A stretch of DNA of 64,000 nucleotides from Stichopus chloronotus (Eukaryota > Echinodermata > Holothuroidea > Aspidochirotida > Stichopodidae). The notes under the pieces were generated by a model, which was not told where the DNA came from, did no database searches, and saw only the letters and a list, made by a program, of their open reading frames with translations. The stretch covers positions 2,950,170 through 3,014,169 of the forward strand of contig CM037830.1 of assembly GCA_021234535.1 (NCBI GenBank). Direction: 5' to 3'. A program made the translations under genes and the position numbers. Shown one piece after another: positions 1-64,000 of this stretch (its first letter is position 1; each line of letters begins with the position of its first letter).

Positions 1-192
1 GAATTGGACAATGATATCATTAACTTAAAATGGATTATTCAGTGTCATAAAATTACGATACAAACTGAATATAACAGCACAGCGAATCTGAATGGCGTTC
101 TAACATCAACAATTTTAAAGTTTTCCATTTAATTTTCAACTGTTTAAATTAACTGTTGTATTTATTCATTATCTTCAGTTTCAAATACTTAC

Positions 193-234
193 CTTTTGAT
201 CTACTGCTGCTACTGCTATCTTCATCACTACCCC
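193..234 (-). CDS. Micro-exon, 42 bp (GGSDEDSSSSSRSK), last in window
   Basis: Acceptor TTTAAG, donor GTAAGT, phase 1-1. Encodes GGSDEDSSSSSRSK. It has a donor, so at least one more exon lies beyond the left edge. Paralogue of the exon at 3103. Confidence 0.75.
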
Positions 235-3200
235 CTTAAATAAGATGAAAGAAATAATACAAAGGAGGTTACTAAAAAGCAGGATCTCTCTTAAGTCCAT
301 AGACAACCCGAAATATATTCATTGTCAAACAATTGTCCTTGGCAGACTCGCATAGGTGAGTGTGGTTTTAATATTTTACATTTAGACAAGTGATAATAGT
401 TTTTTCAATGATTATCTGCGCTAAACATGAACGGATATACTCACAAAAGGTAAATATTAAGTTAAGTAATATCATTACTGAGATAATATGGATTATGTAG
501 CGTCATTAAAGATTAATATTAACTGAAGATGGCAGCTTCATAATGAGTATGAAGTTGCCTTTAACGTAAAGATTCCGATGTGAAAAAGAAACAGTACAAT
601 TGGTCTAATTTTTATCTCTTAATCTGTTATCTCTTAATTTTTATCTCTTATTTTTATTCTTTGTTACCTCTTGTTTTGTTCCTGCCCATGCTTCGAGAAT
701 CTTCATAAACGAAGGAAACAAAATAAAAAATAAGGAGAATCGTTATTACTTGTGAATTATTTTATATTTTTATAAAAAGCTATGTCAATTACTGGATTAT
801 TTCGCTACTTACTGCAAGACGTTTGAATATCTAAAATTCACTTAATTATTATATCTTACGTTTGTGCTTCATTCAGATATGCAAATGTGTGTGTGTTTTG
901 TGTTATAACTACATCAACTATGTGAAATAGTAGAACAGAAACGCCCAACGGAGTTCATTCTGTGGGGCCTTGTAAATGTCATAAATATATTTCCTTGTTT
1001 ACCTGACGAATCAGAGGATCGGTCTTCGCTACTTCTGTCTGTGAATAAAAGAAAAAAAACTGACACCTCATAATCTGTTTTTGGATATATCTTTGAGGAT
1101 GACGTGATGTAATTAATTAGCCTTCGTTATTAATAAATTGCTATCTCAGGTATCCTAACAGCAGCCAAGATTACCATTGTTAGTGTTCATAGTTAGTGTT
1201 CATAGTTAGTGTTCATGGGTAATTACGATCTTCTAGAATGTATATAGGTTGATGATGAGTTATTCTCAACACTCTGCACAACAATATAGCTACACAGAGA
1301 CTGCCATAAGTCTTATAGTAAAATCACTCGTACTGTAAACTACATAACCTAAATCTCGTTCAATACACTGAACCCTCATAGAGGAAATGTTCACTCATAT
1401 AGGACTTTTAAATCTACCTGAGATCATACTGTGTCTGACCCTTCCGTGTAATTTATTACATCCATCTAAACATTATTTAAATGTCACTCACCATTGGTAC
1501 TTTCATCACTGTCTCTGGAATCTCCATCTTGTAATTAATCAACAATATAATTAATCAATAATATATGATAATATTAAAAATACTGAGAGCGCGGTAGCAC
1601 ACTAAAATCATTTCATGTGAAGCAAGCCAGAGATGGTAATATAACGAGTCTGAGGTCAATGCTAACATTTAGAAATCAATCGCTGACCTAAATAATGATA
1701 AAAGTATTTAATTGGTGTTACTTGCAGATCAGTTTTCCTTACCTCTTGTTCTGTTCCTGCTCATGTTCTCGTCCCCGTCTTCGTCCCTGGAATCTTTTTG
1801 AGAACAAACAATGAAATCAAATTAATACTTCGATTAGAATGCTTGAAGTGACAGAACTCATCTATTGCTCATTAACAAATAACTTTCATTTATTTAGGCC
1901 TATAAACTGATTTCACTGTTAGCTTTATTTCCTTCTGCTCATTCAAGGCCTTTAACGGAATAAAACGGAATTTCAATTGTGATCGACTTTACGGACTCGA
2001 AATTGTTGGATGCTGAATAGTTACAATGTACTCGCTACAGAAAATACATGCAAGTGTGAATTATTATATCGGAAGCATCGTTGATGATTTCAGATGGGAA
2101 TGTAAACACTTACTTGAAGAGGTGCTGCCTTTGTTATTTCTACCTGCGAAACAAATGTGAAAACCTTACACTTTGGTCTATGATATTTATACGAAAAAGC
2201 ACCACTTATTTGATTAGAGGTAATTCTTTATAAGCTGTAAGTGAAAGAGGTATTCAAACATAAGATAGATTCCCCAAATTTAATGCTAAAAAGAAGAGAT
2301 AACCAAAACATGTAGTTGCCAGGGATGCTGAGGTCACATTTCACGTGAATACGGTATGTTTCTTTGAATTTTGTGTTAAAAGTTCGAAGTTAGACTCAAC
2401 AGATTGTTTTTCAACTTTGTGGAACTTTACACCAACTGATATGTCTTCTTGCTTTATGTAGCTTTTTCATTCCGAGCTATTATTATATTGACAAGGTTGT
2501 TAGAAGTTTCCCAGAAGTGTATATTTTTAACAGGACAGTGTATATGCTTACATTTCCATTTCAGTTTAATGCCGATTTTCAAATACAACATAACGGGTTA
2601 GAATACTGATGTAAAATATCATACTCTACTTCATTTTGAAGATGTTTTTATGGTTTACTCTCAGTGCTTTTTTTCATTAACATTTCTTTAATATGTACAC
2701 CCTTTTCTACCTCTTGCACTCCAACTCCTACTTACTACGTGACAACTGATGTATGTTAAAGACAATTACCCTACCTCTTGAATTTAAAGCTAATTGTTTA
2801 CATATTTCACTATAAAAAGATATAATACAATATTTCAACGAACAAACAAAATAGATTATATAATGAGGAAAATAAAATGATAGAAATCATATCAAACTCC
2901 AGAATATTACATGTCCCACCATCTTTGGTTCTTTGGGTAATATTTCATAGGTTACATGTCTTATGACACAGCTGCTGTAGGTCACTCTTTCTCCCCATCA
3001 GTACCAGTTACTGCTTCTATACGTTTGATCTTTGAAAGTTTTCCGTTGAATTTTGAATGTTTGAATTTCTGATATTAAATCATCTTATTCAAGTTTTCTT
3101 ACCTCTTGATTTACTCCTACCACCACTTTCTTTATTACTACCACCTTATAATAAAAGAATGTAAGTATTAATGATGACAGCATCTTTGTTAAACACAAGG

Positions 3201-6200
3201 AATACACAAAATGGAATCATTTGAAATACATTTCTCATATTCAACATGTTTATAACGAGTGATTCAGAAACTCGTACATAAAGAATGTATTGTTTTGATA
3301 TTTTTTCATAATCATGTATTGCTGTTTGTGTTTGTTAATTATTGTCATATATGTACGTACATACTCGTCGAAGATAGTAACCAAGACAGAAAAGAACTAA
3401 AGTGGCCTACAGCGATGGATATGTACCCTTCATAATCCATGCAAAGGAAGCCTAGCCACACATTGATTTTCATATTGTAACGCTCATACCATAATGTTTG
3501 AAGTGGTAGTTAATATTCATTGTTCTTTCTTCTTTTTGCTCTTTCTCAGCCCTTGTTTTTTCCTGCCAGGGCAAGTTTTTGGCTTTTGTTTTGCGGGGGG
3601 GGGGGTTGTTGGGAGACGGAAAGGTCAACTTCTCGTTGCCATTCTCGGGGAAGGTCTGAAGAAAGGTGTAATCCTCCAACTTTGAAATGTTTCTGCTATG
3701 TCGAAGGACTTCGATGCAAATTTGTGCTATTTGCGTCTTTTATACTACATCTTTGTGATGAAAATGTGCTGTTTTCCTTTCGTCCAATGAAGCATTGCTA
3801 TCTTTGACGAAAAATGAAATATGACGTGCACGCCTGCATGTTTATGCCTGAGGAAGAGCATAGTATGCTTCTGCAACTCAAGCAAGTCTATATGGCACCG
3901 CTATTCCAATGGACACACACACAACAAAAATATCAGTCGAAGAAATATGATGAGTTTCTCGTCAGTGCTTCATACTATGCTTCGTACATTTTACGTTTTC
4001 GTACAAGTTAACGGGGCACAAATAAGTAGCTAAAAACAAAAATTGTATCGAAAGTATAGTTGGTGATTTCAGATGAGAACAAAGACACTTACTTGAAGAA
4101 GAGCTGCCTTTACTATTTCCACCTGCGAAAAAGATCTGAAAACCTTACACTTTGGTCTATGATATTTACACGAGATATCATATCTTATTTGACTTATTCT
4201 CTGTGAGTGAAAGATATATTTAAACCTAACGTAGATTCCCAAATTAAATATTAAAAAGGAGCGGTGAAGTACAATTAACACATGTACCGTAGTTGCCAGA
4301 GGTACTGAGGTAAAATTGCAAGTGAATGCATTACGTTTCTTCGAAATTTGAGTTAAAAGTGCGACTTATTGATCCAACAAATTGTTTTTAAACTTTGTGG
4401 ATCGTCACACCACCTGATATGTCTGCCGCTTTCTGTCGTGTTGTTATTTCTTGTTAATGACAAAGTTTCCCACCAAGTCTATGGTCAGTAACATGTAATA
4501 TGAAGGGCTTGAACACTAAAATGTCATAGTCTTGCTATTTTGATGATTTAATTATGTTCTACTCTTATTCCTTCATTTAATAAGTACACTCTTTTCTCTC
4601 GCTGTTACTTGTCCAACTTTTATTGCCTACATGACAACTGATATAACTGACAACTGATTAAACACAAAACCGGCTTGTTCCTCACTTGTCTGAATTGCCA
4701 ACATTTCTGTGTAAGTCGTAGACATAGCAGTAGTCATTTAATTAATTAATCAAAAGGATGCACATAATTTGAAATTGTCTTTACTTCACTTAACTTCCAC
4801 ACCCTTCCAGTTGGTCACACTAGTGCTACAAATGACTGTACAAGCGTGTATAGTTGCAATGCATATTCCTAATGATAGAGCTTCACATGCTTTACCAACT
4901 CGAGCAAGGGTCTCTTTGTAAGCACCGACATTCGGGTTAATACGAAGAATATCAGCGGAAGTAATGTAAGGAGTTTCTGTTCAGTCAGTGTTTCATACGC
5001 ACATATGACAGATTAACAAACAAGTTGATGAAAACAAAATTGACTTTCGTTGAGAGAATTAAAAAAAATAGTGAATTTCCGCTTGTGTATTTGTTAAAAG
5101 TTTGTCGATCATCCAGCTTCCATTTTCAAGTCTATTGTTTAATCTTTATGCAAGTCATGCAGTATACAGGAAAACTTTGACAAAGCTCTGTGTTTCGTCT
5201 GTTTTCAATTTCATACAAAAGAAGCCAAAATTCCCCAAATCTCCCATCAATTCCCCCAAACTTTACGCGAGGGAAGGAATTATGCAATCTGTCCTCCCAT
5301 GACATTTTCCTGCAGTCATCATTTCGAAAATTTCAAAGCACAAAGGAAAACAAAAACAACATAATAAAACGATTAATAGAGATTTCTCCGCAACTAAATA
5401 ATAGATTCACTCTGTTTGCGATATTTTGTCTTAGCTCTTTTAATGTGTACATAAAAATAATTTTAGTTATCTTCATTGGCTCATCGATACTTAATTCAGT
5501 TTTTCTTACCATTAGTTTTGTTCATGCTCTGGCTGTCTTCACCACTGGATTCTCCTAGGGGTGAAAGTGTGATAAAAATAATAGCTGTAAAATGAGAACT
5601 TCTTACTTACGAGAAGAAAAGTGCAATTATTCGTTGATTCGCTCTTTTTATGTGTAGGCATGCCATCACAATTTTAATACTTTCAGATAATCTACAGAGC
5701 TTTAACTCTTAGTGTATGTGTGTCGTATGGATGGTGAAATATGTGAATAGCATCAGTGTTCCCTTACAGTAGTATGCTGAGATGCGACAGTCAGACCATA
5801 ATTTTCTTACTTGATTGCTTTTGTCAGGAAATGACACATGAATAACATATTTTAAATGTTTTGGGGTGATCGAAGGGGAGCATATTCACCTAAACAGAAA
5901 AAAAAAATCGTGAAACAATTAGCTTACGTTATGCAAGTCAACGTTATAAGTTGGAACAAAACGTAGCTTGTTACTCTCGCGTTTGTGATTTTGTACGTCA
6001 GTCGCTGCATAAGACGTTTCCATATACTTTGTCTCCTCTGAATGGAAAGACTTGAATATGTCAAATGCTTTGAACAGATATAATGACTGAGAGATGACCA
6101 CAGACATGCGTAAAAGAAAACCAGCACAACGCAAACTTGTATAAACTGGCTTATACTACGCTTTGACGATCTCATTAGAGAACAACGTATACCATTTAAA

Positions 6201-9200
6201 ACTTATACCTATCATATTATCTTACCTGAAGAGTCATTATCATCATCTGTCATAATAAAACATCGTCAAATCGATATCATTATCCGATATCATTATTCAA
6301 TTAAAATAATTAATTATTGTGATTTTCATACAATGTCGGATTACAGAATAATACTGACAAATCACAATGATCTTGGCTGTTCTTTTATTTTTTGTTTTTG
6401 TAGCCTTGAGATTAATGTCAGGGTGGACACTTCTGCAGCATGAATTCACGGCTGTTTCGAAAGACCAAGATTGAATTTAACTCAGTGATAAGCATCGTGC
6501 ATATTCGAGATATATAAACAACAGGAAATGCGACCGAGTCAAAGATCTAGATATTCTTTTCTGAAACAATAAGTGAGAAATTATACACAAGTGAAAATTG
6601 AAAAAAAAAAAACGAACTAACAAAATATTGACAAAGATTACATAAAACAGTAATACAAATAAATTGAACAGATCATGCAGCTACTCTTTCATACTTGACG
6701 CTAAACAGTAAAAGAAGAAAAAAGGCAACTGCAAGCTAACCAAGCAAGGGCTTGTCATTCTCATGCTCTTATACGAATGCTAATTCGTAATGGTGTAGTC
6801 TCCATAATGGTGAATTCAAAATACTGTAAAATTGACAAAGTGAAGTCGGCAGTAAATTAAAACGGTGTCATTTTTAATTTGAAATACTTTTTTAGTGCAA
6901 GAAAGCGTTAATTTTTGTAAATCTTGTCTTTGTTCAGGCGTCTTCGAAAAACTGACGCGGTTCCATCTCTCTCACTGTTATTACAATGCCTTATACATTG
7001 ATGAAAATGTATATTTAAAACAATAGAAATACAATATATAAAAAAATAGCTAGAATATGTACCTAAAGTAATGATATATCTGGAGATCAAAGGTTCAATT
7101 AAACGTTTTTGCTGGATATTAGGGTGTATATGACGAAACGAACAAGCAATGTATCGCAAAGGTAAATTCATTTAACACAAAAAGTTACGGTAATTGCCTT
7201 GTGTTTCTACCAGACGTTAAAGGGTTGAAACGAAAGTGTATACTCTAACCTGAAGAGGTTGAAGATCGGCCATCACTGCCTTCATCTGTAAATTAAAACA
7301 GAAACCAATCAATAATTTGTGGTAGTATTTACGAAAGCTACAACATTTCACAATTACACAGAAGATCCCAAAATTAAACATTGACCCTCTTGGAGACGCG
7401 TGATGATCGGTCCTTTTAATTTAACGGTGACTCCATGACGCTTGGAAATCAAAGTAGTGAGGATCTTACTCTTACTCTAATATTTTACTGTCATAGAAAA
7501 AAAAAATTAAACTCACTTTCCGAAAACATGATTAAGTAGCAAACTTACGAAAACTGAATTTTGATTGCATGTTTGCATAAAATGGAGAGAATTTATTTAC
7601 AGTTGTTGAAAATCTTGTGTTAGCTTTATGAATATTATTCGTATCTGGAATGAAGCTGCTGGTAATAGTAAAATTAGTGGTCGAATGTCTATACTTCATT
7701 TGTACAACAATATGCAAAAGCAGTTATATTGTGATTCGGTACAGTAACCGAATACTATCACTGCAATTCTGACGTCATAGATACCGTCAGGCACCGTAAT
7801 CCAGAAACACCTCTTCTGTTGGAGTTCTTCCCCAGTCTGGTCCATGAGGTCACATGACCGTATCTGAAGATGACACATATTCATGTATCGTTTCATGTTA
7901 CTAGCGCAGACCATGTTTCTCTTAAAGAGTTGTCCGGATTCGATGCATCTTTTGCGAATCGCTGCACACCTGTCGGTGACGTCATTATCCTGTAGGGCAT
8001 CTCCCAGAAGTTTTTTGGTGGTTTCTGTCTCAAGTGACTTCGATTGAAGTTCTCCTTTAAATTTAATAAATAACGTATTAACAAAATGATGTCATATGGC
8101 GTATAACTCAGGGTATCGTTTTCAATAGGTGATTGTTGCTTACTTTGTGTCACTTGCTAATTTGTTTGTTTGCTGAACATTTTGACCAAATTACATTTTT
8201 TTATGATAAATATTGATTATCAGAAAGTTTCAAAACTATTTTAGTCGGTAAGATGTTTTAATCGATCTTGTACACAAGTCTCATTAACCCGTGTTACCCG
8301 CACTATTTTAATGAAAAAGCCTGTATCTGATGAGAAATACCTCTAACCTGAAGATATGAATTGACTAATACAATAATACAAGCGTTTCTCCTGTGATTGT
8401 TCTTCGTCTGCTAAACTTAAAATGTAATCATTCGATGACATTGTGAGCAGTATTCAAAATTCCCCGGGGACCTTTTTCATGACGGTAAGTCTACAATTCA
8501 AACAATGTTAACATTACAGCTTCAAGGATATTGAGTTTACTTTCAGATGATGCAAAAAAAGTTAAGTGACTTTTTTTCCATTTTTTCAATTTTCTTACAT
8601 TGCGACATTTATTAATTTTTTTAAAGAAAGGTTTAACGCTTCCGACAGCTTGCAAATACAGACCGTTTTGCTGTACGAATCATGCATTTCACCGTAAAGT
8701 CGTCATAGCTTGCATACAGAAGGGACCACATGTTGGGGTCTCATTTCACGTCAGTAACGATATGTGTTTGTCCTCTGGTTCTACTGATAGGTTTTTATAA
8801 AGGAAACAAGTTGTTGAAGATTTTGGCACCGTTGTATCTCGAGAACTCTCACTCATAGAAAGTTGTCAGAAATTAACACAGGGTTCATTTCAGACGGTTT
8901 CGTAGTAACATTGACCCCTAAATTCAACTACCCTTGACTTAACCAACCCCCTTCTATGCAATTATTTTTAACGTATCATTAGTGAAAAATTGTTGCAGTA
9001 TTTAATCTTCTAATTGTTTTTTTTTTCTTTTTTTTTAGGATAGACAAACTTCAAATAAGTTTGTAACAATGGTTTTCAATGCAGAAAATTCATTTATAAT
9101 TTACTACTGCCTGTTTCTTAATTATGAATACTTGTTGGACTGTAATCGTTTAATTACTCCACAAGTGAAATTATGTAATTTGAAAAATGGTAGTGCAGTC

Positions 9201-9545
9201 TTAAGTAGTTACTTAAGGTACTTAAAGAATATTTTCAGTAACATACCTGTCTAGCATTATTTGTCTACATATACATACCACTGTCTGCTTCATGATTTTG
9301 TCAATTAAATAACTATGTACATCATTTCTCTAACTGTTATCGCTATTAGTTGCAAAGATATTAAAGAAACATTAAAATTGACTTTTTATTGACCTTTTGA
9401 ATATATATAGAGGCAAGTTTAAATAAGTTTTAAGAGTTTGTTAAATGTGCTCACCGTTTACCAGTCGCTTCTTTCTCCATGCCTTTACCTCAGCACTTGC
9501 GTAGACGCAACCCAACAGGATCAACAGAGAGAAAGTTACTCTCAT
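193..9545 (-). CDS. Micro-exon gene, secreted Ser/Gly/Asp-rich protein (3'-partial)
   Basis: Gene-level entry. An ATG at 9545-9543 opens a 91-bp signal-peptide exon, followed towards lower coordinates by at least eleven exons of 36, 21, 45, 30, 42, 30, 51, 36, 36, 33 and 42 bp. All are multiples of 3, all introns are phase 1, and all donors are GTAAG/GTGAG-like (one GTTAGA). The joined 493 bp stay open, giving about 134 residues after the leader, almost entirely S, G, D, E, N, K and R with no Cys. No stop is reached before the left edge, so the 3' end lies outside the window. I do not recognise the family. The architecture (leader plus arrays of symmetric micro-exons) matches what is known of schistosome micro-exon genes, in which exon skipping generates secreted variants. 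Homology is not implied. Alternatives are a phosphoserine-rich matrix or adhesive protein. Function unknown. Confidence 0.75.
668..700 (-). CDS. Micro-exon, 33 bp (DSRSMGRNKTR)
   Basis: Acceptor ATGAAG, donor GTAACA, phase 1-1. Encodes DSRSMGRNKTR; a shortened relative of the exon at 1743 (both start DSR or NSR and end RN-basic-TRG). Confidence 0.7.
813..830 (-). CDS. Candidate 18-bp micro-exon
   Basis: Acceptor ATTTTAG, donor GTAAGT, 18 bases in the shared phase, reading DIQTSC with a trailing A. It would be the only Cys in the array, which argues against it; the likeness to 3012-3029 argues for it. Confidence 0.3.
1003..1038 (-). CDS. Micro-exon, 36 bp (DRSSEDRSSDSS)
   Basis: Acceptor TTCACAG, donor GTAAAC, phase 1-1. 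Encodes DRSSEDRSSDSS; same length and SSG ending as the exon at 7250. Confidence 0.7.
1179..1217. repeat. Short tandem repeat, 14-bp unit x3
   Basis: GTTAGTGTTCATA is repeated three times in a row inside a micro-exon gene intron. A minisatellite; no function inferred. Confidence 0.8.
1492..1527 (-). CDS. Micro-exon, 36 bp (DGDSRDSDESTN)
   Basis: Acceptor TTACAAG, donor GTGAGT, phase 1-1. Encodes DGDSRDSDESTN. Several S-x-E/D contexts would suit a secretory-pathway Ser kinase (inference from composition only). Confidence 0.7.
1743..1793 (-). CDS. Micro-exon, 51 bp (SRDEDGDENMSRNRTR)
   Basis: The largest of the array. Acceptor CAAAAAG, donor GTAAGG, phase 1-1. Reads, after the split codon, SRDEDGDENMSRNRTR: strongly acidic, then basic. 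Shares its last half with the exon at 668. Confidence 0.75.
2114..2143 (-). CDS. Micro-exon, 30 bp (GRNNKGSTSS)
   Basis: Acceptor TTCGCAG, donor GTAAGT, phase 1-1. Encodes GRNNKGSTSS, the trailing A giving Asn with the next exon. Paralogue of the exon at 4093; the surrounding intron sequence is also duplicated. Confidence 0.75.
3012..3029 (-). CDS. Candidate 18-bp micro-exon
   Basis: Acceptor CAAAG and donor GTAACT flank 18 bases, phase 1 compatible, reading DQTYRS with a trailing A. It resembles another 18-base stretch at 813-830, and both share CAAACG and end in GCA before the donor. Recurrence in the same array makes it more than a random hit, but the length and weak sites keep confidence low. 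Confidence 0.3.
3103..3144 (-). CDS. Micro-exon, 42 bp (GSNKESGGRSKSR)
   Basis: Acceptor TATAAG, donor GTAAGA, phase 1-1. Encodes, after the split first codon, GSNKESGGRSKSR. Same length and layout as the exon at 193, including an acidic pair followed by Ser/Gly and a basic end; I read these as paralogous exons. Confidence 0.75.
4093..4122 (-). CDS. Micro-exon, 30 bp (GGNSKGSSSS)
   Basis: Acceptor TTCGCAG, donor GTAAGT, phase 1-1. Encodes GGNSKGSSSS, with the last base A completing a Ser codon on the next exon. Near-copy of the exon at 2114, inside a duplicated block that extends several hundred bases into the introns. Confidence 0.75.
5510..5554 (-). CDS. Micro-exon, 45 bp (GESSGEDSQSMNKTN)
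   Basis: Acceptor CCCCTAG, donor GTAAGA, phase 1-1. Encodes GESSGEDSQSMNKTN; the final MNKTNG block resembles the ends of the exons at 668 (GRNKTRG) and 1743 (SRNRTRG). Contains an N-K-T sequon. Confidence 0.7.
6226..6246 (-). CDS. Micro-exon, 21 bp (DDDNDSS)
   Basis: The shortest well-supported exon of the array. Acceptor ATGACAG, donor GTAAGA, phase 1-1, seven codons (DDDNDSS). Same SSG ending as the exons at 7250 and 1003. Confidence 0.65.
7250..7285 (-). CDS. Micro-exon, 36 bp (DEGSDGRSSTSS)
   Basis: Acceptor TTTACAG at 7287-7286, donor GTTAGA, phase 1-1. It encodes DEGSDGRSSTSS plus the first base of a Gly codon. Ends in the Ser-Ser-Gly pattern shared with the exons at 1003 and 6226, which I take as one exon sub-family. 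Confidence 0.7.
7749..8054 (-). CDS. Candidate 306-bp Cys-containing exon in the micro-exon gene
   Basis: An open stretch of 102 codons between a plausible acceptor (TTTAAAG at 8056-8055) and a donor GTTACT at 7748. It is phase 1 on both sides, so it would fit in frame between the leader exon and the first micro-exon. The peptide runs from GELQSKSLETETTKK through DNDVTDRCAAIRKRC and SCDLMDQTGEEL to KRCFWITVPDGIYDVRIA. It has six Cys and ordinary globular composition, unlike the micro-exons. I do not recognise a domain. The polypyrimidine tract is weak. It could instead belong to another gene or be chance. Confidence 0.35.
9455..9545 (-). CDS. Exon 1: signal peptide exon of the micro-exon gene
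   Basis: Thirty codons plus one base. The protein begins MRVTFSLLILLGCVYASA, a classic secretory leader: Arg at position 2, a hydrophobic core, and an A-S-A end suiting signal peptidase. A short basic stretch follows (AWRKKRLVN), whose KKR could be a dibasic/furin-type processing site (inference). The donor GTGAGC leaves phase 1, the phase of every downstream intron. The next accepted exon is 7250-7285, or possibly 7749-8054. Confidence 0.75.
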
Positions 9546-12500
9546 AATGTTTCTGAAAAGAAGCACACCGTCTATTTGTAGTTTTGATGATATAAATAAA
9601 AAGTCTAGGTTTGAAATGAATCAAGAAACATTTGTTCTATTGGCATTATTGGCTTCTAGAACAAAGCCAGAGCAAATTGCATCTTTCCTTGTACCTAAGG
9701 CGTCAATTTACATAACGTCAGCGATCTATAAAATCATAGAGAAGCAGTTCTTTAAATGTGCCTTAAGATTATGAATTTGGAAGTGTGATATACCTTATAC
9801 CATAAATCTCAATATAGTTTTGCTCTGGATCCTGTCTGAATAACTTGTTACGTGTTATATAGAAATGTTTGTCTTCAATGGCCAATGATATTCGATATTT
9901 GTGCCTTGTTTTACATCCTCTCTCTGCCCGTCATGCCACACTACCAGTAACTTACACATTTCCTTTGGTGTTTGCAAGTCTTGTCGAGACTCTGAAACTG
10001 TATACCTCAATGAAGAGAAATAAAGTAAATATCTTTACTAACGTGGCAGACACAATTAATAATATCGCCGACATTGGACGTGAATAGGGGATGATATTGG
10101 CCTATTTCAACGGGTGGCAGAACAATGGGAAGGAAAACTCGAGACTAAGAAACTTTGATCAAATAAGGGTAAACAAATTACACTTGGCAAATTTGTAGCT
10201 GGTATATGGGGTTCAAAGAAGATTTATAGTTCCCGTTCCAATTTTGTAAAATTCTGGAGTTGTTCACACAGGAAAAGCTTACATAGTACGTTTAGTTGTA
10301 CGGATGAAATCATTCTGTACGTCCATGTGTATTGTTTGCATGTAACCTTTATAAAATAGGAAAACTTCTTTCCATGAAAAAATTACTCCTGACCTCAGAA
10401 AACCTCTTCTTGTCATATTCTTTCATAAACTGTAAGTGGTATTAAATATCACATAGTACCAGAGATTCTACACATCACAGACATCAAACCGGGTGTATTT
10501 CTCGTAATTTTAACTTTCGCAGATTTCATGGATGACAACAACGTGCTGGTATAATCGACACTCGTTGCTAACTTTTTCAATACGTGAAGGGATAACATTA
10601 AATAACCTCTCCTATAATAACTTATCAGTGTTGTAGTGAAAATATTGGAGACACGCTAACAGGGAAAGGAGGGAGGGGGAGGAGGTGTAAATCCTATATT
10701 TCTACTGTACAAGGTTGTGCAACGTATTTATGACTGTTTTAATTATACTGCAATATACCTTCAAGCCAGTGTAGACATCCCCTCTGCGCAACCGCCAAGT
10801 GGCCTGAATGAAGCAATGATAACAAGAGAGGCAAATCGAACCCGAAATATGACACAGTTGTAGGCGTTCTTACTTCTAACAGCACTCTGTACTCATGTCA
10901 AAGGTCAGCTGGTCAGTTCGATGTAAGTAATCACGTGACATAGTCAAATGCCATGACAAGAACTCCCTCTGGTCATCCAAGTTAATTATGACATGTAGAT
11001 ATAAATAAGCCTAGGATGAAAGAATGTCGACTGAAAATTAAGAGCGATTGAATGATGAACCTAAGTATTATGCAAAAAAAAAAAAAACAAAGATCGTTTA
11101 CAATGAATTTTGTTTTAGTTTTGGAGAGTAATCTTGCATTTTTGATGAGGGTCAATCCTCGAAACCTTTTCTTTTAAACCCTCACCCTAACCAACTTCTC
11201 GATCTTATGATCGTAAAAATAAAGACCCGTCTGTTCATATTAGTTTACAGGATGTGGAAGAACCGCTTACGAGACAAGCCAGCATCATTAGCTGTTTCCA
11301 ATACACATATGTGTCCCCATAATGTGTAGGTGGTTATTGCAAATAGTATCCACAATCTGTCAATCCAATTGTCAAAAACATTAAGACTGATAAAAAAAAT
11401 TTCACACTTCACACTCTTAAACTACTTTACCCACTTCATGAAGAAACCAAATGCACTTTGGCAAAATGTCGAAAAACTTCAATTTTTAGGAACTTCAATG
11501 GTCACTCACTGAGAAATCCCATAAAGAAATTGACCACTGAAGAAAATTTATAATTTATATAAAAAAGAACGGGGAAACCTATCGATAGCACGCTCCGTTT
11601 GGAAACGGCATATTTCAAATTGCATTATGAGGAATGCGTGGTGTCCTTTGAATTTCTTTGTGATCTTTACTATCCTTAAAGAAACATATAGTTCACGAAA
11701 TGTGATCTTAATTTACACAACACTTCAAGGTACATCTACAACAAAAACCGATCAAAATATTTCACCGGTGTCAAATTTCAATGTTTAGTAAGGTTCTCAA
11801 TTACAAAGAAAAGCAAAGACTTAACGCGATAATCTGACACTGTTACACTGTTACATGGTATTTTTGTAACTTTTTGTAACTGAAACAACTAGATATCGTC
11901 TCTGACCAGAGAAGTCTTTTTTTTTTTCAAACAGCAGTATCTTGATTTGAAAACAAGATATTGACGTGGTGTTTAAAATAACTTTAGTACAAAATTATTC
12001 GTTTTCATTAAAAAAAAAAAACCCTTCGTTTGTAAATGGGTAATTGATATCAGTGGTATAGACATGTCACCTTTGAAATCACTGTACAAAGTTGGATGAT
12101 ATCGGTTGGTGGTGGGGGATTTCGTGGGTTGCTAAAAATACAGTCTAAAGGGAACAGAGGACGTATTGGGATTCATTCTGTGAAAGCATAAATTACCTTC
12201 ACTTACACTATTAGTGACTTGCGATCTATATGTACAATGAATGGTAAAATGCCTCCCTCCCACAGTGAGTAAACAATCGTTGGTGTCTACAAATGGGTGG
12301 AGAGGTGTGTGGGGGGTGGCCCTACACAGCAGACCGGAAGGAATTAGTACGTAGAAGGGGTAGGGAGTAACCGTTAAGTAGTCAGTGCACATCAATGAAA
12401 GGTCAGAGTCAAGACTGAGGTCGTTATTCTGCTAATCACTGGAGAAAGGAGAAATCATACTAACGGCATGAGCCAGTGCACGATGTGTGTTCTGGCTTAA

Positions 12501-15500
12501 TATTTACTTGCTCCTATGCTGCACTAAGAGAGTGTAGTGAGGTTCCCTTCTCTCTACCCCAGAGCTGGGTACACATTGGGCTAGAGGTGCCCTTTGCACG
12601 ATTTAACTGTAGGCCTACAAGCCAGCGCGCGGTGCAACAAAACTAGTATACAGATATACCGCCCTAGTCGTATTTGCTGCATCACGTATGTAACGTATGG
12701 TTGTATCATTGGTCACATAAAAATTGTTCACACAGTTATGTAGTCACGAGGGGCCAATGGTGGACTTTCCTCAACCCTTTGAAAACATTTTGCCCCTACC
12801 TCTAGAACTTTATATAATTGGAAATAATAAAAAAATCCGAACATGAAACCACGCGTAAGGCTGATAATTTAATGCCAAACTGCACTAGGGTGCCTCATTA
12901 ACAAAAGAAAAAAATGGGCGCTCAGTTGCTACCCTCCCCTTCCCAATTCCCACGACAACCCCAAGACAACAGGGGCAAAACGCAAATTCAAGTTAATGTC
13001 ACATATGCCAGTTGGTTTCTTCTTTCTATTTTAGCTTCCCATGAATCTAACCTTTCTACGGGTCTGATCACCCGTGGTAATGAGTAATTGAGAAACAGTT
13101 CTATCTCAAGACCATTTGAAAATTTTAAAAGTGTCAAACTCTGAGTGACATACATTTGTACAAGGTTGTTCGACTTTTATTGTTCTGATATAAAAAAAAG
13201 TAAAACAATGGCAATGTAATCTTGGAGTTAATGACGCGATAGGACAAGAACATGGTGAGAAAAACAAAAGCAAATCACGGGCTTACGGCGTTTTTCCGTT
13301 TGTTTTCTTATGTACAGTAACTGATTATCTTATTATTCTGATTAAAACTTTTCCAACAATGGAATAAGGACGAATAATAAACCGATTAAAAATTCGTTGA
13401 TGCAAATGAGACATTGAGATCTGGGATTGTTTGATACCATAACATAATCTCCTTCTTGACAACTTCACAAGAAATGTTTGTGAACAGTTAAGAACTCACA
13501 CTAGTTTTCAACAATTTCACAATGTGAAATGTTTTGTCTGAGACCATGTTTGGTGTATGCATGAAACATAACTCTGAGTAAAGTAGGCCAACGTGGAGCG
13601 GAGTTGAGGAGTGAGGTGAAAACCGTAAACTAAGGTTTGTAAAGTCGCTGATTTCGAGTGCATTTTCACACGCTGGTAAATATAAAAAAGGCATTCAATG
13701 AGATGATATCTTTACATCATCGTACTTGATACCAATAAGAGAAAGGTTACCAAAAAGCTAGCTGAAAAACAAAACGCCATCAAATCACCACATTGTAATT
13801 ACATGTTAAGTTTGGTTCAGTCCATATCACTTGAACTGTATAGGTTATGCAGTGTGCATCGTATACTGGCTGCATACTATCCTCAGTCCTTTGAAATTCG
13901 TGCATGACTAAACTACGAGAGCATCCCAATGTTGCAGAAGAAATAAGGCAGCGTAATTTCGTGCGAATCTATTCAACCAGACTACAAGCACGTGCTTTGC
14001 AAATGTATTACTCTACATATTTACTGAAAGTTGAATTTAGAGGGGTATATAGACTGATTCATGTGCCTCTTGTTAACCAAAATGTTCTGTCACGTCGTCT
14101 TTCCTTCTTACTTTGTGGGAGTTTTCAAAATGGCGGGAAGTACACTAATACCAGACAAATATTGTCATCAGTACATGCTATTAACTTTACTCTTATTTTT
14201 TGACGTTTTCGATTCTTCGACGGAGTTCAAATCTGAGATTCAGCAAATTATTTGGCAATTACAATGCACTTTCAGAGAGACAAAAGTCAATACCACAATA
14301 CCTAGAATGAAAGAGGATATGTTTCTGCTGGTTATATAAACTTGGAGGTTTGATGGTGGATTCAAGGAAACATCCCAGCTAAGGACGTAAAATGAACTCA
14401 TCATCCGGTCGAACAAAGCTTTCAGTGGTAGTGAAAATGAATCATCTAAACAGAAACCAAACTGAATCTGCTAGATATGACTTGCTAGTTCCTTCATTGT
14501 AAATCACCGGCTGTAGAGTACTCCGGGGACATACATGAACCTCTTTCCATCATTTTAACCATTACTACAGAAAACATTGACTCCACTATGACATCAGGTC
14601 ATCGCAGTGTGTGAGGTGCAAGTTAAAAAAAAAAATGAAAGCACACAGAATCAAAATGAATCTAAAAAAAGATCTGTGTCCATAATGCATGGTAACTTGT
14701 GCTTCAAAGGACTTGCCAGCTTTCAGTGTCATCATTGTGTTTGCTGCAATATAACAAATAATAAATATCAATAATTGCAAACAAAAATTAAAACAGACAT
14801 AACAGTGGCACACCTGGTCGTTTCTTTTGAGTCCATGAACTTCTGTTGTGACTCATACTACCTATTTCGTTGACAATGTTAATTAGGCTTATTCAATTGC
14901 AACATATTCTTCAATAATGAAGTCTTGAATCAGTGCATTACTCACTGAAACTTCATTCCATTGACGGCCATTCACTGACTTGAATAACGTAATTACAAAA
15001 TAAACCAACAACTGTTCAAAACTGGTCAGAGAAAAAAACATGATGACAAACATGAGCGATACCATCTGCAAATTGTAAGAAACAAAGGCACAAGAAGCCA
15101 TTATATCACATGGCGAGGACGGACTTATTTTTACAGTGTAAGTAGTACTGTGAATAGGGTGATGAAAATCCACCACATGGTCACCAACATCATTTTATGT
15201 TGCCAACATGGTGAACAAAAGCTGTAATTTGAGTCCAACAAAAGCCAAATTCAGAGAATATTACAACACACGGCATCTGAAACAGACATCATGGAATATT
15301 GATGCAAATATTAGCCATCATATCATTCTATGTGCAAGTATCAGAGGGCAATCCACATGAGACAAACGAAAATTTTGAATAAATACAGGACCCCGTAAAC
15401 ACTGTACAGTTTCTTTTTCTCTCTCTGTAGTACTGATCTGTGGTATCTGCCACACAATAATGTTGAAAAATGCTTTCAAACTATAGCTATTTTCTCATGT

Positions 15501-17191
15501 CAGCACAATATACTTATTTCGAGCATGAAGTCAAGGTAGGTTAAGAAAATGTGCTGGCAATATTGCATCAGCTAGTCGCCATGCAGTTGTGACAAGCTGC
15601 CTTATGGCTGTGATCTCGTAAAAATCAATATTGTAGTCTGAAAACAAAGTTAAGGTATGTCTTAGGCACACATATAAGCCCAGCAGGTAGTTTTTATTCT
15701 GCAACCAAGTGGTCAGACTTGTCCCCACTGGCTAACATTTCTTTGGAAAAATAAGGGGTCTAGGTTAGTAGACTAGGTGACTCTGAAAAATGCAACTAGC
15801 AAGTTCTTTGATGCAAAATTATTGTAATATTTTTTTAATAAATACACATTTGAAGCATTATTTCTTGCTCCCAAGACAAACCCTGAGATACTCTCTCTGT
15901 AACACCCTAAGCCATGGCATTCCCTGCAAAGCCCAACATAGGTTTAAAAAGAAGTGGTTTATAGAAAATATTCTGAGTTTATTCCACTGTTGAGGTTTTG
16001 GGAGATAAACCCATTTGACATGAACAATTTCTTCTGGAGATGTTTTTTTTTTCTTGTTGCAGTACAGTGATTGACTAATGGTGGCTGTGCCTAATGCATG
16101 CAGAGAACATGCAAACTACATCATCACAACCCCACAGACCCACCCCAGGTAGAGCCTCTGCTGCACACAGCAGGATCACCACCACAAATGCCAGTGCCAC
16201 CCACTGTGACCAACAGGGTCAGCAAGCAATACCACCAGCCCAGACAATTGTGTCACCACTGCAGTGGAAACACGTGCGGAAACAGGTCTACCATCCTGAG
16301 TAACAATTCTGCAAGTAAAAGCTAGAAACACAAATCCAGGATGTAACTCTGCCATATTAAGCAATGCTGCCACCAACTCAAACCAGCAAAACACCACTAC
16401 ACCATGTGAAAACATCAGCAAATTCCAGTAAAATTTATTAGCACTTAAATGGGTACCCATTGAAACTCTCATGTGACAAAGAAAGAAGGAAAAATCAAAG
16501 AAATTCAAGGTAAGGCCATTCAAGGAAAAACTTGAACAAAACCATTATTTCAATGTCAAAGAAACAAAGCAAGTCACTGTTTAAAAAATTGGACAACCTG
16601 CAAAATCAAACAAAGAAAAATGGAGGGAAGCATTTCAAAGGGAACATTTGTAACATCTAGTCCCCAACTAACAAAGCTGTGCATTGAAATAGTTAAAATT
16701 ATGTGAATGATTCATAAAAATGTATCCTGTCCCACCATTACAAGGTCAAAGAGAACTTGCTTTTCTATTGTCACATGAGAGGTAGTTGCAGAAGTAAATT
16801 GCAAGCTAAATTATTATGAGAATAAAGTTGTTGTCATTACACAGTCGGACTGTTGAACTAAAATTGAAACTAAGCGATGGTTATACTTTATCCAACGTTT
16901 CACTGAACTTGTCTGTGGTGTAGACAGCTATGTCAGAAAGGATAAAATATGAAACCATATATTGATAATACCAGCTGAGTGTATAGAATTACGTAACTGA
17001 ATACAACACTGACAGCTTTGTGGATGGTGCTATCTGAGACAAAAATAAGCTTTTACATCAATTTGCTGCACTTTTCCAAAGTCAAGCTGTGACAACTTTA
17101 TGATGTAGAACAAGATATTGTTGATTCTTTCAACCTTGCTTAAGCATTTTGGCTTGCTGTGGATGTCTGATCTTTAAGCCACTGATAGATG
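9546..17191. other. Intergenic region, no gene supported
   Basis: Between the divergent leader exon on the left and the 3' end of the helicase gene on the right I find only short open frames with no recognisable motif and no consistent splice chain. It holds A/T homopolymers, one TAGGCCTA word near 12613, and G-rich patches near 10670. The promoter of the micro-exon gene should lie just right of 9545, but I see no convincing TATA box at a fixed distance. Confidence 0.5.
16434..16439 (-). terminator. Possible poly(A) signal of the helicase gene
   Basis: AATAAA on the minus strand about 750 bp beyond the stop codon at 17192. It is the first canonical hexamer I notice downstream, but such hexamers are common in AT-rich DNA, so this is tentative. 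Confidence 0.25.
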
Positions 17192-17821
17192 TTATGATTT
17201 GATGATGAGACCTCTTCCTTTGCCTTTTATAAACCTGTCTGCTGATTTACACTTTTCCTCCTCACTTTCAGATTTGGGCTGAAAGTTACAAGCTAGTTTG
17301 GTGTTCAGCAGAGATGTTGACGGTTTCACCCTTCTCCGCTTCTTATCCTGCGATGATCTGGTGTCGTTCAGTGCCGGTGAAGAGGATCTTGATGAAGTGT
17401 CGCTTCTGGGGGACAAACTTGAGCTACTGTTCCTCCGTGTGGCATCTTCTGGAATTAAATCTCCTGGAGTTTCCTGCCTCAAGGAGATGAGAGTAACATT
17501 TCCCTCTTCGAACTGATGGGTGGGTGAGATAAGCTCTTCATTCTCAGGAATAATAGTCCTATTGTTTCTACTGTCTCTAACCTCCTCTTCTTTAAATCTC
17601 TCATGACTGCTGACATTGATGCTGTTGGTCATACAGCAAGCGTCATCTTTTATTTTGGGGTCTGTTGTACTTTTTTGTGATGCGTCCAAACCCCTTTCAT
17701 CACCTGACCAGTTTAGTGTGAGCAGAGTTTTATCTGAGATGGATGACTCAAATCCTCTGTTGAGATGAGTTTGTAAAGTAGAGATTGCTCTCCCAGGCGA
17801 TATTTTCTGACTTGGGAAGTA
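17192..17821 (-). CDS. MOV10L1: MOV10L1 last exon: Ser-rich basic C-terminal tail
   Basis: 210 codons to TAA, joined in phase 0 through a 103-bp intron (acceptor ATAGCCAG; TCAG at 17808 is an equally in-frame alternative). Low-complexity tail with [18 protein letters not shown] and a basic KKRRRVKPS cluster that could act as a nuclear or RNA-binding signal (inference). Longer than I would expect for the vertebrate protein's tail. Confidence 0.7.
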   Translation of the reverse strand, partial: YFPSQKISPGRAISTLQTHLNRGFESSISDKTLLTLNWSGDERGLDASQKSTTDPKIKDDACCMTNSINVSSHERFKEEEVRDSRNNRTIIPENEELISPTHQFEEGNVTLISLRQETPGDLIPEDATRRNSSSSLSPRSDTSSRSSSPALNDTRSSQDKKRRRVKPSTSLLNTKLACNFQPKSESEEEKCKSADRFIKGKGRGLIIKS

Positions 17822-20800
17822 CTGGCTATTTGATAAATCTGACAGGTTGGCTCCCACCAACCAAACCATCATCACACCTGGCTTTGTCTTCTTGACAAAC
17901 AGTGGTCTGATCCACAGTACTTACTGCTCCATGGTCTAATGTAACCATCCTCTCAGGATTGGTTTCCTCTTCAATCTCCATGGAAACCTCCTCAACTTGC
18001 CTCTCAACAGCCTCTTCTTCATCAGAGTGTTCATCTTCATATTGACTGAGATCGGGTAAATCACAGCCAATGTAAGCGTTGTTCTCAGAACAAAATTGTA
18101 ACATGTGCTCTCCACTTGGAGTCCTGTTGAATACCAACCCAGAAAAGTCAAACATGAAAATTTAATATAGGTAATATCTGTATTTGCATGAGATAATCTT
18201 AAAAACCATTGATGCCAATTTAATATATAAGACACAAAAGCAAAAATATTCTATCTTTAAATTGAGGAATGAGCACATTGGTTTCTTCATTCCTCTTGTT
18301 TGTCATTTTCTTTGTACTTTCATCTGCAGTCAGTATTTCTCCAAAGTTAACTCAGTTTGTCAACTCACATTTACCAAATGTTTGTAAATTTCATGACAGA
18401 AAGAACTTCAATTGAATTTTAGACATGCACATAAAGCCAACTTACCGATGCGAGGACATGAGGATTACCTATGATGATGAGCAGAGCTTTGGGTCTTGTG
18501 ATAGCTACATTGAACCTCTTTGGACTGCTCACGAACCCAAGCTGATGAAGCCTGTCAAAGCCAATCAGCGATTCATCTGAACGGACCTTCAAAAAGAAAC
18601 ATTGTTCCCCAAGACATGAAAAAGACATCTTCAAATTATTTTCCAGTTCAATTCTTCATAACAAGAGTTAAAGGGTAGTATGTTTCCTTGCATGAATATT
18701 ATTTGGACTGTAGTCCCTTAGCCTTATCTGAGGTGAATCCCATATTAATCACATCCCCAAAAAGTTCAGGCTCCATTTTGTCCATAAGAATGCTGATCAC
18801 CTAAAGGTACTCCACCACCATAGTGCTAATCCTAAAATACCTCAACATTCTAAAATATGATCTGTAGGAAAACAATTGTTTTGCATAATTTAATAATTTA
18901 TGACCCATTCTGATGTTGGACCCATAAATGTTAAACACTGGAAAGGGTTCCACTGCCACAATGCTAATCTGACAAAACATCCAAATTGAAGAGCAAAATC
19001 TGCACACAAAGAAATGTTTTGCATGATTTCAAAAAATGGTCCATATGACCCATACAGGACAAATAATCCTGAACCATCAGAAAGAGCCACTACCATAGTA
19101 GTAACATGACACAATTTCAACTAAACACTATACAATCTGTAGGAGAAGAGGCTGTTTGCATGATTTCATAAAATGACCCATTTGGAGCTTAGACCCCAAA
19201 CTCTTGAACACCCCAGGGGCAGACCACCATGGTAGTAATATGACACAATCTCAATTTACTAGCACATATGCAATCTGCAGGAAAAAAACCATTTCACATA
19301 CTTGCAAAAATTGGGTTCTTCAGACCATTTCCACATGTGACCTGTGATACTCAAAGTTTCTACATTTTACTGATGGCTCATAACCTAAGGATCATTGTCC
19401 CCAACTTTTAAGAAACTGCACCAAGACTGATTGAGAGAGAGTAGTTGATAGCAATTTTGAACAAATAGATGAAAACCCTCATTAAAATAGCTTTAATGAT
19501 ATATATGGTGTGAGTGAAAATGTTTAGTTAGTCTACAGCGATAATAATTCTTACTGATCAGTACCCTGCAGTCAAGCAACTTCAGTGACTGCACTGATTG
19601 ACTCATATTAGCATCCATAGCATGAAAATTTGGCAAATCAATCTCAGTGACCAAACTGACACTACCTACAATGGATGCACTGAGAGTCCAAAATATGCTG
19701 TATGCTCTCATTACACTATAATACATATGGCAGTTTCTATAGGGTATGTATGATACCCCAACATTGCCATAATATTACTGTTTAGGGCTACAATAGGCCC
19801 CCTACCCTTTACCTCTGGCTTGACTACCACCAAAACAAATCAACTTCATCTTTTCACCATAATGCATCCACATACCAAGTCTAAACTTGTCCAAGGTTTC
19901 TTAACTTAAGATATCATGTTTAATTTTTTTTTTTGCCCTCTAGTGCCCCCAGTGACCTTTGACCACCACCAAAAACGATAGGGCACATCTATTTACTATG
20001 GCAGATCTACACAACAAGTTTAACTTTCATCCAACATTTGCTTATAAAGTTAGAGTGTGCCAAAGCAAGTGTCACAGACACACACACATACTTACACAAA
20101 CCAACCTGACTGTATAGGTTCCTTTGATGAGGCGAGGAACCAAAAAACCAAATACAACTGGACAGCATTCTGGTTATTAATTCAGGTGTTCATTTGAGGT
20201 ATTGATTCATTCAACCGACAACACTCAATAACACTTCTTTGAGTTGATAAATATCAAAAGTACAACAAAATCTGCAGTTCATCAAATCTCAAAATAAAAC
20301 TGCCAAATTGGTTATGAAGATTTTAGGTACCAAAAACATGAATAGAGAATGTTGGCCAACTTGCATAACAGAAGCATCCAAAATGTACAATTTCTTCTAT
20401 AACTAGTAAGTGATACTTAAAAGGAGAGGGTATCCTAGTATTAAAGGCACCAGATGCACAGTCACCTGACCAACAATGTCAAGATCCAGTTCTGAAATTG
20501 CCGCCCGCATGAAAATTTATCTCTAATGTACATTGTGCATGTGACAAAATTCATCATATATACCTAACTAAAAACAGTCCATAGTCATGCCTGCACATAA
20601 TACACAGGTTGTTATATTAACATACAGAACCAAAGGTTGCATATTATGACTTCACAACAAACTCGTAGCCAAACAAAAGTAATACCTTTGGGTGTACATG
20701 TTCCCGACCATCTTTGGACAGCATTTATCCAGGTGTGAATTTTGGACACGGTGTAAATGCTACAAACTACACTGCCATGATTTGGCAGTCTGGATAGTGG

Positions 20801-23800
20801 TAAATACATGCCCAACACAATTAACAACAGTCCTGTCAAACATTCTACAAGACTCAATCGATCTTTGCAAAAATATTACCAGAGAATGATCGTAGTTATT
20901 GTCAGTTAGCGGAGACTCAAAATAACTTAACAATAAAACTATTCTAGACATAACTACTCAGCCCTGAAGAATATAAACAACGCAAGAAGAGTTTTCAAAG
21001 GAGTTTCTAGCTGTCTGTGTCCAACGTCTAGGAACAAGTAGATTGACTCACAGTTGAAATTATGATTCCTGTTCTCTCTTGACCTTGAAATTCCTCCACT
21101 GATCCTACTTTTACCCCCTGAATACAAAGGCTGTCCAGAAGCAAATTGATCTTCTCCACCTAGTTAAGATTAATTAAACAGAAAAAGATGACAGTTTGTA
21201 CCACATGAGGTATGTGACTCCTGACTGAATTAAATGTAACTTGTGAACAATAGATATTGCAACCAGTGATATTATCAAACCTGTGGCCAACATATACCAT
21301 CATCAACAAAGATGTCATCATCAATAACAATAAATTCATAACAGTATCACCAATATTCAACTCTGCCATGTTCAGAGAAACCTGAGCATTTAGTAGTAGC
21401 CAACAAAGTAAATTCATCTTCTCATAATTACATATGACTATCTTACACTCACTTGCTATTCCAGGAGAGATTTCCAAAATCAGTGGTCTTTTTTATCTTA
21501 TTACCAGTCTGCTCTATGGAATAATGATTCCTATATCATTAGTGGTCATTGTTTTATTCACCAGTAATTTATCAATTCTTTCCACAAAGTGACAACTCTC
21601 AAGTCATGACTTTAATGTTTCTCATATCTATTGATGATCCCAATATAATCAATGATCTGAGTATCATTCATGTGAATTGACTATACCTATATATACACAT
21701 ATTAATTTAAAATTTAGTACCTATTTTATGTCCATGATTATGATTCCTGTATCATCAATGGTTCTTGTTCCAAGGGGGGGAGGCTTCACATTCCACAAAG
21801 TGTCTTTGTTTGTTTGTTGTTATCAGTTATGATTCCTATACATTCACTTTCCTTAAGTTTACATAACATTTTCTCAAGTGGAGTATGATATGTAAATCAT
21901 CACTTTTTAAACATGCTATTTGCTGGTCCAATATAAAGATATATTGATGCTTTCTCCAGTTTATATACCTGTTTCCTATATGGAGTGATGATACCCACAT
22001 CATCAGTAGTCATATTCTGTTTGTAATCTGCCAGCAATGCTTGGAGGTATTTAACAGCTTGCACTGCCTCCACAGGATTAAACCAAGATGGGCTGTTACC
22101 TTCCTTCAAATCCTTGCCCTGAAAATATAAATATCTGAAGGCTTACCTGAGAACATTGAAGACATTTGTTAAAAATTAAAAAGTGGAAAGCTAGAGATAA
22201 AATGTTAAGTCAGTAAAGTTTAATATCTCTATGTTAAGAGAAATTTGCATGATAACACAAAATCTAAAGACAGACTTAATTCAACTCCATGGACTGTGAG
22301 ATCAGTTTCAAAAAGCTAGACATAAAAACAAGTCAAACCTCATACAAATTGATTGGTAAAAGGAATTAGAAAGGTTCAGATCTTTTATAAGGTTCACTAG
22401 CATTCAGCTGTATAGCAATATATTGATGATATTAATCAGAATTTATCATTACTTTAAAGAGTATTCAAGAATGAAATCAAATGAATCAATACATATTACC
22501 TCCTAACACAGGGTCAAAGTGTAACTACTGACTTAGGTCATGATACAAGTGCATATTTATCATTACTGAAACTATGCGGATTTACGTAATTGCCGGTCAT
22601 GTGACCTAAGCTTAACACAATAGCTTCTCACACAGATATACTTCAAATGCCCACATATACTTCACACTTTATTTTAGTACAAAGTCACTTCACATTGTCT
22701 GCAAAGTAGCTTAATGCTAGCTGCAAAGTCACATCATACTGGCTGCAAAATCTTTTTCATACTGGGTGAGGAGTGACTTCAGACTGGGTGCAAAGACACT
22801 GCATACTACATGCAGAGGCACTGCAAATTCTGTGGCAAAGGTAAATATTTATACAATCTTTTCCCCTTCACCAGATTTATTGACTTATTTTATTACCTTA
22901 ATACCATGAAATAGTAGAGGGAAACCCTCCTGATTAGGAAGCTGATTCCATTTACAGAGGGCTTCCACCTTTGTCCTCTCTGCTTTTGGCTCCAGCTCAC
23001 CATGGTAGAAGAGGCGAGATGAAAGTTTCAACAGAGCAGGATGCGACCGATAGTTTTCTACCAGTTTGGTTACCTTTGAAAGACACAGCATACACACTTA
23101 TAATTACTGAGGGGGTACAAGAGGACCTGCTTTGTCAAATATATTTACATTAACTGCAAGGACTAATATCATCATAACAGCTACTGGGATACAGAAGAAA
23201 AGCTGTAAGAACACTGCACTGACAAGGCTCCAACACCAATTGCTTTTGTTTTAATTGTTCAAAAGCTTGTCTTACAGTAACACAATATTAACTGATATGT
23301 TGATAGTATGAAACACCACCTTAAGATGTGCTTGATTGTCTGGAACACCATCTAAAGATCCTGTAATTACACCAGCTTTGCTTTTGTCATTGGACAAAAA
23401 CAATCAGCTTTATGGGATCCTGGAAAACAAGTTTGCTGTTCAGTTTCGTACTTCTGTATCACTTCTATAGTTGGTTTAAAATATTAACCTGTAGATTAGA
23501 TTTAAACTTTAAAGGCATTTAATGAATATCTCAGAAAAAAGGAAATTGATGTGTCAATATCTGACTGAGTTTAAATCGGGTGCAACCTGACAACATCAGT
23601 AAATACCACTAATCTTACCAGGAGTGGGTCATAGCAACCGTGGTCTCTGAACTTCTTAGAGTTCCTCCTGTAAGCCTCTCTATCCATCAACCTCTGCTAA
23701 CAAAGACAATTCCAGACCAAAACCCCTTGCTAGTTTGCTCCTCAAGACTGGCCCTAACTGGCAAGGGTCCCCAGCTAGGATACTCTGTATAAAATGATTC

Positions 23801-26800
23801 ATCAAAAATACCAGATGTAAACATTGTTTAAAGGTGCAATTCTAGAAATTTCTTGCGTGAGTTTGGTAAGTTTACAACCTGAGCGAGAGAGCAATAAGTA
23901 GTTATCATGTAAAACAAGAGCCCAAGGGCAATGTGGTTGCATGTGCAGATGTAATGTAAATTAAGAAGGGAGCATTCTGCATGATTTTGCACAACAGCCC
24001 ATTTGGCCCATATCCTGAACACCCCACAGTTACCCTTGTGATGATTTGACAGACCTTCCACTTTATAACCTAAAATATGTAGAAGAAACATATTTCATGA
24101 TTTTATAAAATTGCTCTCAAGGCCCATTTCCGACAATGGATCCCAAACATAACAATCATCAAGATGGAAAAACTTCCATAGTGCTAACATGACAATTCAT
24201 CAACAATGTACATACATTCTGCTAAAGAAGAAGTATTTTGCATGATTTCATAAAATTGCCACAGGGACCTTCCACCAATACATTTCTGGTATCCCAAAGG
24301 AACCACTACCATATTAGTAATGCAACACAATGTCAGTTTAGTACCATGGTACCTTGGACTCAAACATACCGAACACCCAGAAAGAACCACTACCATAGTA
24401 GTGATCAATGTGACAAAACCTGAATTTGTGCCATACAATCTGCAGGAGAAGCATTTTGCACAATGTCATAAAATGGCCCATTCCAGACCTTGAAGTCAAT
24501 AATCCTGAACAACCTGAATATACCACTACCAGAGTAGTTATATGACACGACTTCAACTTAGTACCATGCAATCTGTAGAAGTTTGCATTTTGCACGATTT
24601 CATTAAACGGTCCATGTGGTCCATTTAGACCTCCAACCCAAAATATTAAATACCCCTGACATGCTGCAACCATAGTAGCAATGTGAGACAACCTCAACTT
24701 AATTGTAAAATCTGAGAAGAAGAAGCAATTGGTGTACTTTCAAACACTGGGCCCTTTGGCCACCCCATGGCCCACACGTGATCTCTCACACCCAAATTTT
24801 GTACAACCACTGAGGGCTCATAACCCCAGGATTATTGTCCACACGTTTCACCATTGTTTAAGAGAGAGCAATTTATAGCAATTGTGAACAGATGAGGTTG
24901 CTACAAAGAGAGCTGCGGGCCTCATCACAATTACAGCTCACACAAGGTAGTTACTAGTGTAAGTTGCAAATGTTTAGTTACCTGTTATTTTGTACTACTA
25001 TATAGAACCAACATTGTTCTTACACTGAAGCAAATTCAAAGATTACATTAATGGACCATATAAGCATCCATAGCATGAGAGACGAAACCTTGCCTGTCTG
25101 ACAATTACTGCCGTATATACAGAGTACTGAAGATCAAAATTTCACGATGTAGCAATTAGACTTTTAAAGCAAAATGGTATGGTAGTTCAAGAGTGTCATA
25201 ATATCACTGTTTAGGACTAGAATAGCAGGCTCCCTATCCTTTGTCTCTTACTTGATCTCTACCAAAACAAAATGAATCACATTTATCTACTCACAGTAAT
25301 GCATCCACATACAAAGTATAAAATTTCTCCTAGCTTTCTACCTTGAGACACAGAGTTAAAAAGGTATCCAGAGTTTTGCCCCAGTGTCCCTAAACGACCT
25401 TTGACCTCCACCAAACACAATGGGGCACACCTTAAAATGGCAAACCTACATACCAAGTTTTATTTTTATCCAAATTTTCCTTATTGAGTTACAACATACC
25501 CAAGCAAGTTTCACCAACAAACACACACCTGCCTACATGCATACATACACATACACATGCCAAACTGATTGCATAGGTTCCTTTGCTGATGCAAGGAACC
25601 AAGGACGGTGATAGAAAAGAGGATAAAAGAGGCACTGTACCCATGTAATGTGTGGATGAACTATGCATCTTAGATATTTCTGTGTTAAAATCTCAAAATT
25701 TGGTTAAACAAGAGTGGAAAATATGACCTTTTAAATTTCTTCAATGACTTTTGTTTAAAAAAATTTAATTTCTAAACATCAGACTTGCTCATCCTCACAC
25801 AATTTGCAGGTCAGTCTGGCAGGTCTTTTTGGTAGGTGCTGGGCATTGAATAGACAGCCCACATTCCACAAAACAATGGTCAGAGATGTAAAGCGTGGGT
25901 GTTGGTAAGTGTACAAGAATGTTCTCTGTATTTCTGGATAGTACAAGGTCTAGGGTGTGACCAGATCGATGAGTTGCAGTATTCACATGTTGTGCGAGAC
26001 CAATAGAGGAGAAAGTGTTCTGAAAAAACTTGGCATCTCCATTGTTGGGACAGTCGAGATGAAAGTTAAAGTCCCCACATATTAGTAGTATCTCATCACA
26101 CAGAACAACTGTTTCTAGATAACTTTCAGACTCATGAAAAAATCAGTTTGGAGAAATACGATGCTGTTGTAAAAACGGTGGTCGATATATTAAGCAAAGC
26201 CGTAGTGATCCTGTGGAATGAAGAACGAATTCAGTGAATCCAAAAGAATCTGTGACGCCAGCTTTATCAATCTTGACCTTGATGCAGCCCTAGAAACAAT
26301 CCCCAAACCCCCTCCATTGTGGGGTGGGGGACAGGGGTAATCTAGAAAGAAGTAGCCAGTAGGTTCCAAGGTTGCTCTGAGGGCATGATCATTTTCTTTG
26401 AGCCATGTCTTTGTTATAGCACAAACATTGAGTTCTGAGTCAACGATGTGATCGATGATGCATTCTGCCTTATTCCGTATTGAACAGGCATTTACAAGAC
26501 CAAGTTTAAGAAAAGGGAGAGTTGTCTGGCTTGGAAGCTTTAAGTGGAATTTTAATGTGGTTAAACTGCATACATTTTGATAAAAAGATGAAAATTTACC
26601 ACGTATAGACCTATTAGCCTATACGTGTCAATACGTATATATTATTTGTCCTTGCAAATGAATTATTTACCATTTAATGTTTGTTCCCACATGATTCAAA
26701 CATGATAACTCTAGCAATGTTTAATTCTCTACACTAAACTCAATCTACATGCTTCTGTGATGGCAATATCACTTAAATTCAATTTCCACACTTACCTCAA

Positions 26801-29800
26801 TTTATATGTATCAGTTGTTTTTTGAGATGGTATCCGACTTTACGAGTGGCCATCCTATCATATTATGCAATACGTACATCTCAATTTAGTGCTCTATTAC
26901 ATTTTGACACCTTCAGAAAAAAACTCAATTTTTCAGCCTTGTTAATTTCATAACTTGATTATTAGCATTCTCACAGGCTTCCTTTATCTCATTTGACTGC
27001 TGCTGTACTTTGTCTTGTTTGAGCTAAGACATGACACTGAGCAGTATCTGATGGAGTAAAGGACGTTATATACCTGACAAATATCCTCATTATGTATCAT
27101 CACTTTAAAAACAAAAGAGATTAAACTCACCTGTCCGTCACGACCACCACTTAGAGCAATGACCACCATTGCTTCAGGTTCTGTTGCCTGTCCTGCCTCA
27201 TCCAGGAAGACATGAGTAAAATGTCCAGCCTTTAGTCCCAGCTGGTAGAAGGTGCCAGCGGTACTGCAAGTAGTGACGATGATTTTGTGTCGAGCAACCA
27301 ACGCAAGGTCATCACCGGTTGAACAGTAAGGACTAATAACTTCAGGAATGGCCTGTAATTATGAAAAATAGATAGTAAGCAGTAAGCACTACCTTTAATC
27401 AAGACAGACAATGCAATGTAATAAAAAGAACTTGCAATGCAAAAACGCATTGAAATTTCCTTGACAACCCCCACCCAACCAACAAAAAAATTTACCTCAT
27501 AGAATGTGAAAAAAAGTTAAAAATTGTCATGCTCACCCCAAACCTGAACTGAAAATTGGTTTTTATATCAATGTTAGAAAATACAACCAATGTGTTTAGC
27601 TAATGGACTTAAACAAATTAATATGAAATTTATGGTTCACAAAATTTTCCCTGGTCATTGCAGCAATGAACCTGCATTCATAATTTGATTATTTCAACCT
27701 CAAATGATATCAGATGGAACTAAAAATATGCTGGTTGTTCTACTCAACACATTACATCCACAGTGTAAGGTGGGACATATACCCAAGCTTCTGTTGTTAC
27801 AACATCACAACAACATCACAGAAGTTGATCTCTTTTGACAACAATTAATGATATAACCAAAAACAAACGATCCAAATGCTTCACTTAACATGGAATATGC
27901 ATGCCAAAGTATGACAGTCACCCAAGCTTGATATTTTGTGATATTAAACTAGCCCTAAAATAACCTCAATTGACCTTCCACAACTGGAAAAGTGAGAGGG
28001 GTTTGCATCTGAAAATGTATCATTTGAAAGTTCATAGAATATTATGAATTCACAAATAGATATTGTTAATGTTGGCTAAACGTTGGTGTTGTATGTCTCA
28101 TATATGGCAGTTATATTAACTGTTTTAAGTCACTCTCAGAAACTGACTTATTTTGATCTGAATCATCCTTTGAACTCCACAAAAAACAAATCCATATCTA
28201 CTTAACGTGGTGTATCCAAGTGATGATGTGAATGATGTCCAAAATTCTCTTCATGAAATATAGTGTTTAGTATTTTACAACTAGCTTGAGTGGCATCACA
28301 ACACTTATGAACACACAAACATTGATAATAGACGGATATGTATCTCAGCCATCAGGATTGCAAAGTTACTCTCCTCATCAAAAAAAAAAGGTAGTTTCAA
28401 ATTAAAAAAAGGACAGCGGGATCTTGACAAATTTGAATGCATTCTTGTTTCTAACTACCTCTCTCTTTTATCCACCAACCCCCACCCTGTAGGATGTTGG
28501 ATGAATGTCCTATATTAGTGTTAATATTTCAATTATATTAGAATGTACGAGCTCACCTCTTCCTGTCTGCGGAAGGCATTCAATCGAACCATGTCAGAAA
28601 CAGTGACTTGACCACTTGCATGAAGTCGTTCAGCCTGTAAATAAACACAAGCACAAGACAACAAAACATTTATCAACAGATAACCCCCCATGTCAATTCA
28701 TCTCAAGGTTTGTAGTGCTAAAGACATAATTCAGAGACAAATATAGTGACCATGTGAGCCATTCACATTTTCAGGTATCTGCAGAATAAGTCACTAAGGA
28801 TCTATTTTCCATTTCATTTCATCCAAGGAGAATAGTCCTGTGTAACCATGAACCATGAATTGATAATTCAAAAGGGTAAACACAAACACCACAATGCAAT
28901 GATAGGAAGAGGTTAATGAAATTACTTTACCTTTTAAACAAAAAGGACAAAAAGTGATATTCATATTAATGATGGAATGAGATACTGAGCTACTAACAGG
29001 TTCTTGATAATTAAGATTACATTATACCTCCAACCAAACAATCAGTGAACCAGTACAAACAAAAACATATCTGTAAGTTGCAGTCTGTTGCCATAACTAC
29101 ATGGAAATGTAAGAAAACATCAATAGAAATAACACTGATTGGTTTTCAGGTTGGGTGACAAATAAACATAAAACACAAAGTATTAAATTTTGGCCATCGA
29201 ATGATACTAAAGAGGTGTTGTACTCATTGTGGCATTATTCCAAGAAGTGCCTGGTTCCAAACAGTTTCAACACCCATACTACCATGAAATTCAGCACAAG
29301 GTATGAAGCTCATGCTGAGAAGTACAAAGGAAAGACAGTGTCCTTTTTATGCTCACCAGTAAGTCGGCAGCACTGTTTGATGGTGTGCAGGCTAACACTC
29401 TACTGTGAGAGAGATGTTTGTGTATCTGCAAGATCGTCTCCACTACAGTAATGGTTTTACCAGTACCTAAAATGAATTAAAATGTAGAAATTTGTAAAAT
29501 GTTGATGTTTTCCTTACACTAGATGATCATTACTGACTTTTCAAACCTTTCATTCAAACTGTTAGTACATTGTTATTACAAATACCACAATGGTTCGCTT
29601 CTTGTCCACAAGTAGTTTAACACTAGCTGACAGTAATGGATACATGACTACTGTGGTAAATGCATTGTATTGCATGTGCAAGCATTAACCCCTGAGAGTG
29701 CCTTACTCTCAGTAAATGCACAGGTCCAGCGTTGATTACTGGTCCAGCGTTGATTAACCATGTTCATTTATACTCAGTGAGATTTTGATAAAAGAGAAAC

Positions 29801-32800
29801 TTTGGGTTTGCAGAATAACCACATTTTCATTTAAAATGAAACCTGAGGAAAGGTAAACAGGGCTAACGTCATTCAACATTGTTCGTGAGTGATTGACAAA
29901 GTACCATCATTGTTTCGTGTAAGACAGCAGAGAACGAAACGCTACTGATCTATGGTTTTAGGTTTTATTGTATTCATCCGGATGTGATTTTACTCTTAAA
30001 TTGACCTTGTATAATTTATTGAGGATAATGCACAGTCCCTGGCAGTAATGGGTCAATATGAGTTTAGGATTCTTACCGAGTATGAATGAAGGAGAAATTG
30101 TCTGACAGTGAAGAACACTGTCATACTGATACCATATTAACCTAAACATAAAACTAACTGGTACTGTAAAACTGGTACATTGTCCTTCTGATATAGAGTG
30201 AAGCTATAATATGATAATATGATACTCATGAGGTACCACTTGAATATGTTGTGAATATGTTGTGACAGTACAGCATTCTGACATTGATGATACTCCTACA
30301 ATACAATCCTAATGAAATCCTGAACGTAATTCCAATGATACAATGATAATGATATAGTAATAACTACTATTTGTTATACCTGGAGGTCCAAATAACACAT
30401 ACGGTATCGGTCTGCTCTCCCCTTGCAGAATACGGACCACAGCCGCTTTCTGACGTGGATTCAGCGTCTTGTTGAAATATTTTAGGAGTGTCTTGCCAGA
30501 CTTAGAGAGGTTCTTCTCTTGGAGAGTTGCCATGGAGACCTTGGGTACAAGAAACTTGTCCTCACCAGATTTGAAGGGGAGCTACAGCATTTTGGAAAAT
30601 GCAGAAAGGTATGAAATATTAGAAAAGTGATTACTGCAAAATACAGATGATATTTTAATAAAAGAATACTGCAGACGTACCCAAACTACAGTCACAAATA
30701 GATAATATTCAAGAAAGATCATACAAGGTATTTTCCCACAAAGTCAACACCCACTTCGTTTACTAAAATATTGAAATTGTAGTGCATTTTCAAACAAATA
30801 ACATTACAGGCAGCTCCAAGACTAATTCATAATTACAGCATGATGAAGTGAAAGTCACACGATGGTTTTGTTCGTTTTCTGTGCAAACTCTACACAAAGG
30901 CCTGGTTTGGCCTATTCAAAAATTTGACAGATTCAAATGATACATATTTATAGACAACGCCTCATAAAGGTTGAAAATTATTGACATGTTGCTTCATCAT
31001 TTACCATTTTACAAGAATATTTTGATTATTGTCTGGACTATTGTTCTTACAGTTTGATTATGTCTTCTTTTAATTACATATTCCTACATTATCAGACTGT
31101 ACGCAACTTAAGAGTATTGAGAAATACACAGGTCTTTATTTTGTTCTCCAATACCCTCATTCCCACTGATGTTTCATAACAAGAGCCCAAGGGCACTCTG
31201 GTTCCTTGCACAGATGGAGAGCAGATAATGTTAATTATGAAGTAAAAGGAGCATATTGCATTATTTTGTACAATAGCCTATATGGTCCATTTCTGACCAT
31301 GAACTCTCACTTTTGTAACATAAAATCTGTAGAGAGAGAAACATATTTCATGCTTCTGTAAAATGGGCCATTTCAGACATTGGACCCCAAACATGACAAA
31401 CATGCACCCACATGGAACCACTTCCATAGCACTAATGTGACCAACCATCAACAGTGTTACATACAATCTGTAAGAGAAGAAGTATTTTGCATGATTTCAC
31501 AACAGCCTAGGGGCACTATGGTTCCTTGTACTTGGAAAATACACACTGTAAAATGATATGCCTGAGTTCATAAATATCAAAGAAGCCATTTCAATTAATG
31601 CAATGAATTGAAGATGTTGATTTCTGCAATATACAGCAATATCCCATTCATTTTACAAAACACAAACAGCTGTGCATTTCTCATTTCAAGAAGGGGCTCT
31701 GCAAATTGCAATATGGCTTATCCCATCTATGCCCCTTTAAAGTCCAATGAACTGATAGTATGCCCTGGGGGGAACTACTGGGGTCTAGTTTAAACTGGTA
31801 AGGACACCAACTGACTTATTTTCTTTCATTGTTACCTGCCCACCTCACTAATTGAAAAGACACTTACATGAATGCACACATTAGCACTCAGGCACGAGGA
31901 GGTAAACTGATCCACCTACAGTAGTGCAAACAACACTGCTTCTTTTTCATTTGATCAAGAAATTGCCTAACTCAAGCAGTACTTTCATGATGCACTGGAG
32001 GGGAACTGATGGTACATATGAGCATCCATAGCATAAGGTTTTCAGACTTTTGCCCCCAGTTCCCACTGATGACCTTTCACCTCCACCAAAAACAATAGGG
32101 CTCACCTTCTCAATATGGCAAACCTACATACCAAGTTTGACTTTCATCTGACTTTCCCCTATTGAGTTACAGCGTACCCAAGCAAAACAGACTTTTGCCC
32201 CCAGTTCCCCCAGATGACCTTTGACCTCCACCAAAAACGATAGGGTGCATCTTCCCAATATGGCAAACCTACATACCAAGTTTGACTTTCATCTGACTTT
32301 CCTTTATTGAGTCAGAGCGATCCTAAGCAAGTGTCACAGATGCACACACACACATGCCAACCTGACTGCATAGGTTCCTTTGCTGACGCAAGGAACCAAA
32401 AATGGCTATCAGTTTCATTGATTTCTCCAAATAAACATCAACACTAAACAAGAGACCTGTTTAAACTAATTATCACTTATGAAAAATTTACTCACAATGT
32501 AGCTTTTTATCTTGCTAGACATGCATTCTGGGGATGGTGATACTTTAACAATGTTTTTCACGATTTGTTTCTGGCTGTTGCGACAAATGTTTTGGGTGTT
32601 GAGGAGAACGTCGACTTGAGGCGGTCTTGATTTAGAGGAGGCAGGAAACAAAACTGGAACAAACAAAATAGAAAAAAGCAAGGTAGCCATCACAGAAGTA
32701 AAAAAAAAACGGATACTCCAAACGTTTCTGAACATCTTTATTACAGAAAGATAAACTCTGTTGCAATAAGAGGAAATTATAACATATCACACATTGGCAT

Positions 32801-35800
32801 TTCAGAAAAGAGGTTCTTATTGGTGACAGAGCTGTATGACAACACATGAGGGGATGAATGGCTACAGTGCAACAGCTACCTGTGCAGAGAGGGAAAGTGT
32901 GGTAGGAATAAAGTCGGGATTTGAGGCACAGTCTAATGTCTAACAACATCACACAAACTTAGCCACAACGACATTGATTCATTTGTTGGGCATTACCAAA
33001 GTATATTTACATTTCAACATTATTATCAGTTTCATTAAAAATGAAAAGAATAAACGAATGAATGAACCAAGAAACAAATGAATAGTTAACAAAATGTGAA
33101 ATGGAAGGCACAACTTCTAATACTGATGAAACAGACAGGCACATTGTAGGCTACAGTAGTTAGATTTACTTAACTAATCTGTGACAACACACGATTCACA
33201 TGGTGTTAACATGTGCAGGGGTTACAAAAGTCAGTATTTGCTATGTCTGCATTTACTTCATAATTTATGAGAAGAATGGCGATATCTTTTACACCACAAC
33301 GATTGTACAACAAGGGGCAGTCATGATTTATGTTTTACTCTTTATTCCTCCCAATCTTTGAGAACATTGGCGATATCATTTTACACCATCATGATTAAAA
33401 AACATGATGCAGTCATGATTTATGTTTTAGTTTTTATTCATCCCAACCTTAAGTACCATTCACATAGGCTGTCATCTGCCAAACACGTAGTACATCATTA
33501 ACAGGAGAGAAATGCTAGATAATACTTTCTCCTCCATTAAGACTACAAAAGTTGTTAATATGTATCTACATGTTTACAAGTGTTTCAAGATATTACAAAA
33601 AAAAAACAGGTATACCTTGAACTCCAAGATTAACAGCAAACTCACAAGCTTGGTGACATCTTCTCAAAGGTGTTCTGACAACAACAATAAAATAAATAAA
33701 ATTAAATTACTAAATTTAAAATACTAAAAATTTAATTAATAAATTAATTTACCAAACATTCAGAGTCAAACAAGCCATAATCTCTTTGATTGAATGACGT
33801 TTACCTTATCAAATATAATGAATATTCACAAGCATGCAAGTATATGAACCATGTCATAAATGCTGCCCTGATGTCCATTTGAATGCTGCATATTCATGAC
33901 AAGTATGCAGCTGCTCTTTTACATATGAGGTTTGGCAGTCACGCTGCACATTTTTTATTTTCATGACTGTTTATATACCCAAGTCTTAACGATCGTTGTA
34001 TATGGTGAAGGCTATGTGCTACCGTACATCAGGGGTCATGCAGAGTTCGGTTTCCAGTGTTTACCCAAGTTTATTACCTTCTTCTTTATTTCCTTCAGTC
34101 AGTCAGTACAGACAATAAAATACAATAAAAAGGGTGGTAACGATTTGCATATATTGTTTAAGATTCCAATTGGATCAACGTCATCATCGACCTCATGACT
34201 CTGAGCCTTAAAATTATAGTTGTAGTTCATGTTCGCAAATTGCAAAATGTGAAGAAAGTTGCACAAATAAGTGCATATAAACCTTTGGTATGAATGTTCA
34301 ATGTTGGATTATCATAAACACTATGCAACTATATGACTCTTCCTGTGACTATCAATCCTGATATATTTTCCACAGAAGGAGTGATTAAAGTGGTTATAAT
34401 GCAATATCCAACCCTGACAAACAAAAAAAGCCCTGCTCTAGTAATTCTGACAAAGGTTTAGTATGTCTTACATTCATATATGTAACACAAGTTTTCAGTA
34501 GACAAACCAGGGAGATGCCTCTCTTGAGTGGCATCTCCCTGGACAAACTTTACCTGAAGTAAGCAAAGTTCCCCTGGAGTAAATAAAGTGAACAATAACT
34601 GAAGTAAAAACAACAAATTTTACCTGGAATAAGTGAAGCGAACGTTGTAACGCTCCGCTCTGTAGCTCTCATGAAAGGCAGTATTGAATTTCAGTAACAC
34701 ATGTTCTCCATGAACCTGAAAGGACAGATACAAGTTGTAAGCTCACTGGATTATTGAGTTTTTACAATAATGTTCACTGAAATAACAGACACTGAGTCTT
34801 ACAAAATAATCCCAACTGCCTCTAACTGACAAGAACCATCGTACCATCCATACAACTAGCAAAAACATTCAGAAGACTGTAACTTTATCTTATTTTTAAG
34901 GGTTGTTTCTGAATCCCAAGTCCCACACAAAAATCCTTCCTCTCCCTCAAATCCACCATCACTCACCATCCAACTCAAAATTCCTATCAAATAAACACTG
35001 TAAAGCTGGCTAGGTCCTGTGTACAGCTATTGGGAAAAAGAGACATTGCAATATTTAAATCAGAAAGAAAATACACCCACTTGGTAGCTGCAGAGATAAA
35101 TTACAACCACAGCAGCAAGCTCAAAGAACACTTCTAGGTTCTACTGCTTTGATCAATGTGCAATATGAAGACACGCACATCCATTCTGTGACATTAGCAC
35201 ACAGACAATAAGGCTAGAACATTCATTGTGCATAGCGAATTATCATTCAAGGACGTGCGGTATTGTCGATTGCAAGCAAGGTGTTATGTGACTTAGATTT
35301 GCCAATATGTTGCAAGATATATTTACAATATTTCTGTCATACCCGCCAGTGTATAGTTAGGACATAAGTATGTATTTGTCGTAAGCAGTAAATGGATTAA
35401 GTCCTGCAGACAGGAAAAAACACTTCCCACCCGTGTTGCAGCTAAGGTGGGTGGTTTGTACTGTCCACTACTAAAAAACCGCCCCACCTCTCAGAGTTGG
35501 ACGATACAGTACTGCCCACCACAAAATTTTCTCAAATATACATAAAAATGACAAATTTCCTAAACATATGACAATAACCCTTTGAGGGTATCTTAAATTC
35601 TTTCAAAACTCAAGTTAGAGACAATAAAAACCCTTCAAAAGACATAAAAGAGAGAACTAGGGCACTATGGTCCCTTGTGTGCAGATGCTTATAACTGCAA
35701 AACCAACAGCATCAAATGAAAGTGGTATAAATCATAAAGGTCATTAGTGTCAGAAAGATCATTAACAGCCAACCATATTGTATATCAAAGTTTACTTCAT

Positions 35801-38800
35801 ACCAAGTTAGACTTTATCTTTTCTTTTTGGCAAAGTTCAATAGACAGAGGGCAACCAGGTAATTTCTAAATATTAAACAGGGATTAAATGCATTTTTCTG
35901 ATGATTTATCAGAATTCCTGCATTTCCAGTACAGTACACAATAAACATACAGTACAGTAGGCACAGTACAGTAACTGTGTATGTGTGAAACTTCTGTGCA
36001 TAAGCATTGACACAACATATACATACAATATACAACATGCATACAATATACAACATGCACGTCTGCATCACTTAAAGGTCGGGTGACATGCTTCCAGAAA
36101 AGAGCTCCCTTCATGCAATCGTTGCAAAGTAAAACCCTGAGTGAAAATCTGTTGGAATTTTGTTTGTATCTATTACCGTTTTTGAGATATGACTTTTCAA
36201 AGTTTGAAGAAAATGCAAAACAGATGACGTGGAGTGTTGCACAGTGTCAGTTTTTCTTTTGTTAACCCTACATATTTTGCCTCTTAATTACTTAATTACT
36301 GAGTTTCACATTGGTAAGTGATATCGATATTTTTGAAGGAGAAAATACATGTTTCCAAAATAAAACCCTCTGGGCATATAAAATTATCAAATGACCTTGA
36401 AATAAAGGTTACATAAACAAAGGATTAACATAAGACAAATCCTAGGAGTCCCTCCCGTGACATCACAAATTTGCATATTTAGCCAATGTTTGTTCATGAC
36501 ACAGCTGTGAGACACTAATTTGCCTGTAAATTTGTCAATTTTTGATGCAATTTGAGGCTATTTTCAACATTTTGAATGCCTAATGCACCCAGTGCCTCAA
36601 AATGTCATTTTCATGTCACCAGACCTTTAAAGAGTCTGTATTCAGCACAACCTATGCTGCTGCACTTACTCATGTACAGTAACATCTGTCAAAAGTCCCA
36701 TAACACACCCATTAACTCATCTAATGGGATGTGCAAAACTCTGCCTGTGTAGCTGTGATAGAAGTTTCACCTCTCATGAGCATTCAGTAAAATGTCAATA
36801 ACTTGAGTAAGATGTATCATAGGAGGGTAGTATAATCACCATTGTGGTTTGTCTAACCAGACAATATGTCAAAGTCATGAAGGTCAAACTTGGTCAAATG
36901 AGGTCATCATATGAACTCCACATAGACGAACAAAATTTTCTATTATGACATTCTCTAAAAATGGTTCACTGGAGAGATATGGATAAAACATCACTTTATG
37001 GCCTTTTGACCCTTTCATATTAATGAGAAGAATTACACAATATTCACCAACCTGCAAATCTGTCTAATCCTAAAATTATGTCACAGTATGAACAATGGAC
37101 GCCAAGTTACAGCAACTCAAAAGAAATTCACTTTTTGCCTCTGGTGATCCCAGTGACCTCTGACCCCCACCAAAAATGATACAGCACATCCAATCAATGT
37201 CATGAACATACACACTAAGTTTGAGAAAAATCCAACACTTGGTTATTGAGTTATCGTGTAACATACATTGCATTCCAATGTGTCACATACACATACACTC
37301 ATACATGTAAGTGCCAAGCTAACAGCATAGGTTCCTTTGTTAACAAAAGGAACCAAAAGCTACAAAAGTCTTGGGTTTCGCCCCTCCACCCCCACTCTGA
37401 GGCCTTGAGCAGACCTCTGGGCCTCCTGCTGAAAGGTGTGAAAGTCAGGTAGCTCCATTCCCACCATTGTGATGGACAATTTACAACTACAAAAATTGTG
37501 TATGCTACAACTCTGCTTCCTACCACAGCCACATTATATTACTGGTTACACCAATGTATTGTTTACACCAATGTATTGTTTACACCAATGTATTGTTTAC
37601 AACAATGTATTGGTAACATTGTCAAAAAGACCCACCCTTCTGACCATTTCCTACATGCTATCCCTCCCATCTCTTATTACTGTACTTCTGTCTATGCACT
37701 TATAGTATTAGTAACACTAACACAACTTACTGACAATCTCCACACTAGTACAATGCACCATTGTGAACGTATGAATAAAAGAGTAAACAAAAGTCAAATG
37801 ATATCTAATGACAGTGATGGTACTGAGTAAAAGTAAAAATATCAAAATCAGGTATAAAATAAAATGTGAGAATATCAAGTTGTCTTGAAGTTTCAGCATT
37901 TTCATGTGGTAGTCCTAAGGATAACTAATGTGAAATATGAGGTTGTCCTTTTCAAACTTTAGTTGTCCTGCTAAAAATCATGACATGACTTACTGCACAG
38001 TATATATTGCCAGGTTGGTGAAACTGTAACACACTTGCGGTAACACATTTCATCGCATAATTTTTGCAAGTAACCTCTAAATTTGTTTGTGAGTACTATA
38101 AACTGAATTTGGTTGAACTTTGTAAACATTTCTGATACAACTTTTGACAACTCACTTCATGGACAAAGCCATCAAACTCCAAGCTATGGCTTTTAACTTC
38201 AGGTGAAGAGACGATGATCTTGTCACCAACTAAGACAGATGGCCTCCCCTCAGCCAACCCAGGCACCTCCAGAGCTAAGAATTCTCTCCAAGGCTTCATG
38301 CTTACCTGTTGAATGACAATAAATAGCTCAATAACAGCAAAAGACAGAAAGCAGACACTCCCCAACGATCCTTACAAACCAGTTTACAGCTAATGAGTAA
38401 TATTGTTAGTTATTGTAAGGATCTTTCTTTGTCCACACAGAATGACCTAGATGCATTCTAGCTGCAGAAGCTAAGAATATTAAAACTCATTGGAGACAAA
38501 ATCTGAGCACTGAAGTTTCAAGTTGTAGCCTATGGTGAACAGTTTCCACTTGCCTCTTTTCTTTCAGATATTTTACAACAGTAGTGAAACTTATCAATTT
38601 TCAGATTCAATACAGTTTTGAGAGTAATCCCTTACTACATAAACTACCACCTTAAAATTTAAAGCTCACCATTTCCATATCAAACATCCTGATGTCTATA
38701 TCCATTTGAATTTCTTCCAGGTGAAGAAGAGCTGAAAACCTTTGAGAGTAGTTTTCCATCAGCAAAGGCTATGAGTGGATGTAAAAGACACACATTAGTA

Positions 38801-41800
38801 AGTATGGTATGGAGCTTCACAAACATTCACAATTACAGCATATTGTAGGTTTTAGCTAGATTCATAGTTGATATGATGAATAGTTACAGCATACAATAGA
38901 TTGTGTTAATTAATAGATTCAAAGTTGTGTTATGGCAAGTGAACAATGACTTGATAACAACAATTAAATAATACCAGCGAGAAAGGTTCGACCAAATGTT
39001 CTCCATAGCAAATTTTACTTCCACGAAAATCAGGTCACCATCAGTGAACATGATGCAGAATAGAATGAACTGGTTGATTCATTTGAAAGATAAAACAAGA
39101 GTTACCGCGGCGACAACGACTCACCTGCGTCAAGACAGGTCGAACATCTCTGACATCCCCCTTGTTCATGATACAAGACTGAAGTTCCCTTGAAACTGGG
39201 TACCCTGGTAGTCTAACAGGGACATTATAATCATACGTCCTGAATGTATAAAGAAAATGAGTCGTTTGCAAGTACTTATTAATCATTCTGTGTTTGTGTT
39301 CATTTCCATTTTGGAGGACATCGATACTGCTCCTTGAAGGGACATTCACATAGTTCATTTACTTTACTGATGATTTCAGCATCAGTCTAAATCATTTCTA
39401 CATTCATACACACCTAGGTTAAGAACTTTAGAGAACCAACAGAACACACTGTGAACAGCACACAAATCTCATTTATTGTGCAGGACCTTTCAGAACATAC
39501 CAACTGCTGTTGATAGGCGGTAAACAACACCATACCACAATGTGCATATACCATTAAACTTATTTAGAAATACCCCACCACCATACCCATAAATCGATCA
39601 TTTTAAAACCTTTGCATAATTTACACTTATTTCCAGTATAAACTGTAGTGCTATAGTACCAGCCAAAGACCATGGCTTGCCACTCCACTTTTCTCCTTCT
39701 TTCTTTCTTTCTTTCTTCCTTTCTTTCTTCTTTTCTTTCTTTCTTTCTTTCTTTCTTTCTACATTTTCTTTCTTTCTTCTTCCTTTCTTTCTTCCTTTCT
39801 TTCTTTCTTTCTTCACTTTTCTTTCTTTCTCTGCAATCTTCACTTTCCGACAGCAGAAGTCACCCACATAGATTCAGCAATAAGACACAAATTAATATTG
39901 CTTTTAATATGAACACTTTATGGTGTATGTTTGAATGATCCCACAAAATGAGATCAATGCATAAGTGTGTAAAATAATAACACGGTCGAGTTAAAATAGC
40001 GACTGAAAGTTCCATTTGCATAACAAGTCTACCCAGCACACATGCTCTGAAGTACAATTCATTTCCTTTTCTAACCTTGTTGGTTTTACACCAGGGTAAG
40101 ACAAAACCTGTCCATTGACACGCTTGTTCAAGTTGTCCTTCCAGCGATCCATCCGACTTTCTCCCTTACTAGGCTCATTAGCAACTGCCTCAGAACTCTC
40201 CAGAAATGCCCCCAAAGTGCTATCAGAGACATCTACCAGAATTTCTCTTCCAATTTCAAAATCATCAAACTGAAATTTTGTCACTTATGACAGTCCTTCC
40301 CAAGTATCTGGGGAGCAAAGCAAAAGTGCAAAAATGCAAAAGATAGTCAAATGTATACTACCTTGCAGTTTTTCTGATAATATTACCACATGAGGTAAGT
40401 ACTATCTGGCTCTTGTAGGGACTAATTCTGTCCAGATGCTTGAAGTCCTAGAATATATTCCACTTTGGTTCTAATGTTATTCTAACAAAAAGATCGCAAA
40501 AATGGAAAGAAACAACTGTGGAAAAAAAGAAAATTGCAGTTATATTCCATGTAATAGCATCATGGACAAAACAAACAGAGGAATTTTAACTAACATACTA
40601 CTGAGTATCTGTGTAATTCATAAGTGTGACATTCTACAAATTGAGGAAAAAAAACCTATAATTCAAGCCTTAACAATTAGTTTACGATGCTACAAGGCAA
40701 CCACACAAGTGTGGAAGGAGCCTGTGGCTTTTGCAATGTGTAACATGACTGCCAACTAAACGATTTTAGTAAAATTTGTTTTTTCCAAAGGGATAGTTCA
40801 AAAAGTAAAACCATAGATTAGTCTCAGATGAAAAACCCATCTTACTGTGACTTGACAAGAGACGAACTTGAAACCCAAACTTTCTGGTTGCTAAGCTTCA
40901 TTTCAACAAATGCCACAAGGCTTGCCATTGCTTCAAAAGGTGCTGAGTTAAGTTAATTCACAAAAAAAAAGGAGGGTGCAGGAAAGAAAATTTTGAATAA
41001 AAGTCAGAGCTTTGCTTAACTGGTTAAAAATTTGCACAGAGGAATATAAATTTACTTTTTTTTGTTATTCCAGATCACAGAGATGTGGAGACCCAACTTA
41101 AAATTTCAGAACTAGAGAGCATAGGTAATACCTTGGACTGAAGGTAATATGGGTAAAGACAGATGACACAGCAGAGAGAGTGAAAGGAGGATGAACCAAA
41201 GATGAGAAGGTATCAGAGAAAGATATCTTCATTGAAGTGACTCCGGCACAACAGGAAACATTTACTGCTTTGACCAACCTCTCTTCATGCTCTAGGGAGT
41301 TCCTGAAAACAAAGAAGTTTACAAGACTTGACACTAAGAAGCCTTTATCAACATATTTGAACAAAAAGAATAAACGTTTGGGTTTTACACAGGAATAGCA
41401 GGTAAAGCAACTAAAAGAGGAATAAGGGATGAGATTTATTGTAATTCCTTAGAGTAAACTTTGCTCTTGATGAAGTTAACAATGACTTTTATGATTGTGT
41501 TGCATACTTAATATCACAAAGTACTTCAAATTACAAGTTAGAGGGTAGCAGCCAGTAAAGATCTTACTTACTTCAAAACAAGAGTTAACTGCAACTTGCC
41601 ACCGAGTGAAACTTTTAACATTTCAGTCACCTCTGTGATGATAATTCCACATTTGTTTCTGAACAATTCTTCCTTCCATTTGAACTGAGGTTGCTGACAA
41701 ATATCTTCAACATTGGTCTCACTGAAAGAGCAAAACATAAAACAACAATTATCCAGGAAACATGAGCCACCCTCTCTCGCTCTTTCTGTCTACTGCAATA

Positions 41801-42942
41801 TTTTGAGACAAGATTTGCACATGAGTGCTTTCATAAACACTAACTGTCAGTTCGTTATGATTAATATCCAGTTCATTCTAAAAGCAACTAAAGGTAGTAC
41901 TAGTGACAATGAGACATATTCTTTTCATAATTCAATCCTGTTAACCTGCATACTGTATTATTAAAAGCTACAAGACCATCAAGTACTTTAACAGTACAAA
42001 CATCCATCTACAGTAACATTAAATTCTCTGATGTTTATTCAGATAGCATTATGTTATCAAAGCATTATGTTAAATAAAAACTTAGTGAACATGATAGATC
42101 AGTAAGACAGAAAAATTATTGGTGAACATTTCTCACCTCTTCATTGGCCTGCTCTTCGGGTACAAATTTGTTCCCCTCCATTTTCCACGACTTTGATCGG
42201 ACTCAATAGCAACCCCTGTCAACCAGTCACCTTTCTGTGGTTTGAATCCATCACATGCCGCAAAGGGAAAGTAAATGTTACTATCTATGAAGCCATACCC
42301 AGGATAGACATGTGTGACCTCCCCTGTGAAGTGTTTATCCCTCAAAGGTTTAATAGCTTTGGCAGATGCTTCCCCTGTTAGGATGTTTTGAACTAGAGTT
42401 GCTTTCACCCAGTCTCCCCTATAGGGCTTAAAGTCATATGGAACAGCATCTTTGGAGAAGGAGATGTGGTCATTTATTGTACCCACTCGCTTATCATATT
42501 TGGTTATTTTACCAATGACAACCTCTTCCATTTCTTCTTTGACCTCATCATTGGAGTCAAACCAGTTTGAAACAATGGACACAGAAAGGGCTTGTTTGGT
42601 ACTGAGCTCATTTTCCCCAGTGGTTTCAACCACAGCTTGAACACTGGCTCCAACAACTGGACATTCTCTATCCAGAACTGATGATAAACTGAAGTATATG
42701 TCTCCATCTATAAGGCCATAGTCACCAAAAACCTGTGTTATAGTTCCACTGACTTGCTCTGTTCTCCTCTGTGCTTTGTATTCATTGGGGCTGATCGATG
42801 GTATGATAGTATGGGAGTTATCGATGGAATATTTCCGATCAGTTGCGGGATACTTCAGTGAAACATCATCGGTCAAAGTACTATCATTCTCCTCTTGATT
42901 AGTCCACAGGTTACTAATGAAGTTAAATGCTGTACTGAACAT
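17192..42942 (-). CDS. MOV10L1: MOV10L1-like piRNA-pathway RNA helicase (gene span, about 23 exons)
   Basis: Gene-level entry. MOV10L1 is a germline SF1 5'-to-3' RNA helicase that binds PIWI proteins and feeds precursors into piRNA production in perinuclear granules (known for the mammalian protein). The start [13 protein letters not shown] mirrors the hydrophobic-aromatic start of vertebrate MOV10L1. Motifs in order: Ia-type region, GPPGTGKT (split by an intron), DEAG box, [38 protein letters not shown], and [18 protein letters not shown]. The extended N-terminus separates it from MOV10 itself. Exons are placed by splice consensus and phase. Anomalies: surplus bases in the exons at 23619 and 17925, and an unresolved phase change between 41132 and 40269. 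It could be a pseudogene, but intact splice sites and conserved motifs elsewhere favour a real gene with assembly errors. Confidence 0.9.
17925..18123 (-). CDS. MOV10L1: MOV10L1 exon: YIGCDLP block, with one surplus base
   Basis: 199 bp where 198 would keep phase 0-0. The start reads DSKWRA in one frame and continues [20 protein letters not shown] in another; the D-x-x-W/F...N-x-x-Y-x-GCDLP layout matches the family end. The surplus base lies near 18103-18112. The exon ends in an acidic stretch ([20 protein letters not shown]) and a strong GTAAGTACTG donor. Confidence 0.8.
18446..18586 (-). CDS. MOV10L1: MOV10L1 exon: motif VI ([18 protein letters not shown])
   Basis: 141 bp, acceptor TTTTGAAG, donor GTAAGT, phase 0-0. 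[20 protein letters not shown] is motif VI with the arginine finger region (RFNVAITR), followed by [11 protein letters not shown]. Confidence 0.92.
18790..20146 (+). repeat. GGTTCC-ended repeat family, copy A (left end eroded)
   Basis: Left part holds roughly 110-bp tandem monomers (motif ACCATAGTAGTAA-TGACACAA at about 19090 and 19228). Right part holds the family end: CTCTAGTGCCCCCAGTGACC, ACCACCAAAAACGATAGGGC, ACTTTCATCC, CACA microsatellite, then ATAGGTTCC...GAGGAACC. Lies in a MOV10L1 intron, antisense to the gene. Confidence 0.7.
21052..21159 (-). CDS. MOV10L1: MOV10L1 exon: [11 protein letters not shown]
   Basis: 108 bp, acceptor TTAACTAG, donor GTGAGT, phase 0-0. [20 protein letters not shown] is motif V of the family with the catalytic-site Gln-Gly-x-Glu present. 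Confidence 0.9.
21969..22118 (-). CDS. MOV10L1: MOV10L1 exon: GIITPYRKQ
   Basis: 150 bp, acceptor TTTTCAG, donor GTATAT, phase 0-0. Reads [20 protein letters not shown] and ends [12 protein letters not shown], the segment before motif V. Confidence 0.9.
22897..23073 (-). CDS. MOV10L1: MOV10L1 exon: motif IV NYRSHP
   Basis: 177 bp, acceptor TTCAAAG, donor GTAATA, phase 0-0. [20 protein letters not shown] then LFYHGELEP; the NYRSHP and FY-x-x-EL blocks are standard SF1/Upf1-like. Confidence 0.9.
23619..23784 (-). CDS. MOV10L1: MOV10L1 exon: motif [13 protein letters not shown], with one surplus base
   Basis: 166 bp where 165 is expected (phase 0-0). [20 protein letters not shown] is in one frame, and [18 protein letters not shown] followed by HGCYDPLL is in the next. 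The switch falls near 23695-23701 after SLL; read straight through, the frame hits a stop a few codons later. Splice sites are sound (TATACAG, GTAAGA). No usable mini-intron fits. Confidence 0.85.
23912..25605 (+). repeat. GGTTCC-ended repeat family, copy B (most complete)
   Basis: Starts CAAGAGCCCAAGGGCAATG and ends GCATAGGTTCCTTTGCTGAT-GCAAGGAACC. The middle has at least four diverged monomers carrying CACTACCATAGTAG-type blocks (about 24306, 24390, 24524, 24668). About 1.7 kb, in the intron between the DEAG and motif III exons. Confidence 0.75.
25795..26520 (-). mobile_element. Non-LTR retrotransposon (CR1/L2-type) endonuclease relic
   Basis: The minus strand reads [20 protein letters not shown] with [16 protein letters not shown], then after frame breaks [26 protein letters not shown] and [11 protein letters not shown]. 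These are the usual N-A-x-S-x-x-x-K, T-E/K-TWL, GDFN-x-H, LDL-x-x and SDH landmarks of a LINE apurinic endonuclease. No reverse transcriptase follows; the relic is truncated and frameshifted, and lies in a MOV10L1 intron in the same orientation as the gene. Confidence 0.8.
27131..27352 (-). CDS. MOV10L1: MOV10L1 exon: DEAG box
   Basis: 222 bp, acceptor AATTACAG, donor GTGAGT, phase 0-0. [20 protein letters not shown] is followed by [19 protein letters not shown], the Walker B/motif II (DEAG) of the MOV10 group. Intact. Confidence 0.92.
28557..28634 (-). CDS. MOV10L1: MOV10L1 exon ([20 protein letters not shown])
   Basis: 78 bp, acceptor TTTACAG, donor GTGAGC, phase 0-0. Follows motif Ia and ends FRRQEE; the R-L-x-A-x-x-R segment is usual at this place in MOV10 proteins. 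Confidence 0.85.
29357..29466 (-). CDS. MOV10L1: MOV10L1 exon: Walker A TGKT and motif Ia
   Basis: 110 bp, acceptor CATTTTAG, donor GTGAGC, phase 1-0. Starts (G)[15 protein letters not shown] and includes [12 protein letters not shown], the motif Ia of Upf1-like helicases. Lys and Thr of TGKT are present, so the ATP site looks intact. Confidence 0.9.
30380..30581 (-). CDS. MOV10L1: MOV10L1 exon: Q-motif region and first half of Walker A
   Basis: 202 bp, acceptor TGCTGTAG, donor GTATAA, phase 0-1. [20 protein letters not shown] is the LN-x-x-Q-x-x-AV motif and [10 protein letters not shown] ends the exon, the Gly codon being split before the TGKT half. Confidence 0.9.
31179..32401 (+). repeat. 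GGTTCC-ended repeat family, copy C
   Basis: Starts ACAAGAGCCCAAGGGCACTC-TGGTTCCTTGCA and ends GGTTCCTTTGCTGACGCAAGG-AACCA. The start and end carry TGGTTCCTTGC and its complement, so the element has short terminal inverted repeats. A second internal start is at about 31505, and the right-hand 120-bp block is duplicated in tandem (32040-32190, 32190-32330). Confidence 0.75.
32496..32653 (-). CDS. MOV10L1: MOV10L1 exon beginning with LFPA
   Basis: 158 bp, acceptor TGTTCCAG, donor GTGAGT, phase 1-0. Begins [20 protein letters not shown] (first residue split) and ends SSKIKSYI. A variable linker before the helicase core. Confidence 0.8.
33269..33450. repeat. Tandem duplication, about 90-bp unit
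   Basis: Two adjacent copies sharing GGCGATATC-TTTTACACCA and GCAGTCATGATTTATGTTTT; in the intron next to the 29-bp exon. Confidence 0.75.
33646..33674 (-). CDS. MOV10L1: MOV10L1 29-bp micro-exon (TPLRRCHQA)
   Basis: Acceptor GTTGTCAG, donor GTGAGT, phase 2-1. Reads TPLRRCHQA and restores both frame and the conserved family motif between YSR and FLFPA. Too short for ORF scanning; found by looking for the missing motif. Confidence 0.8.
34624..34715 (-). CDS. MOV10L1: MOV10L1 exon with YNVRFTYSR
   Basis: 92 bp, acceptor TTTCAG, donor GTAAAA, phase 0-2. Reads [18 protein letters not shown] then [13 protein letters not shown], which must continue into the LRR-x-H motif of the family, supplied by the next 29-bp exon. 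Confidence 0.85.
35655..37352 (+). repeat. GGTTCC-ended repeat family, copy D (diverged or interrupted)
   Basis: A start-like AGGGCACTATGGTCCCTTG at 35660 and an end-like CATAGGTTCCTTTGTTAAC-AAAAGGAACC at 37327-37352 with the CCACCAAAAATGATACAGC block before it. The middle does not resemble the other copies well, so these may be two fragments. Confidence 0.5.
37541..37612. repeat. Minisatellite, 18-bp unit x4
   Basis: GTTTACACCAATGTATT is repeated about four times with single changes. It explains the overlapping open frames seen here. Confidence 0.85.
38156..38305 (-). CDS. MOV10L1: MOV10L1 exon with [14 protein letters not shown]
   Basis: 150 bp, acceptor TCAACAG, donor GTGAGT, phase 0-0. 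[19 protein letters not shown] is the highly conserved beta-barrel segment of MOV10-type (Upf1-like) helicases. Confidence 0.9.
38670..38768 (-). CDS. MOV10L1: MOV10L1 exon with [18 protein letters not shown]
   Basis: 99 bp, acceptor CTCATAG, donor GTGAGC, phase 0-0. [20 protein letters not shown] is the LL-x-x-EE-x-Q-x-x-x-DI-x-x-(Y/F)-DM signature that precedes the beta-barrel of MOV10-family helicases, strong support for the family call. Confidence 0.9.
39125..39239 (-). CDS. MOV10L1: MOV10L1 exon with [12 protein letters not shown]
   Basis: 115 bp, acceptor CATTCAG, donor GTGAGT, phase 2-0. Reads [19 protein letters not shown] then [15 protein letters not shown] proline-containing linker block conserved in this family before the helicase domain. 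Confidence 0.85.
39690..39835. repeat. TTTC microsatellite
   Basis: About 145 bp of interrupted CTTT units in a MOV10L1 intron. The long Phe/Ser and Lys/Glu-rich open frames across it are artefacts. Confidence 0.95.
40076..40269 (-). CDS. MOV10L1: MOV10L1 exon with [14 protein letters not shown]
   Basis: 194 bp, acceptor AATTTCAG, donor GTTAGA, phase 0-2. Begins [14 protein letters not shown], then an acidic/polar linker with [18 protein letters not shown], and ends YPGVKPTR. The F-x-I-GR block is characteristic of the MOV10/MOV10L1 N-terminal half. Confidence 0.85.
40403..40447 (-). CDS. MOV10L1: Possible MOV10L1 exon, 45 bp
   Basis: Acceptor TATTCTAG, donor GTACTT, phase 0-0, 15 codons reading [15 protein letters not shown]. 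It would join in frame to the [10 protein letters not shown] exon. The FKHL word is reminiscent of the family's segment before the D-x-E-IG motif, but this is a weak call. Confidence 0.4.
40846..40890 (-). CDS. MOV10L1: Possible MOV10L1 exon, 45 bp
   Basis: Good acceptor (AAGCTTAG) and donor (GTAAGAT) enclose 15 open codons reading [15 protein letters not shown] in phase 0. The phase agrees with downstream exons but not with exon 3. Included because the splice sites are strong. Confidence 0.4.
41132..41302 (-). CDS. MOV10L1: MOV10L1 exon 3
   Basis: 171 bp, acceptor TTTTCAG, donor GTATTA, phase 2-2. Reads [20 protein letters not shown] through to THITFSPR, an immunoglobulin-like beta-rich segment by composition. 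Its phase-2 end does not match the phase-0 start of the next certain exon (40269), so an exon is missing here or a base is wrong. Confidence 0.75.
41572..41721 (-). CDS. MOV10L1: MOV10L1 exon 2
   Basis: 150 bp, acceptor CTTTCAG, donor GTAAGT, phase 2-2. Reads from [16 protein letters not shown] through [19 protein letters not shown] to QLTLVLK. Belongs to the pre-helicase region typical of MOV10 proteins; no catalytic motif. Confidence 0.8.
42137..42942 (-). CDS. MOV10L1: MOV10L1 exon 1: N-terminal OB/cold-shock-like repeats
   Basis: 268 codons plus two bases; donor GTGAGA, phase 2. After a 60-residue leader, three similar segments appear at about residues 64-105, 141-185 and 205-247. Each starts with G-x-I/V-T-x-V/Y and contains YG-x-ID-x-x-IYF (TINDHISF in the second); segments two and three also have KP-x-x-GDWV/L. 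They resemble the S1/cold-shock-type OB folds seen in this family. The ATG at 42942 is preferred to the in-frame ATG at 42966 because the upstream bases look like an intron end. Confidence 0.85.
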
Positions 42943-42956
42943 TATGATTTGAAGAG

Positions 42957-44430
42957 CTACATACAAGAAAAGAAGAAGACAGCAGATTTCACAAATCAGA
43001 AGAACATAAAATAGAGAACATTAAAACTTACATAGTCTGTTTATTACATGAAAACTTAAAGGGAAATAGGGCATTTAGAATACACCGACATGACATGCAA
43101 AGGAAATAGCTTTAATCATTGTCAAAACATTCAGTCTCATCAATAAACATCTACCATTGAAGCTTCATCTTCTCAAACGATTATGCATGTGATAAGAAAT
43201 GGAAGATGCATCACTTTAAATTTTGAAAAGTTTGGGTGAACAAATTAGTGTTGAGCAAGAAATAACTGAATTTTGATCTAGGAGGAGCTTATTTTTTGAA
43301 AAGTAGGCTACAATTCTTCCTATTTTGAATCATCTATCATTCTACGTCCACAAACATTGGTTTCAAAAATATGGATGTTTTCTCTAAAACAAACGCCCGA
43401 TATCCCTTTAAGGTATGGATTGCAGGAGTACACACTACAAAGACAATATCTGAATTTATCGCATGAGATATTCTGAAATAACGTAAGAGTTTGAAAGTCA
43501 AACAAACAATTTTAACTAGTAAATTTAGCCTTCTTTCATCTAAAAAAGAGAAAAAAAAAGCTTATGTGCATTCATTGTGGAGCTCTACAGCCACATAAGG
43601 TCCACCACAGAGTGTTCTGTCCAGCTGCAACATGTTCAACGTTTTAGGACAATCAAGTCAATTTCAGTCATTGAGCCTTGAGGTCCATATATTTAGGGCT
43701 GGGTGTGGTAGTGGTATTTACAGAAAATCATTTAATTAGAATGTGATGCTAATTATGGTTCACCTAGCGACTTGGCATATGAAGGCTGAGGTGATGGAAT
43801 GCTCTTCTGTCATCTAAATTGAAGCAGCTGACCAGTATCAGCAACTTCAGCAAGTGAACTGTTGATCTGTTACATCTAGTGCTAGCCAGGACAGCAATAT
43901 TATGGACAGCTTCAGGAAAGAGTCTGCTTCTAGTTCCAAGGCTAGTTCTGCCACTGGGTTTCAGAGTGGAGTCATGTGTTACAGTACTGTGTTCTTCCAG
44001 TCATTCTGAGTCCCTTTCTTCTAACATCGATACAACAATAGGAATGAATCAGGCGATATTGGATGTCGTTGCTGAGTAACGCCTAGGAAGAAGTGGCCGG
44101 TGCGTTTTTTCCAACGTGTTGTGTTTATTGAATTTGATAAATGAACGTTGGCATTGTTTACTTAGACCAATTTCGTGTAAATGGTATATCTACAATGACA
44201 CATACTGATTTTCCCATACAATAAGCAAACTTACCGCTTTTATACTTCGATTTTTTTCATACGTGAGGTCATTTAATTTCTCCAGGTGACTGTCTTTCTC
44301 TTTACCCTGGAAGCATCATCAGTCTCGGGCAACTTTTGAGGAAGCAGGCTAACGGACTCCCGAGAGTAACTTGAACAAGTCACGATCAAATTTCCTTTCA
44401 CGTTCAGACGGTTCAGTCCAGGATATCACA
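42957..44430. other. Upstream region of the helicase gene
   Basis: No coding sequence supported. It should contain the helicase promoter and any 5' leader intron. I see the possible untranslated exon near 44235 but no clear core promoter element. Confidence 0.4.
44235..44320 (-). other. Possible 5' untranslated exon of the helicase gene
   Basis: A strong donor (GCG then GTAAGTTTGC) at 44234 lies 1.3 kb upstream of the start codon. The coding exon 1 has an acceptor-like TTTCTTGTATGTAG ending at 42957, 14 bp before its ATG, so a spliced 5' leader is plausible. The upstream edge of this exon cannot be set. It lies just left of the foldback element. Confidence 0.25.
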
Positions 44431-44589
44431 TGTATGGAACGCCAAAAGGGCAATGAATTTTGTTGTCTCATCGTAGTTTGTCTCAACTTATTTCGTTGTC
44501 TGATTTGATTTTGTCTCCTTTTTGGTTTGTCTCATTCGATTGTGTCGTCTCACTTAATTTTGTCTCCTTGTAGATTGTCTGATGTACGT

Positions 44590-44915
44590 TTACTTCATTT
44601 AAGGTTGTCTCATTAAAGGTTGCTTCATATTAGGTCGTCTCGTTTTAGTTTGCTTCATTAAAGTTCGTCTCCCAACAGTTCGCCTCACAGCAGTTTGCCT
44701 CACTGCAGTCCGTCTCACTGCAATTTGCCTCACAGTAGTTCGCCTCACGCCAGTTTGCCTCATGGCAGTTCGTCTCACAGTTGTTCGTCTCATGGCAGTT
44801 CGTCTCACTGCAGTCCGTCTCACGGCAGTTCGTCTCACTGCAGTTCGTCTCACTGCAGTCCGCCTCAGCCGAGTTTGCCGCGTGTCAGTTTGCCTGACCC
44901 GAAGTTCGTCTCGGC
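44590..44915 (+). repeat. Left subrepeat array of the foldback element
   Basis: About 20 copies of a 15-bp unit (GTCTCACTGCAGTTC with variants). Period divisible by three, hence long spurious open frames reading Arg-Arg-Thr-Ala-Val on the opposite strand. Confidence 0.9.
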
Positions 44916-44954
44916 CCAGTTTGTCTCAAATCGGAGGCGCTATTCGTCAATTAA

Positions 44955-45000
44955 AATCAGAGCCATATATAGAGATACGGCTTTATATACGGCTCTGATT
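44955..45000. repeat. Small hairpin inside the foldback element
   Basis: AATCAGAGCC and GGCTCTGATT form perfect 10-bp arms around a 26-base AT-rich spacer, just inside the left array. No counterpart seen at the right end. Confidence 0.7.
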
Positions 45001-45174
45001 AAAATTTAAATCTAAGATAACTGATTACAAAATACACACGTGGCGCGAATCTTGACATTTTCGGTTTGAAGTATAGTTCGTACGTGTACGTGTATACACT
45101 GGACTCGACTAGACTTGGTTGTGACAGTATGTGAGTAAGCCGGCCTAGTACTTTAACGTAAGATCTGGTGCAAA

Positions 45175-45351
45175 ATGACGGAAGAAAGTCAACTAGCTCG
45201 GCTTGTCAGTCTCGGCTATACTAACACAATTATAGCTGAGGTGATGGGAGTGTCACTCAGAACAGTGAAGAACCAAAAAAAAGGCAAAATAGGATATGAG
45301 GCTACACACTTCTATGGCTTTTTCTTGGATATACTTCACGACATTATGTGA
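45175..45351 (+). CDS. Small helix-turn-helix ORF inside the foldback element
   Basis: 58 codons from ATG to TGA. The first half, RLVSLGYTNTIIAEVMGVSL followed by RTVKN, has the spacing of a sequence-specific helix-turn-helix (I-A-x-x-x-G-V-S-x-x-T-V), as found at the N-terminus of several transposase and integrase-like proteins. The second half looks like read-through into non-coding sequence, so this may be the first exon or the stump of a transposase. No catalytic domain visible downstream. Confidence 0.45.
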   Translation: MTEESQLARLVSLGYTNTIIAEVMGVSLRTVKNQKKGKIGYEATHFYGFFLDILHDIM

Positions 45352-46894
45352 TTTTGGTCTCTGTAATGATGGGGCAGAATTTTTGTGTGGAAAACCCTAC
45401 CTATGTATGGGAATTCCCGGCTTGTGGATTCTTTCACCACTTACACAGAGATTGTTTTGTTTACAGGCTACATTCTATTTTGTGTTGTGCATGCTTTTCA
45501 ATTAATCTTGGTAAACTTTCTTGAACTGTCCTGCCGTGACTTCTGTGCAGAAATAAGACAACAAACTGATAAGAGAAGCAGAACAAGGAATTTAAGTTAA
45601 AGAAAAGAATACATGGACCAGCTTAGGTGAGTGTTGACTAGGCAAGCATGATTGTGGTACAGTTTAATAGCTGAGAGCACAGAAGATAAGGTTTCACACT
45701 ATTTCACTCCTGTAGGGAGGACTTGGAGGCCAGCAATGATGTTCATTGCCTATAATTGCCCATAATTGTCCATGAACTGGAAAGATGTTATCATAGTGAG
45801 GTTGGTTACAGTGGAAAACAAATCTTGCCCCATGACTACTGGGGACAGAATCACACTATGGGCAGAAGGCAAGTACAGTACCAAATAAAGTGCATGCCTA
45901 AACAACAATTCAACATAATTCTCCATCAGATTTTCATATATGTCATAATATTTTAATGGCTATTTGTAAAAAATACTTTCATACTATGACTCTCAAACAG
46001 TGCGCCGTCTCTTTCATAAATGTGAGATGCCACAGTACGTCCAATAAGTCACACTATAACTTGTGCTATGCGTCATACAAATCAATTGATGATTATCACA
46101 TAATTATAAGGGTTCATGTCAATGAAGGACACTATAGTGTATGCTAATTCTGTTCTCAATTGCTATTATAACAAGTGCACAGGGAAGTCTAATTGGAAAA
46201 AATTGCGATAGTGTGGGGAATTGAAAATAGTTATTCTTCGTGGTCCCAAAATGTCACATAAGTCATGTGCATGCTTTTTGTCCCATGTAAAGAAATGCAG
46301 TACCGTACAGCAATAATTTTCCTTCGTTAATGGTACTGTAAAATTAAGTGAATATTTCTGTGCATATTAAAATTAAGAGAACTCAAGAATGTTTGGGGGT
46401 TTTTAAATGTCATGAGCAAATTCCTTCTGAAATTCATACAAATGTCCCATAAGTCACAGTGACAATTACCATTCATAACATAATTTTGATGATAGTTATC
46501 CCACATCTTCTCTGACAATTCTTTTTAAGCGGGAATCCTTTTTCAAAGCTTACTTTTGTCATAAATTTAGAATATAACAATGAAATAAAATTAATGAATC
46601 ATGCACTATTTAGCAGCTTGAAAGTTGCTAAGTCTGATGTGCCCTTTGTTACTTTACTTTCATTTTAAAGATAGCAGATAATATCCATTGCAATAACCAA
46701 TGTGAAAGTCAGTATTTAAGTAATTAAGAGTCGAACTGTAGCCACAAGAAAAAAAATTCTAACACTGTGCAACATTCCATGCCATCTATTTTGTATTATC
46801 TTCAAACTTTGAAAAGTCATATCGCAAAAACCAGCGATAGCTAAACACAATTGCAATGGATTTTCATTCAGGATTTCACATTCTGAATGAAGCA

Positions 46895-47180
46895 CAACTT
46901 TTAATGAGCCGAACTGCTGTCAGACGAACTGCAGTGAGACGAACTGCTGTGAGACGAGCTGCAGTGAGACGGACTGCTGTGAGACGAACTGTTGGGAGAC
47001 GAACTTTAATGAAGCAAACTAAAACGAGACGACCTAATATGAGGCAACCTTTAATGAGACAACCTTAAATGAAGGAAACGTACATCAGACAATCTACAAG
47101 GAGACAAAATTAAGTGAGACGACACAATTGAATGAGACAAACCAAAAAGGAGACAAAATCAAATGAGACAACGAAACAAG
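46895..47180 (-). repeat. Right inverted copy of the GTCTCA array and unique terminal sequence
   Basis: Reverse complement of the left end. The array is shorter than on the left, so the two arms have changed length independently since insertion. Confidence 0.9.
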
Positions 47181-47315
47181 TTGAGACAAACTACGATGAG
47201 ACAACAAATTCATTGCCCTTTTGGCGTTCCATACACATGCTCCCTGATCCATATGTCCCTCGCCAATTATTCCTCCCAACCTGCGGATATCTTTGACTCC
47301 TGTATGAGCAAAAAG

Positions 47316-47380
47316 GTGTTAGCTAGCACCCCGTCTCTCACTCTGTTTAGTTTTACCAACCTGAAGTTATCCCAGGATTC
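47316..47380. repeat. Segment shared with 50218-50282
   Basis: TTAGCTAGCACC-CGTCTCTCAC and TTTTACCAA-CTGAAG-TATCC occur in both places in the same orientation. Probably fragments of one dispersed element, perhaps part of the LINE. The second copy is at 50218-50282. Confidence 0.6.
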
Positions 47381-47399
47381 ATCCCAGGATTCATTAGTT

Positions 47400-48560
47400 T
47401 TTTAGTAATGTAGTTCTAAAAGAGTTGCTTTCTCTCAATATTCGTAAAGCCCTTGGCGGATGAAATTTATCAAATATTGTTGAGTTAATTTGCTCATCAT
47501 TTCTGTGTTTCACTGTCACTCAGTGGTCTCAAATAAATCTATGGTTGAAGGTTATATTCCTGAGGACTGGAGGTGCGCTAACATCACCCCAATTTTTAAG
47601 AAGGGAGTCAGTCTCATTAGTGTTGTTGGTAAGGTCATTGAATCTATTGTTAAAAAGTCTATGATTAGTTTCTTCAATAGTTACTCATTAATCAGAATGT
47701 CTCAACATGGCTTTTGTCGGAAATGGTCCTCCCTCACCAACAGGGGCATCAATCAAAATTGAAATGTGTGTGGGGGGGGGGGGGCGGCGGCGTTACATGT
47801 GTTGACTAACTGACAGATTTGAATGATTAAAGCTGATTAAAGCTGATTAAAGGATTTACTTGAGAAAGTCCAGCACAGGGCTACTACATTGATTAGTGCC
47901 TTCGGTGTTCCCTATAACATGTAACAGTAGATTACGTTTCTTAAATCTCACTTCACTTGAGGTGAGAAAATTGATACAAGTCTACAAGATTGTTCATGTT
48001 TTTGAATATTTATCGTTTTCTAGTGATTTTTTTCAAGTTTGTAAATAGTATAATTATAAGATGTCATTGTCTTAAATTCCTATAGACAATTAGAACTTTC
48101 ATAGTTTTCTTTTTCAGATTTACGGTACTATCTTAATCCACTTTTTAAGGAAAGAGAGCTTTTATGACAGGATTTTAATTTTTATTCTTTCACTTCAATC
48201 ATCTTACTGTCAGTTTCAGTGGCAAACGGTTATTACCTAAGAAACGTTTGTCCTTATTTGTTCTGGGTCAAACTACTTGTTTCATTGTTCACTGTTCACT
48301 GCTGTTCTCAAGCTTCCGTTAAAGCTGAGTGGACGTCTAGACATGACAGTGTTCTCTTGTCTTTTACAATCAGTGCACAATGAAACTATAAGAATAGTCA
48401 CCTATTGTTAGAACATATCTTCTCGCCACTCCTGAGGGGCTTACTCCAGAATTTCAATTGACAAATTCTTTTAGACGTTGAGATAGATTTGAATATTCAT
48501 TGAATAGGTTTCTACTCAAAACATTAGTTGCTTTGGAAAGCCTGCTAGACGGTTATGAAC
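47400..48560 (+). mobile_element. LINE reverse-transcriptase relic
   Basis: GYIPEDWRCANITPIFKKG, then (after a deletion) ISVVGKVIESIVKKSMISFF and MSQHGF are the palm-domain landmarks of a jockey/CR1-type reverse transcriptase. Further on, LEKVQHRATTLISAFGV and LTSLEVRKLIQVYKIVH match the region after the catalytic core, and a C-terminal RRRDRFEYSLNRFLLKT-like segment ends it near 48510. The FADD catalytic box is missing and there is a G-homopolymer near 47773, so it is dead. Confidence 0.75.
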
Positions 48561-51321
48561 CTCAACCTTGGTGGGTAGGTTCCTGGGTATGAGATGCAAT
48601 GTGCGATGACGTCATAAGTCAAGGTCAAAAGTCCCCGTTACTATAGCGCACACTACCACTAGAGTGTGTCACGTGCTGGTAGGGCATGGTATCAACATGA
48701 CTTTTACATCTTTGACTTTCCATTTAATGCGACACGGTACTTGAAACCCATGCAACCATGCTTTTGTGTCTGGTAGCAATGTCATTTTCCATACTTTAAT
48801 TGTTAGCTATTGCTATTGATTGATAGTGTCATGGATATACACCGTTAATATTTTATGATGTATGCACGATGTCGTTTAGTTCCGTAGTCTTTTCTTCCCT
48901 GATATATAACTTAACCATCTTTATTAACCTCTTAAGTCATATATCATAACTTTGTTCACCCCATTCATTTATTCCGCTCAACATGATATATGCGGCGACA
49001 AATGTTGTCTTTGTTTAATGAATGTACTCGTATACCTTTGTCTTTGAAATACGATTAAATATGTAGGCGCAAATTAATGAAAGCTTTATCGCCAAAGCGT
49101 GGTGCATTCTACGTAAAGATCCATCTTTCGAGAAATGAGAGTATCCTCGAGACCGTTCTAAGACTACAAACGGCAGAGGGTTTGTACCAGAAATTATTAC
49201 CTATAGGGTGGATGCCCTTCTAATTTTCATAGTAATAACAAGTGCTTTTACGTGATTATTATATCTTTTGATTAATGAGATATTTATGATCAGATGAAGC
49301 AGGGGAATTAAGTCACCAAATCAAGTTAGATTTTTGAAAGTACAGATAATATCTTGTAATCAAATCATGAATCTATCATCAAATATATACTTTCAAGTGT
49401 ATACTTCGTCTCAGTAACCAAACATAATTCTTTCCATAAAGGTCGTCGGCAACAACCCTTTTATACTGGTCGCAGTGTTATTGCGATATTACTTTATAGG
49501 TTTATCACTAAAGTTTCATGTATTTGTTGTTACCGTTAAGGTGTAAGTAACAATTGTACTGCTTGAAAGTAAGCACCTTCACCTCAATGGAATACGTCAT
49601 GTAAAAGTGTATAACAGTTTCAACATAAATCATACCAACAAACCTTCTGAAAACTTGACACAATGAACACTTTTGCGGTTGTCATGGTTACGTTACAGCT
49701 GTACTAAAAAAAGGAGGCCGTAGACCACATTGAACACTAAAACAATTACAACATCATTTCGCCTCACTGTAGGACGATCTATGAAGTCAATAAATTACAG
49801 GGACATTCAATAATATTTCTAATAAAGCAAAGCGAATGGTAAACTGTATGTCCCATGAAGAAAATAAATCCCAAAGTCTAGTTAAGACTTTAATTGCTTC
49901 AATCCATCAGTTCGATTAAGCGATGTACCGTAGTTCTATATACATATCAACATTTATCTTTTCACAACCTGTAATTTCAATTCATCCTCGCCGCAGTTTA
50001 CGATCTGAGCTTTGTCAAGTATGTACTTCTGTATTCATTTTGCCATGAAGGATAGCCTGTACCCATGGCAACGTTGCGTCTACGTCGAATCTTGAATCTG
50101 CCTCTAACAAAGATGTACTTTTCTTTCAATTTTGAAAAAAAGAAAGCCTTTAATAGATTATCAAACCTTTACGACGCTAACACAGTTGTTTACCATGTTA
50201 GGCAGAAATTAATTTTCCTTAGCTAGCACCTCGTCTCTCACTTTCTTTTGTTTTACCAATCTGAAGCTATCCGTCTTTTCAATGCGCAGAAAATCTTTGC
50301 CACCATTAGTCGATGGTGGTTGGACTGTCCGTGTTAGTTGGTCACTTTGCGTCATCGGAGGTAAAGAAAAAACTGTACCAGTGCGGGGCATTAAACTAGC
50401 CTCACTAGGACATATGCTAATAAAATATACATATGTTGTAAATATAGCAGTGTTGCTTTTACTGTTTAGGATACAGAAAGATCCTTTAGTGATGATATTG
50501 AAGACAATGATAAAAGAACAACGTCCAACAAACACAATCCGTGACTCAAATTAAACAATGTTATGAACACCATTACAGAACGCCATCTTTCTTAAATTGT
50601 ATATTTGACAAAGAAATGGTAACATAAAGAAATCGATTGGTATAATTTCATGAAAGTCCATCAACCCCATTATGATTTTTGTCGTCACAATACCAATTGG
50701 CTACTAGTATCCATCATAGTATATTCATATCTTCATCACAGTCATCATTACTGCTCTCATCATATAGACTAGATCGTTATCATCTTTATCGTGGCATCAT
50801 CATCATCCTTATCCTCGTTATAATCGTTGTTATCATTATCCTCATCCTCATCATTACCATGCTTTGCATCATCGCTATCATTAGCATTATCATTTTTCAT
50901 AATCCTCAAAACAATCATATTGATCATCACCCTTCACCACTGTCATTATTTTCATCATCCTCATTGTCATCATTAGCATCATCGTCGTAAGTGTCATCAT
51001 CCTCATCATTGTCATTGTAATCATCAGTCTTCATAGTTACCATTATCATCATCATCATAGTCATTATCATCTTCATCACTTTTAACTATCATCGGAAAAT
51101 CTGTTATCTTTATCTTGCTAGCGTTGCTTAAGTTATGAACCACTTCGTGTCACTTTAAGATGGTTAATTATACCACTGCTTACACTAATGATAAACCCTA
51201 ACGCACACAAACGTATTTATGTGGAAAAAACTGTAGAGTTGGTATTCATTAAAAAGTCAACTCTCATGTTAAGTGCGTCTCTCATATCAGCGGGGTTTAC
51301 ATTGACTTGAAAGTTTCAAAT
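48561..51321. other. Intergenic region upstream of the fibrinogen-domain gene
   Basis: No gene supported. It holds the repeat copy at 50218-50282 and the ATC-rich tract at 50740-51090. The promoter of the fibrinogen-domain gene should be near 51200-51320; I see no clear TATA box. Confidence 0.5.
50720..51095. repeat. Interrupted ATC/CAT microsatellite
   Basis: Long tract of CATCAT-type trinucleotides broken by substitutions. Explains the Ile/Ser-rich open frame across it. Confidence 0.9.
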
Positions 51322-51406
51322 ATGGACTTAAAAGTCAGTGTTAGATACATGTTCAGTATTTTGAGTTTAATATTGTTATTTATCAACACGACTCAAGGCC
51401 GCTGTC
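51322..51406 (+). CDS. Fibrinogen-domain gene exon 1: signal peptide
   Basis: Encodes MDLKVSVRYMFSILSLILL then FINTTQGRC; hydrophobic leader with likely cleavage after TQG. An in-frame Met at position 10 could also start translation and would still give a leader. Donor GTAAGT, phase 1. Confidence 0.85.
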
Positions 51407-54078
51407 GTAAGTATTAAAATAACTAAATTATTTTATTCCTTTGAGAGAGTTTCGGTATCTGTGTATTTCTAAACCAGTATACGAAGGAGATTAGTTTAGT
51501 TTTCCAATAAAACCAATTTAATTTTCTCTTTACTTTTTAAATGGATTTTCGTTATGGTTTTAAGAGAACTTGAATGACCCTTCAATTGCCTCAGAATGTA
51601 TACACTAATGAGACAATTTTCCAATGTAGTATTAGGCCTAACTAGTTCTTCGTCTCTATAAATGATCGGTATTACAAAGAATATAATTTTGGTCTGCATA
51701 TCCATAACGAGTGTTTCTGCATTGCTGTCGATAGCATTCCTACTTGCTACGCGGGGTAATAGTGCACTGAATTAATCTACGGTGGAATGTTAAAATGTAC
51801 TTTTGAAAATGTACTTTTGGACAAGAAATTGGTTCAACGTATATCAAAACATAACATGTGGAACGATAACAAAGAAATTACATTACCTGTTTCCTCTGTC
51901 ACTTTGCAAATGGATCAAAATGCCCACTTATTGTTTAGATTTTTCTTTGATAAACATCAAAGTGACATGTATTTAATTTCTGCTTTGAGTATATTTTCAA
52001 AAGCAGATACTCATGGAAGAGTAATCGCACCCAGCAGATATTCATATTTGTTAGTACATGAAATTAGTATTTTAAAATACGATATTCTCATAATCTGAAC
52101 TTTCTTTACATATTAAATGGAATAACATGAAAAAGCATATTTGTCAGTTACATCACTAATGAATTTTGATAGGTTACAAGTCACACTTTGGAGAGAATAT
52201 GAGAAATAATCCTCAATGCACTAATAGGCGTCTTTTGCTTATATAACACACCAAATAAGGTCACATATGAACTTATTATGGATTTTATCACTTACGGCAT
52301 TAAAATGTATTTGAATTCTGAACACTAAATGCAAGTTTGAAATTGTCGTCTACAAGGACTCACATTCGTACATTTGTGACTCAAACTCAATTACAGGTCT
52401 CTGTGAATTTGAAGAAAGATTCCCAAACGCGAGCAGGACATGTTTCAACAATCGTAAGTTACTTTTAGTAACATATGTGCATAATTTAATATCTTAAACT
52501 AGAAGAAATATCTTGAACTAGGAAAAAACAAACAGCATGCAGGAACAATCGTGCTTCATCTTTCTCAAAGTGAGCTATAAAGGTATAACGCTTTACTCAT
52601 AATCGTTCACTCATTGGACTGTATATATACGTATTAGCCATGACACCTATTTCCCTGGTTACAAGGCATGGATATTGCCATTTTTACTACGGAGAAACGC
52701 AATTAAAATTTTTGATAAATACTATATTATTTGGTTATAGAATTTCACTTAGCAAATCAATCATTGATTCTAAATATTCTTCAATTGATTTGTTTCTTGG
52801 TGCTGATATGGAAAATTAAGAGATTTGCATTGTTTCTGCTTGTCGTCCATGCATTTTTGCTAATTGATAATTTTTATTGTTTGTTTGCTAGTTTAACTTT
52901 TGTATATGTGGTTGTCAAATAGGTTCTGCTGAAACATGCCCGATGAACATGATACAAGGTAAATGCTCAACTTGTCAAGGGACATGCTCAGATCCGAATC
53001 AGCGTCAAGGTTGTCACACTAGTTGTGATTACACGTCAAACTGTGTGTGTCCAGAAGGGTTTCTGTTGCAGAATGGTTCCTGCGTTGCTGCTCAAAACTG
53101 TCTATTTCTACGTAACGCTTCGTTGTTTGAGGACTGTTATGCGGCATACACTGCAGGAATGACAACAGACGGTGTCTACACCACGGTGCCAGATGGTAGG
53201 ATCGATTTACGGTTTAACGTGTCCTGCGATATGACTACTGACGGCGGTGGATGGACGGTCAGTTGCATTTGCAAAAAATTTGGCTGATTTTTAATCCTTT
53301 ACAGTAGGGAAATTTGTAGAGGAAGAATCAGTAAAATGATAATAGTACTTGTCGAATAATCCGGCTTAACTACATAAAGTCTAAACAAGAACGTGTCCTG
53401 AAGAGTGACTTTTGGACTTTCCAATACAAATTGCTTCATTAAGTACCAACTTCATGCAAATTGTACTCTTAAAATTTCATTTAATATCTATCTGTTTCAA
53501 CAATCGAAGAAATAATTAAGCAAAAGTATCAGGAATGGTCTTTTTGAACAATCTCAATGAAAATAGGTTCCTTTTTGTGAGTAAGTCTGAAAAAAGTGTT
53601 GCTTCTCCATAACGATTTCACAAACTACGTTTTATATTTTAAAGGTCATTCAAAGACGGAGAGATGGCTCGATTCCGTTTAATCGCAATTGGGCAGAATA
53701 TAAAATCGGTTTTGGAAATCCAAATGGAGAATTTTGGTTGGGAAATGACATCATTTCCCATTTGACTACATGGAGCGTACACGAGTTACGTATTGACATG
53801 CTAAGCAGTACCCGTGGCTCTTTGATGACAAAGTACGACTCATTTTTGATGGATGATGAGGGCAGCCAGTACAAATTGACAGTGGGAAACGTTATCACGT
53901 CCACAGGTATGGTATGATATACAATGTTGAGTCAGCATCACAGTAGTAAACGTCTGTGAATAAGATGATGACCATAATCATCACTATCATTATGATCATT
54001 ACCACCGTCGTCATTTTCATAATCATGTGATCGTCATAATCATCATTATCGTCATCATCATCACTTTTTATCATCACT

Positions 54079-54112
<34 letters not shown>

Positions 54113-56688
54113 CTTTCATCATCATCATTATCATCATCACTTTCATCATCATCATCATCATCATGACTTACCCATGAGTAATTTCACTCAATCTTATATC
54201 TTTCAGTTAGTTTTGAACTGCAGAGGTGAGGGGGGGGGTGAAGCACATCATCAGTTGATAAGTTTTGCTTTAGACTATAAGTGGTCATGGGTGACGTTCA
54301 ATGTCCATGACCTAATTAATTCTGAATATCTCTTCATTCATGATATGCTAACTTGAGTATTAAGTCTTAGTCTCCCTCCCGCCGCCTCCCCACATTTTAA
54401 ATATTTCTCTCCTCCTTGTTCTTTTTTCTTTTCCATTCATTCAATCTATTTTCTCAAAATCATCTCAATTTTTCGACGAACGCAAAACGTCATGCACAAA
54501 CCACGGTCTCGCAGTCAAACAAAACAACAATCTCGGCAACCCCCCCCCCCCCCTCCACAACTCTCCGAACAAAGCAGAGCATTTGTAGTAAATAAAAAAA
54601 AAATTGATGTAACATCGACCAATGCTAAACATTTACCACTGTTACCAATGACGGAGCTAGCAGTTTCAGTTACAGGGGGAGGGGTGGAGGACGAAAATGG
54701 CGTGTAGGGAAGCTGCATAATAAAAATACCCACTGTTCTTCAAAGATACTGAAGGAGTGTGAGTGCCGGCAGGACTATAAGGGTTTCGTCAGATAGTGTT
54801 GCAATTTTAGGCGCCATTTGGCCTCCAACTGCGCGAACATTGCATGTACGTGCCTGTAGGTTAGTCACACGTTAATACGTGACCTAAAATTATCATTCAG
54901 GGAAAACAAACATGTAAACGGCAATTTAATTGGTTAATATGTCTCACAAAGGATCAATAAAGTTTGATTCAAAATGGCGTCAAATAACCAGTTGCCCCAA
55001 CTATCTCTGAATAGAAATCCTAAGGGCTATCTTGGCGGAGCGCCACCATTAGTTGGTGGTGGACATACAAGGACATTTTGGCTTTTCATACTCCCCAGAT
55101 GACTGGAAACGACTCTTCCATAAGCTGCATATCCACAATTTTGAAACAGGGATCTCATATTTGCAATTTCTCAAGTTAATGAGAGCAAAAGTAAATCTAT
55201 AGAAATGCTAACACATAACAGGCGGGGTGAGCTGATGCAAGAATCAGAATCAGAGAGAGAAGCAGAAAAAATTATGTATCCTCTTTCATATATACTTGGA
55301 GCACTAGGCAAATGTTTTGGTGGGGATGAACATAACTTTAGACCCACACCTTTTCATCGGAGTCACAGTGATTGTTTGCAGGGGGTCAAGAGACTGAAAG
55401 TGCTCCACAATTCAATAAAGTCAGAAAATTAGTAACACTATCATTATTTCCTGGATGCGGAAGGCGTTGAAGTGCTCAAACTTTTTTTTACCTTCTCTTT
55501 CATTTTTCCTTATTAGTATCTTTTTCCTATCTTTCGATTATTTTTCTCTTCTCATGAAAAGCTGGAAAACGGCACCGAAAATCAATTTAAGTTGGTGTGG
55601 GGGGGGGGGGGGGGACGACCACCCCAACCGTATGGTATCCCTGCCACTGACTGTTATACCTCACAAATCCTTGAACAAGGCAGTGTCGTTATAAGAATTT
55701 AGACAAATAAAATAATAACTGGATACACATTTCCAAATATTCAAATTTGTTCAACAACCATGCATTGAAATGAATCAATCAGTAACAATAATATTATGAA
55801 CAGGAACTATGTGGAAAATAAAATTTAAGTTATCCTCTTGCACTTCAAACTCTCTGGAATGTAGGCAGATTTGCATTCTCTCGCTGTATTCTGTCTTAAA
55901 AGAATATGGTTTCAATGGCAACATTAAAATATCTACTGTTTTGATTTTTCATGCGATTTCTTGCGAAATGGTATCAAAACAGATATGCAGGTAGCGAATG
56001 CTTCCCTTTTTCTTTCTCCTTTTTATTCTACAATGTACGTCATATATACTAAACTGATACTATACCTATGAAACAAAAAGATTGTTGTATATTTAAATAC
56101 ATGGAAACAATGAAACTTGTAAAGAATATAGCAACCAACCTGCATTTGACGGAGAACGCCCGGCAATACTTATATGTACCGTAATGATGAGTGTAACTTA
56201 AAAACAACCTTAAATATTAAAATGATAGAAAAAAATTATACGGTGATAGGAACAATTGTACATTTCACTGTAAGACCTAGCAGATAGAACACCGTGTATC
56301 ATCATTGTATATCCATCCGTTCACATAACACGTACCCGTCCAAAGCCCTATACACACAGCTACATCGCCAGTCAGACAGACAGACAGAATTTACGAATCG
56401 CTTTTTCCTCTCCTCTTTGTAATTTCAGTCCCATTTGACTACATGCGTCGGATCAGCGGAAAGAAGTTTACTACCAAGGATAGAGACAATGACCGCCAAC
56501 AACAATACAATTGCGTGACACGGTGGGGCGGTGGAGGAGGCTGGTGGGTCGGAAATTGCGCTGACGTCTTTTTCAACGGACTGTACGGATCTAAGCATTG
56601 GAATGGAATCTGCGTAAAAATAGACAATTATGGAGGTTATGATTGTGGACTGACCCACGTTGAGATGAAAATACGTCCCCGAAATTGA
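51322..56688 (+). CDS. Secreted TIL + fibrinogen C-terminal domain protein (gene span, 5 exons)
   Basis: Exons 51322-51406, 52397-52453, 52923-53257, 53645-53906 and 56429-56688 join in phases 1, 1, 0, 1 to give 332 residues and a TGA stop. Layout: signal peptide (about 1-26), a short Cys-containing linker, a trypsin-inhibitor-like Cys-rich domain (residues 53-107, ten Cys), then a fibrinogen-related domain (about 118-332). Such proteins in invertebrates bind sugars or acetyl groups on microbes, are often blood-cell products, and can expand into immune families (known for FREPs and ficolin/tachylectin types). The role here is inferred. No gene symbol assigned. Confidence 0.9.
52397..52453 (+). 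CDS. Fibrinogen-domain gene exon 2: short Cys linker
   Basis: 57 bp, acceptor AATTACAG, donor GTAAGT, phase 1-1. Reads LCEFEERFPNASRTCFNN between split Arg codons. Two Cys and an N-A-S sequon. Being symmetric it could be skipped without a frameshift. Confidence 0.8.
52923..53257 (+). CDS. Fibrinogen-domain gene exon 3: TIL domain and start of fibrinogen domain
   Basis: 335 bp, acceptor AAATAG, donor GTCAGT, phase 1-0. Ten Cys between CPMNMIQGKC and GSCVAAQNC with the CVCPEGF core mark a TIL domain. Then EDCYAAYTAGMTTDGVYTTV and SCDMTTDGGGWT begin the fibrinogen domain. Confidence 0.9.
53645..53906 (+). CDS. Fibrinogen-domain gene exon 4: central fibrinogen domain
   Basis: 262 bp, acceptor TTTTAAAG, donor GTATGG, phase 0-1. 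Begins VIQRRRDGSIPFNRNWAEYK, with GFGNPNGEFWLGNDIISHLT and a YDSFLMDDEGSQYKL segment: the hallmark A- and B-subdomain strings of the family. Confidence 0.92.
53960..54170. repeat. TCA/ATC microsatellite in the last intron
   Basis: Dense CATCAT repeats about 60 bp downstream of exon 4. The poly-His and poly-Met open frames here are artefacts. Confidence 0.95.
54538..54556. repeat. C homopolymer
   Basis: Run of about 14 C followed by more C/T; intronic. Confidence 0.9.
55020..55400 (+). repeat. Dispersed repeat, left member of an inverted pair
   Basis: Matches the reverse complement of 57600-57960. Shared strings include GATTGTTTGCAGGGGGTCAAG, TTAATGAGAGCAAAAGTAAATC and GATCTCA-TTTGCA. The pair flanks the last exon of the fibrinogen-domain gene. 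Confidence 0.75.
55598..55613. repeat. G homopolymer
   Basis: Run of about 16 G in the last intron; likely length-variable. Confidence 0.9.
56429..56688 (+). CDS. Fibrinogen-domain gene exon 5: Ca-binding and ligand loop
   Basis: 260 bp, acceptor AATTTCAG, phase 1 to stop. FTTKDRDND holds the usual D-x-D Ca2+ site, and YNCVTRWGGGGGWWVGNCAD with FFNGLYG forms the disulfide and recognition region. The end departs from the norm: where most members have GIVW...W, it has GICVKIDNYGGYDCG, adding a Cys pair before HVEMKIRPRN. Confidence 0.9.
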
Positions 56689-58585
56689 TTGTCTTCGAAA
56701 AATGACCACGATAGAAGGTATAGTCCCAGAATATATCAATAGCGCCAGCAACTCTGTCTCGCTTTTGATCGCGTCAAATTGACGGTTTGCTATTCATCCA
56801 TAGCTGATTGCCAAGAAATACGGTACATGGAAAGATGATCATTCTTGGAAAAGTTGTGGCATGTACCTAGTCCTGACAGGATTTCTAAAATGTGCTAAAA
56901 TCATGTCTCCCTTATGAACACCCGTCTCTGCATGATAGAACAAGAGGTGATATCGAGTCATCCCATCATGGTTAGGTTTTGTTTCTTCGATGAAACCTTA
57001 TTATATGTATGATATCATGTGAGGATTGGCTTTGACATAGGTCGCTGAGATAGTCATTTTGTCATGACTCCATATCATTCCCGTTTGTCACTTTGATACT
57101 TAGAATGATTATAGATGGTTTTAGCGAAAGTTAAGTAAAAGCAAGGTTGAATTAATATCGTGAATTTACACTGAAAACTGCTTCAAAGGATAGCTAACTC
57201 TAGTGCCAAGTACTAGAGAAAAGTGTGCACTGCCCTGATAGAGAAAATTCGAAGTAACGACACACAATAGGCGGTTATTTCGTAAGTATAAAATGACATG
57301 GTAGACAAGAAATAACTGATAATAGAGCATTTAGCGATTACCAGCTCCCCTTTCAGCTTTTCACAAAAAAGAAGAAAAAATAGTAAAATGTAGAAGAAGA
57401 TAAGGCTGAGAAAAAAGTGAAAGAGATAGTAAAGAGATACAAGTTTGAGTACTTCAGCCACTTCATCCCTAATCCAAAAATCTGTCATGCCCCAACGTAA
57501 CAGGGGGCATACTGTATATCTGTATATAGTGTATAGAAAGGGTGCATTATAATAACTGAGAGAACGCCACCTGCAGCGGGAAGCTAGTACAGAGTCTGCT
57601 CCACAGGCTACTTGACCCCCTGCAAACAATCAATGTGACTCTATTAATAAACATCAAGGGTGGATCCAAATATATGTTCATCCCCAATCCAAGTAATCCA
57701 AGAATATATGACAGTGAATACATAAATTATGAGTCCTTGCATCATCCATCTGATATGTATTAGTATTTTCATAGATTTACTTTTGCTCTCATTAATTTGA
57801 GAAAATGCAAACGTGAGATCGGAGGGTGTGTCCAACCTACTGTGCATATGCAGCTTATAAGCCCCAGAAATGCTATTTTCGGCTATTTAGGGAGTTTGAA
57901 AAACTGAAATTTCCTTGTTCGCTAACCGATGGTGGCGCTTCGCTAAGATCGTTAATTGCGTAAACGTTAGTCTTTTTTAACAATGGGGTTTCAACAACTT
58001 TCTGCATTGATTTCCTTTTTCATTTAGTTCTGTCATACTACGGTCTGGAGTTTGCTGGTCATAGAAAACGTATAATACTGAAATAGATGAACGATTTTAT
58101 TTTATATCATTTCAGCTATGTAAGGTCATCTCAGTTCACAATATAGCCTACCGAATACTTAACTCTGTCAAAGAATAATTTAATTTTTGAGAAGCGTCCT
58201 CCTTATCGCTCTTTGTTTTTTTCTGTTCAGTTACCGTGTCCATATGGTCCATATGCGGTCTTTGTCAATTCTAGCAGCCCAATTATAGTCTATTTAAAAT
58301 CCGTTTTTGTACCGTCTTCTTCGCTGAAATTAAATTGGCATGACCACATGATTATTCAAACACTTACTCCGTCAACTATTTATCTTATGCTATAAAACAT
58401 ACAATAAATTACCACATAAGATGTCTGAACAGTTTATACAACTTGACTTTCACCTTTGGTCATATTACTTGTTATCTTAACAGTAAACATTGTTGCAACT
58501 GAACACCTGTTGCGCGGGTTACATGAGGCTTTGTATAAGTACAGTAAACGTTCTTGATTGAGTGGGTATCGCAATGTTACTAGTA
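56689..58585. other. 3' flank of the fibrinogen-domain gene
   Basis: Contains the inverted repeat copy above and no supported gene. No convincing AATAAA seen within the first few hundred bases, so the poly(A) site is unknown. Confidence 0.4.
57600..57960 (-). repeat. Dispersed repeat, right member of an inverted pair
   Basis: Reverse-complement copy of 55020-55400, about 900 bp past the stop codon. Identity is patchy but runs the whole length in order. Confidence 0.75.
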
Positions 58586-58667
58586 GACGAGGTGGCCGAG
58601 TGGTTAAGGCGATGGACTGCTAATCCATTGTGCTCTGCACGCGTGGGTTCGAATCCCATCTTCGTCG
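58586..58667 (+). tRNA. tRNA-Ser(GCT): tRNA-Ser (anticodon GCT)
   Basis: 82 bases including the discriminator G. The acceptor arm GACGAGG pairs with CTTCGTC; box A is TGGCCGAGTGG, the anticodon stem ATGGA/TCCAT encloses loop CTGCTAA (anticodon GCT, reading AGC/AGT), a long variable arm marks a type II tRNA as expected for Ser, and box B is GGTTCGAATCC. A short T run at about 58678 could end Pol III transcription. Looks intact and functional; no intron. Confidence 0.95.
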
Positions 58668-58699
58668 ATCCCTATGCTTTTGCAGGAACTAACAAATAT

Positions 58700-61600
58700 T
58701 TCGTTATTTTTCAAAATTGAATGTTGCAGTAATCATGTAGTTTGGTTGGAACAGCTATACATATGGGAGTGCAGGTAGCACATAGTGCTAGTATAGGCTA
58801 GTGCAGCTAGCATAGTACGGTACTGTAGTGCTTAGTATTACGGGCTATTATGGCATATTCAAGGAGGTACTTCTGCTGTCACATCAATACGAAGGTTTCC
58901 TCCATTAAATCATCGTCGTGATAGGCCAGTCCATAACCCCTCCCCCCTTTTTTTAAACGATGTTTGAACTCCATGTTTATTTGGATAGTATCATTCCAAA
59001 AGATATTATTGCCCGCAAGATTGGCAAATAATTTAGGCAAAGGTAATTTGAGTCTTCTCCAAGTCGTAGTCCAGGTGACCAGAAAACTTTCCCTGCCCAC
59101 GGTCTAAATACCGAAAACCAATGGTACCAGATAGTTTGCCATGGGCCAGATAGTTTGTCCTGGACCAGATATGTGTTCTAAAGAATGTCCTGCTGGGTCT
59201 CAAATTTCACAAATTCTTCTTACTTTATTTTGAAAACCAGAGTGATAAATATCTCAATGGATTGATTTCTAGAATTATTCTTTCCTTCACCTCCGAAAAT
59301 TGATCACTGAAAACCACCTCTACCTTTCATTTCTATGGAGGAATTCATTCATTTATGGTAGTGTTTTGTTATCACTGATAGGTAGGCCTACGATACCACC
59401 ATTTTGTTCATCCGCGGAATATGTTCCTTTCTGCCTAATATGAGCCACGGTGATCAATTTTTCATCGTGTTTCCGTTAGCATCACTTCAAGTTTTTTCTT
59501 TCCTTTTATGTTGAAGAGCACTTACAAAAGTACAGATGATGTGAAAATAAGGATGAATGAAGTAGATTTACGAGGTTTAGAATGTTTTAGAAAATCGAAT
59601 TTGTGGCCATGATATATTGTCAGAGAGAATTGTCACATGGGTTGAACCACGACTTAAAACTTCCACCCCTTTTAGCTCAAAATCTGAATTCTCAAAATCA
59701 GGAAATTAAGTGCCATGATTGGCCACTAATTAAGGTTTTCAAGTGATAGGTAGGCTGATCTAGTCACGTATGGTATTGGGGACAAAACTGTAGCCAACTT
59801 GTAGCCGGCAATTAGTCCGAGTAGACCCAGATGGTCTGTTAGGGAGATTATGAAACTCGAATATTTCACCCAAATATAGGCCTATGCTTAAACCTAAGAG
59901 GTACCCGGGGTTTCTCCCCCTGGACACCCGACAGGCGTTGATTTTGAACCCCCGCCCCTCCAGGGTTGCAAGTTTTCATATTTGAAGTATACCTGTTTTG
60001 AGATTATTTTTAGATTTTTCCTAGAGATATAGCTAAAACCAATTATAGCTTCCCCTGATTTTCCCTTTGGACCCTCACCAGGGCTTTGCCCTTGGACCCC
60101 ATGAGGAGTCCATAGTTTTCATTGTGTCACCTTAGGTTAATAGACAAATTAATTATTTTGAAACCTTTGCGTTTAATGATGCAATTTGGATAAAAATATA
60201 CCTATCCTGAGATTAATTTGACCCAGAGATATGCTAAAACCTCAGAGCTTGTAGAGGCCCTAGGACCTGTCCTGGATGGTCGCTATGATCGCTCTCAATT
60301 TCGTGCTACGCACGAATTTTTTGTTCCTCCTCCCCCCCCCCCCCCCCTCCCAGAAATCTAACTCGAAAATCCTGGTGTCACCACTGAGCAGATCTTACAC
60401 AATTGACAACCACAGTTTGTGAATGGAGAATGAGAGTCATCCACCCACTAATAACTTGACTAGGGAAACAACCCCCTAGAAAAATAACTTTGTCTTGATG
60501 AAATCATTATGACGGACTGTGGCAAAGGTTTTCTCAAAATTCACGGAATGAAAACATCAACAAAGGCGAAGAGATCCAATTATCAGTCGCACAGCTGTGA
60601 CTGTTCCTGAAAGCACGCTGCTCTGTTCGGATGTTTCAGTGACACTATGTAAGTGGATGGCGCTATTCGAGATTGAAGACAAACCTTAGCACAGAGCTAG
60701 AGCAAAACACAGGAACCATTCAGTCCTGTATGTATTGTATCAGTATCACATAAAAGCCTACAGCGCACATATTGTAGTATACACGTAGGTACTTGCACTG
60801 CATGTTTGTAGGCCATCGATGATCGATTAGGACCAAGTGTATTCATTCACTTCCCCTTGACAATGACATTGACAATGAAGTGTGAAGAAACTGTTAAGAA
60901 AGAGACCTGAAGAATAAATCGCTAAGCTTCTCGAAGGAGATTTCCACCTTATCCCGCTCTTAGTTTGGTACGTCATTCGACATTAATAAATCACAAATTA
61001 GGCCTAACAAAATACCATCAATAATAATAGGCTAGGCTAAATTTCAATCCACAATTCAGGTTAGGCGGTAGCATACTATTACTAATGTTACGGTTAGGCT
61101 AGGCCAAACTGGGTGTCTACTGGGAGTTGGCCAAATGCTGGGGCATTATCTCGAGAAAGGCCCTGCTATGGAAATTTCAACACAGGCAGGGCTTATTTCG
61201 TCCCAAGGTCTATCAAATCCTCCCTCATTGAAACTCCCGTCCGAACTTACAAAAATCATATAGACCTACAGTAAGCTAGGCCTACCTCAGAAAGACAACA
61301 GGTCCTATTTCGAGAGTATATTGAGTGTCTTCACACCGAGCTAGTCCACAATGCTAGCAGTAGCTGTGTATACTTTCATTTGCTATTGCAAACTAATAAC
61401 AAGGTAAAGACGACTTGCGCGGTCTTTATTTTAGCAAAGGGAATGAGGGGTAGGTGGAATTAAACATCTGAATAAGATACATTTATGGAATAAAATGCAA
61501 CATTCGTGAATTATTTAAGAAATTTGCAGGGCCTATTTCAAGAGTATATATAGCAGACGTTACTACTCTTGAAATAGGCCCTGCAAATTTCTTTAGAGTG

Positions 61601-64000
61601 TCATCTAAATAGGTGGTATCCAGTTTCTTCCAATGTATGGTGGGAAGAGTTTTCTGCTGCTAAGAGCATGAGATTGCATGTGAACTTACCCTAAGCTTAT
61701 TTCCAAATCTTACCAAGCAAACTTAGTAATATTGCCAAGACATCTGCACAGGCGAATTGCCATGTATTCACAGGGCTTAGTTTCGGTATACCAGCGGTTA
61801 TGTTTCATCGCTATACTTCACTGTCAAGATAGAAAAATCTGTGCATTGTGAGCACTGTTATGTTTAGTTCAAGAAGATAACCATTGACTGATAAGCTTAA
61901 TTTGCTGTGGTGTGCATATATTCTTTGAATTTCCACATACTGTTGTCTAATGTATACTTCTTTCAGAAGTTACCCCTGTGTGATGCCCTACCTCTCCTGC
62001 CAATACACATGGGCTTACTTTTGCGGTCAAAACTGTAGGTGCTGAAAATATACAGTAAAAACTTGAAACTCGCCAACAGGAACTGTGATGGAACTTCCTG
62101 GCACAGCATGCAGCTGGCTGATGTGACCTTCACCCCGCATCTTCTCACGTTTATTTATCTTCAGCTGATAATTAGCATTACACAAAACGACTGCCTAGCA
62201 TGCGTCTGCTTGTGCAACAATGCAAAATGCTTGCTCTGAGCCCTTGATGTAAAGTTTAGCTGGTGGACTAGTTTGAGTTGTATTACTACTGCTGCGCAAA
62301 ACCAATCACCATGTACTGAGGCATCTAATGTATCCAACTAGATTTTTCGTAGGAACTTTACAAGGAAAAGAGTGGAATTTAGCACCTTCAGCAAACTAGA
62401 CAAACTGTTGTCTTTTTGATTCTCCATTATGCCAACCACGTGCAGTCAATACGGTACTGCTCATGACAAAAGTTGTACGACAATACCCAAAACAGTAGCA
62501 TGACAAAAGCCACAAAAGTTTGAAATATCCTTAAAGCTACTTGTAAGGTATAAAAGAGGAGATCTGTAAGATTTTTTTATCCTTTAGAAGCAAATGAAAT
62601 TTGTGTGTGGGGACTTAAATTTTTTTTTTTTGCAAGCAGAAATCTGTAACACTCACTAGCAGCACTAGCAACCACTTTTTAAAATGACTTGTATCCATAT
62701 ATCATTCAATGAGTGCTATGTTGGAAAGACATAGCTAAGGAGATGATTTCTGTAGTCTGCATAAGACATTTTTTTCAGAAATTCTCATTTTGATTGTAAA
62801 AAAATTGTGCAGGGGAAAAAAATCATGCAGACGGGTGCAAGAAACTAGTTTTTGTTTTCTTGACCAAAGCCATAAATCATTCTCAGTTGACTGCCAGAAG
62901 GCAAGGCAAGTTTCTTTGGCAAAGAGGAACAAACAACTTCACAGAACTCTGTGTGACACATGAAAAGATTGAAGCATCAAACTTTGTAAGTTTGATAAGG
63001 ACATGAAGTCATTATTTTGAACAGTTTTGACTAACATGCGAAAGTAGGAAATGTGGTAGGCTACTGTATTTGACATCACTTAATTCAAAGACATCTGCTT
63101 TTAAAAGCAAATAAATTACACCAATCATATCAAAGGAGAATTCTGCTATATTGTTTGTTTTTTTGGAAGGTTGTGTGACATGAGATTTTGAAGTGTTGGG
63201 TGCATTAAGCATCGAAAATATTAAAAATAGTCACAAATTTCATCAAAAACTGTCAAAGATAGACCACCAGTTTACAGCAAAATTAGTGTCGCTCAGTGAA
63301 ATCAAGCTCAAAAACTTACCCTCTGTTATTTAGTGTTTAGGGCGCACTTCAAAATATGGTTTATTCCCTTTAACACTGACCTCTACATGATGACCTACCA
63401 GAATACAACTACACCACAATTCACGGAGATCCCGGTCAATTACATATTAATGGCTACACTCTTTGTTTCTAGTGCATAGTGTTAGAAACTTTGTTTGGCG
63501 GGAAGTTTGTACATATCGTGTTGTCTATGAGAAGATCATTTCAAAACGGCAAGAATATGAATGAAAATGGTTTGAAAGTGCTTAAATAAGTCAGAAGACA
63601 TGTTACTTGCCCGGAATTCCCCTTTAAATTGTGCTTTCATTGTGTGCAGTCTGTGGTCTTTATTTCATGAAGAAATTCTCTAACTTAAACAGATTGTTTA
63701 CCAGCATTGGTTTTCCAATTGTGTTTTGGTGAGTGTGTAAACAAATTTCTGGACAGAAAGTTACTTTGCCAAAATAATGACAAGGTAGATATGGAGAATA
63801 GCCCTGAATATACAGGTATATGATATTACTACCACAGTATTCTGTGTGTTGACCAGTCAAGCATCCTTGATATTTTTATCTAGTAAATTTGCAGACCTAA
63901 GTATGAAATATTCAAATTATGAAATATTGTGTTTAGGCAGCTACAGTAACTTTCTCTGGAAGAGCATTCATGTCGGAGAGCAAATGTCATTTACTCATAA
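58700..64000. other. Region without supported genes
   Basis: Only short open frames without motifs. It contains TAGGCCTA words (59390, 60999, 61082 area), a C homopolymer at about 60332-60347, a C-rich segment near 59910-60120 and the hairpin at 61517. May be intronic or intergenic for a gene outside the window. Confidence 0.5.
61517..61593. repeat. Perfect 30-bp-arm hairpin
   Basis: AAGAAATTTGCAGGGCCTAT followed by TTCAAGAGTA (61517-61546) is exactly complementary to 61564-61593, with a 17-base spacer. A degraded single arm (GGTCCTATTTCGAGAGTA) occurs at about 61301-61318. Could be a tiny MITE or an RNA hairpin. Confidence 0.85.

Follow-up and report, generated by a model that had tools for sequence, protein, structure and literature searches.

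Does a sea cucumber build a secreted protein from many tiny, frame-preserving exons, as schistosomes do with their micro-exon genes (MEGs)? The question is raised by the minus strand of a 64,000-nt window of the Stichopus chloronotus genome (the whole stretch of DNA that was analysed), where the original prediction placed a secretory leader directly followed by eleven micro-exons. Our analysis of the sequence suggests a modified answer: the locus probably encodes a secreted Kazal-type protein, and 17 micro-exons, all in frame and some of them duplicates of others, would make up its disordered, highly charged, Ser-rich tail (Table 1). The Kazal exon, six further micro-exons to the left of the window (x12–x17), three tandem gene copies and sea cucumber relatives were all absent from the original prediction.

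Table 1. Predicted exons and associated signals of the copy A gene (window positions; a slash marks an exon boundary)
Feature	Position	Strand	Length (bp)	Details
Leader exon	9545-9455	-		ATG, predicted signal peptide, MRVTFSLLILLGCVYASAEVKAWRKKRLVN/G, ends in phase 1, donor gtgagc
Kazal-domain exon	8054-7785	-	270	phase 1-1, weak donor gtatct
Kazal-exon read-through	7784-7592	-		stop 7698-7696, AATAAA at 7597-7592; candidate alternative last exon, from sequence
Micro-exon x1	7285-7250	-	36	EGSDGRSSTSS, donor gttaga
Micro-exon x2	6246-6226	-	21	DDNDSS
Micro-exon x3	5554-5510	-	45	ESSGEDSQSMNKTN
Micro-exon x4	4122-4093	-	30	GNSKGSSSS; sister of x6
Micro-exon x5	3144-3103	-	42	GSNKESGGRSKSR; exon family includes x11 and x12
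Micro-exon x6	2143-2114	-	30	RNNKGSTSS
Micro-exon x7	1793-1743	-	51	SRDEDGDENMSRNRTR
Micro-exon x8	1527-1492	-	36	GDSRDSDESTN
Micro-exon x9	1038-1003	-	36	RSSEDRSSDSS, donor gtaaac
Micro-exon x10	700-668	-	33	SRSMGRNKTR, donor gtaaca; related to x7
Micro-exon x11	234-193	-	42	GSDEDSSSSSRSK; gene continues left of window

All eleven micro-exons proposed within the window (x1–x11) were present: each lies on the minus strand, measures 21–51 bp in a multiple of three, is in phase 1-1 with an AG acceptor and a GT donor (11 of 11), and encodes an open, Cys-free peptide rich in Ser, Gly, Asp, Asn and Arg. The same size range and divisibility by three apply to all 17 predicted micro-exons, which are separated by introns of 215–1400 bp. 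The donors, described as good, are so for most exons, whereas those of x1, x9 and x10 are weaker; weak AAG acceptors precede 5 of the 11 micro-exons in the window and 9 of the 17 across the whole gene. Since a phase-1 Kazal exon lies between leader and micro-exons and the Apostichopus japonicus protein P0001 has the order leader, Kazal domain, tail, the leader is probably not spliced straight to the micro-exons, and we treat such splicing as a rival rather than as the main form. The read-through open reading frame of the Kazal exon spans 8091–7699 on the minus strand, and the last exon has three alternative candidate starts (−5815, −4490 and −4565). The Kazal exon and the 17 micro-exons are predictions of what the spliced gene would contain.

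Could such an array arise by chance? A scan for splice sites bounding open frames, with candidates counted by donor, covered 204 kb, made up of the three gene copies (51 kb) and 153 kb elsewhere. It returned 40 hydrophilic phase-1 candidates on the minus strand within the copies and none in the remaining 153 kb; copy A alone contributed 13 such donors, compared with a mean of 0.05 and a maximum of 1 in 40 local shuffles, bearing out the claim that chance would not yield this array. These 13 donors cover 12 of the 17 micro-exons, x15 having been found but falling below the composition cut, and x7, x8, x10 and x16 below the acceptor cut. None of the 43 open phase-0 candidates in the three copies was hydrophilic, so that phase and composition jointly, and not an open frame alone, single out the array. 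Moreover, at least six places in the 719-Mb genome match a 395-bp micro-exon unit, two of them in each gene copy, a pattern unlike that of a dispersed repeat. Genome-wide counts of an ATG...GGTAAG pattern were uninformative (2610 and 2602, versus 2712 and 2611 for the control). That there is no gene at all, but splice-like motifs arising by chance or a repeat, would fit the shortness and low complexity of the micro-exons and a residue drift resembling that of their flanks; the scan, the shuffles and the restricted 395-bp unit nevertheless speak against this, and we rejected it as highly improbable.

The Kazal exon matched the Pfam family Kazal_2 (PF07648) with an E-value of 1.6e-5 and 25.3 bits, above the cut-off of 22.8, as did the longer predicted protein (23.7 bits). 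The match spans profile positions 12–48 of 48, from the third cysteine (C3) onward, the first part being unmatched, and the six cysteines follow the Kazal order (C-x6-C-x12-C-x10-C-x6-C-x14-C). Classical Kazal inhibitors have a C2–C3 spacing of 7 and an exposed P1 loop. As the corresponding loop has 12 residues here, the head is probably a Kazal-like binding module and not a classical protease inhibitor. The AlphaFold2 model of the exon reached a middling pLDDT of 77.5 (58.6–72.6 for the other four models), and at this confidence residues 8–39, spanning C1 and C2, are helical. None of 45 Foldseek matches to the model had an E-value of 0.001 or better, the weak ones including follistatin-family and ovomucoid Kazal domains (E 2.6 and worse), and a PDB sequence search gave a single, insignificant hit, follistatin-related protein 1 (E 0.14).

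Homology searches, which reach relatives sharing short exact words (one scored 7978 candidates sharing most words), returned five relatives: one metagenome protein and four named proteins, namely A. japonicus P0001, P0002 (BSL78_07464) and P0003 (BSL78_07460) and Holothuria leucospilota P0004 (HOLleu_06406). The proposal of symmetric micro-exons downstream of a leader of secretory type is supported, and an echinoderm-like genome agrees with all four named relatives coming from sea cucumbers. The Kazal domain is 47–70% identical across the named relatives (66–70% to the three A. japonicus proteins), although P0003 scores just below the Kazal_2 cut-off (22.4 versus 22.8); 23 alignment columns are invariant in eight sequences, and the tails differ between species. 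In P0001 the leader is followed by the Kazal domain and a Ser/Gly/Asp-rich tail, and the leader exon resembles its N-terminus; a leader-like start is also found in P0004 and, among the three A. japonicus proteins, in P0001 only. The Kazal-to-tail junction reads VPD/D in all three A. japonicus proteins, coinciding with the predicted donor at 7785, and differs in H. leucospilota (IED). The relatives' tails are rich in Ser, Gly, Asp and Lys like that of this gene, yet they cannot be aligned in detail, the P0003 tail containing ∼53-residue repeats and that of H. leucospilota ESGGKSK-like ones. In two C12 paralogues in the S. chloronotus genome, a single exon encodes both head and tail, and one of the two has mucin-like repeats. 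With its homologous head and Ser/Gly/Asp-rich tail, the gene belongs with P0001–P0004 in what we predict to be a holothurian family of Kazal proteins with disordered tails, one branch of which would build the tail from duplicated micro-exons. The P0002 and P0003 genes are perhaps clustered too, as their locus tags are near and their contigs of equal listed size. The expectation that gene finders would miss such a gene is only partly right: its relatives, known here as proteins alone, do have gene models in A. japonicus and H. leucospilota. No paper that we found mentions BSL78_07464, and the word 'Kazal' is absent from the main text of PMC11925454; the Kazal inhibitor Kaz1 of Holothuria glaberrima is reported to be LPS-induced (PMC2702171 and PMC4264123).

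At the DNA level, the micro-exons fall into the families x4/x6, x5/x11/x12, x3/x7/x10 and x9/x15, and more weakly x8/x14/x16; ∼400 bp around x6 are duplicated at 4042–4436 (76% identical). Seven overlapping, non-independent comparisons within two families and the extra copy B exon contained no gap in 282 exon columns versus 40 in 1015 flanking columns, with mismatches equally frequent in both (68/282 and 235/1015). At least one decayed micro-exon-like stretch was seen by eye near −2820. Computed on the variant with the −5815 last exon, the predicted tail has 222 residues, 87% of which are S, G, D, N, R, E or K (41 basic, 45 acidic), and includes five N-glycosylation sequons, eight SG and seven SxE motifs, three Pro, two Leu and no Phe. 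By reading, x12–x17 are of low complexity.

The main blocks of the three tandem copies (A, B and C) are ∼93–96% alike. In every copy, each of the 17 micro-exons keeps an open frame and a length divisible by three, with no stop or frameshift in 51 and with AG and GT retained in 50; x7 has lost its acceptor in copy C, and its 12-bp in-frame deletion in copy B is the sole micro-exon indel between copies. Copy B has one extra micro-exon (18), and the letters of x10 are identical between copies. The Kazal exon is intact in all three, each time with the weak donor gtatct, and the leader protein of copy C is identical to that of copy A, whereas copy B has a 19-bp deletion with a frameshift. Per copy pair, the flanks differ by 14, 7 and 17 indels in ∼3.1 kb (11, 7 and 14 of them not multiples of three); at this rate only ∼1.4 to 3.5 micro-exon indels are expected per pair, so the between-copy test has little power. 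Divergence in the micro-exons is only slightly below that of the flanking introns (3.0 versus 4.4%, 2.4 versus 3.6% and 3.7 versus 5.6%). The pN/pS ratios, based on few changes and with x10 read one base off (a slight effect on site counts alone), were 0.85, 0.44 and 1.45, indicating that the residues are hardly constrained.

Two other readings of the locus have to be weighed against a Kazal protein with a micro-exon tail. One leader could serve two products, the Kazal exon acting as an alternative last exon, polyadenylated past the AATAAA, whose skipping joins the leader to the micro-exons. The phases of leader and micro-exons would allow such a join, all copies have the weak Kazal donor, and the read-through of the exon stays open for ∼29 further codons with an AATAAA ∼100 bp past the stop. 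Yet P0001, P0002 and P0003 each combine a Kazal domain and a tail, joined at the predicted donor, and no leader-plus-tail-only protein is among the relatives found, by searches not built to find one, making this arrangement unlikely in our view. It is also rather improbable that the array is a decaying relic, with most micro-exons unspliced and a short Kazal protein as the product. The pN/pS ratios of 0.85 and 1.45 in two of the three comparisons, the weak acceptors, the lost x7 acceptor, the frameshifted copy B leader and the decayed stretch near −2820 would all fit, but the 51 micro-exon copies have stayed free of stops and frameshifts while flanking introns gained indels that are not multiples of three, and Ser-rich tails are kept in the A. 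japonicus and H. leucospilota proteins.

Is the gene, then, a MEG? PMC10526429 describes MEGs as having many exons of 6–81 bp, mostly multiples of three, in long introns. Most of these exons are 15 bp long, and the products are disordered and rich in apolar Pro, Phe and Leu, the leader being followed by the motif FL(phi)(phi)FX6Wp(K/H/R). The likeness lies in the design, a secretory leader followed by many short exons divisible by three in long introns, all 17 of them within that size range. To this extent the label MEG-like was apt; it fails for sequence relation, composition and exon size. The exons here encode Ser/Gly/Asp/Arg-rich peptides, none of the 17 has 15 bp (the smallest has 21), and no FLxxF was read in the leader exon. 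True membership of the schistosome family, for which leader, exon lengths and introns of 215–1400 bp would speak, is rejected as scarcely credible, given the Kazal domain, a tail nearly devoid of Pro, Phe and Leu, and the lack of any MEG among the five relatives from three homology searches reaching as far as short exact words. We know of no MEG with a Kazal head.

A Kazal-like module together with an acidic region is likewise found in SPARC/SPOCK/SMOC and follistatin-type matricellular proteins, and SPOCK3 has 9-bp micro-exons, according to PMC5122892. Here, however, the Kazal domain comes first and the tail second, and a Pfam scan of leader, Kazal exon and tail to x11 detected no EF-hand EC domain such as marks SPARC/SPOCK; it reported three Kazal families and, below threshold, Nab6_mRNP_bdg and MA3. 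Secreted low-complexity proteins assembled from many small symmetric exons include the SIBLING/SCPP family and tropoelastin, but the exons of vertebrate SCPP genes are in phase 0, whereas those described here are in phase 1 behind a Kazal head. In the literature, we found no paper pairing 'micro-exon genes' with 'echinoderm', the pairing of 'Kazal' and 'microexon' for SPARC proteins only, and, among the matches listed, no title on a sea cucumber micro-exon gene.

The product of the preferred gene model would be a Kazal-like binding module with a hydrophilic polyampholyte tail, many of whose Ser and Asn sites would suit phosphorylation or glycosylation. Because every tail exon is a multiple of three in phase 1-1, the tail can change without touching the folded head: exon gain and loss may have lengthened, shortened or re-charged it in evolution, and exon skipping in the cell could likely do the same. 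The very large set of secreted variants in the original prediction is hypothetical. An extracellular role in matrix, mucus or coelomic fluid seems likely, the product serving as a tether or spacer whose length can be adjusted. A bolder and more tentative version is that echinoderms independently evolved MEG-like splicing. Each of the three tandem genes could then yield as many as 2^17 tails, all in frame, by dealing from 17 interchangeable micro-exons (18 in copy B) behind the Kazal head, while a paralogue on another contig would make a similar tail from in-exon tandem repeats.

If spliced as predicted, the gene would be a clear example, outside flatworms, of a secreted protein with a variable region assembled from symmetric micro-exons, a set that can expand. 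Within the family, two genomic routes, duplicated micro-exons and in-exon tandem repeats, would lead to similar tails. This would make it testable how genes hold the length, frame and charge of a disordered tail against drift of its residues, and whether the tail is tuned by exon skipping. Work on sea cucumber connective tissue, mucus and immunity would also gain a small family of rapidly changing proteins that are likely secreted.

All eleven symmetric micro-exons that the original prediction had listed on the minus strand (193–9545), following a secretory leader, were found, matching their description. The prediction had overlooked a further exon between the leader and the array, which matches the Pfam family Kazal_2 (25.3 bits versus a cut-off of 22.8). 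The gene also extends beyond the left edge of the window, where six additional micro-exons follow (x12–x17, continuing x1–x11 inside the window; negative coordinates lie left of base 1). For the last exon there are three candidate starts, at -5815, -4490 and -4565; ATTAAA or AATAAA motifs near the first of these lie at -5835, -5892, -5924 and -6015. If all 17 micro-exons are included and the last exon is the one starting at -5815, the protein is predicted to comprise 342 residues, and the micro-exons (21–51 bp, 9 of 17 being ≤36 bp) contribute 62% of the coding length. The abstract of PMC4317164 sets the upper bound for a micro-exon at 51 nt. Near -2820 (about 7140–7180 of L001, a stretch left of the window), DNA similar to x7 and x10 precedes gtgaca, lacks a suitable acceptor and by eye looks like a dead micro-exon.

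Exons of the predicted Kazal gene and a paralogous open frame on contig C12
Feature	Position	Strand	Description
Kazal exon	8054-7785	minus	270 bp, phase 1 in and out, six cysteines in Kazal order
Micro-exon left of window	-89..-130	minus	
Micro-exon left of window	-609..-650	minus	
Micro-exon left of window	-1257..-1295	minus	
Micro-exon left of window	-1998..-2030	minus	
Micro-exon left of window	-3340..-3384	minus	
Micro-exon left of window	-4232..-4264	minus	
Last-exon candidate	start -5815		SCSGAQIKL*, strong acceptor; identical peptide in copy C, different in B
Last-exon candidate	start -4490		TSESTETHH...*; 3/3 copies read open to a shared stop, few changes
Last-exon candidate	start -4565		strong acceptor, stop at once; identical in 3/3 copies
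Kazal paralogue (L023)	C12:3484881-3483097		594-codon open frame, Thr/Ser-rich tandem repeats

Whether such an array could arise by chance was assessed over 204 kb, using a scan for AG...GT segments of 18–60 bp with a length divisible by three, an open frame, modest splice scores and at least 80% S/G/D/N/R/E/K/T/Q residues, with candidates tallied per donor. The gene copies (51.3 kb for all three) contained 40 phase-1 candidates on the minus strand and the remaining 152.7 kb none; candidates in any other phase or on the plus strand numbered three inside the copies and two outside. When the composition cut was dropped, the gene copies also contained 43 phase-0 candidates; the array is thus marked by phase and composition jointly. 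For copy A, the gene in the window, 13 donors were observed, compared with a mean of 0.05 and a maximum of 1 in 40 local shuffles of this copy. Four of the 17 micro-exons (x7, x8, x10 and x16) fell below the acceptor cut of the scan and x15 below the composition cut; as predicted exons, these five rest on phase, composition, relatedness to other members of the array and occurrence in every copy.

Two further tandem copies lie to the left. Copy B spans roughly -44 to -62 kb, with 93–95% identity in its main blocks and less in the minor ones; copy C spans roughly -94 to -118 kb, with ∼96% identity. Searching the whole genome with the Kazal exon returned these three copies, a pair of distant relatives on contig C12 and two further weak matches (E 0.3 and 7.8). 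The Kazal exon and the 17 micro-exons are all multiples of three and open in each copy (18/18 in A, B and C), and their splice dinucleotides are intact throughout, with the single exception of the x7 acceptor of copy C, which is CG. The leader of copy B is frameshifted by a 19-bp deletion, so that this copy may have lost secretion of its product, or the product altogether. This copy alone carries an extra micro-exon at -50841 (GSKEDSSGRSRSR), located in ∼1.3 kb absent from copies A and C.

Left of the window, at about -14.8 to -15.1 kb (L002), lies an exon resembling an EXD1-type 3′-5′ exonuclease, a name we assume from inspection by eye. Similar DNA occurs near -29, -69, -79, -121 and -135 kb and thus recurs between the Kazal gene copies, which suggests that the duplicated stretch probably contains a second gene. 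Within the window, minus-strand exons at 42136–43020 and 26987–27358 match S1-like (PF14444) and AAA_11 helicase (PF13086) domains and resemble MOV10L1; if both readings hold, two piRNA-pathway genes would be adjacent. Also present are a single open frame on the plus strand (52892–53284) in which a TIL trypsin-inhibitor-like domain leads into the first part of a fibrinogen C domain, possibly a FReD-type immune or matrix gene, and, by eye, fragments of a LINE-like endonuclease/reverse transcriptase frame (25798–26618, minus strand).

DNA comparison grouped the micro-exons into the families x4/x6, x5/x11/x12, x3/x7/x10 and x9/x15, and more weakly x8/x14/x16. The ∼400 bp surrounding x4 and x6 are 76% identical. 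As this unit has at least six matches in the genome, two in each gene copy, a dispersed repeat seems unlikely. In seven overlapping pairs from two micro-exon families and the extra exon of copy B, gaps occupied 0 of 282 exon columns versus 40 of 1015 flank columns, whereas mismatches were equally frequent (68/282 and 235/1015). Between gene copies, the pN/pS values of the micro-exons were 0.85, 0.44 and 1.45, and the sole micro-exon indel is in frame, the flank rate predicting only some 1.4 to 3.5 per pair. Judged from these alignments, frame and kind of residue are maintained while the residues themselves drift, a pattern that a disordered spacer would be expected to show. Constraint at the protein level is therefore weak, and it is the frame, the composition and the relatives that support reading the array as coding.

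Database searches found five such relatives: three Apostichopus japonicus proteins (P0001, P0002 = BSL78_07464 and P0003 = BSL78_07460), one from Holothuria leucospilota (P0004 = HOLleu_06406) and one metagenome-contig protein. P0001 has the layout of the predicted gene, with a signal-type leader, Kazal domain and Ser/Gly/Asp tail; a leader-like start is absent from P0002 and P0003. The tail of each of the three A. japonicus proteins starts at ...WIEVPD|D, the residue of the predicted donor at 7785, whereas the H. leucospilota junction differs (NIEDESG). The long P0003 tail is built of ∼53-residue repeats, that of P0004 of ESGGKSK-like repeats. By reading, the Kazal exon of both C12 relatives is still entered in phase 1, with Kazal head and tail in a single open frame; the 594-codon paralogue would be likely to vary in length between individuals. 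The family thus retains its head and renews its tail: one branch does so through repeats inside the exon, the other through duplicated micro-exons. A more canonical Kazal motif (VCGTDGKTYQSRC...) lies at about 3480490–3480615, flanked by the two C12 paralogues, and nearby an ATG at 3487095 begins a signal-peptide-like start (METALLLMALFMFCC).

Schistosome micro-exon genes (MEGs) are similar in design: according to PMC10526429, their exons measure 3–81 bp (6–81 in the running text), most being 15 bp long and most divisible by three, with introns of up to 5 kb. Exon size, composition and homology do not fit membership of the Kazal gene in this group. SPARC/SPOCK proteins likewise place a Kazal-like module beside an acidic region (PMC5122892), but the scanned part of our predicted product has no EC domain. 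In the open-licence literature searched, we found no paper linking micro-exon genes with echinoderms and no description of this holothurian Kazal family, and Kazal domains and micro-exons were linked only in the SPARC paper.

Classical Kazal inhibitors have seven residues between C2 and C3; here the interval is 12. The best AlphaFold2 model of the domain (pLDDT 77.5, eight sequences; four other models 58.6–72.6) has a helix spanning C1 and C2 and gave no significant match in a fold search. The long interval and the modelled helix favour a role in binding over inhibition. The tail (222 residues, 63 Ser, 41 basic, 45 acidic), with five N-glycosylation sequons, eight SG and seven SxE sites, reads as a modifiable hydrophilic spacer. 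The product would be secreted; the Kazal exon would be spliced to the micro-exons, and individual micro-exons could be skipped. Nine of the 17 micro-exons have weak acceptors ending in AAG, and the Kazal donor (gtatct) is also weak, which would promote variable inclusion. Anatomy, Kazal domain, gene copies and relatives form the established part of this picture, and a role of the array in making isoforms is plausible, if unproven. The gene is very likely real, with a striking layout, and a branch of a holothurian Kazal family, in which the micro-exon array is the new element.
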